DNA of 64,000 nt from Gracilariopsis chorda (lineage: Eukaryota; Rhodophyta; Florideophyceae; Gracilariales; Gracilariaceae): positions 62,001-126,000 of the forward strand of contig NBIV01000050.1 of NCBI GenBank assembly GCA_003194525.1, written 5' to 3'. Shown here in pieces: positions 1 to 64,000 of the stretch. A program made the translations under genes and the position numbers. Below the pieces are notes generated by a model. The model was not told the origin of the DNA and made no database searches. It worked only from the letters and a program-made list of their open reading frames with translations. Positions within the stretch are counted from its first letter, which is position 1; every line of letters begins with the position of its first letter.

Positions 1-1
1 T

Positions 2-208
2 CAACTCCGAAGCAAACGAGAAGAAGTGAAACAAGAACGAAAAAGAAAGGCGGCATTATTCGCTGCAGTTGATCCAGAGCGTGCAGCCAAGAAACGTAGG
101 AAGAAAGCAGATGCGAAGAAAAGAAAGAAGAAGAAGAGTGAAAGAACGATTCCGAATGCAGTAGATCCGGTGGCAAACCAGCGTGCACAGCTAACCGAGG
201 GTCTTTAG
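2..208 (+). CDS. C-terminal end of a lysine/arginine-rich protein (5' truncated by window edge)
   Basis: The frame is open from the first bases of the window to a TAG at 206-208, giving 68 codons with no ATG, so this is the 3' end of a gene that begins to the left. The tail is very basic: clusters such as KKRRKK and KKRKKKK resemble nuclear or nucleolar localisation signals, and between them lie two VDP motifs (AAVDPERAA, NAVDPVANQ). I cannot name the family. Basic tails like this occur in ribosome-biogenesis and RNA-binding proteins, but that is only a suggestion. The next gene lies tail to tail on the other strand, 173 bp away, in AT-rich sequence. Confidence 0.55.
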   Translation, partial: QLRSKREEVKQERKRKAALFAAVDPERAAKKRRKKADAKKRKKKKSERTIPNAVDPVANQRAQLTEGL

Positions 209-381
209 GGAAGCGGGCGTTTAACAACAATGTATATATAATATAATTAAGCTAACTTTTTGCTACAAGGAGCATTAGGGAACATCACATTTGAAGCGAG
301 TCATGTAGTTGTTGCTTGAAATTGAGAGCGAACCCAGCATTTGCCTGGTTGATTGCTCTTCTCACTAAACGTGAGAGGTCG

Positions 382-1611
382 TTAACTTGATAAGCTTTTG
401 TCTACAATCATTCTGGCTATCGAAAGCGAGGATGTAGCTGCTGGGCTTGGCGCATTTCTTGTATGTAACACACGTCCATCAGCAGCTGTTTCAAACACGA
501 AGTCATCAACAAGCTCACCCTTTAATCCAAGTGCTTGCGCGCGGATACCACTGAATTGAGCCCCTCGTCTCTCAAAGTCCGACGACTTCAGTACTGGAAC
601 ATATCGTTGCGCAGCTGTAGTCGCAGCAGAAAGGAATATGCTACGATAAAACTCAGCAGCTCCATATCGCCAGAACCTTCGTGCCAGATGCCAGAAACCA
701 GGATACGATAACATATCCTTCATGTCGCGCAGTGAGAAGTCCAGGGGGCGATATCCTGCTCGAGAGAATGCTAGAACAGCATTCGGCCCTACGATTAACT
801 CTCCAGACATTGTAGGGGTGAAGTGGACGCCGAGAAACGGCGTACCGGTACCGGAATCTGGTACGGGATATATGTTTCCTCTTATCCTTTTCACGATGTG
901 TGGATTTGTGACTCGCAAGTACTCACCTCGGACAGGTAGAATCTGTGGAGCCCTCAGCCCATCGAGAAGCTGGGCTACACGATCTGACTGCAGTCCGGCA
1001 CAAGATATGACTCGCTCTGTGCTGAGAGTGCTCACTTTGTCACCAGTTTTGTAGTTTAGTGTTATTGTATCGTTACAATTCACACCAATGACGCGAGCGC
1101 TTGTAAGGATTTCGCCACCTAGATTTCGAATGTCTTGAGCGTAATGATCTGCTACCAATCCCCAGTCAACTACACCAGTGAGGGGAGAATGTATAGCTGC
1201 AATACCAGAACATTCAGGTTCTATGTCGCGAATGCCCCCAGCATCCACAAGTCGGATTTCAGGAACAGCGTTCTCCTGAGCATTGACAAAAATGCGATGC
1301 AACTCCGGCAGTTCTGAGTCATCTAGGGCTACAATAAGTTTTCCAACTCTTTTGTGAGGGATGTTGTTTTTCTCTAGATACTGGTACGTCTTGTGAAGTC
1401 CTTCTAAGCAGAGCTTTGCCTTAAGCGAATGCGGCGCATAGTAAATACCAGCGTGTATGACGCCGGAGTTGCGACCTGTTTGGTGAGATCCCAGTTTGCT
1501 CTCTGCCTCAAGAACTGTAACACCTTTGACATTACGCAAGAGAAGTTCTCGAGCCGTCGCGAGACCTAGAATTCCACCTCCAATCACAGCTACATTGGTT
1601 GCGGGCGGCAT
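382..1611 (-). CDS. L2HGDH: L-2-hydroxyglutarate dehydrogenase (FAD-dependent)
   Basis: The enzyme oxidises L-2-hydroxyglutarate to 2-oxoglutarate with FAD, a metabolite-repair step normally at the mitochondrial inner membrane. The first ATG (1611) gives 409 residues beginning MPPATNVAVIGGGILGLATA, so the Rossmann FAD motif GGGILGLA is at the extreme N terminus. Family signatures follow: GRNSGVIHAGIYYAP, a VVDWGLVADHYAQD block, then RGEYLRV, NIYPVPDSG, FLGVHFTP and GPNAVLAFSRAGY. The length is a little under that of animal and plant enzymes. The frame stays open upstream to a stop at 1744 but has no ATG there, only a GTG at 1662. No mitochondrial presequence is therefore visible, and a short upstream exon is possible. 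No intron inside. Confidence 0.93.
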   Translation of the reverse strand: MPPATNVAVIGGGILGLATARELLLRNVKGVTVLEAESKLGSHQTGRNSGVIHAGIYYAPHSLKAKLCLEGLHKTYQYLEKNNIPHKRVGKLIVALDDSELPELHRIFVNAQENAVPEIRLVDAGGIRDIEPECSGIAAIHSPLTGVVDWGLVADHYAQDIRNLGGEILTSARVIGVNCNDTITLNYKTGDKVSTLSTERVISCAGLQSDRVAQLLDGLRAPQILPVRGEYLRVTNPHIVKRIRGNIYPVPDSGTGTPFLGVHFTPTMSGELIVGPNAVLAFSRAGYRPLDFSLRDMKDMLSYPGFWHLARRFWRYGAAEFYRSIFLSAATTAAQRYVPVLKSSDFERRGAQFSGIRAQALGLKGELVDDFVFETAADGRVLHTRNAPSPAATSSLSIARMIVDKSLSS

Positions 1612-2246
1612 AATCGGGTGGATATTGACGGGCACCCTTGGAAGCGAAAGGGCGTCGATCACATTTCCAGCATCATGCGATGATACTCTGTATGTTGCTG
1701 CGGTTCTGTCTGTCCACTCGCCTGGGCCGATGTCGCCCTGTCCTTAAAAAAGGTTACGAGATATGGTTTGGCGCAGTAGACTACGGAGCGCTGTCGTACT
1801 GTGTACCAACGGTACCTAGTAGGTACACAGTACGACAGCGCTCCGTAGTCTACTACCTACCTGTACGAGCGGACGGCACAGAAGCCATGGGAAACGGCGA
1901 AAACGCGCGAAAAATCGTTCTCGCACAAAGAGTATTGTTCACCCCCAGGCGCAGATTCGTTTGCATCACTGCTACAACGCTAATTACCACCTCTTCCCGG
2001 ACTGAAACGAATGGGTTTCGTGTTGAGTCTCCTGGAATCCCGCCATTTGTGCCCTGATACGCGCCCCGCTTTCTCTCCAAATTCTTTGCACGCCGTGCTT
2101 TGAACTGAATGATTCGAAACTCTTTCAACGGATCATTCCTTTCATTGGTTCGACATCAAAAACCTTTGGCAACTTCTCTCACATCACAGACACCTCCGGC
2201 GCTACAGAGTTTACTCTTCGAAGAATCATAGTCCGAGTTGGTCAAA
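1612..2246. other. Intergenic region between divergent L2HGDH and cap methyltransferase genes
   Basis: Holds no credible coding frame. It separates two divergently transcribed genes, so it should contain both promoters. Its one striking structure is the long perfect inverted repeat annotated separately at 1775-1854. Several short open frames here, on both strands, show no family resemblance. Confidence 0.6.
1775..1854. repeat. Perfect 33-bp inverted repeat with 14-nt loop
   Basis: Arms 1775-1807 and 1822-1854 are exact reverse complements over 33 bp, separated by 14 nt (1808-1821). The next base pairs on both sides do not match, so the arms are sharply bounded. A transcript in either direction would fold into a long hairpin. 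The arm tip and loop hold the motif GTACCAACGGTACC (1803-1816), which recurs near 14952 and 61404. It could be a small palindromic mobile element, a small-RNA precursor or a transcriptional boundary; the sequence alone does not decide. Confidence 0.85.
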
Positions 2247-3224
2247 ATGGATAACTCTCAAGTGGCAGATCACTACAACCAACGTCCTCTAGAGACACGC
2301 CATTCGCGCAAGCAGTCCCCAATATTCCAGCTGCGCAAATTCAACAACTGGCTCAAATCGGTGCTCATATTCTTGCATACGCGTCCCGGATACTCCGTTC
2401 TAGATCTTTGTTGCGGAAAGGGTGGTGACATCCACAAGTGGTCGGAGGCCGGCGCCACGACGTACGTTGCAGCCGACACCGCAGACGTCGCAGTTCAAGA
2501 ATGCATGAATCGATACAATAATATGCGTCAAGCGCCATTCAGACCCGTTTTGCTCGTTGGTGACTGTTTCAAAGCATCGGTTGAGAGATACATTGACCGC
2601 GACATTATGTTTGACGTTGTCAGCTGCCAATTTGCCATCCATTACGCTTTCGAGAGCGAGGCACGAGTGCGCAAGCTGTTGCATAATGTTACACATCGCC
2701 TTAAATCCGGCGGATTCTTCATCGGAACCACAGTTGATGCCAACGTTTTGGTACGAAAGCTTCGCGCAGTAGACGACATTGAAATCTCTAACATGGTGTA
2801 CCAAGTGCGTCTAGACGAAAAGTTCAAAGACAAACGCTTTCCGAAAGACAACCCCTATGGGATTCGATACGTCTTCAAACTCGACCAAAGCGTTGACGAA
2901 TGCCCCGAATATCTTGTGTACTTTCCGGCGTTTTGTCGTCTAGCCGAAGAGTATGACTTGGAGCTCGTGATGCTGACGAATTTTCACGACTTTTTCACAG
3001 AGTTTACCAAAGAAGAGTACCCAGATTACCGTGCTCGGTTCTTCTCGATGGGAGTTCTTAATGAAAACGGTACCGTTGACCCACATCAATGGGATGCCAT
3101 ATATTTGTACACAGCGTTTGCTTTCAAGAAGAAAGGGCCACCGGAACCTGGGCTACCGCCGGGGCAAGTAATGAAGAAGAACGTGGAACCTGTTGGCGTT
3201 GATGAAATCATCACGATGAGATGA
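2247..3224 (+). CDS. RNMT/ABD1: mRNA cap guanine-N7 methyltransferase
   Basis: Transfers a methyl group from SAM to N7 of the guanine cap of nuclear pre-mRNA, the last step of cap 0 formation. The start is the ATG at 2247 in a good context (CAAAATGG), giving 325 residues; a TTG nine bases earlier is ignored. The SAM-binding motif LDLCCGKGGDIHKW lies near residues 50-65. It is followed by the family blocks FDVVSCQFAIHYAFES, GGFFIGTTVDANVLVRKLR and PEYLVYFPAFCRLAEEYDLEL, and an aromatic C-terminal region. The first Gly of the usual GCGKGGD signature is Cys here. It is close to the catalytic-domain length of other eukaryotes and lacks the long N-terminal extension of yeast and animal enzymes. 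Single exon. Confidence 0.94.
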   Translation: MDNSQVADHYNQRPLETRHSRKQSPIFQLRKFNNWLKSVLIFLHTRPGYSVLDLCCGKGGDIHKWSEAGATTYVAADTADVAVQECMNRYNNMRQAPFRPVLLVGDCFKASVERYIDRDIMFDVVSCQFAIHYAFESEARVRKLLHNVTHRLKSGGFFIGTTVDANVLVRKLRAVDDIEISNMVYQVRLDEKFKDKRFPKDNPYGIRYVFKLDQSVDECPEYLVYFPAFCRLAEEYDLELVMLTNFHDFFTEFTKEEYPDYRARFFSMGVLNENGTVDPHQWDAIYLYTAFAFKKKGPPEPGLPPGQVMKKNVEPVGVDEIITMR

Positions 3225-5195
3225 CCCGTGTTGGACAAGGAGTCTTTGCAAAAGTAGCGTGCCTCCAGAACGATGACTGTAGGCTTGCTGCCGATTAATG
3301 CACACCAGTTCTGTGGCAATCATGTCTCGCATAGATGCCTGATCGTCGAACGGTCTGAGAGTGTACTTCAGCTTGTGAATTTAAGGGCATCCGCGGTAAG
3401 CGTTCCACGCGATGTATGATGAAGTTGTACGGAATCGCTGCCAGGCATGAAGAGTGCGCAGGTATTTGACGTTAGCTTAAGCCGCAATGGAATACATCGA
3501 CGTCCTGCATCGTATCGCTTGAGGACAGAAGCAGTGATTGGCGAAAGACGTAGCTGATCGGGGAGGCAGAGCGAACATTTTGGTTTGTGTGATAGGCTGG
3601 CGTGATTTCTCAAAACAACAAACTGCACCTATGTACGCTTGTACCCTGATAACTGGACTAACACGATCGACGACCGGTGGAATTGGTAGCATATGCGGCG
3701 CAATTCACACCGCACAAAAGTATTTCGCGGAACGAAAGCTATTCTTTTTAGGGATGCAGCTGAAAGACGCAAGCGGCTGAAGATCAGCGAGTTGTCGGAG
3801 ACGGTCGTATGAGGACGGGGCCGAAACGAAACAAAAGTATAGGAGGATGGTGGTATCATGGCGTAGATACCCTCGTAAAATAGTCAGAAACGAGAGTTTG
3901 ATAGACAGATTTACACCAAACTTTGGTACTTGTGAGTACGTGTGTTTGATGAGCGTGTGGAACAGCTCTGCCGATGAGATCGGCCATGGAGGCGTATCAT
4001 GAGCAGAGTCGTGACAGCGACGAATCATGTTGTTGCCGGCTGTGTTGGCGAAACCATTGGATGAAGCATAGGGCAATTAGGTGTTCGATGTACGTTTGTA
4101 CCCTTGGTAACCCGCAAGTGCACAATCAAGCCGCCTATAGACATATCGACAGCTCATTGCAGCGAAGAAAAGGCGGAATTAAGGCAGTCTTCGCGGAAGA
4201 GCAGTGTTTCTCTTCGCGAGTGGGTTCTGGCAACGGACGTTTGGATTTGAATTGACAGAGTGGGCGAAAGTTTTGACTGTTGCGACGTGCGGCAGTGATT
4301 GGAGGGAAGGGTAGGTTATCTGTCCTCTGCGAGCGGGGCGGGCTATGAAGCGGCGGGTAGAGAAAAGAAGAGAACGAGCCATCGATTGGTCAGAAGGAAA
4401 GGCGAATGAGGTTGAGAAACGACGAACATCGTGTCTACAGTAAATGGAAAGGGCCCAATAATAATACAAGAAGGCGGCACGCCAAGTATTTTTGGACGCG
4501 TTTGAGAGCGGCATTGTACCGTGGCAAGGACGCGGCGCGGCGGGCGCGGTCACCGCAGTGGTGCACGGAGATATCTACGCTGTTAACGGCGGCACGTGTT
4601 GGGTAATGATTGGAACCGAAGAGAGCACGTACAGCACACAGGTACGGTGATTGAGGTGAAGGTAGCGACGGGGCATTTGAGATGAAAGGGAGGTGAGGGA
4701 TGCGGTTGTGGCATATGACGCAAGATGCATCACTCGGCTGCTTGAAGGCAAGCAGCGTGTTCTTGGCAAGAGCAGATGAGAAGTAAACTAGAAACGGGGC
4801 ATGTTGATTTATCTTTAACGGCGCAATGTAGTGGTTGAGGTTATGTTACTAGCGGGCACTGGCGTTATCGTGCAAGAGAATACAAGTGGAGGGCAACTAA
4901 CAAGAAGGCATAGCAAAGGCGGGGAGAAACTCAGCGAGGTAGGAGGAGGGGAGCAGTTGACATGAAGACGTAGAATGTGGTACGGAAAACGCACCATAAC
5001 GGTGGGTTTGAAGTATGTGTACATGTAAAAAAAAGAAAAAATACTGGAATGTGAACAAACAAGGGTAAACGCGCACAAACTAGGTTCCGAGTGGTTTCAA
5101 AGTCTAAGCATGCAAAGGCGAAGGAGAGCAAGATGCGAAGCAAGATGCGAGAAAGTTGTGGGTTGGCGGGGGGTATGAGAGGGCTTGATTTGAAT
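3225..5195. other. 2-kb intergenic region, no gene recognised
   Basis: Lies downstream of two convergent genes (cap methyltransferase + and NF-YA -). Open frames are short, overlap on both strands and resemble nothing. A short imperfect repeat (ATGTACGYTTGTACCCT) occurs near 3630 and 4090. From about 4800 the sequence is likely the 3' UTR side of NF-YA. I see no tRNA or other RNA gene. Confidence 0.5.
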
Positions 5196-5993
5196 TCACT
5201 GACCGGCAGCGGCGGTTTCCTTGGGTCTTGAAATGTCCTGATTGTCCTGCTTGGAAAGGAAGCGACCGCCGGGGCCGCGACGGCGTTGCATGGCGTGCCT
5301 GTGACGACTCTCGTGCATGTAGCTCCTCTTGCGGGGGGTGTAACTGGTGACGTCGGTGCCGGTTTGCTTCTTGCGACTCTCCCGACGCTTGAGGATACGA
5401 GCGTACTGCTTGGGGTTGACGTAGGTGGGCTGATCGTCCATAACGGAAGGGTCGGGCGAAGCGAATACCATGCCGGAGTAGGGAGCGAAGGCGGCGGCAG
5501 CGGCGGCAGCTGCGTTGATAGGCATGGGGGGTGCTGTGTGCTGCGGGTGCATTGGGGAGGTGGCGGAGAGAGCGGGCGGCGAGGAGGCGGCTGCGACTGC
5601 GGCGGCGGCCGCAACGGCGGGAGTCATGGAGGTGGGAGGAGGGGGATGAGGCGGAGCCGGAGCGGAGACTATGGGGGCGGGAGGCGGGGCGGAGACGGGG
5701 TTCTTGACATCTGAAGAGGGAGGAACGCGGCCAGCGGCAGCAGCGGCGGCGGCGGCAGCGGCGGCGGCGGCGGCAGCGGCGGTGGAGGGGTCTAGGGCGG
5801 AGGCGGGCGGGGGAGGTGGGGAGGTGGAAGGGGCGGAAACAGCTACGGCAGCGGCAGCGGCGGCAGCGGCGGCGGCGGCGGCGGCGGCGGCGGTGACGGC
5901 GTCGGTGTCCGCGACGGAGGGGTTGGGGACGTCGGCGTGGTGCGAGGCGAGCAGCGGCTGGCTGTACATGGGCGAGGCGTCGGAAGAAGGCAT
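5196..5993 (-). CDS. NF-YA: NF-YA / HAP2 (CBF-B) subunit of the CCAAT-binding factor
   Basis: Sequence-specific subunit of the trimeric NF-Y complex: it docks on the NF-YB/NF-YC histone-fold dimer and reads CCAAT. The 265-residue protein carries the conserved core at about residues 187-247. This has the subunit-association helix (YVNPKQYARILKRRESR), a linker, then the DNA-binding helix (YMHESRHRHAMQRRRGPGG). The N-terminal two thirds is low complexity: two alanine tracts of about 15 residues, proline runs and PPP-rich spacers, where animal proteins are Gln-rich. Start is the ATG at 5993. The GC-rich DNA creates long meaningless frames on both strands here. It is divergent from TRAPPC3 with about 420 bp between the starts. 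Confidence 0.95.
   Translation of the reverse strand: MPSSDASPMYSQPLLASHHADVPNPSVADTDAVTAAAAAAAAAAAAAAAVAVSAPSTSPPPPPASALDPSTAAAAAAAAAAAAAAAAGRVPPSSDVKNPVSAPPPAPIVSAPAPPHPPPPTSMTPAVAAAAAVAAASSPPALSATSPMHPQHTAPPMPINAAAAAAAAFAPYSGMVFASPDPSVMDDQPTYVNPKQYARILKRRESRKKQTGTDVTSYTPRKRSYMHESRHRHAMQRRRGPGGRFLSKQDNQDISRPKETAAAGQ
5735..5894. repeat. GCN trinucleotide repeats encoding NF-YA polyalanine
   Basis: Two stretches of impure (GCN)n, about 5736-5784 and 5847-5893, encode the two alanine runs of NF-YA on the minus strand. Codons are mixed (GCC, GCT, GCA on the coding strand), so the tracts are partly stabilised against slippage. Length polymorphism between individuals would be expected. Confidence 0.8.
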
Positions 5994-6415
5994 GGCGGCG
6001 ACGTGGCGAGGGCGGCTCGGTGGTTGGTGCGCGGCTGCGCGAATGAGCGGGGGCGAGGAAGATGGCAGCGACAGCGCGTGGCCGACCGCCTGCTGACTGG
6101 CTGCTTTTGAGGCGTTGCGCGTGCTTGCGCGCCTTTTTCGCGCCGCCGCCCGCGCCCCGCCGCGTGTCCCCCGTGGCCGCCGCCCATTGGCCCGCCCCGC
6201 CTCTCCCCCCCCGCCTGCTGTAAAACTGCGCGTGTAACCGACGCCGCCGCCGGCTGTGGCTGCACACCTGGACCCGTGGCTGCGTGGGGCGCGTGGCCGC
6301 GTGGGCGCGTGGCCGCGTGGATGCGTGGCCGCGTGGCTGCTCGTTCACCCCCTACCCTTCGCTTCGCGACAGTCGGCGCTGCCGCGACCGAACCGCCAAA
6401 GGTCCCCCCCGCAGC
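5994..6415. promoter_or_regulatory. Divergent promoter region of NF-YA and TRAPPC3, with a CCAAT box
   Basis: This GC-rich 422-bp region separates the ATGs of NF-YA (-) and TRAPPC3 (+). On the minus strand a CCAAT pentamer lies at 6190-6186, inside a GC-rich context, about 190 bp upstream of the NF-YA start. That is the sequence NF-Y itself binds, so autoregulation is a reasonable guess. A single pentamer is weak evidence. I see no TATA box. Confidence 0.4.
6275..6340. repeat. Short GC-rich tandem repeat in the TRAPPC3 5' leader
   Basis: Degenerate tandem copies of a unit like CGTGGCCGCGTGG fill this stretch, 75-140 bp upstream of the TRAPPC3 start codon. The repeat keeps several frames open and so produces spurious upstream ORFs. 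If transcribed it would be a highly structured leader. Confidence 0.75.
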
Positions 6416-7056
6416 ATGTCGCGCCCGTCGCTGCAGACCGTCGGCGAGGCCGCCTTCGCCCGCTGCGATCGCGTCTCCGCCGAGCTGCTCGCCCTCACGT
6501 ACGGCACCTTCGTCCGCCAGCTCCTCCTCGACTACGAAAAGGTCGCCGACGTCAACGCGCAGCTCGACGCCGTCGGCTGCAACATCGGCGTCCGCCTCGT
6601 CGAGGACTTTCTGGCAAAGTCCAAGATCGCCGCGTGCAACTCGTTCGCGCACACGGCAGACGTGATTGCAAAAGTGGCGTTCAAGATGTTTCTCGGTGTC
6701 ACGGCAAACGTCACCTCTTGGTCCGCCGATCGAAACACCTTCTCGCTCCTCTTCGACGACAACCCGCTCGCAGAGTTTACGGAACTGCCCGAACAATGCC
6801 CCGATCTTTGGTACTCCAACGTCTTGTGCGGCGTTATTCGCGGCGCCTTGGAGATGCTTAACATGAAGGTTGGATGCACCTTTGTCAGATGCAAGTTGCG
6901 CGGACACGATACCAATGAAATCCGCGTCAGTTTGCATGAATTGCTTGCAGAACAGGTACGTCTCTATCCACAAAAACTCTCAACTCACGCACCGTCTACC
7001 ACCCCGACTAAACTCACCCCCGATCCCCTGTGCAGCCACCGCAAGCAGATGACTAG
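6416..7056 (+). CDS. TRAPPC3: TRAPP complex subunit 3 (Bet3), two exons
   Basis: Core subunit of the TRAPP tethering complexes that act as Rab1/Ypt1 exchange factor in ER-Golgi traffic. The gene is join(6416..6955, 7036..7056): exon 1 encodes 180 residues ending at a codon boundary (GAA CAG | GTACGT), and exon 2 adds six residues ending ADD before TAG, for 186 in total. Bet3 hallmarks are an N-terminal ELLALTYG(T)FVRQLL block, then IGVRLVEDFLAKS, and later DNPLAEFTELPE and YSNVLCGVIRGALEMLNMKV. The length matches the family (about 180-190). Start context is GCAGCATGT. Confidence 0.93.
6956..7035 (+). other. Spliceosomal intron in TRAPPC3 (80 bp, GT-AG)
   Basis: Begins GTACGT directly after the codon pair for Glu-Gln and ends CCTGTGCAG, with a pyrimidine-rich 3' half. 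Removing it keeps the frame and gives a normal-length Bet3 C terminus; reading through gives an unrelated tail. It is the only convincing intron I can place in this window. Confidence 0.85.
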
Positions 7057-7312
7057 CATTCTCACATTTGTACATTAAAACAACAACACAAACGTGCACC
7101 TGTTCCGTGCCTCGGTTTTGTCTTTTGCTTTTTACTCACAAGGGATATCATACACATGGAAGGGAAACATCGCCGCCGCTCCTTCAAACCACCGCACAAA
7201 AACGCAACATTGCTACCCCTCGCAAACCACACAGTTATCCACTTGAGTCGAAAACACAACAATACAATGCTGAAATGACAACATAGTAATAATATATGTA
7301 TAAATATGTGCT

Positions 7313-8413
7313 CTATCGAAGCGACTTTCTGCTGTCCACCCTCTTCGCCATGTCCCTTTCGTTCAAAATGCGATGGAATTCATCCGGGCTCACTTGGAAG
7401 AATTTGCCCATTGCACGCGTGTACTCTTCGCTCTTTACATACACTTGTTCGATGTTGTCATATCGTTCTTCCAACATTCTCAGCACCGCGCGCAGTCTCT
7501 CCGAGCCGGCCGCCAAAAGCGCGCGTGACGAACACTGGCCCGGTTTGTTGGCGTCCGTGTTCTCCGAACACACCGGTTTGCAAGTGCAGCACGTTTCGTC
7601 TCGAGTGCACTTGAGATGAGAGCCAATGCGGTCCAGTTCACTCTCGAGATACGTGCACGCCGATACTAAAATTTTAGCCTCTGCGCGGTCGCGGTGACGA
7701 ATAATCTTTTCGTAATTACTGCCAGCGGGCGGATCAAACAACTTGGGCGTATCGGGACTTTGTTGTAGCGGCAGTAGCCACCTCCTGCGAGAGGGACGTC
7801 GACGTCGGCCTGGTTTGACGGCGCCCTTCTTGTCGGCCACGGCGGGTGGAGCTGGTGGCGGACGCGATTGTCCAATGTCGAATGAGAAATGCCTGTGTCT
7901 GGAATAAGGGTCGTCGCCAGGGGCGGACTTCTGTTGCGGCGGTAATTCGGGTTGATGAGACATTTGACGGGGGTAATGCACGACTGGGGCGTTGTTGTTG
8001 TCATGCCTCATCCAGGCGGGCTTGCCGCGAACGGCGGCTACCAAGGGGGGATTGGAACCGGACTTGGGACGCGGCGGCTCGCGGTCACCGAAGAATGGAA
8101 TGTCTGGCTCTGCGAGGGTGGGCGATACAGGTGCGTCCACCGAGCTGCCAGCGGAGAAAGTGATGGCGCGGGGAGCGGGCTTGGGGGGGGTGCTCGGCTG
8201 GGGGGCTGAAACAATTGGGCGTGCGGCTAGAGCAGTGGATGCGGCGAGGATGTTTGTGGGGGAGACATTTGTCTTGCGACGAAAGGTTGTGCTGAGTTTC
8301 TTCATCATCTTGGAGGCTGCGGAGGGTGGCTGTGTGGCAAGGGGGGCGGATTGGTTGGGGAGGGGACGGGTCTTATCAGGCCGCGCGGCGGCGGAGAAGG
8401 AGATGCCGCGCAT
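7313..8413 (-). CDS. Uncharacterised proline-rich protein with a Cys cluster and helical C terminus
   Basis: I do not recognise this 366-residue protein. Residues 1-225 are low complexity and disordered in appearance: rich in Pro, Ala, Ser, with an Arg-rich patch GRRRRPSRRR at about 202-211. The C-terminal 140 residues look folded: helical (residues 232-265), then a cysteine cluster (Cys253, 269, 275, 276, 278, 282, 294), then a charged helix ending YTRAMGKFFQVSPDEFHRIL. That last stretch faintly recalls the end of formin FH2 domains, but the rest of FH2 is absent, so I do not assign it. Start is the ATG at 8413; single exon. Codon composition fits the neighbours, so it is probably a real gene. 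Confidence 0.65.
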   Translation of the reverse strand: MRGISFSAAARPDKTRPLPNQSAPLATQPPSAASKMMKKLSTTFRRKTNVSPTNILAASTALAARPIVSAPQPSTPPKPAPRAITFSAGSSVDAPVSPTLAEPDIPFFGDREPPRPKSGSNPPLVAAVRGKPAWMRHDNNNAPVVHYPRQMSHQPELPPQQKSAPGDDPYSRHRHFSFDIGQSRPPPAPPAVADKKGAVKPGRRRRPSRRRWLLPLQQSPDTPKLFDPPAGSNYEKIIRHRDRAEAKILVSACTYLESELDRIGSHLKCTRDETCCTCKPVCSENTDANKPGQCSSRALLAAGSERLRAVLRMLEERYDNIEQVYVKSEEYTRAMGKFFQVSPDEFHRILNERDMAKRVDSRKSLR

Positions 8414-9403
8414 GTCAAGGATGGTGGTGATGAGTTTTGAGTGGATTGGGGTGGGGTGATGTGGGTGGCGAGAGTGGGCGGGAGAGGAGGAGGAGGAGGA
8501 GGATGGGCGAGCGGAATAGAGGGTGGCGCAGTATATACATGCGAGCGCGGAGAGGCGCAGCAGCGATGTGGCGCGGAGCGTTGCAAAACGGCTCTTTGCA
8601 CAGATGGCTTTTTTTTTTTGGCACGCGCCACGTTAATGTGCCTTTTCTCGACTGCGCGCGGTGCTTTTGCGGCGCCAACGTGCCTTTAACACTGGCCGCG
8701 CCTGTGCGCACTGTGATGACACAGCGGCTGTGAGGACACGTGCACCTCGCGTGGCGCCGATTGTGTCTCGTGCCTAAGGCACATGGCCTTACACACTGTT
8801 GAATTGTGAGCTAGTGTATTAAGTGTTAAAGAAGAGTAGCGGCCTGTTACGGACGGGGACGTTGGGTTATGGCTCGGTCTAATGGGCGAGGGGGATGACG
8901 TTCTGATGTATGTGCGGAAAGCGCGGATGACTTGTGCTTGAGCACTAGCATAGACTAAGTTGACCCGGCGTGGCATGTTGTGATGGCGTGTGTTTGCTTA
9001 TTTGTATTATTAGGGCGATACTGCAGCCGTTTTGAAGCGGACGAATGAACAGAGTGGGGGCGCAATCGCGATGTGCCCCGCTTTGAACAGCGCGAGACGG
9101 ATTGCATCATGTGGCTGCAACATATTACGTCAGCGCGCCAAGAATGCAAGCATGTGGATGTGGTCGTTACGTGATGGCGCTAAATGCGCGGCACTGTGGA
9201 AGAGGAGGACGGCGTCGAGGGCGAGGCGATATGAAGCACGTACTAGCAGGTGAATAGCGCGCACAGGTTTGTGCGCCGACGTGCTAGAGAGCTGTTTGAG
9301 ATGGCGATTTTGGCGTGTTGAACAGTGTGGGGTTGGATGGACCATTTGTGAGCGCTTCAAGGGTGTTGGAAGCGCGCTTTATAAGAGACGGTGTTGGAAG
9401 GGC

Positions 9404-9445
9404 GGAAGGAAGGAAGGAAGGAAGGAAGGAAGGAAGGAAGGAAGG
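9404..9445. repeat. (GGAA)n microsatellite, about 10.5 copies
   Basis: An uninterrupted run of GGAA units spans 42 bp, flanked by GGC and CAGG. Likely length-polymorphic. Confidence 0.95.
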
Positions 9446-9905
9446 CAGGTTGTAAGATAGGAGCGGTTGGACGGTGGACAACGGGCGGGGCGCCGTTTTA
9501 AAAAAGCGCCTACGTTTGGTAGATAACGCTTTACATGTAAGTTACATGAAACGGTGTACATTCAACGAAAAGACGTGTGAGCTGTGTGCGCTGTGTTTTT
9601 CGAAAATTCAAAATGGGTTCGAAATCAAACGGCTGGTGGTTGGCGCGGCGGCGCGTCTTTTATCGCCACGGGCGATAGAGCTGTCGGCTGCAATAAAGGC
9701 GCCCATGTTTTTGATTTGGGCGCACGTTGTTCCTGGTGCGGCTGCTGCTGCAGCACCATGAACATGCGCGCATGAGCTTTCCACCGCTGCCATGCTTGGG
9801 CGGTGTGTGTGTCTGCACAGCAGCTACCTGGTTTGGACTGCCATGCAAAACGCGCGCTCAAAGCTTTCGTATGTGCGCGGGGAAGCGAATGACACGTTTG
9901 ACTCT

Positions 9906-10344
9906 TCACAACAACAGCCAACCTGCCCAAACAAAGAACAAGATCGCAACAACAGCCAACCTGCCCAAACAAAGAACAAGATCGCAACAACAGCCAACCT
10001 GCCCAAACAAAGAACAAAATCGCAACAACAGCCAACCTGCCCAAACAAAGAACAAGATCACAGCAACAGCCAACCTGCCCAAGCAAAGAACAAAATCGCA
10101 ACAACAGCCAACCTGCCCAAACAAAGAACAAGATCGCAACAACAGCCAACCTGCCCAAACAAAGAACAAAATCGCAACAACAGCCAACCTGCCCAAACAA
10201 AGAACAAGATCACAGCAACAGCCAACCTGCCCAAGCAAAGAACAAAATCGCAACAACAGCCAACCTGCCCAAACAAAGAACAAGATCACAGCAACAGCCA
10301 ACCTGCCCAAGCAAAGAACAAAATCACAACAACAGCCAAACTTG
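9906..10344. repeat. 38-bp minisatellite with a 4-unit (152-bp) higher-order repeat
   Basis: Eleven near-perfect 38-bp units plus a decayed twelfth. Each is built around CAGCCAACCTGCCC, starting at 9914 and recurring at 9952, 9990, 10028 and so on to 10294. Units differ only at a few fixed positions (AAACAAAG/AAGCAAAG, AAGATC/AAAATC, ATCG/ATCA, CAACAACAG/CAGCAACAG). Units 2-5 and 6-9 are the same four variants in the same order, so a 152-bp block has been duplicated, and units 10-11 repeat part of it. As 38 is not a multiple of 3 and the unit lacks stops, all three forward frames and some reverse frames remain open, giving spurious repeat proteins. It ends about 400 bp before the APS reductase ATG. 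Confidence 0.95.
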
Positions 10345-10742
10345 CATCTCAAGAAGCGCGACCACGCGAGCTGCGCACTCCGGCGCGCCCAATGAGAGCG
10401 CACAGCGTGTCCACGTTGCACGGCCGTCCACGTGGCGACGCCCCATTGCGCGTGCGTCATTTGTGTGCCATCGCGCTTCAACTCGCACATGCGGCATGTG
10501 CATCGTCTACCATGATGCTTGCGCTTCGCCACACCTCGTCTCCGACCGCAGCACGCACTTGCACGTCCCGTTGCGCGCCGCCCCGAACGCGCCGCTCGCC
10601 ATAACACACAGCGCGCCGCCCTCGCGCCTCTGCAAACGTCGCCGTCGTCGTCGTTCGCCATCCGCACCCCCCGCACCCTCAATTCGCCTTTCGTTTCGCC
10701 GCTCAATTCGTCGCAGTCGCCGCCTTCTTCGCAGTCGCCGCC

Positions 10743-11954
10743 ATGAACGCCTTCGCCACCCCTGTCGTCACCCCCCGTCTGTCTACCTTTCTGCACACCG
10801 CCGTGCAACCGCGCACAACGCTTCGCTTCCACGCCGCGCCATCCTCTGTGCCTCGCCTCGTCCCGCGCGCGTCGCTAGATTTCGATGCGCTCGGTGAACA
10901 GTGGGCGGCCGCTGCATCCGGGCCGCACAGGAAGACGCCCACTCAGATCATTGACCACGCCCTCACCAACTTCCCAGCCGAGGTAGCCATAGCTTTCTCA
11001 GGCGCTGAGGACGTCGTGCTCATCGAGTATGCCTCTCGCACCAAGAAGCCCTTCCGCGTCTTCGCCCTTGATACCGGCCGCCTGCACCCGCAGACCTACC
11101 GCTTCTACGCCGAGGTTGAGAAGCATTACGGTATCAAAATAGAGTACACCTTCCCGGATAGTCAGGAGGTCACCGATCTGGTCAACGAAAAGGGCCTCTT
11201 CTCATTTTATGAAGACGGCCACCAGGAGTGTTGTCGAGTGCGCAAGGTCAGACCCCTGAGAAGAAAACTTGCCACTCTTTCCGCCTGGATTACCGGACAG
11301 CGAAAGGATCAAAGCCCTGGTACTCGCGCCGATATCCCTATCGTACAGACAGATCCGGCTTTCAAGGGCAAGCACGATTCCGTTCTCATCAAGTATAACC
11401 CGCTTGCAAACGTCTCATCAAGCGAAGTGTGGGCCACTATTCGAGCCACTGAAGTTCCATACAACGCCCTGCACTTGGAAGGCTTCACTTCAATAGGCTG
11501 CGAACCGTGTACCAGACCGGTCTTGCCGAATCAACATGAGCGCGAGGGTAGATGGTGGTGGGAGGAAGCCACTCAGAAGGAATGCGGTCTGCATAAGGGT
11601 AATATCTCCACCGACGCTGCCTCTGCCGAGCTTGCTGATGAATTTGTAAGCGACGCTGTCAACTCTGATAACGTGGTGGTTTTTACGAAGAAGGGATGTC
11701 CGTACTGTGCAGCGATGAAGGACCTGTTTGCTGAACTGGGTGTCCCTTATACAGAGTATACCATTAGTGAAATGGAAAACTATGGCGATATTGTCGCCTC
11801 CCTTGAAAGGTCCACAAATCAGAACACTGCTCCTAACCTCTTCATTGACGGCCACCATATCGGCGGCAACGATGAGACCCAGAAGCTGCATGCTGCCGGT
11901 AAGCTGCTACCCCTCCTTGAGCAAGCACACGTTCAACTCAAAGTTTCAGCTTGA
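10743..11954 (+). CDS. APR: Plastid-type adenylyl-sulfate (APS) reductase with C-terminal glutaredoxin domain
   Basis: Reduces APS to sulfite and AMP using glutathione, the committed step of assimilatory sulfate reduction, in the plastid. The 403-residue protein has a Ser/Arg/Pro-rich N terminus of about 42 residues, typical of a transit peptide. The reductase domain follows (about 60-285) with [13 protein letters not shown] and the [11 protein letters not shown] loop. The iron-sulfur cysteines are Cys163-Cys164 and Cys253-Cys256 (CEPC), and the catalytic ECGLH cysteine is Cys281. A glutaredoxin-like domain (about 308-400) carries the CPYC active site at 319-322. This architecture is that of plant and algal APR. 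ATG in good context (GCCGCCATGA). It converges with the DDX1 gene, 121 bp apart. Confidence 0.96.
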
Positions 11955-12075
11955 GCAAAAGTCCTGGAGCGAGCTGCCGGTACATCCGCATACTTCGCCA
12001 TGGGCCATGGAGCAAAAGTGTTTAGTTCTTTGTTTTTTCTCTTCTCTTTTTTTTTTCTCTCCGTGCCACACATGC

Positions 12076-14461
12076 CTAATGCACAACGCCACTTCGACCC
12101 ACGCTCACATCCTTTGAATACTGCAATTGTAAAGAAAAGAACGACGCCTGAGCTTCCTCTTCTAACTTGACAAGCTCTCGCACCGCTGGTTGAAGTTCCT
12201 CGACGTGCTTTGCTGTCTGTTGGTTCACTTGCACCTCCCCAACTCTTGTTCCATACAGCCGGGGGCCTGCGTCGGCGTTCTTACGCTTGAAGTCAGGGCC
12301 TAGTTCTTCGATGCGACCGTTGAGACGTTCTTCGATTTCCTCGAGCATCTTTGGTTCGTTCTGCCAAAGTACGCAGCCGCCCACACTCACCAGCTTTCGG
12401 TTATTGCACACACCCATGCGCGCTTTGTTGCATGTGTGGAACCATACAGCTTCTTTCTGTGCTGACACGAGAGAAACTGCCAGCCCGTGTCGCTCTGCTC
12501 GTCCAACACGTCCTACCCTGTGGATGTAGTTTTCTGACTTGTCCGGAAGGCAGACGTTGACGAGATAGGGCAATCCGACAATATCTATCCCGCGTGCAGC
12601 TACATCTGTACAGATTAGGAAACGAACCTCTCCTGCCTTGAAAGCAGCCAGCGCTTCGTTTCTCTCCTCTTGTCTCTTGCCGCCGTGCAAAACGGCACAT
12701 GAGTATTCAACCTCCGGACCCGTGTCTCGTCGTCCCCTGAAACGATGACTGTTCACTTCTTGCGGAGAAAAGCCAGAACACTGGATTAGAAATGATTCAA
12801 CGTTTTCGCCGTCTTGTTGTGTGCGCACGAAAATCATCGCTTGCGTCATATCGTGTGCGTCGATGACTTGGCGAAGAGCCACTAGCTTCAGCTTCTTCAT
12901 CGTTTGTGAGCGCATGTCTGCCGCATCCACCATGTCAACATCTGCTTTTTTTTTTGCGTTTCTTTCCTTTGCTAAGGACCTCTTGATGAACTTGGTCTAG
13001 CGGCCATTCCAAGTAGTCTGGTACGGTTTCAAGTAACGATATATCTGCGTCTGCGTCGAGGCGAACCATGGTATGGTGTAGCTGGTCGGGAACGGACTGC
13101 TTTCCCTTTAAATCGATCCACGTGGGAAAAGACTGAATCTTCTCCGCTAGACCTTTGATCTCCGGTGAATGCAATGTGGCTGAGAATAACAGAGTTTGTA
13201 CTCGATTCCTACTCGGAATCTTCTGGTATAGGAACATGATGTCCCTCATATTATCTTCAGCAAAAGTATCTGCTTCATCGAGCACGAAGAAACGAATAGC
13301 ATCCAGCGATAACACACCTGTTTTCACCAGTCGAACAATCGATCCCAGAGTCCCGGCTACTATGTCAAGACCAGATTTTAGGGATGCCTTCTGTGCTTTT
13401 GGATTTCCACCGCCGATGAGCAACAGTTGACGCAAAGATGGGGGCGGAAGGTATTTGTTAAACTTTGTTAGTTCCTCATTAACTTGCGCTGCAAGTTCTC
13501 GCGCTGGTTCCAGAATCAAAGCCAATGGGGCTTTTCCTTTCTCCCCCTTTTTCTCCCGTGCTTTTGCCGGCGTCATATCTACGTCTCCGTCTTCATCCGC
13601 TTCACGCGCAGTGAACAGGTTCCTCATGTCTTCTGAGGGTTTACAATCGGCTTCTGTTGCCTCTCGCATAGGTCTAAACCCCATGCTTTCGGCATTCTTT
13701 GATTCCATAAGGAAGTTTATCTCGATTTCTGCATTCTTTAAAGCTGCTGCTGGAAACAAGCTCAAGTTCTCTACACCGAGAGATGTCCATGGAACCGAAA
13801 ATGCTGTCCCCAGCTCCTCTTCGTTCTTCAAGAATGATATCTCAACTATTGCTTGGTTGATATTCGCATGTTCTATGAACTCAACCATGCAACAAATTGT
13901 ATCTCCAATGGAGTACTTCTCACCATAAGGATCGAACTTTGCCCCATGAGATTTCATTCCTGTTCCTCCGTACCCAAAGCCACGGAAATCAGTACCAAGA
14001 TTAAGCTGTGCATTTCTCGAGCTCCAACCTACTCGACAGATACCCTCATCCTTCATGTAAGCGACGTAATACCACTTTCCACTACACACCCCTCTCGTAG
14101 CACGAACTCCCTCCCAGATGGCATGATGTCGGCACTGCGCGATTGTCCGATCTGCGTTTACAGCCACTTGTCTTCCCCTGTCGATAGTGGACAATCGAAC
14201 CGGGCCTTTCCCTTCTTCTTTTGAATAACTACTGACCGGTTTTGATAGATTGGTGTTTCGTGTCTCGTACACCACCTGTACAATCGGGAGACAAAAAGCA
14301 CCAGTCTTCCCGGAACCTGTTGCAGCTGCGACTGACACATCTCCTCCACCTAGAATCAGAGGAATAGCCTCTGTTTGAACTGGGGTTGGTAGATGCCATT
14401 CCATGTCATCTAAAGCGCTTATTATCTCTTGCATCACACCAAGCTCTTCGAAAGCTGACAT
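12076..14461 (-). CDS. DDX1: DDX1-type DEAD-box RNA helicase with SPRY insert, frame broken at an A10 run
   Basis: DDX1 acts in tRNA splicing ligase, 3'-end processing and DNA-damage contexts. The first frame (14461-12935, 508 residues) holds the Q motif and Walker A (AATGSGKTG, about 46-54). A SPRY domain is inserted between motifs I and Ia, which is the DDX1 hallmark, followed by EPARELAAQV, the DEAD motif (VLDEAD) and motif III (SAT). The second frame (12933-12076) holds the helicase C domain: MIFVRTQ, VLHGGKRQEERN, ICTDVAARGIDI, HRVGRVGRAER and a DDX1-like tail with EIEERLNGRIEELGPDFK. The frames differ by one base at ten consecutive A (12955-12946): with ten the protein stops after KKKSRC, with nine it continues. 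Sequencing error, recent mutation or transcriptional slippage are all possible. ATG at 14461. Confidence 0.9.
12946..12955 (-). other. A10 homopolymer at the DDX1 frame break
   Basis: Ten T on the plus strand (ten A in the coding sense) lie between the codon for Arg of a KKRKKK stretch and the sequence AGCAGATGTTGAC. The upstream frame meets TGA immediately after. Removing one A leads straight into the helicase C domain. Long A runs of this kind are classic sites of polymerase slippage. Confidence 0.9.
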
Positions 14462-16298
14462 AGTGAGTGAGCTCTTGAAACAGAAACCAAGGTGAGATAT
14501 CTTCTTCTGTGATCCAACTTCAGAGTTTTGGTCGACGAACGACTTTCAGAATCGCAGATAAACAAGAGTTTGACTGCTTGTTCTTGTTCCCTCTCGTAAA
14601 AGCTTTAAAAGCAAGTGATGTATGGAAGGGCAACGATCTTCGCACTTCTCAAAACGTGAAACAAATTCCTCCCACTCAAGGAATGCGATACGTGCACTAG
14701 ACAGGGCCAACGCTTTGCAATATTTCTCAATCACCGAGGTGTTGTTGAAATCTACCTGAGCTGTTGCGCATACTCAATATTTCGGAACATCGAATGGCGG
14801 AAAGCGCAAAGATATTGTTGAATAGATTCGGCCGACTCGGAACTCATACACAATCGGAAAGTGCGAGCTTTTAATCTGTCTGAAGATGAACTGTTTTTAA
14901 AAATCTCAAGGATTTGTCTCGAATGCTTCGCTGGTCATAGCTGGTGCTGGTGGTACCGTTGGTAGGCGCTCGCGACCATCCAAAGCCCTACTTGATGTGA
15001 GTACCAAAGGTAAACACACGTCTCTCTCCCAGCGTGAAATGCATTGCGCATCGGGAAAACCTGCAATGCAGAGCCGTTCTTTCCAATCTGATTTATACGG
15101 TGTGTTATCGTTCACAGCGTTTGAAACAACGGGGGTCGACTCTTTTATTTGACGCGAAACAAGGAACCAGAACTCATATCTCTTCCTTATTCTTCGCCGC
15201 TAAAGAGGTAGCGACTGTAGGCCACCTTATGCCTCCCCTTCCTAACTTTTACCATCGACAAACATGTAAAGGGTTACATGGATATCCATACGAACTGCAG
15301 CTTACTGCTGAAACAATGACGCGGAGGCACCTTATCTCTTGTATAGATTAACTAGCTTGCTTTGCAGAGCCCCCCTTGTTATCAGCAGCCAAGTTACTCG
15401 TAAATGAAATTCTTCTTCGTTCCCATATATCTACATTCTTTTGCATCGCATACACCATCTACACTTCCAACTTTTTTAGCAGATTGAATGAAGATGTGAG
15501 GTTTGGAAAGAATTATCGTTGTCCTTGCAACTGCTGAAAAATCTTGCCGTAAGAGCTCAGAACATGATTAACGAGAATCCTGGAACACTTGTTTTCGCTC
15601 CTTTTTGTTGGTAATTCATAATGCGATTGATTCCGCTCAGCTCTCTTGTTGCGCAGAACTCAGTGTAAAAAGCGATCAGTATTTGCGCAGTGGTTGGAGA
15701 ATACGAATCAGAAAAATATCTTGACTACACAAATCAAGGTTCTACATTCACTAGAATGATGGATTCACAAACCCCTGATGAAATGAATATCTTTTCGTTT
15801 CCTTTTGCGCGAGCTGTGGAGCTGAAGAATCAGAAAGACAGTGAGAGCAGTTGCAATGGTAAGGGAACCTTCGAATCACGGGCACCAGCGATGGATTCTG
15901 CTCAAGCCTCTGGGTTTTCTATGAAAATGACGGGATCAGTCCATCACTATACACGCATCACCTTCATCGAACAGGGCTTTGGCTAGAATAACAGTTACGA
16001 GTTTCCCGGATATCAAAAAAGCTTTATCTACATCGTCCCATTACCTAATTTTTAACGGAGGGGGAAAGGCGGGGGTTAAACGGTGCGAGGCAGAACATGA
16101 TAAAGAGCTGAAAACTTGCATAGGTTAAAAAAGGGAACGCTCTGTTCCAAGAATGACGCAATCAGCCTTGAGGCTCACTGTACATCACCTGTCCTCAATG
16201 CCAATATTCAAGCGTCGGTGGCTGTTCTCCAGGCAACTCTCAAAAACGGAGATCACAATAATGAAGAGTCCAGAGGCTTTAAGCTCAGTTGCAACGAA
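14462..16298. other. 1.8-kb region with no supported gene
   Basis: Contains the DDX1 promoter side on the left. Open frames are short (up to about 100 codons) and resemble nothing. On the plus strand at 14952-14964 is GGTACCGTTGGTA, the reverse complement of the motif inside the 1775-1854 hairpin; a TACCAAAGGTAAAC follows near 15002. I see no RNA gene. Confidence 0.5.
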
Positions 16299-16637
16299 TC
16301 ACAGAACTTCCAATTCACTTTCTTCAAAGTGCGCAATGAACTTTTTGGGCGTTTCGTCGAAGCTGACAACGTAAGGACAGGTGGCGCTCACTTCAACGCC
16401 ATCTCGATGTGACACATCTTTAGTAATCACTCCTTCCAACCCTTGAACATCCATGGGCTCGTTTCGCTTTCCGGGGTAGTGATACATGATTACGGATTTG
16501 CAAACGCGAACTTTCTGGCCTACTTCCAAGGCCATGCTCATAGGTCGCATACATGTTCGCTTCTTTGCGCGCTGGATTTCCGATCGTTGTACGGGTTTCA
16601 AGGGATTCCCGATGAAGGCAGATTGAGAAAAGCCCAT
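16299..16637 (-). CDS. FTRV: Ferredoxin-thioredoxin reductase variable (alpha) subunit, plastid-targeted
   Basis: FTR passes electrons from photosystem I ferredoxin to thioredoxins; this small SH3-like subunit packs against the catalytic iron-sulfur subunit. The 112-residue protein has a basic, Ser-containing N-terminal extension of about 36 residues, suited to a short transit peptide. A complete FTRV domain follows: VGQKVRVCKSVIMYHYPGKR, then MDVQGLEGVI, SATCPYVVSF, and the terminal KFIAHFEESELEVL. The start is the ATG at 16637 (CCCACCATGGG); the upstream frame has a stop and no other ATG. The catalytic subunit is plastid-encoded in red algae as far as I know and is not seen here. Direct evidence for a photosynthetic host. 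Confidence 0.9.
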   Translation of the reverse strand: MGFSQSAFIGNPLKPVQRSEIQRAKKRTCMRPMSMALEVGQKVRVCKSVIMYHYPGKRNEPMDVQGLEGVITKDVSHRDGVEVSATCPYVVSFDETPKKFIAHFEESELEVL

Positions 16638-17537
16638 GGTGGGTTGTTGAGGAGCAAGGCAACCGTGCAGTGGTGATTGCTAAGTTGCCGGAGATTAGGA
16701 TTGCCTCAAGGTAATGCAACCCTGCGTTAAGATGCGTGGGCATTTGTTGTATACTGAAAAAGGAATGAGCTCTAGCACACGTGTGGACGTGAGGTTCAAA
16801 ATTCAAGGGCTGTGTGGCAGCGCGAGGTACCTTGGGTGTATCTCATGGTGGCGTATTTGTTGCAATGCGTGAACTACATTCTCCGAATAAGCCTAGTTCA
16901 AGTCCTAACTTGGGACCGTATGTGTGTCAAGTGTTGATCTCTCTTGGAGACGCAGCTGCAAATCCATTTCGCTTCCCTTACTCGGCGGGGGCGAAGACGG
17001 GTACACTTCGTGAAGGCGGATCAGCTTGTGCCCGTTGGGGCCGTGGTTACCGCACAACAGCTGTGAATTCGGGCAAGATCTATAAATGATCCCATCACAT
17101 TTTGTGCGAGGGTCGAAGCACTCGTGTGGGCGCATCATTATTCATTCATTCTTACACATTGTACCTTAGGCACTTCAACCGAGCTCTGTGAGAACATCTT
17201 GTGTAGAATTGCGAGCGAGTGATGCTGGTCTATTCGTCTTTACGACCAGTATGAGACTATCCCTAAGCCTCTTGTAAAGGGTTACCAAAAGGCAATTTGC
17301 AGTTCTATGATGACGCGTAGTTTAAGTCGCGAGTTGCGACCAACCAGATAGAGAACTGTTGGTCAGTTTATATGCTTATCATATCCTCATTCCAAATACC
17401 ACTTCCAAAAGGCTCGCTACAACGTTAAACAAAATCTTGGTTTCCTTCTAACTGACGTCACTCGATCGCTGAATCAGTTTGCTTCTACCTGTGGATCGTC
17501 TAGCCACCCTTGCCCCGCAGATGAAACGTGCGGGTGG
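16638..17537. other. 900-bp intergenic region, nothing recognised
   Basis: No supported coding frame and no repeat of note beyond a short imperfect stem (GACCAAC ... GTTGGTC, about 17339-17364). It should include the FTRV promoter and the DUF4079 gene 3' region. Confidence 0.45.
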
Positions 17538-18092
17538 CTACCACGGCACGGTCTTCCAGACAGACTTTAAAATCGGTAAGCCACTCCAAATCTGCCAAGC
17601 GATGGTGAGGATCACAGCAAACCCAACCACTGCGTGGAACCCTCGTGCAGAGGGAGCATCCTTAAACCACGGCACCATAGCCACATTGAGGGAGACTGCC
17701 AGTAATAAGAAAAAACCCCCATACAGATGTGGACCAGGAAACAAGCGCCCTGACCGTTGATAAGTGTTGAACATACCTAAAAACATCGAGAACGATGTAA
17801 GGAAGAGAAGCGACGCAGATAGTTTATGATGATAGCGCTCTAGCACGGGACGGGGAGCAGACATCAGGGGTGTCGCCTCGGTGCTCTCTTCGCTTCTGGT
17901 TTTCTTGACCTGTAGTCCAAGGAGCCACGTGACGACCCACAGAGTAGCTAAGATAAGCATCAGAAGTGGATGAATCAGAGATCCGGCCTTGTGCGTAAAC
18001 CAGGTCACCATACTGAAATCAATGCAATGCGGCCTCAGGCTTTCCACGTCCTGCGTGTTGGTGTACTCAACCTTGAATGAGGGCAGCTCCAA
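17538..18092 (-). CDS. DUF4079 family membrane protein (probably plastid)
   Basis: A multi-span membrane protein family shared by cyanobacteria and photosynthetic eukaryotes, with no established function that I know of. Visible are four hydrophobic segments and the family pattern: SLIHPLLMLIL near the start, a short charged loop, ERYHHKLSASLLFL, then GRLFPGPHLYGGFFLL and the final AWQIWSGLPILK. The His residues of HHKL and PHLYGG resemble heme or pigment ligands, as in cytochrome b561-like folds; that is inference. The 5' end is unresolved: the listed start is a TTG, the frame is open back to a stop at 18183, and the first ATG is internal (18011). A transit peptide on an unrecognised upstream exon would explain this. 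Confidence 0.7.
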   Translation of the reverse strand: MELPSFKVEYTNTQDVESLRPHCIDFSMVTWFTHKAGSLIHPLLMLILATLWVVTWLLGLQVKKTRSEESTEATPLMSAPRPVLERYHHKLSASLLFLTSFSMFLGMFNTYQRSGRLFPGPHLYGGFFLLLAVSLNVAMVPWFKDAPSARGFHAVVGFAVILTIAWQIWSGLPILKSVWKTVPW

Positions 18093-19929
18093 ATGCCTTG
18101 CAGGGGATGCGCTTCCAGACTTTCCCCAGAGCTGGTCGTGACATAGGCCGACTAGATTAATGCTTCCTTCGATATAGTGCTTTTAAGGATGAAGGGTTAC
18201 GGTGCCGTTTACCTCTTAAATGGCATTGCACCAATTTTTCGTTCCCAAATTCCGGAGACATTCAACGTTGTTTCATTCCGTATAGTGCTTCCGCCGGCTG
18301 TGTTTAGCACTATTCCACTCCCTGCCAGAGATACTACTACGAATGGCCCCGCAGTCGCAGCATTCTGTCGCCTCAGCCAGCTCGGGAGCCTTGCGCGCTC
18401 GTACGAGATGCGGTGCTTTGCACCGGCACACGTGCTCTTGTAGAAGCGTGCACCCTTGTAATACAATTTGGCACCACAGACAGGGGTCAAAAACTTTCTT
18501 CTTCACGGGCACACATTACCTGATTACGGCATTGTGGTAGAATCTAACACTGCAGGGGAGCTTTTCTTCGTCTAGCATGCTAAACTCTATGTACGTAAAG
18601 CTCCTCGGGAAGAAAGATTTTCTCTGTCCCGTAGTACGAACCTCTATTCATGTCCCCGGAATGTAGCCGATGACTGCTTGCTCTCACTTTGCAGCAGCCG
18701 TGTTGCTCTCACTAGCTATAATCTCAGAACATAGAAAGATCAGCACCAAGCTTCGGGAAGACCCAAAAACTATCCTAGAATGCTGCGGCCACCCTAGCTA
18801 GGTAGTCTACACTGACATTGAAGTAAATCGTTCGCTCTTTCGTTCTATCCCTCAAGAGTCCTCTTCCTCTTTATCTTTGGGGCTTAAGGGTTGGAAGCCT
18901 AGCCTCCTACCCCATATATGTTAATCAATGCCAAGGAGCCCTAGCTAGACAGGAGCACACTAAAGGCATCCAAAATCCAGGGAAATGATAGCGGTAAAAA
19001 AGCGTAAAGGTTTGACCATAAAACTTCTTATGTCCTACAATAGTAGACATAAAAGAAAGCCAATTACGAAGCAACACTTGTGCATCCTTGCATGCATCGC
19101 ATATACATTGGCGCACACAATCAAAAGATGTCAGAGCCTCCACCAGTCGAGCCAGTATGACATTCAGTTTCTACTGGCTGAGATCTGCCCAGATATCAAA
19201 GATAGCCAATAGCGGGTCGCTTCGAGTATGTCTGTTACATTAGACATAAGCAAAGCGAACAAGGGTCAGGCTGACGACCAACTGTTGGTTGTTGAAAGCC
19301 ATTATCCAAGAAAAGGCTTCGCTTGCCCTTGTATGTGTAATATAGTAGACATAAGCATTTAGGGTCAAAACGGTAAAAAAAGTTATGTGAGAGGAAAGCT
19401 TTAGCCCTTTCCGTCTTTACCTCGGTAGGCTCGGGAATATGCTTCATATCTTACGATGTTATGATGTAAAGCTGATTGACAGGTTACGAAGGTTATCCTT
19501 ACAAGTCTGTGTCCTCAAGCTTCTCACCATTTTAACTACCAAATCAATCGTTTGCACATTGGTCTTTCCTGTGGATGGAGCTACGCTATCGATGAGTTGC
19601 AACGTGGAAAACAGCCCTCTCATTCCAACTGGAGGCCATATATATCACCTTCTTAATCTGCCCTCCCCAGAAAGTCAGAAAAGCAGCAAGAGAGTGAAAT
19701 CCATTCCCACTACATTGTAGCACCGCCACAAAACCACCTCCCGACCACATCTTCTGCACTTCTATGCGCGCGCGTTACTGCACAATCGACGTCTTTGCCT
19801 ACGGTCACGCTACTACACACCCACCTTTCCCGCCCGCTCAAATGTTGCTGCGCACCTGACTTCTCTATCCGCGCGCGTGCTGCCGCGCACTCACCTTCTC
19901 CGCCCGCCCGCGCGCTGTTGCACGCAAGA
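18093..19929. other. 1.8-kb region with no supported gene
   Basis: No coding frame resembles a known protein. The motif TAGTAGACATAA occurs at 19041 and 19343, with a variant near 19238, and CGGTAAAAAA near 18982 and 19373, suggesting remnants of a decayed repeat. The stretch 19760-19920 is rich in CGCGCG and CCCGCC and is unlike the Ty3/gypsy remnant that begins after it. Confidence 0.45.
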
Positions 19930-21890
19930 TTCAGGATCCAGCCTAGTGTGTGATGGTCCGTATGCAGTGTGAACCGTATGCCTTCCAAATAAGGACGGAG
20001 ATGATGGATGGCCCAAACTACTGCCAAACATTCCCGTTCGGTAGTAGAGTAGGCCCAATTGGGCTTAGATAGTGAGCAGTTCCAGTAACCAATCGGAAGA
20101 ACGTCGCCCTCAGGCTGCTTCTGGAGGATAAAGCATCCGACTTGGGTATTGCAAGCTCCCGTGTCCAGGACGTATCTGTGACCGTTTCGGGAAAGTGCCT
20201 GTATAGGCGGTCGTATGAGGCATTGGCCTAGTTTGTCTTATGCTTCATACTCCATATCGGTCAGAGTTTCGAACTCGAATGGTTGGTTTTTTTCCATTTT
20301 CCGATTCAGCGGGCTGGCAATGAGCGCGAACGCCTCAACAAACTTGCGGAACACATTACAAAGGCCGAAGAAGATCGTAGCTTCGTCCGGTTTATGGGAG
20401 GTTTCGCTTGTCGCAAAGCGTCGCAAGCTTTCCGAATACCTGCATTTTGCCCGGATGGATAATATGACCAAGATAGTAGATCGCTTGGTGGAAGAAATAA
20501 CATTTCTCCAATCGCAGCTTAATTACTGCGGAACGGAGCAGTTCCAATACGGTCTGTACGTGTTCGAAGTGCTCTTGAACTGATCGGGAATATATAATGA
20601 CGTCGTCTAGGTATACTAGAGCAAATTGCCATTTAACCCGCGAAGGGATGATGTCGAGCGCCCTCTGGAAGGTAGCCGGAGCATTCTTGAGACCGACCGG
20701 CATTCTAATGTAGCGGAACAAACCCATGTGGGACGTAAACATTGTTTTGTCCCGGTCGGTCTCGTCGACTTCGCATTGCCAATAACCGCTATTGGTGTCT
20801 AAAGTAGTGAATACCACTGCATCCCCTAAGGAGTCGATGCACTCATCCATTCTCGGTATTGGGTAAGTATCCCGTACGTTCATCGCGTTGAGGGCGCGGT
20901 AGTCAACTCAGAAGCGCAGAGTGCCGTCCTTCTTGGGTGCGAATACGACAGGACTTGCCCATTCTGCGGACGACGGCTCTATTACGCCGCGCGGAGTTGC
21001 TTTGTTACCTCTTCCCCTTCCAGTTCCCTTCGTTTCTGTCCCGCTCGGTAAGGAATCTGGAAAATGTGTTTGGAACCCTCTTCTAAATGTATGCGGTGAT
21101 TTGCAATGGAGATGGACCCCAAGTGTCCATCATCCCACATATCCGAAAACGGTTCCAGAAAGTCGGTAATTCTTTCCCGTTCGGTCTCATACTCTTCTCC
21201 TATACGGACTTCCTTTATCCAATCATCAGCTTTGGCCGTGTCGGACCTTTGATCCTGGTCGGTTTGATTGGTATTAGCCTCCCCCCTTTAGTTTCGTCGT
21301 CCTCGATGAACGGAGACGGGGAAATTAGGGCAATCGGGGCGGGAATGGCGTGCCTGACGATGGTGTTCTTTGCCAAATGGATGGGAGCTTGTCCGAAGTT
21401 GGAGACGAGGACTCGGAATGACCGGTTAGGTATAAGCTCCATGACGCCATTGACCATGAGCATAAGGCGTTTCTTGACCGTTTTCGGGTTGAGTTGGAGA
21501 AATGAAAGTCCTACAACGTTTGCGATTACTTGTACTTCTGCTTGGGTTATGGGCGGTATACTGACCGCTCGGGTTAATCGAATCTCGTTAGAGATGGATT
21601 TGTCCGTTGTCGGGAAAGATTCATAAACATTATTAGTTTGAAACCGTGCAGTTGCCGAGAGCAGGGCCACCGGTCAGGAATGGTGGAAAGCAACTTGTTT
21701 CCGTTGGGGGTGTATGGCCGTCACGTACTTGTCGATGAACGTTGTTTTCAACAAGCACGGTGTGGCTAGGTTTGTGGAGACTAGAAAATGGTCCCATACT
21801 CTCAGGCTACCGATTCGGATAAACAGGTGGATGACTCCGAAAGTCCGCATACGGTTACAAGACGCATCTGTATTATTTGGATGCGGTCTC
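19930..21890 (-). pseudogene. Remnant Ty3/gypsy element D (protease tail, RT, RNase H)
   Basis: Read on the minus strand from right to left it carries the end of a retropepsin domain (about 21890-21680, TFIDKYVTAIHP), then the protease-RT spacer (VLVSNFGQAPIHLAKN). Reverse transcriptase follows, with the block RDTYPIPRMDECIDSLGD and an intact YLDD catalytic motif (YLDDVIIYS), then the thumb and connection, and the start of RNase H (PIGYWN, ERECLAVVWAIHHLRPYLEG, LHTDHHTLGWILNLA). It then stops matching. Frames change several times and stops interrupt it. It is a more diverged family than elements A-C and was cut on its right by the insertion of element A at 21891. No LTRs of its own are seen in the window. 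Confidence 0.88.
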
Positions 21891-22721
21891 TGAAGTGCAA
21901 CGCCCTCAGGGAGGGATTCTTGGTACTTGAATGCTTTCCCGATATTATCGGTTGTGTAGTGTGTATATGAACTACGCCCCACAATGGTGGATATGGACAC
22001 GTGGGACACAGTTTTGGGTCAATTGGCGGTTGGCCACAGTAGTGGATGTTGCCACGAAATGTGGAGTATTTCTAATAATTTTAGTTAATTGTATTTATTA
22101 TTTTTACACCCATTTCTGGGAAGTTAGTACTTAGTGCGACGGCGCACTGCCGTCGCACCAGTAAAGCTTCCCCAACAAGGGACCCCAACCTGGGGAATTG
22201 GCTCTAGTTGTTACCGCTTGCGCGCGTGCTCTACTCCTCCTTGGAGGGAAACGCCGTGAACCACGGGACATCTAACCCCCTTGCACATCTAAAGGGACCC
22301 ATCACTGGGAGTATAATTGTTCCAATTGCATTGGTGTTTCGCCCTGTATAGGGATATTGTTACCGGCATCGCCGTTCGCCCCCGTCGCTCCTGCGACTCA
22401 TTTCGTCCTCTCTTCCTCCTCTTCGCCCTTCCGTTTCCCCTTTTTAGGGTAGCACCTCCCGCTATCCGCGGCCCTCGTGTGCGCATCCACTCACACACCC
22501 CCACTTACGTGGAAACATACCTCTACTGAGGATCACACACTCACGCGGATACCGATTCTTCGCTTTCACCTCCCTGCGCAAGTCGCGACAGGTGTCCCTG
22601 GTCTTACAAACCGGATTCGCCGTGACACCCCTGGGAGGGCTCTACCCAACTAGATTCACCTCGTGAGAGGAAGATCCCGAACGTCTTTCGATGTTTTTCA
22701 CCTTTGGGGCATTGCACCACA
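21891..22721 (+). repeat. 5' LTR of element A (831 bp)
   Basis: Starts TGAAGTGCAA and ends TTGCACCACA, an inverted terminal pair with TG...CA. The start is fixed by comparison with the copies at 43341 and 54064. The first 300 bp is nearly identical to the 43341 copy; the right half is clearly diverged from both other copies. An AT-rich stretch (about 22073-22110) could serve as the LTR promoter. Confidence 0.88.
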
Positions 22722-22724
22722 AAG

Positions 22725-22740
22725 TGGTCTCCCGACCTAG
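22725..22740 (+). other. Primer binding site of element A
   Basis: Three bases (AAG) after the LTR comes TGGTCTCCCGACCTAG; TGG pairs with a tRNA CCA end. Element C (44152, TGGTCTCCTGACC) and element B (40579, minus strand, TGGTCTCCCGACT) have the same site with the same AAG spacer, so all three lineages probably use the same primer tRNA. I cannot name the tRNA from the sequence. Confidence 0.7.
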
Positions 22741-22826
22741 AATCGGTGTTTGTTTTCCCTCTTTCGAGGTTTGTCTTCCACTTCCCGGAAGTTCCGGAAT
22801 CGTTTCCGTCGTGACGGTAGCTCCTC

Positions 22827-25800
22827 ATGTCGAGGTAACCCTCCGCTGCGGAGCGTGCGGTCACCCGCAGTCGTTCCCACGATGGTGGAGAAGTCCCCGA
22901 AGTTCGGTTCGTATCCCGCATTCCGAAGCGGACCGGGTCCAGCTTCGCTGGTGGACCCTCTTCGAGGAATTCAAACCAACCTGTAGTGCAAAACCCGGTT
23001 CGGGAAAAACACCCAAGGCAGCTCGGAACCTTGCCCTCAATGAGGTAGTCCCAGCTGGAAAGAGCCCTCTGTATACCGCGTTGTGGGTGTAACACCGCCG
23101 GTATTTCGCAGATACCACAGAGGTGGAATGGGCTGGGTGACGGGGTATCCGCGGTCGGAACACACCCGAAAAAGGGGAACAGTGTAGCGAAAAGGGAGTA
23201 AAACGGAAGGAAATGAAGGAAACTCGACGTGGGCCATGCGGAAAGCGAGAAAGACCCGACGGAGGGTGAGCAGAGAAAAGGAAATGTCGCAGAGCGACGA
23301 GGAATTAAGGGGAAATTACGAGACGGTAAAGAAACCCAATACTGGGACGGAGAGGGGGCCTGATAACGGGCGAAACCAGAAACAATGGTGTGTTCAGTAG
23401 ACAATCCACTGCGGCTGTACGTACTGTCTCCTCGTTGACGCGAGCCGGGTGGGAATTCCGTACGCAATGCGGTGTACCTCCGGGAGGAGTTTAACACTTC
23501 GCAAGGCGAAAAGACTCAGAGCCGAACTCGGTTGACTTTTCTCTGTGGTGGTGGTGGCCGCCGGTGGGCGCCTAAGTACCACTAGTCTGCAATAGCAGAA
23601 TAACAGAATGAATATCTAAATAAATATAGCCCTTAAGGGGTAAACATTGCTGTCATCAAAATCCAGTTCCTCCACGTGTTCCACGTCCACTGTACTGCAG
23701 TTACCAAAATAACAAATTAAACCAAACCTATCCAGGTGTCCACACCTCCTTGTAGGCCCGTTATCGGGACACGACTCATACTTGAAGTTAGCCCATTTCT
23801 GGCTTAGTGAATCTCACATATGAGAACCAATCTTCCGTAGACACCGGAGTGCATTGCACTACACAACCCCAGGAACCCCTGAACACTCTTTTGCCCTCGT
23901 TGTCACCCCCGCAGGAAAATGATGCATCGACTCGCGCTGTCGCAGTATCAAACTTCCGTGGAACGGTCGACAACACCCCCCAGGGGACCACCCCTGGATT
24001 CCCAGGTCCGCGCCCTGTGGACCGCCCACGACACCCTTGTAGGGGAATTGAAATCCCTCCAAGAGGTGGTTATGGCAACCCCCGTAAAGGAGGTCGCCGA
24101 CGAACTCCGTATTTTACGGTCTGACGTCAACTCCGTGTTGGAGAGTTTGGGACAACCCGCCACCTTCATCGAAGGAGTTGAAGCCCGATTTGATTGGATT
24201 GGTGCCCGCCTGGAGACGCTGGAGCAGCTCGTCCTCATGGACAAACCATCCCCGGATGATCCAGTAAACGAGGCATCGCACAACGACCAGCTTGCTGGGA
24301 AGAAGAAACGCCGTCATCGACGGAAACACCACCGAAAATATTCGGACTCTGATTCTTCGACATCGTCGGACTCATCCCGAAACCATTCGGTTAGCTCGAG
24401 CTCCTCGGACTCCGATTCGGAGGACGAGAAGCGAGGCTACTCCTCCCGCTCGAAGCGGTCATCGGCCACTGAAGGTGTGATCCGAACCCACCAGAAGGGG
24501 AGAAGATACCCCGGTCTCCGGGAGTTGAAGCCAACAAACCCAGATTACCGGACGTTATTATCATACCGGTACTACCGGCTCGAATATTCGTCACTTGGAC
24601 GTACGCCCCGTGGTACGGGAAAGGAGCAAGACTGCATTAAGCGAATGCAGCTCTCGCTCCGCAACCATTATTTTACTGGAGAGAACCCGGTCCTAGTACT
24701 GGATTTCCTGTCCTGCTTTGTAGCGGAGGCCGATATCCTCGGTATGAATGAGGGACAAGCTTACTTGGCTTTGCCGTATTTCTTACGGGGAGTGGCGGAG
24801 GACCAATACAACTCTGTCAGAGGATCTTCCCGCGCCTCCGAAGGAGGAGTTACTTGCTGGCCGGAAGCGGTGCAGTATCTACTGCGTTCCTACGCCACAA
24901 ACACTGCTATTCAGCAGGCTATCCTTGCTTTGCGAGATACATGCCAGCGTGCTGGAGAGACCTAGACTGATTACTCGGTGCGCCTTAACAAGGCTTTCCA
25001 CAGATGTGGTAACGTATACCCCGCTGGGGAGCGCAGTACCATGTTCATCGCTGGTCTTGACCCGGAAATCCGGAGTTTAGTTGCCCGTTATCGGGAGGAT
25101 AAGCGGAGGATCACCTATCTCGAGCTGTTCCAACACGCCCGAGCGGAAGGGGATGCACTTCGTGCAAGAACTAGGAACAATCCGTCTAATTCCGCCAAGG
25201 CGTTGATGATTGAGAGCGACTCCTCATCGCTCCGGCTCACTGCGGATGGGAACCCTAGACAGGGATTTGATACCGTGCATTTAGTGCAGGGGGATGGTGT
25301 GTTGATTCCAACCACCGATTTACCGTCAACGACGGAGATGACCCGTGATACGGGAACAGAAGATCCCGTTCTATACGGTGGTAACAGTCGGGTTCAACCC
25401 CAACGACTCCCGTTTTCAAACGGTCAATCCCGTTATCAACGGCCTGGATGGACTGACACCCGCCCTGCGGTTCGCTTCTCCGATACTCGGAATAATAATC
25501 CGCGTGTCGCGGTGCTGGCTCTCATTTGCCACCTGTGCTATGCCCATGGCCATACCTCTCCTCAGTGTATTTGTTCACTGAAGGATATGGCCAAGGTGGT
25601 GGCAAATTATGAGGCCCTCACTCCAGAGGAGAAACGTTCCGTCCCGACGGCTTCCTACCTCCGTGCTAAAACGGACTTTTCCCATGCCCTACCACAGACC
25701 CCGCGTGCGCGGCAAGCTTCATACACCCCGATTCGGGAGATCACGCAACCATCCGTTGCAACCCCCGCTTATTCGGATAGAAACCTCTGTCAACGGGATG

Positions 25801-25850
25801 AAGCACTCGTTGTCGAGGAAACCAACCCACCGCCGAAGGCGGAAACCTAA
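22827..25850 (+). pseudogene. gag of element A (broken)
   Basis: Homologous to the gag of element C (44265). It encodes an N-terminal region, a helical block around EVADELRILRSDVNSVLESL, then a Ser/Asp-Glu stretch and basic RRHRRKHHRK. A capsid-like region follows (YRYYRLEYSSLGRTP, LALPYFLRGVAEDQY, VQYLLRSYATNTAIQ), and a single CCHC zinc knuckle CHLCYAHGHTSPQC near the C terminus. Defects: TAA three codons after the ATG (22836), the solo LTR at 22982-23863 with a small frame change, and TAG at 24963 where C has a Glu codon. The largest intact pieces are 23919-24965 and 24978-25850. Confidence 0.85.
22982..23863 (-). mobile_element. Solo LTR inserted in gag of element A (TSD CAACC)
   Basis: This 882-bp segment, absent from element C, starts TGTAGTGCAA and ends TTGCACTACA (a perfect 10-bp inverted terminal repeat). 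It is flanked by the 5-bp direct repeat CAACC (22977-22981 and 23864-23868). Near its right part it shares CACATATGAGAAC and an AT-rich GAATATCTAAATAAATA block with the plus strand of the element B LTRs. It is therefore a diverged B-type LTR in the minus orientation. Internal sequence was lost by LTR-LTR recombination. Confidence 0.9.
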
Positions 25851-26044
25851 CTGAGGGAGTCTCCCCTTTGGGAGAGGCGTCCTCAGACAAGAGGCTGTTG
25901 GCGCCCGAGGCGTCCTCGCCTCGCTCTGCGGTGAAAGTCCTCTCAGGGAAAGACACCGCTGACGCGGAGTCTGCGCACCACGGTGTGTTGCGTCACCGGT
26001 GGATACGGAGTAAAAATCCCCGGATTCCCGGTAGAGTCTTGGTC

Positions 26045-29000
26045 ATGGCCAAGCGCAACTATAAGGTCTATGCCGACCTTGGCCTTGATCCCCAGTTTAT
26101 GGTGAGGTTTCTCACCGTCCTGGATACAGGTGCAGGCCCCAACTTTGTTGTGGAATCATTGTTACCCCCGCTTGTGCGGTCTCATATCCGGTCTGACGCG
26201 GTCCCCGACATTTCGGATGCGAACAACAATCCGTTACAAATGGTGGGCACAGTGGACCTCGTCGTGAGACTTGGTACCTCTGTGGTGAAGTTGGACTTCA
26301 TCGTTTGCCATTCATTGGCAGCACCAGTTATACTGGGATGTGATTACTGCGACGGATTTTTCGACGCAATCAGGCTCCGCCTCAGGCGTGTAGAACTTGG
26401 CGACGGATCGTCGGTTCCAATTGTTCCCCGCCGGCTAAAGCGGTCCTCTCGGAAACAAGTTCCGCTCCGTGCTGCGCAGGAACCACCGCCCGCGCCCTGC
26501 GAGTCCACCAAGCTCCACGTCGCTGCCTCGGTTTCTGTATTGCCTGAGTCCCAAACCTGGGTGCAGGTGAATTCCCGTCAACACGGTCTTCGGGTCATCC
26601 AACCCCCTGCCTCGTTGTACGAGAAATCCCAGCTGGCGCTGGATAATGGAATTGTTTCTATTTCCCCGGATGTTCCTTTCCGGATATTGGTGGCCAACCT
26701 TGGCAAACACCCCCAGTATCTGGTAAAACACCAAGTAATTGGGATTGTAACCCCCCATCCTATGGGAATGCTGCCAACCAAGATGACAGTCGCCGATGTA
26801 CTCGGAGTTACCACCTCTTCTGAGGAATTCGCCCCGCCGTCTGAAGACTTCAAGTCTAAGGAGGGGGGAGGAAACCGCTACTTCAGCTTCGAACACACCG
26901 AGTAACTCGGAATTGCGAGCCACACCTGTTCCCCGGGACAATGCTCCATCGAGAAATGACCGGATTAATCCGGAAAAGGCACTGGAAGCGTTGGACTTCA
27001 GCCACGTGCCAGAGTCGCACCGCGACAAACTCCGTACAATGTTACGGGAATTCACCACAATGTGGGATGGCTCGCTTGGCGAGATTAATGCAACGGAACA
27101 CCGGATCGATTTAATCCCCGGCCGGCGACCGGTTGTACAACCCCCTTACAGGGCAGGTACGAAAGTTTGGGAAGAAGAGCAGTCCCAAGTGGACAAGATG
27201 CTCCGCGCAGGTGTGATTGAGCCCGCTCAATCACCCTGGGTATCCCCAGTTGTACTGGATTTGAAGGCCGACGGAACCTGGAGGTTTTGTGTCGACTACC
27301 GCCGGCTCAATGCCGTGACTGTTAGGGACACGTACCCTATCCCTCGTATGGACGAGTGTATTGACTCCCTCGGAGACGCCACTGTGTTCACGGCTCTCGA
27401 TGCCAATTGGGGATATTGGCAAGTAGCTGTCAGACAGGAGGATCGCGACAAAACCGCATTCACCTGCCACGAAGGAACGTACCGCTTCAAGCGGATGCCA
27501 TTTGGGTTAACCAACGCCCCCGCCACCTTTTAGCGTGTAGTAGATATTCTACTCAACCACTTTAAGTGGCGGAGTTGTCTGGTCTACCTTGATGATATTA
27601 TCATCTTCTCCAACTCGTTGGACGACCATCCCACTCACGTCCGAGACGTGCTGACCGTACTCCGCGATGCGGGAACTACCCTCAAGTTGAGGAAATGCGA
27701 TTTTTGGACAGGTACTGTGAAGTATCTGGGTCACATTATCCGTCCTGGACGGTTGGCGATCTAGAAAGCTCGAGTCAATTCCCTCGTTGAGGCGAAAGAA
27801 CCCCGTACTCAAACGGAACTGCGCTCCTTTTTGGGGTTGGTCAACGTCTACTGACGGTTTATCCCGAACTTTTCGGATACCGCGGCGCCCCTGAACGCTT
27901 TGTTGCGAAAGGGGAACCCTCCAAAACTGGGAACATTTACGCCCAAGCAATCGAAAGCCTTTAACTCCTTGAAGGAGGCTGTCACATCAGCACCAATCCT
28001 ACATCTCCCAAAACTTAGGTTGCCATACTCCGTAGATACGGACTCGACCGACTACCAAGTCGGGTGTGCACTTTTTCAAACCACCCCCGAGGGGGAACGA
28101 CACCCAATTGGTTATTGGTCGCGCTCGCTCAATGTTCATGAGCGGAACTATTCCGTATCGGAGAAAGAGTGCCTCGCCGTCGTATGGGCGATGACCACTC
28201 TGCGCCCCTACCTTATGGGAGTTCACTTCACCGTGTACACGGATTATTCCTCATTGAGGTGGTTAATGAATATCTCCGACCCGTCGGGACGCCTCATGCG
28301 CTGGAGACTCCGCCTCGTGGAATATGACTTCCAAGTCATTTATAAGAAGGGCGCGCAGAACACCCAAGCTGACGCCCTGTCGCGTTTACCCACAAGTGGA
28401 GAAGCACTCCCAACGGATGATGATGAAGGCCCATGTTTCATGGCCATAGACCCGGATGATCCGGAATGTGCCGTCGAGGCTGGGCCAGAAAACTGGGACG
28501 AGGATGCTGATTTTGACGAACTAAGCCCATGGCGAGATGAATCTGAGAACCCGTTACCGGGAAACTTTGTACCGGTATCACCGGAAGAAATGATCCGAGA
28601 ACAATTCGGTGACCCCTTCTGCACGAGGATTCGTGCCCGTCTTAACGGTAGTGAAGATCTCCCTTTCGGGGTGGACGACAAGGGCTACCTCTTCCGGAAG
28701 GTCGAAGCACGCCCACAGATTGTGGTATCACATTCGCTGCAATCGTGGGTGTTACATCTATCACACTACGCCCCCATGGGAGGTCACCCAGGTGGGAGGA
28801 AACTCTACCTAACCCTGCGAAGGGATTTCTATTGGCCCGCCATGGCGGTGGATTGCTACACAACCGTGCGGTTTTGTAGCGAATGCGCGAAGAATCGCGT
28901 GAAAATCCGCAAAAATGCGAAGAAGATGAAACTATTCCCCGCAAGGGCGCCACTCGAGTTTATCGCAATTGATATTCTCGGACCACTACTCACCACAAAA

Positions 29001-30937
29001 TGTGGAAACAATTTTCTACTTGTCATTACCGACCGCTGTTCCAAGCTGGTGCGGACTGTCCCTCTTCGGAGGATAACCGCTTTCACGGTGGCCCAGGCTC
29101 TGGTGACCCACTGGATTTTTGTCTACGGTCCTCCTGTGGAGGTGCTCTCTGATAACGGGAAACAATTCGCGAGCAAGTTCTTCCAGGATGTTTGTCGCAT
29201 CCTGGATGTCAAGAACTTGTTCATGACTACCTATCACCCCCAGTGTAATGGGCAAGTTGAACGGTTTAACCGGACGTTACTCGCGGCGCTACGTTCCTAC
29301 GTCGCTGACCACCCAAAGAATTGGGATCTCTACGCTGACGCGTTAACCTTCGCGTACAATACGCAGGTACACTGGACTACCGGAGTTTCGCCATTCGAGT
29401 TGGTTCTATCTAAAACACCCCCGCCTGTGGCACTGGAACTCCAAGCTACCTTGGACAATTTCCCATCAGTGGGTATCTACCGGCAGAAATGGAAGCAATG
29501 GCTTTCCAAGCTGGTCCCGGCTGCGCGAAAGTCTATGGCACGGGCCCAAGCCGCTTACAAGCGGGCTTTTGATGCTCGCTTGCGAGGAAAGACCCCCCGA
29601 ATCGGGCAAATAACTACGTCTTCATCAGGAAGGAGTACTACAACCCGGAACGGGAGAAGCGTCATAAACTCTCTCCTGTGGCAGACGGACCCTTCAAGGT
29701 CATCTCTTTTAATGCCGACACTGTCGTTGTAGAGATAGGCGGAGCACACGAGCGGATCTCCAGCGATCGTGTCGTGCTGGGCCCCCCTCCCTCCTCAGAG
29801 GTAATCCTGGATTCAGGACATCCCGTTTCTACGGACTCTGCAACACCGGAATCCTCCGGGAGTACTAGGCCTACGGTACTACCACACCCCAGCCGGGGAC
29901 TCTCAGACCTACCGACCCTGTCGGACTCACCGGCTCAGCCGGGTAATATGGCCCTCTCAGCGTCCGCCCCTACCACGCCCGCCCCCCTGGCGCGAATTTA
30001 CACCCGCCAGGCGGGAAATGTTATCCCTTATCCCGCCGCTCCGTCTAAGGAGGGCGAGGAGAACACTCGTTTTCGAGGAACGATATCGCCGTCACAACGG
30101 GAAACACGTAACATACGGAACACTGGTGCGCAAGCGCCGGAAACGCCTCCCGTCGTCGACGGAATCGAATCCCTCGTTCCGGGGAATAATTTGCGCCAAC
30201 TTCCGCAACGCTGCGGGGAAGAACCGAGAAACTCGAAAAAGCGCGCGCCATTGCACGCTCGAAACCGGTCATACCGGACACTGCTCCCCCCCATGTAGAC
30301 GGTGCACCGCAATTAGCGGCCAAGCCCCTGAAAAGGGTATCATCGGCACCTGCCCGGCACCCCCCAAAGGGGAATATTGACCAAAATACCGGTGTACCGG
30401 AGTTAGCCCCAGGCAACCCGTCAGTAGCCGGGGACACCACGGCGTCGCCGGAACGTATGGTGCAGAGCGCTCGTGCGCCTGGCAGGGAGGCGGTTTGCCA
30501 TCCAATCACCGCGTCGCACACGACCCCCCAGGGGATCGAGGAAACGCCGATTCCGCAGGAGCAGTCATCTTCCCGCAAACTCGCGGTTCGTGAGCTCAAC
30601 CACGAAGGCGGAGCCCAAGTTCCCCGCAGACTGGCGGTTCGCCCGCAATACCGCGAAAGCGGAAACGACCCTGCCCCAATGGGGGAATGACTTGGCGGTT
30701 AAAACCATGACGCCAAACACCCTCTTGAGGGATATCCTCGCGCACGAGCAGTGGCCGCTACCACAGCGCACGGCAACGCCGGAGTTATCGCCGAACATCC
30801 TGCTGAGGGACATTATAACGCACCGCGGGCAACCCTCACAAGGGAGTACAACCACCACCCGGCACGGCCGGCAGGTCTACGAACGAGAGTTCGTAGTAGA
30901 CCGACTTGGCGGACAAACCTGGGACCAGGATGGTATT
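26045..30937 (+). pseudogene. pol of element A: protease, RT, RNase H, integrase, linker, start of chromodomain
   Basis: Begins MAKRNYKVYADLG as in B and C. Domains in order: retropepsin (VLDTGAGPN, about 26128), spacer, RT (27100-27900; DTYPIPRMDECIDSLGD, YLDDIIIFS), RNase H (28030-28390; YTDYSSLRWLM, DALSRLP). The integrase follows (28740-29300) with an HHCC zinc region, D in IDILGPL, D in LSDNGKQF and E in NGQVERFNR, then a long low-complexity linker. The chromodomain is cut after DGI by element B and resumes at 41122. Damage: frameshift near 26900, TAG at 27531 (Gln in C), TAG at 27762 (Glu in C), TGA at 27852 (Arg in C), frameshift near 29610, and further stops in the linker. Confidence 0.9.
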
Positions 30938-31491
30938 TGTGGTATACCCACTACGGCCAAGTGGCCACTCGGTAGCAGTGCGGGTATCCGCAGAGAACAC
31001 CCCAAGGGAGGGCAGGGTGTGCGTGCCTTGCGAGCACAGTAACAGGGAGCCTTGGCGAGGTGTGGCCGTTAACGGCGAGTTGTATGTATCGGTGGTTGAC
31101 ACCCACGAGAGTTGTAGCTAGCCCGGAGGTCCGGTTAAGGCTCGCGAGTCTAGGAACTCAAGTGGTCGTCGAAGCTTGTCTTCTCTTTACTGTGAGCTCG
31201 CCCGCCGGCGTCAGCTATGTATAGCCGGCGTCAGCTATGTATAGCCGGCGGCCAGGCGCCTCTAAAATAGCAGCATAAATATATAAATAAATAAATAAAT
31301 ATCCCGATAACTCGGTGCAAGCGCCGTGGCAAGCCAACCTCCAGAACAACCCAGGTCGGCAACGTGTACAGCAGCGTCGCTACTCATATATCTCCGGCTA
31401 CCCCGGTCCCCTATGCTTAGTCACATATGAGAACAATCCCCCTACTTAGCGGTGAAACCGCTTCGGCGCGAAAAACGCTGCGGATACTACA
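30938..31491 (-). repeat. 3' LTR of element B (554 bp)
   Basis: On the plus strand it starts TGTGGTATAC and ends GATACTACA; in element orientation it starts TGTAGTATCC. It differs from the right LTR by a tandem duplication of a 20-bp segment (CGTCAGCTATGTATAGCCGG, about 31206-31245) and a few substitutions. An AT-rich ATATATAAATAAATAAATAAATA block (about 31278-31301) reads in element sense as a TATA-rich promoter candidate. An ATG at 31427 opens a frame that runs on into the antisense ORF. Confidence 0.95.
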
Positions 31492-31505
31492 TATCCCCCC
31501 CGTTA
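31492..31505 (-). other. Polypurine tract of element B
   Basis: Directly inside the 3' LTR, the element-sense sequence is TTAACGGGGGGGATA followed by the LTR start TGTAGT. Elements A and C have the same G-run plus ATA immediately before TGAAGT. This fixes gag-pol orientation independently of the coding regions. Confidence 0.8.
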
Positions 31506-31549
31506 AGCGTCGACGTCCTCGTCGTGTTCAGGCACTTAAGCGCATCGTG

Positions 31550-33223
31550 ATGTCTCACTCTCCTCCCCTTCCTGGTTCGCCAGACCATCGATCCGTTTGT
31601 TATTCCACTCGCTCACGAGACACGCCTTCGATGAACTCGAATCTCCCGCTGTACGTGAACACTCCGACTCCTGGTGTCGCTTCCGGTGGCCCGGCTCCCT
31701 ACTCTCAGACTGCGCTGTTGCCGGCTCGCAACTCCTCCCAACCTTCCAACAACGCGGTCGTCCGCCCTCCCCGTTTGGGTAATCGCTCGTTCCCGAACCC
31801 ATCGGACTTCGTCGGGCTTTCGCCTATCGATCATCCTGCCATCTTCGCAGAAGCCCCGTGTTTCGATCCACACTCCGTTCGTGACGATGAGGTCATCAAT
31901 CGATACGTGGTGGCCGGACGTCTTCCTGACGGTCTTCCTTTCTTCGCGATTTACACGGATGATTGGCTGGCGCATTGTGCGCTTCCTGATCATGCGATAT
32001 CGCGCTTTGGTAACGAAACCATCGGGCAAGCCCACGTGTGCTTCACCAAGCTGATTTACCAGCGCCTTCGACGTGTTATCGGAACTGTCCCTCTGGACGA
32101 TGCTTACGAATTCGACGCCTGGGCAGCCAGAACGAACGGTGAGGCGTACGCATACTGCGACAACCTCGGAGACCTCCAGACCCGTCGTTGGCGGGGACTC
32201 CGCGATGTTTGCCAGGAGGCCCTGTGCTTCACCCAACCCTTACTTCGCGCGGAGTTCCGCTACTTACGTAAGCGTAACATCCCCTTCCGGGAGAACGCCC
32301 GATGGGAGCGTCGAACCAGGTCCCGAATGGGATATCTCGTCCCATACCAGATGGTGGAAGTCGATCGTGTTCGTCACCGTGCGAGGATTGGGCGCTATAT
32401 TCCGATTCCAGATCACTGGGCTGCCATCGAAGTTCCTCGTGGTTGTGCTGTGGAGCAACCTCCGGTGTTGACGTATCTAGGCTCACACCTGGTGAATGAT
32501 CCGTATTGCGGTCTTTGGGTCGTGGCATTCACGGAATTCATCGCGAAGATGGCAGTCTACATCCTTTGGGACGCTTACGACGTATATCGGATTTGGTATA
32601 TCAGCCCCTTGGCTCGGCAATACGCGAGGTCACTCGACTTATCCGTTGTGCTTGGGTCACGTGCAAACCAGGATGATTTCCGACACGTCCTCGACGTCAT
32701 GGACCAGGTGAACTGGGATCAGGTTCCAACTGAGCAGCAGCAGCGCGGTGAGCGTCGGCGTCAACGTGAGTATTCGCCAGGGCGAACCGCAGAGGCGGGT
32801 GACTTCATTTGGTATGACCCCTGGACGCGCCAGCACATTTCCACAGAACAAGCAGCTCATCTGCGACAGAATCCGAAGCCGTTGCCAACAACACAACCCA
32901 CTGGCTATGCATTCGAGCCGGCACCGGCGCATGTAGATGTCCTTACGGACGAAGAACAGCAGGTGCCGTACGAGAACGAACCATATGAGATGGAGCAAGA
33001 TGTTCCAGTTCCGGAGGATGATGTAGCGGTGGCGCCTCAGCCAGTCGACACCGACTATGCGATGCCTAACGAGGCGACTGTGTCAAGCGAGGTGGAGCTC
33101 GGAATTCTGAGGAGGTTCCTCGAAGACGTGGGGATTCCATCGGTTCTAATCCGAGGTGACCGTGACGGCATGGTTCAAAGTATGAAGCTCCGATTGAGCG
33201 GACAGTCCATGGATGGCGCGTGA
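31550..33223 (+). CDS. Antisense ORF of element B, intact; unknown retrotransposon-encoded protein
   Basis: An uninterrupted frame on the strand opposite gag-pol, in the space between the chromodomain stop (33369) and the 3' LTR, so it is not a shadow of another gene. The ATG at 31550 gives 557 residues; an in-frame ATG at 31427 inside the LTR would give 598. Homologous frames occur in elements A (43282-41462) and C (54007-52185), with shared blocks such as CQEALC, LRAEFRYL, PPVLTYLGS, a GDFIYFDPW/GDFIWYDPW motif and a C-terminal helix RFL..VG. The N terminus is Ser/Pro-rich, the centre (about 110-440) looks globular with many Trp and Tyr, and the tail is acidic. No transmembrane segment, zinc finger or catalytic motif is evident, and I recognise no family. 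Confidence 0.8.
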   Translation: MSHSPPLPGSPDHRSVCYSTRSRDTPSMNSNLPLYVNTPTPGVASGGPAPYSQTALLPARNSSQPSNNAVVRPPRLGNRSFPNPSDFVGLSPIDHPAIFAEAPCFDPHSVRDDEVINRYVVAGRLPDGLPFFAIYTDDWLAHCALPDHAISRFGNETIGQAHVCFTKLIYQRLRRVIGTVPLDDAYEFDAWAARTNGEAYAYCDNLGDLQTRRWRGLRDVCQEALCFTQPLLRAEFRYLRKRNIPFRENARWERRTRSRMGYLVPYQMVEVDRVRHRARIGRYIPIPDHWAAIEVPRGCAVEQPPVLTYLGSHLVNDPYCGLWVVAFTEFIAKMAVYILWDAYDVYRIWYISPLARQYARSLDLSVVLGSRANQDDFRHVLDVMDQVNWDQVPTEQQQRGERRRQREYSPGRTAEAGDFIWYDPWTRQHISTEQAAHLRQNPKPLPTTQPTGYAFEPAPAHVDVLTDEEQQVPYENEPYEMEQDVPVPEDDVAVAPQPVDTDYAMPNEATVSSEVELGILRRFLEDVGIPSVLIRGDRDGMVQSMKLRLSGQSMDGA

Positions 33224-33368
33224 TTCCCTTAGCTACCCTCCTCTTCGGGGCCTCGTCCCGTTGTAGCTTGTGGTGAACACAGTAAATGTTGTGAGTTCTT
33301 CTCATTTTTCTTTCTTGTTTCCTAGTCTTCGTATTTCCACGCTTCCAGCTTCGTGTTCTAGGGGATTC

Positions 33369-36300
33369 CTATTGTAGTAAGGCGATCTCGGCGGATGAGA
33401 TATCAACGGGTAGGGGTAGACGCTTTCGTCGATGATAGCGCGTTATGTGTGTACGAGGTAAATGCCAGATAGGCTCCCAGGTGTCCTGGCTTGGCGGGTA
33501 GCAGTACCAGCGGCACTTGTACTTCATGAGGCCATCCTCGTCCAGAGCGTGAGCCACGATGCATTCCAGTACGCTTTCTTCCACGTCACCGCGTTCGACG
33601 TAGTCTTCCCGCACGGCTAGGCGGCGTGGTTCGTTCCGGTTCTCCGGGCCACTATCTTTAACCGACTTTTGGTCTCTCCCTTCTCCCGCGTTTATCGCGT
33701 TTCTTCTGTTATTAGCTATTACGGTGGTCCGTGTTACAACTCCCTGCCGTGGAGGTGATCCAAGGTTCTTACTTGATTCCGGTTCGGGCCGGTTGGTCGG
33801 CGAAGACGGAGCTTCTATGCCTACCGTACGCCTAAGTGTATCCCATGTGGGAGCTGTTCTGTTTTTCGAACCAACCTCGTCCTCTTCGTGCGCATCCACG
33901 GTTACCTCCGTTTCCTTCAGCGGGGTGTAATCGGCTTGCCATGTGCGGTTGGGTCCGCGGATACCATCTTCTCCGGATGGAGGTCAACTGTGGACGAGTC
34001 GGAATTTTCCGGGTTTCCCGGGCGGCTATTGTTAGCTCCACTCTTGTCGGGGCTCCCCAGTTTCTCCTGTCCGTTACCAACGGCTGTCAGGGGTGCGTCG
34101 TTGCACGGCACTCCGGTGACGTCACCTTGGTGAACAGTTCTCGGTTTGTCGATTATTCCACTGATCCTGCTGTCAGGGTGCCGCTCGGGAAGCGCCGTGG
34201 GGGGTCCACTGTCAGACGGACCAGTCGTGATGTTCGGCGCCCATGGAGGCGGAATGTCAGCCAATCCCTGTTCATCCAGTGGCGTCGACTGTAGCTCCCG
34301 CCCCGTGTCTTCACGGCTTGTCATTGGGGGTTTTCCGATCGCTTCCCGCTCTGGAGTGTTCTCCGACTGCCTTGGGGCTAAGACAACGCGGTCGCGCGAT
34401 AGCCGTTCGACGTCATCGTCTTTTTTCACGACCACCGTCTCCGAGTTCATCTCGATCACCGTGAAGTGTCCCGTAGTAATCGGGGACAGCTTATGACGCC
34501 CTTGTTGATATTTGCGGCCCTCCGCAGTAGTGACGTCTGGCTTTTCCACACGTACAAAAACGTAGTCCCCAATTCGGATGTCCTATCGGTGGGCCCGTAG
34601 AGCGCGGTCGTAATTCCGCTTGTAACGCAACTGGGCCTTCTCCATTTCCACCGCAGCTTGTTCTGCCCTGTGGCGGAGTTTGTTCCTCCACTGGAGGTGA
34701 AATTGAGCCGGCTCCGGCGTGTCTGTTCCATCCGATGGGAACATCCGCAAAGGTAGTGCCGGAGGGCGGCGACTAAAGACCAGATCAAATGGAGCTATCT
34801 TCGTTGTCGAATGGACCTGCGTATTATACGCGTAGCACAGCGTATCTGTGTATAGGTCCCAGTCCTTGGGGTGATCTTCAACGAACTGCCGTACAGCGGC
34901 GATTAGGGTGCGGTTGTAACGCTCCACTTGACCGTTAGTCTGCGGATGATAGGTCGTGGTGAACACGTTCTTCACGCCCAGGATGCGACACACGTCCTGG
35001 AAGAACTTCGCAACAAATTGCTTCCCATTATCTGACAACAGAGTTTCCGGAGGGCCATAATTGTAAACCTATTCTTTCACGAAGGCACGTGCGATCACGG
35101 CTGCAGAAATCCGCTTCAGCGGGACCGTTTTGACCAGCTTAGAAAAGCGATCCGTGATGACCGGTAGGAAACAATTCCCTCGCGGTGTGCGAATGAGCTT
35201 CCCAAGGATGTCAATACTGACGTATTCCAGTGGCGCTATCGCCGGAAATAGCCTCAATGGGCGTTTCTTCTTCCACAGTTTGATGCGACTCTTCGCGCAC
35301 GAAGTACAAAGTTTAGCTGTCGCATGGCAATCCATCGCCAGGGTTGGCCAGTAAAAGTCCCTACGAAGGGTTAAGTATAACTTTGTCCCGCCTGGGTGAC
35401 CAGAGAGCTGGGAGTAGTGGGCTAGGTGTAGTACTCTCCCTTTTAGAGACTGTGGGATCACAATCTGGTGCAACGCTTCCACTGAGCGTGTCACGACGCC
35501 GTGGTCGTCGAAATAAAAGGGCAACCCTTCCCCCCCGTTAAGGCGCGAGCGGATTGCCGCGCAAAAAGGGTCCTTTTGTTGCTCTGCGAGGAGTTCCTCA
35601 AAGGGGATACGCTCGAGCTGCTCCGATGGTTCGGTCTCTGTGGATTGGGTGACCAATACATTGAAGGCGTCCTCCGTGTCGTCTGAATGATCAATGGGGC
35701 TGTCCAAGTTGTCTCAGTTTTCCGAACTGCCCATTTCAGCCAGTAGGCATGGGATCTCGTCATCCATAGCGACCTGGGTTTGACCCAGTGTTTCTAAGCG
35801 TGACAACGCGTCAGCGTGAACGTTAGCGGAGCCTTTTTTATACTTCACCTGGAAGTCGAATTCGGAAAGGCGTAGTCGCCATCGCATCGAACGCCCGGAA
35901 GGATCCGTTATTGACATCAGCCATCTGAGGCACGAATGGTCCGTGTGGACGGTGAAGGATTCTCCTTGAAGGTAAGGTCGGAGGGTCGTTAGTGCCCAAA
36001 CTACTGCAAGGTTTTCCTTTTCTGAGACTGAGTAGTTGCGTTCCGCTGGTTGCAGCGACCTAGACCAGTAACCGATGGGTTTCCGTTCCCCAGTGGGGTA
36101 CGTCTGAAAGAGGGCACACCCTACTTGATAATCACTGGAGTCATTGTCGACCGAGTAATGTAGATCTTGTTTTGGGAGAGCCAGTACTGGCGCCGATGTT
36201 AGCACGTCCTTGAGCGTTTCAGAGGCGTTCGTCTCGGCTTCCCCGAACTCTTCCAACCTAACCGGTTGGCCTTCCTTCAAGATTGCGTTGAGAGGCGCGG

Positions 36301-38071
36301 ATATATGTGAGTATCGCGGGACGAACCGTCGATAGACGTTACAGACTCCTAGGAATGATCGCAGTTGTGTCTGCGTGGTCGGCGGGATCATTTTGCGGAT
36401 TGCCGCCGTGGCCACCTCGTCCATCTCCAGGCGACCTGGTTTGATCAGGTGTCCCAAATACTTGACCTTATCCGCGAACCATTCGCACTTCTTGAGCTTC
36501 AGGGTGATTCCTGCTTCCTGTAACTTCTTCAGAACCTCTTCTACGTCCACGAAATGGTCTTCCATGTTCTTACCAAAGATAATAATATCGTGCAGATAGA
36601 CGAGGCAAGTCCTCCACTTATACATCGATAGGATGATATCGATAGTAAGTTGGAACGTGGCTGGGGCGTTGGTGAGTCCAAAAGGCATGCGATTAAAACG
36701 GTATAGACCGGCATGGCATACAAACGCAGTTTTGTCGCGATCTTCTTCCGCTATTGGCACTTGCCAGTAACCCCAATTCGCGTCGAGCGTGGTGAAGACG
36801 ATGGCCTCACCAAGACTGTCGATGCACTCATCCATCCTGGGGAGCGGGTAAGTCTCCGGTACGGTAACAGCGTTTAGCTTCCGGTAGTCCATGCAGAAGC
36901 GTAACGAACCATCCGCCTTCGGAGCGAGGACCACTGAGGACGCCCAAGCCGATTGGGTGGGTTCTATTACCCCTTTTTTCAGCATGGAGTCCACATGTTC
37001 CTGTTCGATCTGTCGAGTCTGCGGTCCAGCACGGTATGGATGCTGCGCAATGGGCCGGGTGCCCGGTAGAAGGTCGATATGGTGCTCGGTAGCGGTGACC
37101 TCACCTAACTTTCCGCTCCACATAGGAGAATACTTCCGTAGTAAACTACGTAGTCGTTTCCTATACTGTTCCGGAATGAGGGCCAGATCGATGTCGTCCA
37201 CCGAAGGAGAGTCAACTGTGGTCAGCCTGTTTGGGTTCTGCTCCATTGTATGACTGACAACTGGTGACCCAGATTCGCCTTCATTCTCTGCTTGCAGATC
37301 CTCGGCTGGTAGCGAGACTCCAAGTACCTCCGCCAACTTAACGTGGGTCGGTATTATTACCGTGGGATGTGGCAGCGCATTCCCAATGATTTGGTTCTTG
37401 AAAAGCCTCACCGGCGAGGTGCTAAAGTTGGAGACCAACATCCGAAAGGGTACGTCTGGCGTAACTTGAGCGACGCCGTTAGCGGCTTTCACTGCGGACA
37501 TTTCGTCTACCTTAGAGATTGGCTTTATCATGACCAGCCCGTGTCGCTTTGTTACGAACGTTATCCATGTCTGTGACTGCGGAGTTAACTCCACCTGCTT
37601 CTCTACCCTAATCTTAGGGGATACTCTGCCCTTAGCGGCGTTGTGTTGCGACGGTAGTGCCACCTGGCCCTTGGTTAACCTCGAATGTCGGATAATCGGT
37701 ACCAATGTGCCATCAACCATTTCGACCTCTCGAGTCCTGGGGCGAATACCCTCTATGAATCTATCACAGTAATCACAGCCCAGAACCACTGGTACTGCAA
37801 GGTGCTCGCACACCACGAATTTCACGAGAACGACGTGATGTCCTAACCTGACGACCATCCGTATAGTTCCACTTACTGTCAATCTGTTCCTATTTGCGTC
37901 CCGGATATCCGGTAGTGTCTCCTGAACAATTCCAGGCGTGTCCTCCGGGGATAACTCCAATTTTCTGATGAAGTTCAGCCCAGCGCCGGTGTCCAATACG
38001 GCCAGTTTGCGCCATAGGAGAGTCTTAGTTGCGCCGATATCGGCATATACCTTATAATTTCGTTTCGCCAT
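33369..38071 (-). pseudogene. pol of element B: protease, RT, RNase H, integrase, linker, chromodomain
   Basis: Starts MAKRNYKVYADIG (ATG 38071; the frame is open to 38149). Order: retropepsin (VLDTGAGLN), RT (DTLDANWGYW region; catalytic box reads YLHD, see findings), RNase H (HTDHSCLRWLM, ADALSRLE), integrase (HLAHYSQLSGHPGG, C..C, IDILGKL, LSDNGKQF, TNGQVERYNR), GPY-like region (RDRVVLAPRQ), linker, chromodomain (YKCRWYCYPPSQDTWEPIWHL, about 33500-33420). Defects: TGA at 35714-35716, TAG at 35069-35071, TAG at 34583-34585, and a frameshift between about 33900 and 33919. The first 811 codons are uninterrupted. The gag and pol frames differ and are separated by about 216 nt. Confidence 0.92.
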
Positions 38072-38286
38072 CACCAAGATGTCGTCGCTACGCCTCCCCG
38101 GGCAGACATATCGTCGCCATGGGCGGCGCAGTTCGCAGTCAAACTGCACATTCTCGCTCGTCGTTTGCGACTTCCTTTCTGGCCGCAGAAGTATCTTTGG
38201 CCTCCATTCCCGGGAGCGAGGACTGTCGCCTTCCCCGGCCGGCGTGGCGGGATCGACCTCCGCCGACCTCGCGAGGGCTCCCTCGT

Positions 38287-40431
38287 CTAGTTTCCCGCAT
38301 TCCTCGGGGCGGACGGACCCGCGTTGGAGGGGGTATTCCTCACCTCATGAGAACGTCTTTGTAATGAGGGTGGGGGCCTCTGCGGGGCCCTCTGCGCGTT
38401 ATCAGTGGCCTTCCACGACTTTGCGTTCCAATACGCGTTAGCGGGAATCCTGTCTCGCTCCTCTGCTGTCAGAGACTCATAGTTCGAGACAATCTTGTAC
38501 AACTCTCTGGCAGTGAGAAGGCATTCGGGGGCTGTATGATGCTTCCCATAGCAGAAGTAACAAATAAGGGCTTCCTTAGCGCTCGTTGGCGGTACCGCCG
38601 TAGGACGATACGCCAGCTGGTTATTGACCCAACCGGGCTTCTTAGAGGTGAACCCACCCAGTGGGGGAACCATTCCCGCTCTGAGCGGCCCTCGACCATT
38701 GTTCATCAGCATGAGGTCATCCTCGGCATGTGAACCAGTGTTCGGAAGGTCTGACATCGGGACTGATTCCCCTCCTTCGCCCAGGTAGAGGACCGCTTCC
38801 AACTGGTTCTGATCAGCGTTCTGTCTTGGCAGGGTAGAAGCCCTAGATTCCGCAGAGGACTGCATCAACATGGCGGCTGCTTTGACTCCGCGCTTGGGGG
38901 TTTCCTTACGGATCTCCGTGGAGCTCAGTCGACGTGTGCCATCAGAGCGAGCACGAACGGCATCGCCTTCCGCCTGTGCAAATTGGACCAGTTCCAAATA
39001 GGTCATACGTCCGTGCCGTTCACGATAACGAATCACCAAGGACTTGGTTGCCGCAGTTAACCCATCTGCGAATAGTGACATCTTCTCTTCAGTCGAGTAC
39101 ACATTCCCACATCTTGTGGCTGCCTTATTCAGCCTCGAGCTGTACTCCCTCTTGTCCTCTAGGGGTTTCTGTACCACGCTTCGAAGGGCGTTGGTTGCCT
39201 CTCGAATCGCGTTGGAAGTCGCGTAACTCCTCAGTAAATACTGAACTGCCTCTGGCCAACGGCACACACCACCTTCATCCGAAGATAAGGAGCCGCTGAC
39301 GGCGCGATACTGTTCCAGGGCGAGCCCGACAAGGAAGTGGGGAAGAGCCAAGAAAGCCTGAGATTCGCTGATCTCCAATGTATCCGCCTCCGTCACAAAA
39401 CGGGAAAGGAAGTCAAACACCATAATCGGGTCCTTCCCGTCAAAACTTAAATCGTCGGCGCCGACTTTCATTCGCCGGATGTGATCCTTTACCTTGGCGG
39501 TTTCGTGACCAGTTCATTTCGACTTCCTGATCTTCAGGCGATATAAATGATAGTTGAGGATCCTCTTATAGAGGGAGTTCGTGCAGGACAGGGGTTTGAG
39601 TCCCTTATGACGCGGGCCCATTCTCCGTCGGGCTAAAGCCGTTCCTCGGCGCCCCTTTCGCCCTCGACGATCACCGTCATCACTCGAGCTTTCGTCAGTA
39701 GACGTTTCAGAATCGGAAGGATCCGAATCAGAGTAGTCACTTTCGGAGTCCTCTGTGTCTGAGTGTCGGCGCTTCCTCCTCGAAGACTTCTTCTTCTCCT
39801 TAGAGTTCGCCTTACTCGAGTGAACCTCTCCCGCTTGGGTCTCGGCCGGGGGCTGGTCTTCAGCGACTGCCATCGCTCCGGAGGGCGGTTTGGCCGCCGA
39901 CTGGGCTATAGCATTTTCCAACCGCTCCAGACGTGGGTTTACACGGGTGAGGACTTCCTCAACACTGACAGGCATAGCTGGAATGGCAGAGGTGGCCCTC
40001 TGGGCTTCCAGGACTCCGTTCAAGTCTTCCCGGAGGGTCCGTACCGACTGATAAATGTGCTCCTGGGGGGCTTCGCGGGGCTTGAGGACTGCGGCCTCAG
40101 CCTGAACCAACTCGAGTGTTGAACTAACCGAAGTTAATCTTCTTTCCAATTCTTCCAGACGGAACTTCTGTGTCTCAGATTCCGTACGGAGAAGCTGCAA
40201 CTCAGCGCGTAACACATCCTGACTCACAGGGGGCGTAGGCACCGGGTTGGTAACTTCCAATTGAGCCGTGGTCGGCGTAGGGACCTCGGAGGCGACTCCA
40301 GGAGTTCCCGTAGACCGAGAACGAGCTCGAGCCTGCTCATATAAGCGGTTGCCGGCCTCTGTAAAGGTGGCTAGGCGGGCTGTTGATGAACCCAGTTTGC
40401 CGGAGCCGGACTCGCTCCTAGTTGTCGTCAT
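38287..40431 (-). pseudogene. gag of element B (one in-frame stop)
   Basis: ATG at 40431 (MTTTRSESGSG). The N-terminal 200 residues are helical, with a likely coiled coil (LLRTESETQKFRLEELERRL). A strongly acidic/Ser stretch follows (DSESDYSDSDPSDSETS), then Arg/Lys-rich RRGRKGRRG, a capsid-like region (FLALPHFLVGLALEQY, VQYLLRSYATSNAIRE) and one CCHC knuckle CYFCYGKHHTAPEC. The only disruption is TGA at 39514-39516 (context AAA TGA ACT), possibly CGA to TGA. The frame is the same on both sides of the stop. Confidence 0.88.
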
Positions 40432-40563
40432 GGGAGTTCCCAAAATCGGGTTGTCCAAACAAAGAAGGGGATCCTAGCGAGCTGGACCAGAACTGAATAA
40501 CAGGTTGCCAAAAACCGTACAACAACCCGAAATGTCGGTCACAAGTCACTCGATCCTAGGCTT

Positions 40564-40579
40564 CTAAGTCGGGAGACCA
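40564..40579 (-). other. Primer binding site of element B
   Basis: In element sense, AAG after the 5' LTR then TGGTCTCCCGACTTAG, matching the sites of elements A and C. Confirms that the right-hand LTR is the 5' LTR. Confidence 0.7.
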
Positions 40580-40582
40580 CTT

Positions 40583-41116
40583 TGTGGTATACCCACTACG
40601 GCCAAGTGGCCACTCGGTAGCAGTGTGGGTATCCGCAGAGAACACCCCAAGGGAGGGCAGGTTGTGCGTGCCTTGCGAGCAAAGTAACAGGGAGCCTTGG
40701 CGAGGTGTGGCCGTTAACGGCGAGTTGTATGTATCAGTGGTTGACACCCACGAGAGTTGTAGCTAGCCCGGAGGTCCGGTTAAGGCTCGCGAGTCTAGGA
40801 ACTCAAGTGGTCGTCGAAGCTTGTCTTCTCTTTACTGTGAGCTCGCCCACCGGCGTCGGCTATGTATAGCCGGCGGCCAGGCGCCTCTAAAATAGCAGCA
40901 TAAATATATAAATAAATAAATAAATATCCCGATAACTCGGTGCAAGCGCCGTGGCAAGCCAACCTCCAGAACAACCCAGGTCGGCAACGTGTACAGCGGC
41001 GTCGCTACTCATATATCTCCGGCTACCCCGGTCCCCTATGCTTAGTCACATATGAGAACAATCCCCCTACTTAGCGGTGAAACCGCGTCGGCGCGAAAAA
41101 CGCTGCGGATACTACA
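40583..41116 (-). repeat. 5' LTR of element B (534 bp)
   Basis: Plus-strand ends TGTGGTATAC and GATACTACA, followed by the target duplication GTATT at 41117-41121. Nearly identical to the left LTR but without the 20-bp duplication. Confidence 0.95.
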
Positions 41117-41121
41117 GTATT

Positions 41122-41271
41122 CTACAATACCGCGTCCGCTGGTACGGGTATGACCCCAGTGGGGATACGTGGGAGCCAATCGAACACCTCCCACGGTCGC
41201 AGGTCGTGCGATACCACCGTCAAACGGAAACTGCAGCTCCAGCCACGCTGGTAAATGCCCAAGGTGGGTAA
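41122..41271 (+). pseudogene. Second half of the element A chromodomain
   Basis: After the GTATT duplication the frame continues as LQYRVRWYGYDPSGDTWEPI and EHLPRSQVVRYH, exactly the part of the chromodomain missing at 30937; element C has the uninterrupted version at 51840-51960. Aromatic cage candidates (Tyr/Trp of RWYGY, W of DTWEPIEHL) are kept. Ends at TAA at 41269-41271. Confidence 0.9.
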
Positions 41272-41461
41272 CGTTGCCGCGCGAGCAGAGGGCGATAGGA
41301 AAGGATAACAAGGCAAGGTCCGTCGAAGACGGGGAACTCAAACAAGAATCACCGTTCTAAACTGGAAAGTTTATCCAAGGGAGCAGCTAGCTCCCCACAA
41401 CACTATACTACACTAGCTGGCGATGCCAGGAAAGAAGAACCAGGGAACTGGACTAGAGGTT

Positions 41462-43282
41462 TCACTCACCCCCATCGTCCGGGGCGTAACCACCGGCAAG
41501 GCGGTAAGCCAACGCGTCCGCCATGGCGGTGACATCCCCCGATACCTCGGCAGCGCTTAGACCAGCACCCCGGAGAAAACGTGCGATGATCTCGTTTTCA
41601 TTCGCTGTCACCCCGCTGGGGATAGAAGGTCCGGCACTCGCTGCCGAAGGGTCAGCAGCCGGCTCGGCCGGAGGTACCCCCTCTGGGGAAGCTTCCGCGC
41701 TAGCGCTAGTTTCCTCTACGTCCATCTCCCCAGGTTCTTCCGGTTCGTTATCGACCATTGGGTCATCCCCGCCGTATGTGCGGTAGTAGTCATTGGAATC
41801 GACGTTCCCCACCGGGTGGTCTTCCGGCACATGCCGGGGCGCATCGCGAAGCTCGCGCGCCTCCTCGGAGGAAATCTCCCGGAACTCCCAGGGGTCGAAG
41901 TAGATAAAATCCCCCGCAAGGGCGGTGTTTCTACCCAGTCCCGGACCACCGGTGTTACCGCTGCCGCCGTCCAGACGACCGCTTTGCTCCAGCGAGACCT
42001 CATTCCAGCTAACGCTGTCGATGTACCCAAGCAATTGGAGGACGTCTTCATTGTTGGCCTGGCCCCCAAAGGGGATGCGAAGATCCAAATTGCAGATCGC
42101 TGCCCGCACACGCGGTGGAAGGAACCAGAGACGATACTGGTCGTACGCCTCGTTGAGGATATAAGCCGCAGTGCGGGCCGCCCACTCCGTAACCACTACG
42201 GACCACCACCCCGACCGGGAATCCTGCATGAGCAGCGAACCGAGGTACGTAAGTACCGGCGGGAGTTCTATGTAGCACCCCCGGCAGGCTTCATGGAAGC
42301 ACCACCACTCGCGGAGTGCTACATACCGACCTAGTAGGTGAGGCGGCGCAATCCGCTCTATCTCCACGTTGTGATACGGGATGAAATACCCGAATCGGGA
42401 TCGCCAGCGCCACTCATAGCGGACGAAGTTTTGGAGAAAGTTGGACCGGTAGTGCCGGGGAAGATACCTGAACTCGAAGGGCTTCTTGCCGCGCTGCGCG
42501 GAAATTCCTCCAAGCGAGTGTCTCGAGGCAGAACAGTTCTCGCCGTACCCAATCTCTCTGCGAGTGCGGAAGTGGCTAACGTCGAAGCCAAACTACGGCG
42601 GGACCGGTACATCGAATGGAGCCCGGCTCTGCCGTTGGTATGCCATGCGTGTCAACGCGGTCTGCGCCGCAGCGACGGTCTCGCCCGAATTCCTTCGGAG
42701 GTGGTGATGCGGAATCGCAATCCGGTGACGCCAATCCCACGATGTGGTGACTGCTCTGGGCAGATCCCCCGGAAGGGTGTCTGAGCCATCCGCATAAGCG
42801 GTGACCAATCCCTCATTGAGGACAGCGCCCGGGTGAAACCACGGGGCAAGGCGCAGGCGCAACGCGTGATTCCAATTCATCTGGTTGAGCCCCACCAGGG
42901 TGTTGTAAGTTGGCCAGTTGGCCACCGGAGCGGTTCCGGAGGATCCCAACGAAGGTGGTAGTGCGAAGAGATGGTCGGCTGCAGCAGCCACATTTCCCGG
43001 TTGTACAGGAGGTTGATCGCCCTGAGGCAGAGGAACCGACCGGAAACCGGTGGTGTATCGCCCGAGAGACCTCAGAGGTTGGCTGTTGTTGTTGATGTTG
43101 TTGTCGTTGTTAATTTCTCCCTCTTCGAGGGTGGTTGTTGTTGTTTATTGGAGTGCGCTCGGTGACGAGGAAGTGCGGAGGCGAGGAGAGGAAATAACAG
43201 CTCCAGTAGCAGGGGGTGGTGAATCTGGTGCGGAGGGATTTACCGGAGAACCGGAGACGGCGCACGCGCTTTTATCACCCAT
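41462..43282 (-). pseudogene. Antisense ORF of element A (broken)
   Basis: Homologue of the 31550-33223 ORF and of the copy in C. An ATG at 43282 starts MGDKSACAVSGSP; a TAA at 43145-43147 follows after 45 codons in an AAC-rich stretch. The middle is carried by 42991-42593. A short deletion near 42480 (between the EAL and EFRY blocks) shifts the frame. The last 300 codons (42367-41462) are open, with PPVLTYLGS, GDFIYFDPWEF, an acidic DNEPEEPGEMDVEE stretch and the C-terminal helix NEIIARFLRGAGLS. It converges with the chromodomain end (41271), leaving 190 bp between. Confidence 0.85.
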
Positions 43283-43326
43283 TTTCGTCTGGGAATCCTC
43301 CGCGTCCGCGGTCGTTTTCCCGTCTT

Positions 43327-43340
43327 AGGGGGGGGGGATA
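43327..43340 (+). other. Polypurine tract of element A
   Basis: AGGGGGGGGGGATA lies immediately before the LTR start TGAAGT, the expected plus-strand primer site. Confidence 0.85.
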
Positions 43341-44148
43341 TGAAGTGCAACGCCCTCAGGGAGGGATTCTTGGTACTCGAATGCTTTCCCGATATTATCG
43401 GTTGTGTAGTTTGTTTATGAACTACGCCCCACAATGGTGGATATGGACACGTGGGACACGGTTTTGGGGCAATTGGCGGTTGGCCACAGTAGTGGATGTT
43501 GCCACGAAATGTGGAGTATTTCTAATAATTTTAGTTAATTGTATTTATTATTTTTACACCCATTTCTGGGAAGTTAGTACTTAGTGCGACGGCGCACTGC
43601 CGTTGCACCAGTAAACCTTCCCCAACAAGGGACCCTAACTTGGGGAATTGGCTCCAGACCTCACTGCCTTCGCGTGTTCTCTACTCCTCTCTGGAGGGAA
43701 GCACCGTCGCAAACGGGAAGTCTAACCCCCTTGCCTATCTAAAGGACCCGAGTATTCGGATTGTTATTCCAGATTTCTTGGTGTTCGCCTTTTATAAGGT
43801 TTATTTACCGGCACTGCCGTTAGTCTTCGTCACGACACTCGTGACTCAGCTCCCCCCTATTTTTCCCTTTACAGAGTGGCTTTCGCGCTACCCACGGCTC
43901 GTGTTCGCGCGTGCCACTAACGTGGAAACCTCACCTCTCTAGAGGACGACCACCCCCATACAACGCTCTTGCGGATACTCGATTCTTGCCTCAACCTCCT
44001 TGCGCAAGTCACGACGGGTGGCCTCGGCCTTACAACCGGACATAGTCGTGCCACTCCTGGGAGGGCTCTACCCAACTGTGCTCACCTCTAACGAGGAAAG
44101 ATCCCGAATGTCTTTCGGAGCGCTCCCGCTTCCGGGCATTGCACTACA
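43341..44148 (+). repeat. Hybrid LTR shared by elements A (3') and C (5')
   Basis: 808 bp, TGAAGTGCAA to TTGCACTACA. The first 250 bp is nearly identical to the 5' LTR of A (21891) and unlike the LTR of C at 54064. From about 43610 to the end the sequence is nearly identical to the LTR of C and unlike A. It is preceded by A's polypurine tract and followed by C's primer binding site (44152), so one LTR serves two elements. Confidence 0.9.
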
Positions 44149-44264
44149 AAGTGGTCTCCTGACCTAGAATCGGTTTTGGTGCTTGGTTCCCTCTTTCGAG
44201 GTTTTGTTTTTTTTGTTTGTTTTCCGGAAGTTCCGTTGTTCTCCCGTCGTAACAGTTGGCCCTC

Positions 44265-46417
44265 ATGTCGATGAAACCTTTCTCTGCGGAGCCTCCGACT
44301 ACGCGCAGTCGCTCCCACGATGGTGGAGATAATCTCGAAGTTCGGTTCGTTTCTCGGATCCAGACTAGGGCTAAATCCAGCCATGCTGGGGGTGCCTCGT
44401 CTAGGACTCCAAACCCACCCCGGGAACCCCGGAACTCCACGTCGACCCTGCTATCGAATGCCATGGATGATGCTCATCCGGCTCCGGCCGTGGCCACCGC
44501 CGCACCTGAACCCCGTCTGACGGGCGATAACACCCCCCAGGGGTATTCCCTGGAATCTCAGGTTCACGCTTTGGGGACGGCCCACGACACCTTTTTCCGG
44601 GAATTACAAACCCTCCGTGAGGTGGTAATGGACACCCCAACAACGGTGGTCGCAGAGGATCTCCGTATCTTACGGTCCGATGTCAACTTTATGTTAGAGA
44701 GTTTGGGGCAACCCGCCACCTTCATAGAAGGAGTTGACTCTCGATTTGATCGAGTTCGTGCCCGTCTGGAGACGTTAGAACAGTTTATCCTCATGGATAA
44801 ACCGTCCCCGGATGATCCGGCACCAGCTGCGTCACACCACGACCAGCATGCTGGAGGAAAGAAGTGCCGCTATGAGCGTAAACACAAACGAGATCACTCG
44901 GATTCTGATTCTATGACATCATCGGATTCATCTCGAAATGGGTCAGATGGGTCTAGTGCCTCCGACTCGGATTCGGAGGACGAGAAACGAGGACGTTCTT
45001 CTCGCTCTAAGCGGTCATCCGCCACCCAAGGTGGGATTCGAACCCGCAGCAAGGGGAGAAGACACCCTGGCCTCAGGGAATTAAAACCGACGAACCCGTT
45101 GTATCGGAAACTATTGTCCTACCGGTACTACCGGCTCGAAGATTCCTCTTTAGGACGTACACCCCGTGGCACGGGGAAGGTGAAAGAGTGCATAAAACGT
45201 ATGCAACTCTCACTGCGTAACCAGCATTTTACTGGAGAAGACCCAATTATGGTGTCGGACTTTCTTTCCTGCTTTGAAGCGGACGCCGATATCCTCCGAA
45301 TGAACGAGGGACATGCCTATTTGGCATTACCGTGTTTTTTACGGGGAGTGGCAGAGGACCAGTACACCTCTGTCAGAGGATCATCTCGTGCCTCAGAGGG
45401 AGGAGTAACCTGGTGGCCGGAGTCGGTGCAATATTTATTGCGCTCCTATGCCACCAATACCGCCATTCAGGGGGCAGTCCTCGTTTTGCGAGATACTCGT
45501 CAGCGCTCAGGCGAGAGTGAAACCGATTACTCGGTGCGCCTTAACAAGGCCTCCCACCGTTGTGGGAATGTATACCCCGCAGGGGAACGTTGTACCATGT
45601 TCATCGATGGCCTTGACCTGGCAATCCGGAGTCTTGTCACTCGTTACCGCGAGGACAAGCGGAGGGTCACCTACCTCGAGCTTGTTCAACACGCTCGAGC
45701 GGAGGGGAAAGCACTTCGTGCAAGAACTCCGAATCCTCGGTCTAGGCCCGCCAAGGCGTTGGTGCTGGAGAGTGACTCCTCATCGCCCTCGCTTTTTGCG
45801 GATACAACCCCTCAACAGGGATACGACACCGTGCAATTTGCACAGGGAGATGGTGTGTCTATTCCAACCACGGACTTACCGTCAACGACGGAGGATACGT
45901 TCGAAACGGCGCAAGACAACCCCGTATTGTACGTGGGGAACAATCGCGTTCAGCCGCCACGAGTCCCGTTTATAAACGGCCAATCCCGTTATCAACGGCC
46001 TGGATGGAATGACACCCGCCCGGCGGTACGCTTCTCCGATGCTCGGGATATTAACCGGCGTTTCGCCGTGTTGGCTCTAAGTTGCCACCTTTGCTACACC
46101 CATGGCCATACATCCCTCAGTGTCTTTCCTCACTGAAGGATATGGCAAAGGTGGTGGCAAATTACGAGGCCCTCACTCCAGAGGAGATACGTTCCGTTCC
46201 GACGGCTTCCTACCTCCGTGCTAAAACGGACTTCTTGCATGCCTTGCCACATATCCCGCGTGCGCGGCTAGCTTCAATTAAACCGAATCGGAAAGTCGCG
46301 CAAACGTCCGACGCAACCACCGCTTATGCGGATAAAAACCGAGGCCTCCGGAACGAAGCTCTCGTGGTCGAGGATCCTGGACTACCGCCTACGGCGGGAA
46401 CCTCCCAGGAAAACTAA
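44265..46417 (+). pseudogene. gag of element C (one frameshift)
   Basis: ATG at 44265 (MSMKPFSAEPP). It is open for about 620 codons: a helical region with LRILRSDVNFMLESLGQ, a Ser/Asp and Glu stretch with basic flanks, a capsid-like region (LALPCFLRGVAEDQY, VQYLLRSYATNTAIQ), then the zinc knuckle CHLCYTHGH. There a 1-nt deletion relative to element A (around 46108-46115) shifts the frame and loses the last Cys. The remaining 90 codons (KDMAKVVANYEALTPEE) continue in the next frame to 46417. Confidence 0.88.
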
Positions 46418-46610
46418 CTGAGGGAGTCTCCCCTTTGGGAGAGGCGTCCTCAAAGATGAGGCTGTTGACGTCCGAGTCGTGCCACCTCGCTCCCCGGTGA
46501 AAATCCTTTCAAGGAAGGACACCGCAGACGCGGACTCTGCACACCTTTCTGTGCTGCGTCGGCCGTAAATACAGAGTAAAAACCCCCGGATCCCGGATAG
46601 AGTCTTGGTC

Positions 46611-49600
46611 ATGGCCAAACGCAACTACAAGGTTTACGCAGACCTTGGCCTTGACAACCATTTTATGGTGAGATTTCTAACAGTCCTGGACACAGGTGCA
46701 GGCCCCAACTTCATCGTGGAATCATTGCTACCCCCGCAGGTGCGGTCTAGTATCCGTTTCGAAACGGTTCCCGACGTCGCAGATGCGAACAACAATCCGT
46801 TAAAAACAGTGGGTACCGTCGACGTAGTCGTGCGGTTGGGCACCTCCGTGGTAAAGCTTGACTTTATTGTTTGTCGGTCATTGGCTGCTCCAGTCATACT
46901 GGGATGTGATTACTGCGACAGATTTGTCGACACAATCAGGCCGCATTTTAGGCGTGTGGAACTCGACGACGGATTGTCAGTCCCAATCGTCCGTCGCCCG
47001 CTGAAACGTGCTTCGCAGAAGCAAGTCCCACTACCTGCTGCGCAGGAACCACTGCCCGCGTCTCGCGAGTCCATGAACTTCCAGTCGCAGCCTCGGTTCC
47101 TATACCACCTGAGTCCCAATTCTGGGTGCAAGTCAATTGCCGTCAACACGGTCTTCGGGTTATTCAACCTCTGTCCTCGTTATACGAGAATTACCAGCTC
47201 GCGCTGGCGAACGGAATTGTTCACGTTACCCCAGATGCTCCTTTCCGGATACTCGTTGCCAATCTTGGCGAACGCCCCCAGTATCTGGTAAAGAACCAAG
47301 TAATTTGGAACCGTCACTCCACACCCCCTTGGGATGCTCCCGACGAAGATGAAGACCGCCGATGTTCTCGGAATTGCCGCCTCTTCTGAGGAGGCCACTC
47401 CCACAACTGACGAACTATCGTCAAAGTAGAGATTGGAAACCGTTGTTTTAACGTCGAACACCCCGAATAACTCGGAACCGACGGCCACACCTGTATCACA
47501 GGACAATGTTACAGCGCGTTCTGACCGAGTGGATCCCATAAAGGCACTCGAAGATATAGACCTCGGCCATGTGCCGGAGTCACACTGCGACAAACTCTTT
47601 GCAATGCTACGGGAATTTACCACGATGTGGGTTGGGTCGCTCGGCGAGATTAATGCTACGGAACAGCGGATAGATTTGTTACCGGGTGCACGCCCGATGG
47701 CACAAACCCCTTACAGGGCAGGACCGAACGCTCGGGAAGAGGAGCAGTCCCAAGTGGACACAATGCTCCGCGCAGGTGTGATTGAGCCCGCTCAATCACC
47801 CTGGGTATCCCCAGTTGTACTGGCTTTGAAGGCCGACGGAACCTGGAGATTCTGTGTCGACTATCGCAGGCTCAATGCCGTGACTGTTAAGGACACATAT
47901 CCCCTCCCTCGTATGGACGAGTGCATTGACTCCCTTGGAGACGCTACCGTGTTCACGGCTTTGGACGCCAATTGGGGTTATTGGCAGGTCCCTGTTAGAC
48001 AGGAGGATCTCGATAAGACCACGTTCACCTGCCACGCGGGATCGTACCGCTTCAAGCGGATGCCGTTTGGTTTGAAAAACGCTCCCGCCACATTTCAGCG
48101 TGCAATAGATATTCTATTGAACCGCTTCAAGTGGCGGAGGTGCCTGGTCTACCTGGATGATATTATCATCTTCTCCAATAATTTGGACGACCATTTCACC
48201 CATGTCAGGGACGTTCTGACCGTGCTCCGCAATGCGGGAATTACCCTCAAGTTGAGGAAGTGCGAGTTCTTAACAGATCCTGTCAAGTATCTGGGGTATA
48301 TCATCCGTCCGGGACGGTTAATGATCGAGAAGGCTCGAGTCAAGTCCTTCGTTGAGGCTAAGAAACCCCGCACTCAAACGGAACTCCGCTCCATTTTTGG
48401 GCTGGTCAATGTCTACCGACGGTTTATCCCAAACTTTTCGGATATCGCGGCACCGTTGAACGCGTTGTTACGCAAAGGAAATCCCCCACAATTGGGACAA
48501 TTCACGCCCGAGCAATCGGAAGCGTTTAACTCCTTAAAGGAGGCTGCCACGTCAGCACCTATCTTATCTCTACCCAAACTGGGACTCCCGTACTCCGTGG
48601 ACATGGACTCGAGCGACTACCAAGTTGGTTTTGCTCTTTTCCAAACTACCCCAGAGGAGGACCGAAGGCCAATTGGTTATTGGTCACGCTCGCTCAATGT
48701 CCACGAGCGGAATTACTCTGTGTCGGAGAAAGAGTGTGTCGCGGTCGTGTTCGCACTTTCCACCCTACGCCCCTATCTTATGGGAGTTCAGTTTACCGTA
48801 TACACGGATCATTCCTCGTTGAGGTGGTTAATGAACATATCCGATCCCTCGGGCCGCCTTATGGGCTGGAGACTCCGCCTTGCGGAATATGACTTCCAAG
48901 TCATATATAAAAAGAGGGAGCTCAACACCCAGACCGACGCTTTGTTGCGTTAACCCACACATGGGGAAGCACTCCCAACGGAGGATGACGCCATTCCATG
49001 CTTCATGGCTGAAGAATCGGATGACCATAAGTGGAAGCTCGAGGAATGGCCAGAAGACTGGGATGAAGATGCTGACTTTGACAACTTACTCGCATCCCGC
49101 TAGACCCCTGAGAACCCCTTACTGGGAAGTGTTGTACCGGTTTCACCGGATGAATTGATCCGAGAACAATTCGGTGACCCCTTTTGTATGAGGATTCGTG
49201 CCCGTTTAAACGGTGGCGAAGACTTCCCGTTCGAGGTGAAAGATAAAGGCTACCTCGTTCGGTTGGTCGAAGCTCTCCCACAGATTGTGGTACCTCATTC
49301 CCTGCAGTCGCAGGTGTTACATCTCTCGCACTATGCGAAGCTCGGTGGCCACGTAGGTGGGAGGAAGCTCTACCTCACCCTTCCAAGGGCTTTTTACTGG
49401 CCCGCCATGGCGGTTGATTGCTACGCAACTGTGCGGTTTTGTCCGAATGCTCGAAGAACCGGGTGAAGCTCCGCAGGAACGCGAAGAAAATGAAGTTATT
49501 CCCTGCTAGGGCGCCACTCGAGTCTATCGTAATCGATATTCTCGGACCTCTCCGCACTACAAAAAGAGGCAACAAGTTCTTACTTGTGATCACCGATCGT

Positions 49601-52075
49601 TTTTCAAAGCTTGTTTGGACTGTACCTCTTCGGAGGATAACCGCTTTCACGGTGGCCCAGGCTCTGGTACCGCACTGGATTTTTGTCTACGGTCTTCCTG
49701 TGGAGGTGCTCCCCGATAACGGACGGAAGTTCGCGTCCAAGTTCTTCCAGGATGTTTGTAGCATCCTGGACGTGAAGACCTTGTCCACGACTACCTACCG
49801 TACCCAGTGTAGTGGGCAAGTCGAACGGTTCAACCGGGCTTTGTTGGCCTCCCTCCGTTCCTACGTTGCTGGTCACCCCAAAACTTGGTACTTGTATGCA
49901 GATGCTTTAACATTTGCATACAATACACAAGCTCACCGGACTACCGGAGTGTCACCGTTCGAATTGGTTCAATCTCGTCCACCCCCACCTGTGGCGTTAA
50001 AATCCCAAGCCACCTTGGACAATTTCCCATCTGTCGGTCGCTACCGCCAGGAATGGAAGCAATGGCTTACTACACTGGTACCCGCAGCGCGGAAGTCTAT
50101 GGAACGCGCGCAAGCCGCGTACAAGCGGGATTTCGACGCTCGTTTACGAGATAATGCTCCCTGCGTACGGGCTAATACGTACGTCTTTATACGTAAGGAA
50201 TATTATAACCCGGAACGGGAGGAGCGTCACAAGCTTTCGCCTGTGGCAGATGGACTGTTTAAAGTGGTATCCGTTAACTCCGACACTGTCGTAGTGGAAA
50301 CGGGCAAGGCACAGGAGCGGATTTCCCGCGATCGTGTTGTACCTGCCCCTCCTTCCTCGTCTGAGGTCGTCCTGGAAACAGGGAAACCCGTCTCTACGGA
50401 CTCAGCAACGCCGGAAACCCCGGGACTAAATAGACAGGCTACTCTACCACACCGCACTCGGGGCCTCTCAGATTTACCGACTTTGTCGGAACCCCCGGCT
50501 CGGCCGGATCGTTCAGGTCCAAACGGACCCTTCTCTACTCCTAACACTACCGCCCCTTCGGCGCGCATTTACACCCGCCATGCGGGATATCCTACTATTA
50601 CTCCCCTTGCTCCGTGTAAGGAGGGGGAGGGGACCTATCGCCACGCTGGAAATTTATTACCGTCGCAACGGGATTTGAGTCCTGAAACACGGAAGGTCGA
50701 TGAAGCCTCGCAATCCCCCACACAGGGTTCCGGAACGACGCAGCTACGCGGTATGATACGGGAGAGTGGACCGACATCGCAGTCCGTACCCCTGAACCAG
50801 GGCAATTCCCTGAATCAGGATAGCGATATCGTTTCGCAGACCCCTCACCAGGGTGTAGTCGCAGAACCGTCGTCGACGTAATTTCCCGCCAAAACGGATT
50901 CCTCAGCACCATCCACATCGCTGGTAGCAGGCAACGCACGCCTTGGAAAATCAGCAACGCGGGAAAGTGAAAAGACCCTCTTGAGGGAGGAAGGCAGGAA
51001 TGCACATCTTGCAACTCATGTCCCTAGCTCTACAGCCCCGGACCTGAGAACCATTCATAACGGGAATGTTGTCCGAACTTCGGAGATAGAAGTGCCAAAG
51101 TCCCCGCGCAATCACGGTAATATACCGAGCGTCTCGGAAAAATCCGGCCTCGTCGCCAGGGTTAAACCGGTCGTCCCGGATGATGCACCTCTTGAGGAAG
51201 ACATCACACCTCAATTAGTGGCAAAGTCCCCGAACAGGGTGTCCACGGCGCCAGCTGTCCACGCCCCATCAGGGAGTTTGAGGCAACACACCGGAGCACC
51301 GGAAGTAACCACCGGATACCAGGTGCCAACACAGCAGTGCACGGCTCAGCAGGACAGTGTAAGGCCCAAGCCAAGGGGGGCAGAACGCAAGAAGGCGGTT
51401 CAGAGCCACATGCCGTGGGAGTCACGTGAACGCACGGAGATTGTGCGCCCCACACCAATCACCGCGTGACGCGGAAAGCCCCACCAGGGAGTGACCTCCA
51501 CAACTTCGCCAAAGCGGCAAGATGCCCGCAAGCTCACGGTTCGACCGGACTACCGTCAACATGGGACGGAGGACCCCCGCAAACTAGCGGTACGACCCAA
51601 TTACCGCGGTACGTGGCAACCGTTCCACGAAGACACCCTCTTGAGGGATATTATTCCGCACTCTGCGCCGCATCCTCCAAGCGAAGCCCGCACGTTGCAT
51701 CCTGACGAACCCCTGAAGGGAAATATCCCGTCCATCGGGCAGCCCCTCACAAGCGAGGTCACCATAACACGGCAAGGCCGGCAGGTATACAAACAAGAGT
51801 TTGTGATTGACCGAATCGTCGGGCACACCTGGAATCAGGAAGGCATTCTAAGATACCGCGTCCGTTGGTACGGATATGACCCAAGCTGGGACACCATGGA
51901 ACCCATCGAACACCTCCCTCGTTCGAAGGTGGTCCAATATCACCGCAGCGCGGGTACTGCAAATCCAGCTACGCTGAGCAACGCCCAAGTGGGACAAAAA
52001 CGCCGCGAAGCCAGGGAAGGTAGGAAAGAAGGAGTACACCCCCTTTTGTATGGACTCCGTCAAGGACGGGAATGA
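46611..52075 (+). pseudogene. pol of element C: protease, RT, RNase H, integrase, linker, chromodomain
   Basis: Starts MAKRNYKVYADLG. Domains: retropepsin (VLDTGAGPN), RT (47760-48330, intact YLDDIIIFS), RNase H (48590-48950, YTDHSSLRWLM), integrase (49300-49850; HLSHYAKLGGHVGG, IDILGPL, LPDNGRKF, GQVERFNR), GPY-like RDRVVPAPP, a linker of several hundred residues, chromodomain (51780-51960, YRVRWYGYDPSWDTMEPIEHL). Defects: frameshifts near 47075, 47305 and 49445; TAA 48951, TAG 49101, TAA 50879, TGA 51467. In the linker the motif K/RLAVRPxYR is repeated. Confidence 0.9.
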
Positions 52076-52184
52076 AAGAGAAAACGCCGTTCTAAACGGG
52101 AAAGTTTACTCAGGAGCCTCGCGCTCCTGTGTGATGCTAAGCTACATTACTGGCTAAGCCAGGGAAAGAGACCAGGATACTGGA

Positions 52185-54007
52185 TTAGAGGTTCGACCCC
52201 TCCCCATCGTCCGGGTTGTGACCACCCGCAAGGCGGTAAGCCAAGGCATCCGCCATCGCGGTGGCGCCACCCGAAACCTCGGCAGCGCTTAGACCCACTC
52301 CGCGGAGGAAGCGGGCAATGATATCGCTTTCATTGACTGTACCCCCGCTGGGGAGTGAAGGCCCGGTGCTCGCCGTCGGAGGACTGGGAACCGGAGGCAA
52401 CCCCTCGGGGGATTCGTCCACGACCATGTCGGCAACGTTTAGTTCCATGTCCCCGGCTCTTCGGGTTCGTTATCGACCATCGGGTCATCCCCGCTATACG
52501 CGCGGTAGTAATCGTCGGAATCGACGTACCCAATCGGGTGATCGTCCGGCACATGCCGTGGTGCGTAGCGGAGTTCCCTCGCCCCCTCGGAGGAATTCTC
52601 CCAGAACTCCCAGGGATCGAAGTAGATGAAGTCCCCCGCAAGGGCGGTGTTTCTACCGAGACTCGGACCACCGGTACCGCCACCGCCGCCGTCAGGCCGA
52701 CCGCTCTGTTCCAGCGGGACCTTGCGCCAGTCAATACTGTCGATCAAACCAAGTAATTGGAGTACTTCGTCATTATTGGCAATACCCCCAAGGGGGACGC
52801 TGAGGTCCAGATTGCGAATGGTGGCCCGCACACGCGGTTGGATGAACCACAGTTGATACTGGTCATAAACCTCAGCGAGGATATATGCTGCAGTGAGGGC
52901 AGCCCACTCGGTTACGATTTCCGACCAAAGCCCCGACCGGGGATCCTGAATCAGAAAGGAACCGAGGTACGTGAGTGCTGGCGGGAGTTCACCGTAGCAA
53001 CCCCGGCAGGCCTCAAGTAACTTCCACCACTCGGGGAGTGCGACATACCGACCGTGTCGGTAAGACGGAGCAATCCGCTCAATCTCCACGTTTTGATACG
53101 GGACAAAGTACCTGAATCAAGATAGCCAGTGCCGTTCATAACGGATGAAGTTTTGGAGGAAGCTGGACTGGGACTGCCGATAAAGGTACCGGAATTCAGC
53201 CCGAAGTATCGGTCGTTCCCAACACAGGGCTTCTTGCCACGCAGCGGGAAAGTTCCTCCACGCGAGGGTTTCGAGGCTGCCCAGGCGTTCGCTGCAACCG
53301 ATTTTGCCGCGCGTGCGGAATAGGCTGACGTCGAAGCCAAAGCCGGTAGGCACTGGGAATTCGAAAGGTGCCTGGCTCTGCCGTTTATATGCAATCCGCA
53401 CCAGCACTGCATGAGCCGCAATTGTGGATTCTCCTGGGTTTCTTCGGATATGGTGCACCGGGATGGCGATTCGATGCCACCAGTCCCACGACGAGGTGAC
53501 GAAGCTGTGTATATCCCCGGGCAAAGTACTGGAACCATCCGCGTAGGCCGTAACCAAATCCTCGTTGAGGGCAGCGATGGGATGGAACCACGGCGCAAGC
53601 CGGAGCCGAAAGGCGTGACTCCAATTAATCGGATTAAACCCTACAAGGGCGTTATAAGAAGGCCAAGTCGCCACCGGGATCAGTCCGGAAGGAGCCACCG
53701 CTGGTGGAAGTTGGAACCCATGCTGAGACGCTGCGCCAATGTTGGCCGGCTGTGCCGGAGTTCGCTTCCCTTGTGGCAAGGGTACCGACCGGAAACCGGT
53801 TTTGAAGTTCCCGACTGGAGTCGGTCTTGGAGGCTGGTTGTTGCTCTTCATATTCCCCTTCGAAAGGGTGTGATCTGATTGAGTTGAGCAGGAAGAGGAG
53901 GAGCGTGCACGTGTGGAAGGCTGATTCGCTGCTTTTGCAGGAGGTTGTTTTTCTGAGGCAGAGGCATGACCAGGTGACCCGGAGAGATTTGGACTTTTAT
54001 CACCCAT
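52185..54007 (-). pseudogene. Antisense ORF of element C (one stop, one frameshift)
   Basis: ATG at 54007 (MGDKSPNLSGSPG); the frame is also open upstream through the polypurine tract into the LTR, to 54229. It runs 297 codons to a TGA at 53117-53119, where element A has CGA (Arg), continues in the same frame to 52439, and then a missing G in a G-run shifts the frame to the last 80 codons (to 52185). Shared blocks with A: SWDWWHRIAIP, RLAPWFHP, EALCWERPILRAEFRYL, PPALTYLGS, GDFIYFDPWEF, SDIIARFLRGVGLSAAEVSG. It ends 109 bp from the chromodomain stop, tail to tail. Confidence 0.87.
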
Positions 54008-54050
54008 TTTCCGCTGGGATTGGGCCGCGTTCGCGGTTGCTTTCCCGACT

Positions 54051-54063
54051 AAGGAGGGGGATA
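54051..54063 (+). other. Polypurine tract of element C
   Basis: AAGGAGGGGGATA directly precedes the 3' LTR start TGAAGTGCAA. Confidence 0.85.
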
Positions 54064-54859
54064 TGAAGTGCAATGCTCTCAGAGAGGGATTCTTGGTACT
54101 TGGTTGATTTCCCGAATGTTTCGGTAATGTAGTTATTGCATGAACTACGACCAATAGTAGTGGATTTGACACGTGGGAAACGGAAGAGTCAATTGGCGGT
54201 TGGCCACAGTAGTGGGCATGAACCACCAAAGTGGAGTAATTTAGTTAATTCTATTTATTACTTTTACACCCATTTCTGGGATGGTTTGTACTTAGTGCGC
54301 CGGCGGATTGCCGTCGCACCAGTAAACCTTCCCCAACAAGGGACCCCAAACTGGGGAGTTGGCTCTAGACCTCACCGCCTTCGCGTGTTCTCTACTCCTC
54401 TCTGGAGGGAAGCACCGTCGCACACGGGAAGTCTAACCCCCTTGCCTATCTAAAGGACCCGAGTATTCGGATTGTTATTTCAGCTTTCTTGGTGTTCGCC
54501 TTGTATAAGGTTTATTTACCGGCACTGCCTTTAGTCTTCGTCACGACACTCGTGACTCAGCTCCCCCTTATTTTTCCCTTTACAGAGTGGCTTTCCCGCT
54601 ACCCACGGCTCGTGTTCGCGCGTGCCACTAACGTGGAAACCGCACCTCTCTAGAGGACGACCACCCCCATACAACGCTCCTGCGGATACCCGATTCTTGC
54701 CTCAACCTCCCTGCGCAAGTCGCGACAGGTGGTCTCGGCCTTACAACCCGACATAGTCGTGCCACTCCTGGGAGGGCTCTACCCAACTGGGCTCACCTCT
54801 AACGAGGAAAGATCCCGAATGTCTTTCGGAGCGCTCCCTCTTCCGGGCATTGCACTACA
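54064..54859 (+). repeat. 3' LTR of element C (796 bp)
   Basis: TGAAGTGCAA to TTGCACTACA. It matches the right part of the 43341 LTR closely. The host sequence after it starts CTAGG and is the stop-codon end of the Harbinger transposase. This flank does not match the left flank of element A, as expected if A and C were separate insertions. Confidence 0.9.
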
Positions 54860-57128
54860 CTAGGTAGCTTGTACGTGTATGTTCCATATGTGTTCGATTA
54901 AACCATCTCGAAATTTTCTGTGCTGGCCTTTAAGTTTTACGTCATCCGCAGTGCCCTTATGGGACTCGAGAAACTGAGCAACTGATCCATCTTTGATATA
55001 CTCTAGCACAACATCTGAGTCATCTTGTTCCTCTGTAAACATTGTACTACATCCACCTACACAGTCGCTTGATTATGAATCCCGCCTGGCTTCCACTGTC
55101 ATGTTGTGTGGAATGACTCAAATCTTCGCGATCGCCTCATTTTCTCCACGGACCACAGTTCTGATGCCATAAATAAGTACTTGTACCTACGAAACAAAAC
55201 GCCAAATAAACGTTCCACTGCCTTACGGGCCCCTTCCTGGAGACGCCGGAACGTTTTGCCCTTGTTGGACTTATCGTTGGGAACAGTTTTGATGAAGATT
55301 TTCCAATCGGGGCAGATGCCATCCGTTAGGTAATAGAACCATTTGAATAGTTTTTCGTTTACAACATATGACGGTTGCACTGGAAGAAATGTCCCATTCA
55401 ATGAAGTCCAACCCTCTTGAGGGAGGTTTCCATGGACTTGGTGTTTTTGCCGCTTTCGCGTGTTTATGATTATTACCGCCAATAGCGGGTGTCTCAGCCC
55501 TCACCGGATCCGCACTGTGCACCAAGTGCACACCTGTGCATGCGCCGTGTGCTGCCCAAGGCGTGAGTGGACAACGTGTGACACGGATAGTCAAGAGGAG
55601 GTTGGCACCACAGTGTGGACATTTAGTTAACTTATATTTAGTATTTATAATTTATCTACGCTACAGTAGGGAGATTACTACAGTATATAGTGGCTCGGCG
55701 ACCCCGCCCTGACACTGAGTAAACTTCCCCAACCAGGGGTTCTTGGCTCTAAGCCTTTTCCGCTTTTGCGAGTCTTCTACACTCTTCGGAGGTAAAGCCG
55801 CGTTACCACGGTTGGCTTATCCCCCCTGCGTCAACAGGAACACCACCGCCTTAGGTGTTTGTTATCAACTTCACCACCGCAGTGTACTCATCCCTGTACA
55901 GGGTTCCCCTTTATTTCCCCGTGTGGCTCCGTTGGCCCACGCCCCCCCCGTCGCCCACACCGGGCACGCCCCTATTTTCCCTACCCACTCTCGTGGTTGT
56001 TGCCCCGTTTCGGTTGTGAGTGGTTGTCACCGCTGTCGCTTGTGCCACCGTAACGGTGTCCCGTGACCCCACTCCCATTTCCATGGACTCGTACTCCATT
56101 GGAGGATTATCATACCATTAGTGGCGATTCTACCCACTCTCCCCGCTTTGAGTGAGGGTGAGCCTCGGCTTTACAACCCGACTCCGTCGTGCTCAGCCGG
56201 AGAGGCTCCGTTCGCTGTGCTACCCTATCGAGAGGAAGATTTCGAACGTCTTCGTGTGTTGTCCCAGTCGCGGGGATTGCAATACATTCGAAACATTTGG
56301 AAAGTGCGAGCTAACTTCAAGGATGTTAAGATCGTTGAACACCCGGTAATCCAAACTGAGAAGACCAAACCCATAAGTCCAAGTCACAAATGGCCTCCAT
56401 TCACAAAGATGATACCACTTCGTTCCCAGTCATTAAACCTTGTAGTGCCTATGGGCAGTTTTTCCATGTCCACCCTGCACAATCGAGACAGCCGATACAT
56501 TCCGGAAATCCAATTCTGGCATACTGCCACTCAATTCTTTCCAAGTCCGCTGCAGTAGGCTTGCAAAGATACTCGCTTTCAAATCTATCAATCACAGACT
56601 TGCAGAACTCCTCAAGGCAATTCGATGCTGTTGTTTCTGAGACATTAAACAGATCATGGGCCAGATTGGCAGGCAAACAATATGCAAGCTGACGCTGTGC
56701 GCATAGAATGTTTACCAACGGCGGTAACACCAATCGTTCTTTAGCATCTGGACGTAATCCGTGTCTATAGTACGATGATGTTTGGATACAGTAAAAAATA
56801 GTCAAACGTTAAGCGGGGCATCTAGAATCGGATCTCGAACATATCCTCATTTTTCGGGCCCGTACAGGTTTGTCCCAGACCTCATCTCATGAACAGGCCA
56901 AAAATATTTGCACATGTAGTAGCGGTGAGTTGTTGCGTAATCGCGGAGAATGTTCGGAGATTTTCCTGGCAGAGACTCGGCAGAGTACTCTTTTTGTGCG
57001 CTTTCATAAACTGCAAGATTCACCATCCGCATCCAAAACCCAACACTCATGTCTAACTCGCCTAGAAATTCAATAGTCATCACACCACGTGCATATTTTC
57101 TCCCTGCCTCTTGAAAATACATTCGCAA
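54860..57128 (-). pseudogene. PIF/Harbinger-type transposase, decayed and interrupted by a solo LTR
   Basis: Read leftwards from 57128: LPGKSPNILRDYATTHRYYM and YGPEK (N-terminal region), a frame change, then QRQLAYCLPANLAHDLFN and the LDCAGWTWKNCP block with a catalytic Asp (56449-56805). A degenerate stretch with LPGV/FNDLNILEVS follows to 56287. The solo LTR (55402-56286) comes next, then WFYYLTDGICPDWKIFIKT, a QEGARKAVERLFGVL block and the C-terminal RDGLIEHIWNIH. This is the order of plant-type (Plant_tran) Harbinger nucleases. Stops, frame changes and the insertion make it non-functional. I found no partner Myb-like gene or terminal repeats. Confidence 0.88.
55402..56286 (+). mobile_element. 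Solo LTR related to the A/C family, inside the Harbinger transposase
   Basis: Starts TGAAGTCCAACCCTCTTGAG, matching the A/C LTR start, and ends GGGATTGCAATACA. Shared landmarks lie between (GTAAACTTCCCCAACCAGGGG, TTGGCTCTAAGCC, a GAGAGGAAGATTTCGAACGTCTT block). At 885 bp it is diverged from the three LTRs above. Flanks TTCAA (55397-55401) and TTCGA (56287-56291) look like a target duplication with one mutation. Coding sequence of the transposase resumes on both sides. Confidence 0.85.
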
Positions 57129-58159
57129 GAGTAGAGCTGATTGAAAACGGTAGCAGTTAGTGAGCTTTGTAATGCCAATAAAACTTGAACATAGCGTGAT
57201 GACATATACTTATCCTCTCCCAAATCTTATCACTCTCAATCCTAACATTGACAAATTTTCCTGCTCTTAATGAGGAAAATGAGGCTCCGTATGACAACAA
57301 AAGAAACTGTGTGAGAACGTGTCTGGCTCAAAAATATGAGACATGCTGTTTGACGTACTTTTCAATGATTCACCAAGGTACGGCCTGGCAGGAAGCAGAA
57401 GCGAGCCGGTATTCTTGTGTTTTACGTTAACCACACCCCACTTCCAACCTTGTTTCCTCTCTGCTGAGTGAGCAAATGCGGTAGCAACAGTTATGCAAGA
57501 GAGAGACAGAAAAGCTCGATACGTGTTACACACCAGTAGAATCACTACGGTCTTTTTCCCTGTCATCAGAAAGAAAGGTATTTGCAGATTCAAACTGGTT
57601 TGTCAGACGGCCAGGGACACCATCTTTAGCGTTTGCTTAGAGCGGCGTGAGTGCCTTGGTTGCCGTTCAAGAGGCCACAAGAGAGCGAAGCGGCTTAAGT
57701 TTGCAAAAAAACCCTACCCTTTGGCGGGCGTTGAGATGCGCGTTTGAACTTGAACCCAGGGCCGGGTGGGAGAGACTGCGTTCTAATAGCAGTCGAAATC
57801 GCCTTCTCTTGAAGTGAATTCAGAATAAAAATATCCACCAGTATATCTTTCACACGCTTCATACGTGATGGATTGAAACTGACAATGGGTGGCCATGCTC
57901 TTACCCTCTTTCTTTCCGTTTAATCCCTTGAGACCGCTGAACGGTATGATAAAGATAAGGAGCGCATGTACAGCTACGTGTACCTTTGGTACCGTTTACC
58001 AGTTATATGCCGCAAGATCACAAACCCAGTATCGACTTTGTCTGCCGTGCGCGAGATTATCCTTTTAAGGGTACCGTTTACCCAAGGGTACCAAAGGTAC
58101 CAGCGGTACCGTGATCCGCACCAAACCCACAGAAACCATCAAAACCTGAACAAGAAAGC
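57129..58159. other. 1-kb region upstream of haloperoxidase gene 1, no gene
   Basis: Short open frames only. The last 180 bp holds the GGTACC-rich repeat cluster annotated separately and should include the promoter of the haloperoxidase gene. Confidence 0.5.
57980..58110. repeat. GGTACC-rich direct and inverted repeats before haloperoxidase gene 1
   Basis: GGTACCGTTTACC occurs as a direct repeat at 57988-58000 and 58070-58082. GTACCTTTGGTACC (57980-57993) is the exact reverse complement of GGTACCAAAGGTAC (58087-58100), so the segment can fold. The right part is a 9-bp-period run, GGTACCAAA GGTACCAGC GGTACC. It lies 50-180 bp before the ATG of the next gene. Confidence 0.85.
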
Positions 58160-59743
58160 ATGTACTCTTCTCCCACCAGAGCGCAACGAACATGTTTCCC
58201 TGTGAATGTGATTCGTGGACTGCTTATCATCTGTTTCCTACCTACCCTCAGTGATGCCCAAACATCTGATGACTCATCCCTAATTGAGCTTCTCACTCCA
58301 GACTTTGTGACTCCGAACGAAGTAGGCGCATTACTATTCCCAGTGCCACTGCTTCAGTCAGAAACCCCAATCGCAACTCGTGTTGGTCTTCTCTATGGCG
58401 TTGCACTCCATGAAGCTGCCGCCGCCTGTCATCCAACCGGACTTTCATTTCTCGGTGAACGTGAACCTATTGCAGAACGCTTTTGCTCATCACGTCTCTC
58501 TCGACTTTTGATCGAGCGTCAACTGAGCTATCGCTTGTGGATAAGCGAGTTTCCGATAGACGGGGAGCCTTACGGCCGCTTTCTTGATAGATTAGGTCTG
58601 GAGCCATATGATATTACCACCAATCGCTCCATTGAGAGAGGTTGGGCAAATGCCGTAGCCAACAAGCTCGTTCGATATTTTGCAGCTGACGGTTGGAATT
58701 CCCAAGGGGACCTATCCAAAAGCAACTACCTACTAGAATATCAAGACTTCACCGGTTACAAGCCGGTGAACCCCGGTTTCCTAGCTCCAAACAAGCTCAT
58801 TCGACCGCTCAGATGGCAGCCGTTAACACGACCATCGGACTTTCGCGGAAAATTCGAAACTCAAGTTCATGTAACCCCGCATATCGGACTTACCGCCAAA
58901 CCTCTGGCCATTTCAAGAGCTCAAATGGAAGAAAGGGTTGCCCCACCGTTGTACAAAACGCCAAACAGGAGACGAAGGCTGGGGCGTCATGATACGAAGC
59001 TGGCTTTGACTTTGATCGAAAAACTCTTCAACACTTCGAGACAGGTGACACTTGAGGATGTGCTCGTTTCGTATTGGTGGAACGATAAATTCGCTTCACT
59101 TGGTATTATCTTTGGATTATATTTGAGGATCTACGGTCTTGACAGATTAGCACTAATCCAGGTATTTCTGGGAGATATGATTGCTCAGTACGACGCTGTT
59201 CTTGTCGCGTGGAAAGAAAAGCGGAGATATGACTACGTTCGACCACCAACTCTTATTCGCAAACTTCTGGCAGGAAAGAATGTTACTGCTTTTAGGGGCA
59301 TTGGCAAGGGAGTGGGTGAAGTAAAAGCAGAAGAATGGGAGCCCGTTTTGCCAATCCAACCGCACTCAGAGTATCCATCGGCTTCCGCGGTCATCTGTAC
59401 AGCTGCTCTGGAAGCTCTGGAAGCTTACCTGAAAGAAGTCGTTCTAAAAGACGGGGAAGCAGTTGCTCCCTTCAGTTTTAATATTCAGCGAAGCAGAGGG
59501 TTCTTTCTGCCTGTTGGTGCAAATGTAACGGTGACATTTGAGAGCTTGGAGGAAGCAATACTTAGCTGCGGCAGGTCCAGGCTGACATCTGGAGTACACT
59601 TCGAGCCTTCTGTTCCGGCAGGACACGCTTTAGGGAGAGGGATCGGTGTCATCGCATTCCGACACGTTCGGGATCTTTACGACGGGAAGATTCCAGAAAA
59701 TTGTGAGAGATGCCGATCGAGTACGAAATTTTCTAAGGAGTGA
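58160..59743 (+). CDS. Secreted vanadium-dependent haloperoxidase homologue 1
   Basis: A 527-residue PAP2/haloperoxidase-superfamily protein. Such enzymes oxidise halides with hydrogen peroxide at a vanadate cofactor. An N-terminal hydrophobic segment (about 18-30, RGLLIICFLPTLSDAQ) looks like a signal peptide. Compared with fungal vanadium chloroperoxidase, the vanadate-binding Lys-X6-Arg-Pro is present (K354...R361-P362), as are Ser407 in EYPSASA and the Arg-X5-His pair (R474, H480 in SRLTSGVHFEPS). The fungal Gly-His of PSGH is Ala-Ser here (408-409), so the usual acid-base His is absent. Trp and Asn-rich WNSQGDLSK and a YQDFTGYKPVNP block also characterise the subfamily. Single exon; a paralogue follows in tandem. 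Substrate unknown. Confidence 0.85.
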   Translation: MYSSPTRAQRTCFPVNVIRGLLIICFLPTLSDAQTSDDSSLIELLTPDFVTPNEVGALLFPVPLLQSETPIATRVGLLYGVALHEAAAACHPTGLSFLGEREPIAERFCSSRLSRLLIERQLSYRLWISEFPIDGEPYGRFLDRLGLEPYDITTNRSIERGWANAVANKLVRYFAADGWNSQGDLSKSNYLLEYQDFTGYKPVNPGFLAPNKLIRPLRWQPLTRPSDFRGKFETQVHVTPHIGLTAKPLAISRAQMEERVAPPLYKTPNRRRRLGRHDTKLALTLIEKLFNTSRQVTLEDVLVSYWWNDKFASLGIIFGLYLRIYGLDRLALIQVFLGDMIAQYDAVLVAWKEKRRYDYVRPPTLIRKLLAGKNVTAFRGIGKGVGEVKAEEWEPVLPIQPHSEYPSASAVICTAALEALEAYLKEVVLKDGEAVAPFSFNIQRSRGFFLPVGANVTVTFESLEEAILSCGRSRLTSGVHFEPSVPAGHALGRGIGVIAFRHVRDLYDGKIPENCERCRSSTKFSKE

Positions 59744-62480
59744 CACGTACATCTACCGTTGATACCCTTCGTACCTCTTCCATCTGGCCAATGAAGATTT
59801 GTTCATAACGATCAAAACGTAGAATTCTTTCCTACAAGCTTCCTGGTAGATATCCTATAAAATAATAATATCCCGTAAAAAGGCTCTAAAGACTGGAAAA
59901 TGTTGAATGAGTATCCATTTCTCTTTGCATAAGCACAGCAACATGGGACTTATCTTCTTCTTCTTCTTTACTGTGGGCCCTTGATGCTTAACTACAACAT
60001 AAGGGTAAAACATATCTGGTTAAAGATACGTTTCTCTCCGCAGGAAACCAAGGAATTTCCCCGGCCACACTTATCTTCGTTCGTTGAAGCAGTTGCACTG
60101 CAACTGTTGCAGGTTACGCCGTTTTATGACAGTATACCACGGGCAGCGGACTGCGCAGAGGGATTCTCAACCAGAGTGTTGAGCATCACAAAAGTGTGGA
60201 ATTGTACACGGGAAGGATGGAAAGAGTGCATACCGTTCTATATCCCTTCCGCTAACGATAGACGTGATCACCGATAGACTTATTGCAGCTCATGTTGACT
60301 CGCAAAACCTTCTTCGTGGCCGACATACCTTCTGACCCATAAGCTCTCAGCTGATTCGATCGAAAGTTGTAAAACCCGATCGCTCTTAGATCTTTTCAAG
60401 AACTCGCACTCTTGGGAAGACACTCTCTCTCACAATTCATCTATTTGTATGACTCCATCTGTTCCGGTCCTCGTTTGCGACGTACCAGAGGCATGTATTG
60501 AGGTGATCAGTAATCAACATCTTTCCCCTGCATTTGACAGCCTTCAGGAAGAGTAGTCAAGAACTGCTCTTTAATTGCAATGTGTGTAGAAGAATGACCC
60601 TTGGGAAGACACATAGATCACGGAGTAAGGTGTCGTGAAACTAATGCTGGTCATTTGAAGTACTTCAGGAAGAAGAACTGGCACGAAGGCGTTCTCCATG
60701 TGTCCTAGTCGATAAGGTCCTCCATTCATTCTACCCTTACTCTGCTATTCCTTGCTCTAGCCCTATGTAGTATCCCTCCGTTTAGCGTAGGCAATGGAAC
60801 CTTACAGCATTTTCCGTGATGAAGCAACAAAGAAGCGCTTCCATATGAGCCAATAAGGAAATCTCTCTGCTCCATCCAACCTCTTCATTCCATGATGGCG
60901 TACGATCCTGCTTGTTATGTTTCTTGTTGTAGTCAGATAACCTTTATTAATAAGGTTATAGTAATCCTAACCATCTTTTACGTTTTCCCCAAAGGCTCCC
61001 ACATGAAATCGTTGATGTTTGTTTTCATTCGAATTGTCCAGTGCCAAGACTAACAATTTCTCGAATAAATTCATGATTGCCTGCAATGGCCATGTCGAAG
61101 CCCTTGAACCCTTCGAATGAATTTGCTCCCGTTCTCAAATAACCGAAGGGGTGTCTTCATTCACTTCGACTTCGCAAGATTCATTCGTGTACAGGAACGG
61201 TACAGACTTTGTACTACAAAGATTGTACAAAGGTAGATTGGTAACCCTTACCTTACAACTAGCTTCTCTTTATGCGACAGTGTTTTTCGTCTATTTTTTT
61301 CCTTTGCAGTGTGTCTGCTTAGTCCGAGCTAAGCCAGATTGGTCCAGCCACAACACTCAAGACCTCCCAAGACCACTCAAGAGTGTTCGAGTCTGTGCTG
61401 TTGGTACCAACGGTACCCACGGTGCCTTATGCCTGTGGGATAAGAAAAGTAACCCGGTTTAGGGCACCGAACGAGCCCACCAAGAATTCTTACTCCAAAC
61501 GTGGGCGATATGAGGCAACGCCTCAGGTTTTATGTGCGAATGGTTAAACATTGGTTACTGTAGCTAAGGTATCAATACAGGAGGTGCTTGTCGCCCCAAG
61601 ACATCATCCACAGTGATCTATAGGGATGCATTGTCCGTCACGGCGGGAATTTGAACCTCGATATCACTGGCGAGCAAAAAAAACAGCACACAGTTGGTAG
61701 ACATGTATCAGTTGGGGTTTACAGGTTGATAAGAAGTTGTCAAATCAAGAAGCTTGAAGTCCTTGAGAACTTGAAGCTTGAAAGTGCCTATGATTGGTCC
61801 CTGCCCATGTTCTGCGAAAGGATGGCAAGCTGCGCACCGTGAGAAACATGTAGACGAGAATCAAAGATAATCAGCAACCATTTCAATAGAAGTTCGATGC
61901 GGTTTTAGGACATGCAAGAAAGTGATGCACATCCGGATAAGGCGTTTTGAATCAGTGGTGTTGAATCCATCAGATATAGTTGGAGATCATGGGCCATGGA
62001 AGTCTCAAGGCTGATACACTGACAAGTGCTTCCATTCAGAGCCCTCGGGATGGTTTCTTCTGTTCGATGAGTGGTGTTTCATTGCATACGCGTTTTCGTT
62101 CCCACCCAAATAACTTCTTTTTGCCATTCCTTTAAGTGCTTCCCAATCTTCTTCTTGATCGTTTCGCCAAGTCCGTCCCATGACTACTCGGATCCTTCCA
62201 AAATGGCGACTCACAAACTTTGTCATGGAAGCCCTAACGCCGCATATGCTGAGTACTGGACAATGGTCACGTACAGAGCAGTATCATAACCTTTCAATGT
62301 AGAAGGGTTTCCAACACACTGAGCAGCACAGAAACGAAAGGAGTGGAATTCCCTTCTCTTCGCTATCTGCTATAAGAGGGGCCCTAATCCTCTGTGTTCT
62401 TCTCGATCTGTCTTTTGCGTGCGCTTCTGTGCGAAAGAACCTGTCTACGAAACTGAGCTAGTGTCAATTAAGATACCACA
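59744..62480. other. 2.7-kb region between the two haloperoxidase genes, no gene recognised
   Basis: No coding frame above about 100 codons that resembles a protein, and no RNA gene that I can support. At 61403-61417 is GGTACCAACGGTACC, the motif shared with the 1775-1854 hairpin, followed by CACGGTGCC in the same 9-bp rhythm. The last 100 bp should hold the promoter of the second haloperoxidase. Confidence 0.45.
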
Positions 62481-64000
62481 ATGTGGCTTTGTTCGAAAGC
62501 TATTGCGAGAGCGACAGCCATAGTCTTTATAGCGAATCTTCATCTGATTGCAGGACAACAAATACCTGAGGAACCGACACCTTCACTTGCTGACACACTC
62601 ACTCTTTCGATCAACCCACCAAACGAAGCACTCAATGCTTTCTTCCCACCATCAATCCTCAACGTTCAAACCCCACTAGCTATTCGTTACGCCCTCTTTT
62701 TCGCTGTTGTCCAGTATGAACTCTTTGCCGCCTGCGATGCAACAGCCCTTTCCTTTTTCGGACGTAAGGATTCGATTCCAAACCGTTTTTGCTCCGATCG
62801 GGACACTCGTTCTGTGATTCAAGCTCACATGACTTACCGCTTGCTAGACTCCGAGTTTCCAATTGATGCAAAATCGCCCGAACAGTTTCTTTCACGTCTT
62901 GGATTGAACCCACTCAATAGGTCTACGGATACATCAACTCCTCTCGGATGGGCAAATGTCGTTGCAAATCGTTTCATTCAGTACTTTGTCACAGACAATT
63001 GGAACTCACAAGGTGATCTATCAAAGACCGATTTCCGCCAACAATATCAGGACTATACTGGATACTCACCTGTCAATCCTTCACATGTCAGACCACGGGA
63101 TCTTCAATTTCCTCTTCGATGGCAGCCATTGACAGGAGCAGTTGATAGACGTGGATTGTTTGGGAGTCAGGTACATGTAGTTCCCCAGATCGGAGTGCGT
63201 GGCAAACCACTTGCGTTGTCTCGTGAAGAGTTTGAACAACGCCAAGCTCCTCCATTGTATCACACTCCCAACCGGCGTAGAAGTCTAAGTAGAAAAGATC
63301 GCGTTCTTGCACGAAATCTCCTCCGAAAATTGTTCCAACGCTCGGCCAACCTGACGGAGGATAAGATTTCGCTGGGATTCTTTTGGGAAAACAAATTCAT
63401 ATCTCTTGGAATCTTTGCTCTTTACTATCAAAACTTGTTGGGAATTAGCGACGACGTTATGGCTCCCTTGTTCTTGGCGGAGATGATGGCCCAACATGAT
63501 GCAGCCCTTGTCGCGTGGAAGGAAAAGAGGAGAAATGATAATGTGCGTCCCGTAACATTGGTACGGCGACTGTTGACGGGGACCAGGGTACATGCTTTGA
63601 AAGGACTCAAAGACGGAGTGGGAATTGTGAAGGCGGAGGAGTGGGAACCTGTTGTTCCAATTCAGCCACATTCCGAGTACCCTTCCGCTTCCGCAGTTAT
63701 TTGCACGGCATCACTTGAGAACTTGCGGATCTATCTCGATACTGTCGTACTTAAGGGTAACGAAACAATCCCGCCATTTGAGTTTGACGTAGTTCCTGGC
63801 TTCGCTCCAAATAGCCCGATTCAGCGAACTACAAAGGTTGTTTTCAGTACACCGGAAGAAGCTGCTCGTAGTTGCGGTGAGTCAAGGCTGGACTCTGGGG
63901 TTCATTTTGAACCGTCTGTCCCGGCAGGACATCGCCTTGGAAAGGGGATCGGAAAAGCCGCTTTTGCTCATGTCATGGAGCTGGTTCAAGGTAGGGTGCC
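62481..64000 (+). CDS. Secreted vanadium-dependent haloperoxidase homologue 2 (3' end outside window)
   Basis: The frame from ATG 62481 is open for 506 codons to the window edge with no stop. N terminus MWLCSKAIARATAIVFIANL and a following LIAGQQ are typical of a signal peptide. The body aligns along its whole length with gene 1: SEFPIDAKSPEQFLSRLGLN, WNSQGDLSKTDF, YQDYTGYSPVNP, LRWQPLTGA, GKPLALSREEF, PPLYHTPNRRRSL. The vanadate residues are the same: Lys and Arg-Pro in WKEKRRNDNVRP, EYPSASA and SRLDSGVHFEPSVPAGH. The same Ser replaces the PSGH histidine. Same strand as gene 1, 2.7 kb downstream, so a tandem duplication. Confidence 0.87.
   Translation, partial: MWLCSKAIARATAIVFIANLHLIAGQQIPEEPTPSLADTLTLSINPPNEALNAFFPPSILNVQTPLAIRYALFFAVVQYELFAACDATALSFFGRKDSIPNRFCSDRDTRSVIQAHMTYRLLDSEFPIDAKSPEQFLSRLGLNPLNRSTDTSTPLGWANVVANRFIQYFVTDNWNSQGDLSKTDFRQQYQDYTGYSPVNPSHVRPRDLQFPLRWQPLTGAVDRRGLFGSQVHVVPQIGVRGKPLALSREEFEQRQAPPLYHTPNRRRSLSRKDRVLARNLLRKLFQRSANLTEDKISLGFFWENKFISLGIFALYYQNLLGISDDVMAPLFLAEMMAQHDAALVAWKEKRRNDNVRPVTLVRRLLTGTRVHALKGLKDGVGIVKAEEWEPVVPIQPHSEYPSASAVICTASLENLRIYLDTVVLKGNETIPPFEFDVVPGFAPNSPIQRTTKVVFSTPEEAARSCGESRLDSGVHFEPSVPAGHRLGKGIGKAAFAHVMELVQGRV

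What the first reader, a model, noticed from the sequence alone, without database searches (positions are those of the whole stretch)
31550..33223. A conserved long antisense gene in a Ty3/gypsy chromovirus lineage
Elements A, B and C each carry, between the chromodomain and the 3' LTR, a long ORF on the strand opposite gag-pol (A 43282-41462, B 31550-33223, C 54007-52185). It ends tail to tail with pol (about 110-190 bp gap), so it is not a codon shadow. The proteins of A/C and of the distant B share ordered blocks (CQEALC/WQEALC, LRAEFRYL, PPVLTYLGS, GDFI[YW][YF]DPW, a terminal helix). No family I know matches. Antisense genes are known in some plant LTR elements and, by architecture only, in deltaretroviruses; in a red-algal chromovirus this may be undescribed. 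Its Pro/Ser-rich N terminus, Trp-rich core and acidic tail give no function.
Basis: partly seen in the sequence, partly recalled or inferred. Interest (0 to 1): 0.87.

Follow-up and report, generated by a model that had tools for sequence, protein, structure and literature searches.

The report
Antisense accessory gene in red-algal retrotransposons
A family of jumping genes in a red seaweed carries an extra, backwards-facing protein gene of unknown function that selection has kept working, which suggests that the jumping gene uses it, although some of its offspring have spread without it.

Summary
The antisense ORF is real and behaves as a gene. It is open in element B (30938-41116, minus strand); the A and C copies are decayed. 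The genome (very likely Gracilariopsis chorda) gives 135 matching rows (capped list) in at least five subfamilies. In 20 of 20 loci read with pol, and in the 40 of 66 subfamily-IV RT copies that have one downstream, it is antisense to pol. Between subfamilies synonymous change nears saturation while amino acids are held; five chosen subfamily-IV pairs give pN/pS 0.26-0.48, but many close pairs are near 1. Relatives occur in Agarophyton chilense and unnamed records. Pfam, PDB-sequence and Foldseek searches gave no usable match, though the core folds confidently (pTM 0.84). The layout is a known kind ('aORF-3R', plant elements and fungal Boty); the protein family is new to the libraries searched, and nine literature searches listed no red-algal case. 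An aORF-less derivative (1.8-kb deletion across a 9-nt repeat) matches at eight places on six contigs, so the gene is not needed in cis. Best reading: a trans-acting, probably nuclear, accessory protein. Transcription and function are untested.

The parts
31550..33223 (+). aORF of element B, intact, 557 aa (frame open from 31421)
30938..31491 (-). 3' LTR of element B (TG...CA)
   Evidence: 528 of 556 aligned columns identical to the 5' LTR, 8 mismatches and a 20-bp gap
40583..41116 (-). 5' LTR of element B
30933..30937 (.). target-site duplication GTATT, left copy
   Evidence: read from the flanks printed
41117..41121 (.). target-site duplication GTATT, right copy
   Evidence: read from the flanks printed
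33372..33983 (-). end of B's pol with the chromodomain (PF00385, E 1e-8), in another frame than the integrase
34000..38149 (-). B pol: RT, RNase H and integrase; in-frame stops at 35716, 35071 and 34585
38287..39471 (-). B gag (Retrotrans_gag, E 1.7e-6)
41462..43282 (-). aORF of element A, decayed (two in-frame stops and a garbled stretch)
41119..41271 (+). rear part of A's chromodomain; element B sits inside the A chromodomain
52185..54007 (-). aORF of element C, decayed (stop in the middle, out of frame near its end)
51470..52075 (+). C pol end with chromodomain (E 1.7e-8)

Best explanation
The ORF is a protein-coding accessory gene of a red-algal, chromodomain-bearing Ty3/gypsy lineage, carried with the element since before the Gracilariopsis-Agarophyton split (coding gene of the element: shown or strongly supported, about 0.93; age: inferred from the tree, horizontal spread not excluded). 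It is most likely transcribed towards pol from a promoter in or next to the 3' LTR (inferred from position only). Its product has a disordered N terminus, a helical globular core unlike anything found in the PDB, an acidic disordered linker and two C-terminal helices. It most likely acts in trans, in the nucleus, on the element's own expression, integration or silencing (inferred, about 0.45). It is not needed in cis, because a derivative without it has spread.
For: 135 matching rows in the genome. Antisense and downstream of pol in 20 of 20 loci and 40 of 40 aORF-bearing subfamily-IV copies. Between subfamilies pS 0.65-0.75 against pN 0.24-0.49. Five chosen IV pairs pN/pS 0.26-0.48, p 0.005 to 1e-7; pol in one of those pairs 0.37. 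aORF and integrase distances correlate, r 0.91, 0 of 2000 permutations as high. Relatives in Agarophyton chilense. Confident core model. All 16 listed rows of subfamily V are free of stops (capped list). A shared aORF deletion at 8 places on 6 contigs. Analogy: Grande gene23 is nuclear and antisense-transcribed (PMC7264820, passages read).
Against: No transcript or protein evidence. A TATA-like site upstream on the aORF strand in only 6 of 12 stretches, at varying places. Within I and III, and in many close pairs of II and IV, pN/pS is about 0.6-1.1; B-L009 and L019-L020 are not significant. The nuclear reading rests on a basic block that lies inside the folded core and on sub-threshold domain hits that compete with unrelated ones. 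26 of 66 subfamily-IV RT copies have no listed aORF.
Confidence: 0.5

Rival explanations
1. Self-limiting factor: the protein restrains its own element family in trans, a copy-number control of the kind known for Ty1 p22 (recalled), so that copies that lose it escape.
For: aORF-less derivatives have multiplied; eight subfamily-IV stretches without a listed aORF were read, and seven show internal deletions that cut it.
Against: Selection keeps the gene in every subfamily met, and a group rich in intact copies (V) keeps it; a purely harmful gene would be lost.
Confidence: 0.2
2. Passenger: a gene captured from the host or another virus, with no role for the element.
For: No match to other element proteins was found; it is dispensable in cis.
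Against: Purifying selection at a level like that of pol in the pair compared; fixed place and strand across subfamilies; no relative seen outside the family, although the search is limited to proteins that share words.
Confidence: 0.12
3. Structural or envelope-like protein of the particle, made from an antisense message.
For: It sits where env sits; one hydrophobic stretch reaches a borderline mean hydropathy of 1.65 (1.86 in P0008).
Against: It is antisense, unlike env-like aORFs; the stretch carries conserved E and K or R, lies in a confident helix of the globular core, and the N terminus is disordered.
Confidence: 0.1
4. The antisense RNA, not the protein, is the function; the open frame is a by-product.
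For: Sense RNA would run through the aORF, so antisense RNA could pair with it (inference; dsRNA is discussed in PMC7264820, passages read).
Against: No overlap with pol; of six frames in three pairs the aORF frame has the fewest stops (0, 1, 0) and the lowest pN/pS; changes fall at its third positions, 291 against 144 and 91 for B-L011.
Confidence: 0.03

Closest known systems
aORF-3R genes of plant LTR retrotransposons: Grande gene23, RIRE2, Retand (TRP28), PvRetro13 (PMC7264820 and PMC11963269, passages read)
   Same: Antisense gene between pol and the 3' LTR, present in many copies, no clear relatives elsewhere, regulatory role suspected; Grande's product is nuclear
   Different: Retand is a non-chromovirus lineage (abstract; Grande and RIRE2 placed with it from recall), whereas these elements end in a chromodomain; no TRP28 match; gene23 and the others were not compared by sequence here
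brtn of the fungal element Boty (PMC7264820 and PMC8365987, passages read)
   Same: Additional antisense gene in an LTR element outside plants
   Different: Fungal; sequence not compared here
HBZ and APH-2 antisense genes of HTLV (PMC11963269, passages read)
   Same: Minus-strand gene near the 3' end; nuclear regulatory product is the working model here
   Different: Analogy of layout only; no sequence comparison and no expression data

Membership tests
Ty3/gypsy LTR retrotransposon | LTRs with a short target duplication, and RT-RNase H-integrase order with RT closest to Ty3 | tested here: met
   best PDB matches of B's RT are Ty3 (4ol8, 7q5b)
Chromovirus | Chromodomain after the integrase | tested here: met
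   PF00385 above cut-off in B, C, A (partial), L009, L014, L036
Chromovirus | RT within the chromovirus clade | not tested
   No reference RT set was built; brown-algal Gypsy elements with chromodomains fall outside it (PMC12477816, passages read), so this cannot be assumed
aORF-3R (antisense aORF between pol and 3' LTR) | Open frame antisense to gag-pol in that place, in most copies of a family | tested here: met
   B with both LTRs; 20 of 20 loci antisense and downstream of pol; 40 of 66 subfamily-IV RT copies
aORF-3R (antisense aORF between pol and 3' LTR) | Antisense transcript from its own promoter | not testable with these tools
   No RNA data at hand
Retand-type antisense protein | TRP28 domain (PF04195) | tested here: not met
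   Pfam-A scans of 20 and 13 members at E up to 1 list no such match
Grande gene23 or Boty brtn family | Sequence relationship | not tested
   Their sequences were not at hand
LEM/Ish1-like or PSBD-like helix-loop-helix (C-terminal unit) | Profile match above cut-off, and fold | tested here: inconclusive
   Ish1 in 2 of 8 tails (E 0.0039, 0.058) and E3_binding in 5 of 20 members (best 0.029), all below cut-off; other tails hit unrelated families as weakly; none in 13 environmental members; two helices at pLDDT about 66-76

The most novel reading that the evidence does not exclude
A previously undescribed, ancient accessory protein family with a fold not seen in the PDB, encoded antisense in red-algal chromodomain retrotransposons and acting in trans as their nuclear regulator; naturally spread aORF-less derivatives that exploit or escape it form a built-in gene-removal comparison.
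Probability: 0.35. Interest if true: 0.72.

Novelty: new variant of a known kind. Interest (0 to 1): 0.55.

Why it matters
Antisense aORFs of plant elements have long been known without a function (PMC7264820, passages read). Here is a separate case in red algae, with purifying selection, a confidently folding core that matches nothing searched, a subfamily rich in intact copies, and natural aORF-less derivatives in the same genome. That combination makes the question of what such genes do for an element testable by comparison. It also shows that such a gene can enter annotation as a host 'hypothetical protein' (BWQ96_08668).

Full report
WHAT IS THERE. The window lies in an unnamed 91.3-Mb genome of 1081 contigs. 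A protein recorded as BWQ96_08668 of Gracilariopsis chorda is found in it at 100% over 290 residues, so the host is very likely that red alga (Gracilariales). Element B (30938-41116) is a minus-strand Ty3/gypsy element. Its LTRs differ by 8 mismatches in 536 aligned bases plus a 20-bp gap, and it is flanked by GTATT duplications. It sits inside the chromodomain of element A. Its pol carries RT, RNase H and integrase, has three in-frame stops, and ends in a chromodomain that lies in another frame; in subfamily V (L036) one open pol frame of 1885 codons holds all of these, and the aORF of 609 codons lies 193 bp away. Between B's chromodomain and its 3' LTR, on the other strand, lies the aORF, intact at 31550-33223, its stop 145 bp from the pol stop. 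The A and C copies are decayed. In 17 of 20 loci where a chromodomain motif was found, the stop-to-stop gap is 136-243 bp in 15 and 577 bp in 2.

IS IT A GENE? In all 20 loci of 8 kb that I read, the aORF is downstream of and antisense to pol (L015 also holds a second pol piece on the other strand). Of 66 RT copies of subfamily IV (91% or more identical, from a capped list), 40 have an aORF within 15 kb downstream, all 40 antisense, 31 of them at 3528-3553 bp. Of the other 26 I read eight stretches: three share one deletion, four have other deletions that cut the aORF, and one (L042) gave no match to pol or aORF. Conversely, 24 of 64 aORF rows had no RT in the list.

CODON EVIDENCE. Between subfamilies pS is 0.65-0.75, near saturation, while pN is 0.24-0.34 among I-III, 0.32 between IV and V, and 0.46-0.49 from I or II to IV or V (nine pairs). 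I then tested eight chosen pairs for pS above pN. Five in IV give pN/pS 0.26-0.48 with p from 0.005 to 1e-7, and one in II gives 0.24 (p 0.003). B-L009 (0.84) and L019-L020 (0.79) are not significant. Pol of L027-L028 gives 0.37 (p 0.0007), against 0.27 for the aORF of the same pair; two II pairs of pol are not significant. The full table also holds many close pairs in I-IV at about 0.6-1.15, as expected of copies that drift after insertion. In three pairs tested in all six frames, the aORF frame has the fewest stops (0, 1 and 0; the one is in L021, which has stops) and the lowest pN/pS (0.32, 0.27, 0.43); the antisense frame that shares third positions is next (0.44, 0.42, 0.56), with 25-34 stops.

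INHERITANCE. Over 24 copies, aORF and integrase distances correlate (r 0.91, 0 of 2000 permutations as high), and both trees split I-III from IV-V. They disagree for the L019, L021 and L022 groups and for A, which suggests occasional exchange of the 3' module. Searches returned 27 protein records besides the window's own: six of Agarophyton chilense, one of G. chorda (the host itself) and 20 unnamed records ('ena' or 'lgn') whose hosts I could not learn. Their genomic context is unknown. In the tree of 29 rows the four A. chilense proteins used are sister to the I-III rows (fork 89/91) within a 100/100 clade; IV-V lies apart, with environmental lineages between. So the gene seems older than the split of these genera, unless it moved between hosts. 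Several long branches make the deeper order unsure, as the tool warned.

PROTEIN. AlphaFold2 with 24 sequences gives a disordered N terminus (1-67), a core, a disordered acidic linker and two C-terminal helices. The core alone (residues 68-455, 23 sequences) reaches pLDDT 82.7 and pTM 0.84. Foldseek on the PDB gives nothing for the whole and one meaningless match (E 8.5) for the core; BFVD (whole model) gives four at E 6.5-10; VIA gives none. That does not prove a new fold. The C-terminal unit has sub-threshold matches to Ish1 and E3_binding (their kinship to LEM and PSBD folds is recalled), but other tails hit unrelated families as weakly, and none of 13 environmental members shows them. A basic block of the RR-x-RSR type is seen in 8 of 10 proteins scanned; it lies in the core and may be structural.

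NATURAL LOSS. L035, from an array of three units on C3 spaced 8.8 kb, has an RT 95-98% identical to aORF-bearing subfamily-IV copies but no aORF beyond its first 60 codons. Compared with L027 it lacks 1.8 kb between two copies of AGAAGAAGG, from the gap behind the aORF stop to within the aORF's start; the pol stop is kept. L039 and L041, on other contigs, have the same junction, and their homology to L027 ends at the same 3' point (6545-6548). A 160-bp probe across the junction matches end to end, at 93-100%, at 8 places on 6 contigs; five of these were not read. Deletion between short repeats is typical of template jumps in reverse transcription (general knowledge). Its spread shows that the gene is not needed in cis; it does not tell help in trans from dispensability.

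MECHANISM. Shown: a conserved coding gene that belongs to the element. Inferred: transcription from the 3' LTR side; a TATA-like site occurs in 6 of 12 upstream stretches, at varying places. Inferred: trans action in the nucleus, from the analogy to Grande gene23 (PMC7264820, passages read), the deletion derivatives and weak protein hints. A self-limiting factor is the main rival.

KNOWN OR NEW. The layout is the aORF-3R kind (PMC7264820, PMC11963269, passages read), also reported for fungal Boty (PMC8365987, passages read). The TRP28 domain of Retand was not found here. Nine searches of the held library listed no red-algal case. I therefore call it a new variant of a known kind.

Noticed in passing
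G000 C3 (three places), C5, C398, C8:315143, C177, C57; L035, L039 and L041 read: A subfamily-IV derivative with a 1.8-kb deletion across a 9-nt direct repeat removes nearly all of the aORF and has spread to 8 places on 6 contigs.
   Followed up: partly
G000 C3:100585-119327 (L035 covers part): Array of three such elements spaced 8.8 kb; the 688-bp overlap of neighbouring units is 99.7% identical.
   Followed up: partly
L019-L025 groups; window A (41462-43282) against L036 and C: aORF and integrase trees conflict: L019 and L022 share 87% of integrase but 55% of aORF; A's aORF is nearest L036 (89%) while its integrase is nearest C (82%), which hints at exchange of the 3' module.
   Followed up: partly
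window 19905-21895 (-): Another, partial Ty3/gypsy pol, RT about 53% identical to B, next to A's 5' LTR.
   Followed up: no
window 9792-10604 (+): ORF with a weak T5orf172 (GIY-YIG-like) match, E 0.00019.
   Followed up: no
window 58160-59743 (+): Gene with a vanadium-haloperoxidase-type domain (PF22778) and DUF6851.
   Followed up: no
window 382-14461: Ordinary host genes: FAD oxidoreductase (382-1662), mRNA cap guanine-N7 methyltransferase (2238-3224), PAPS reductase with glutaredoxin (10743-11954), helicase and SPRY pieces (12076-14461).
   Followed up: no
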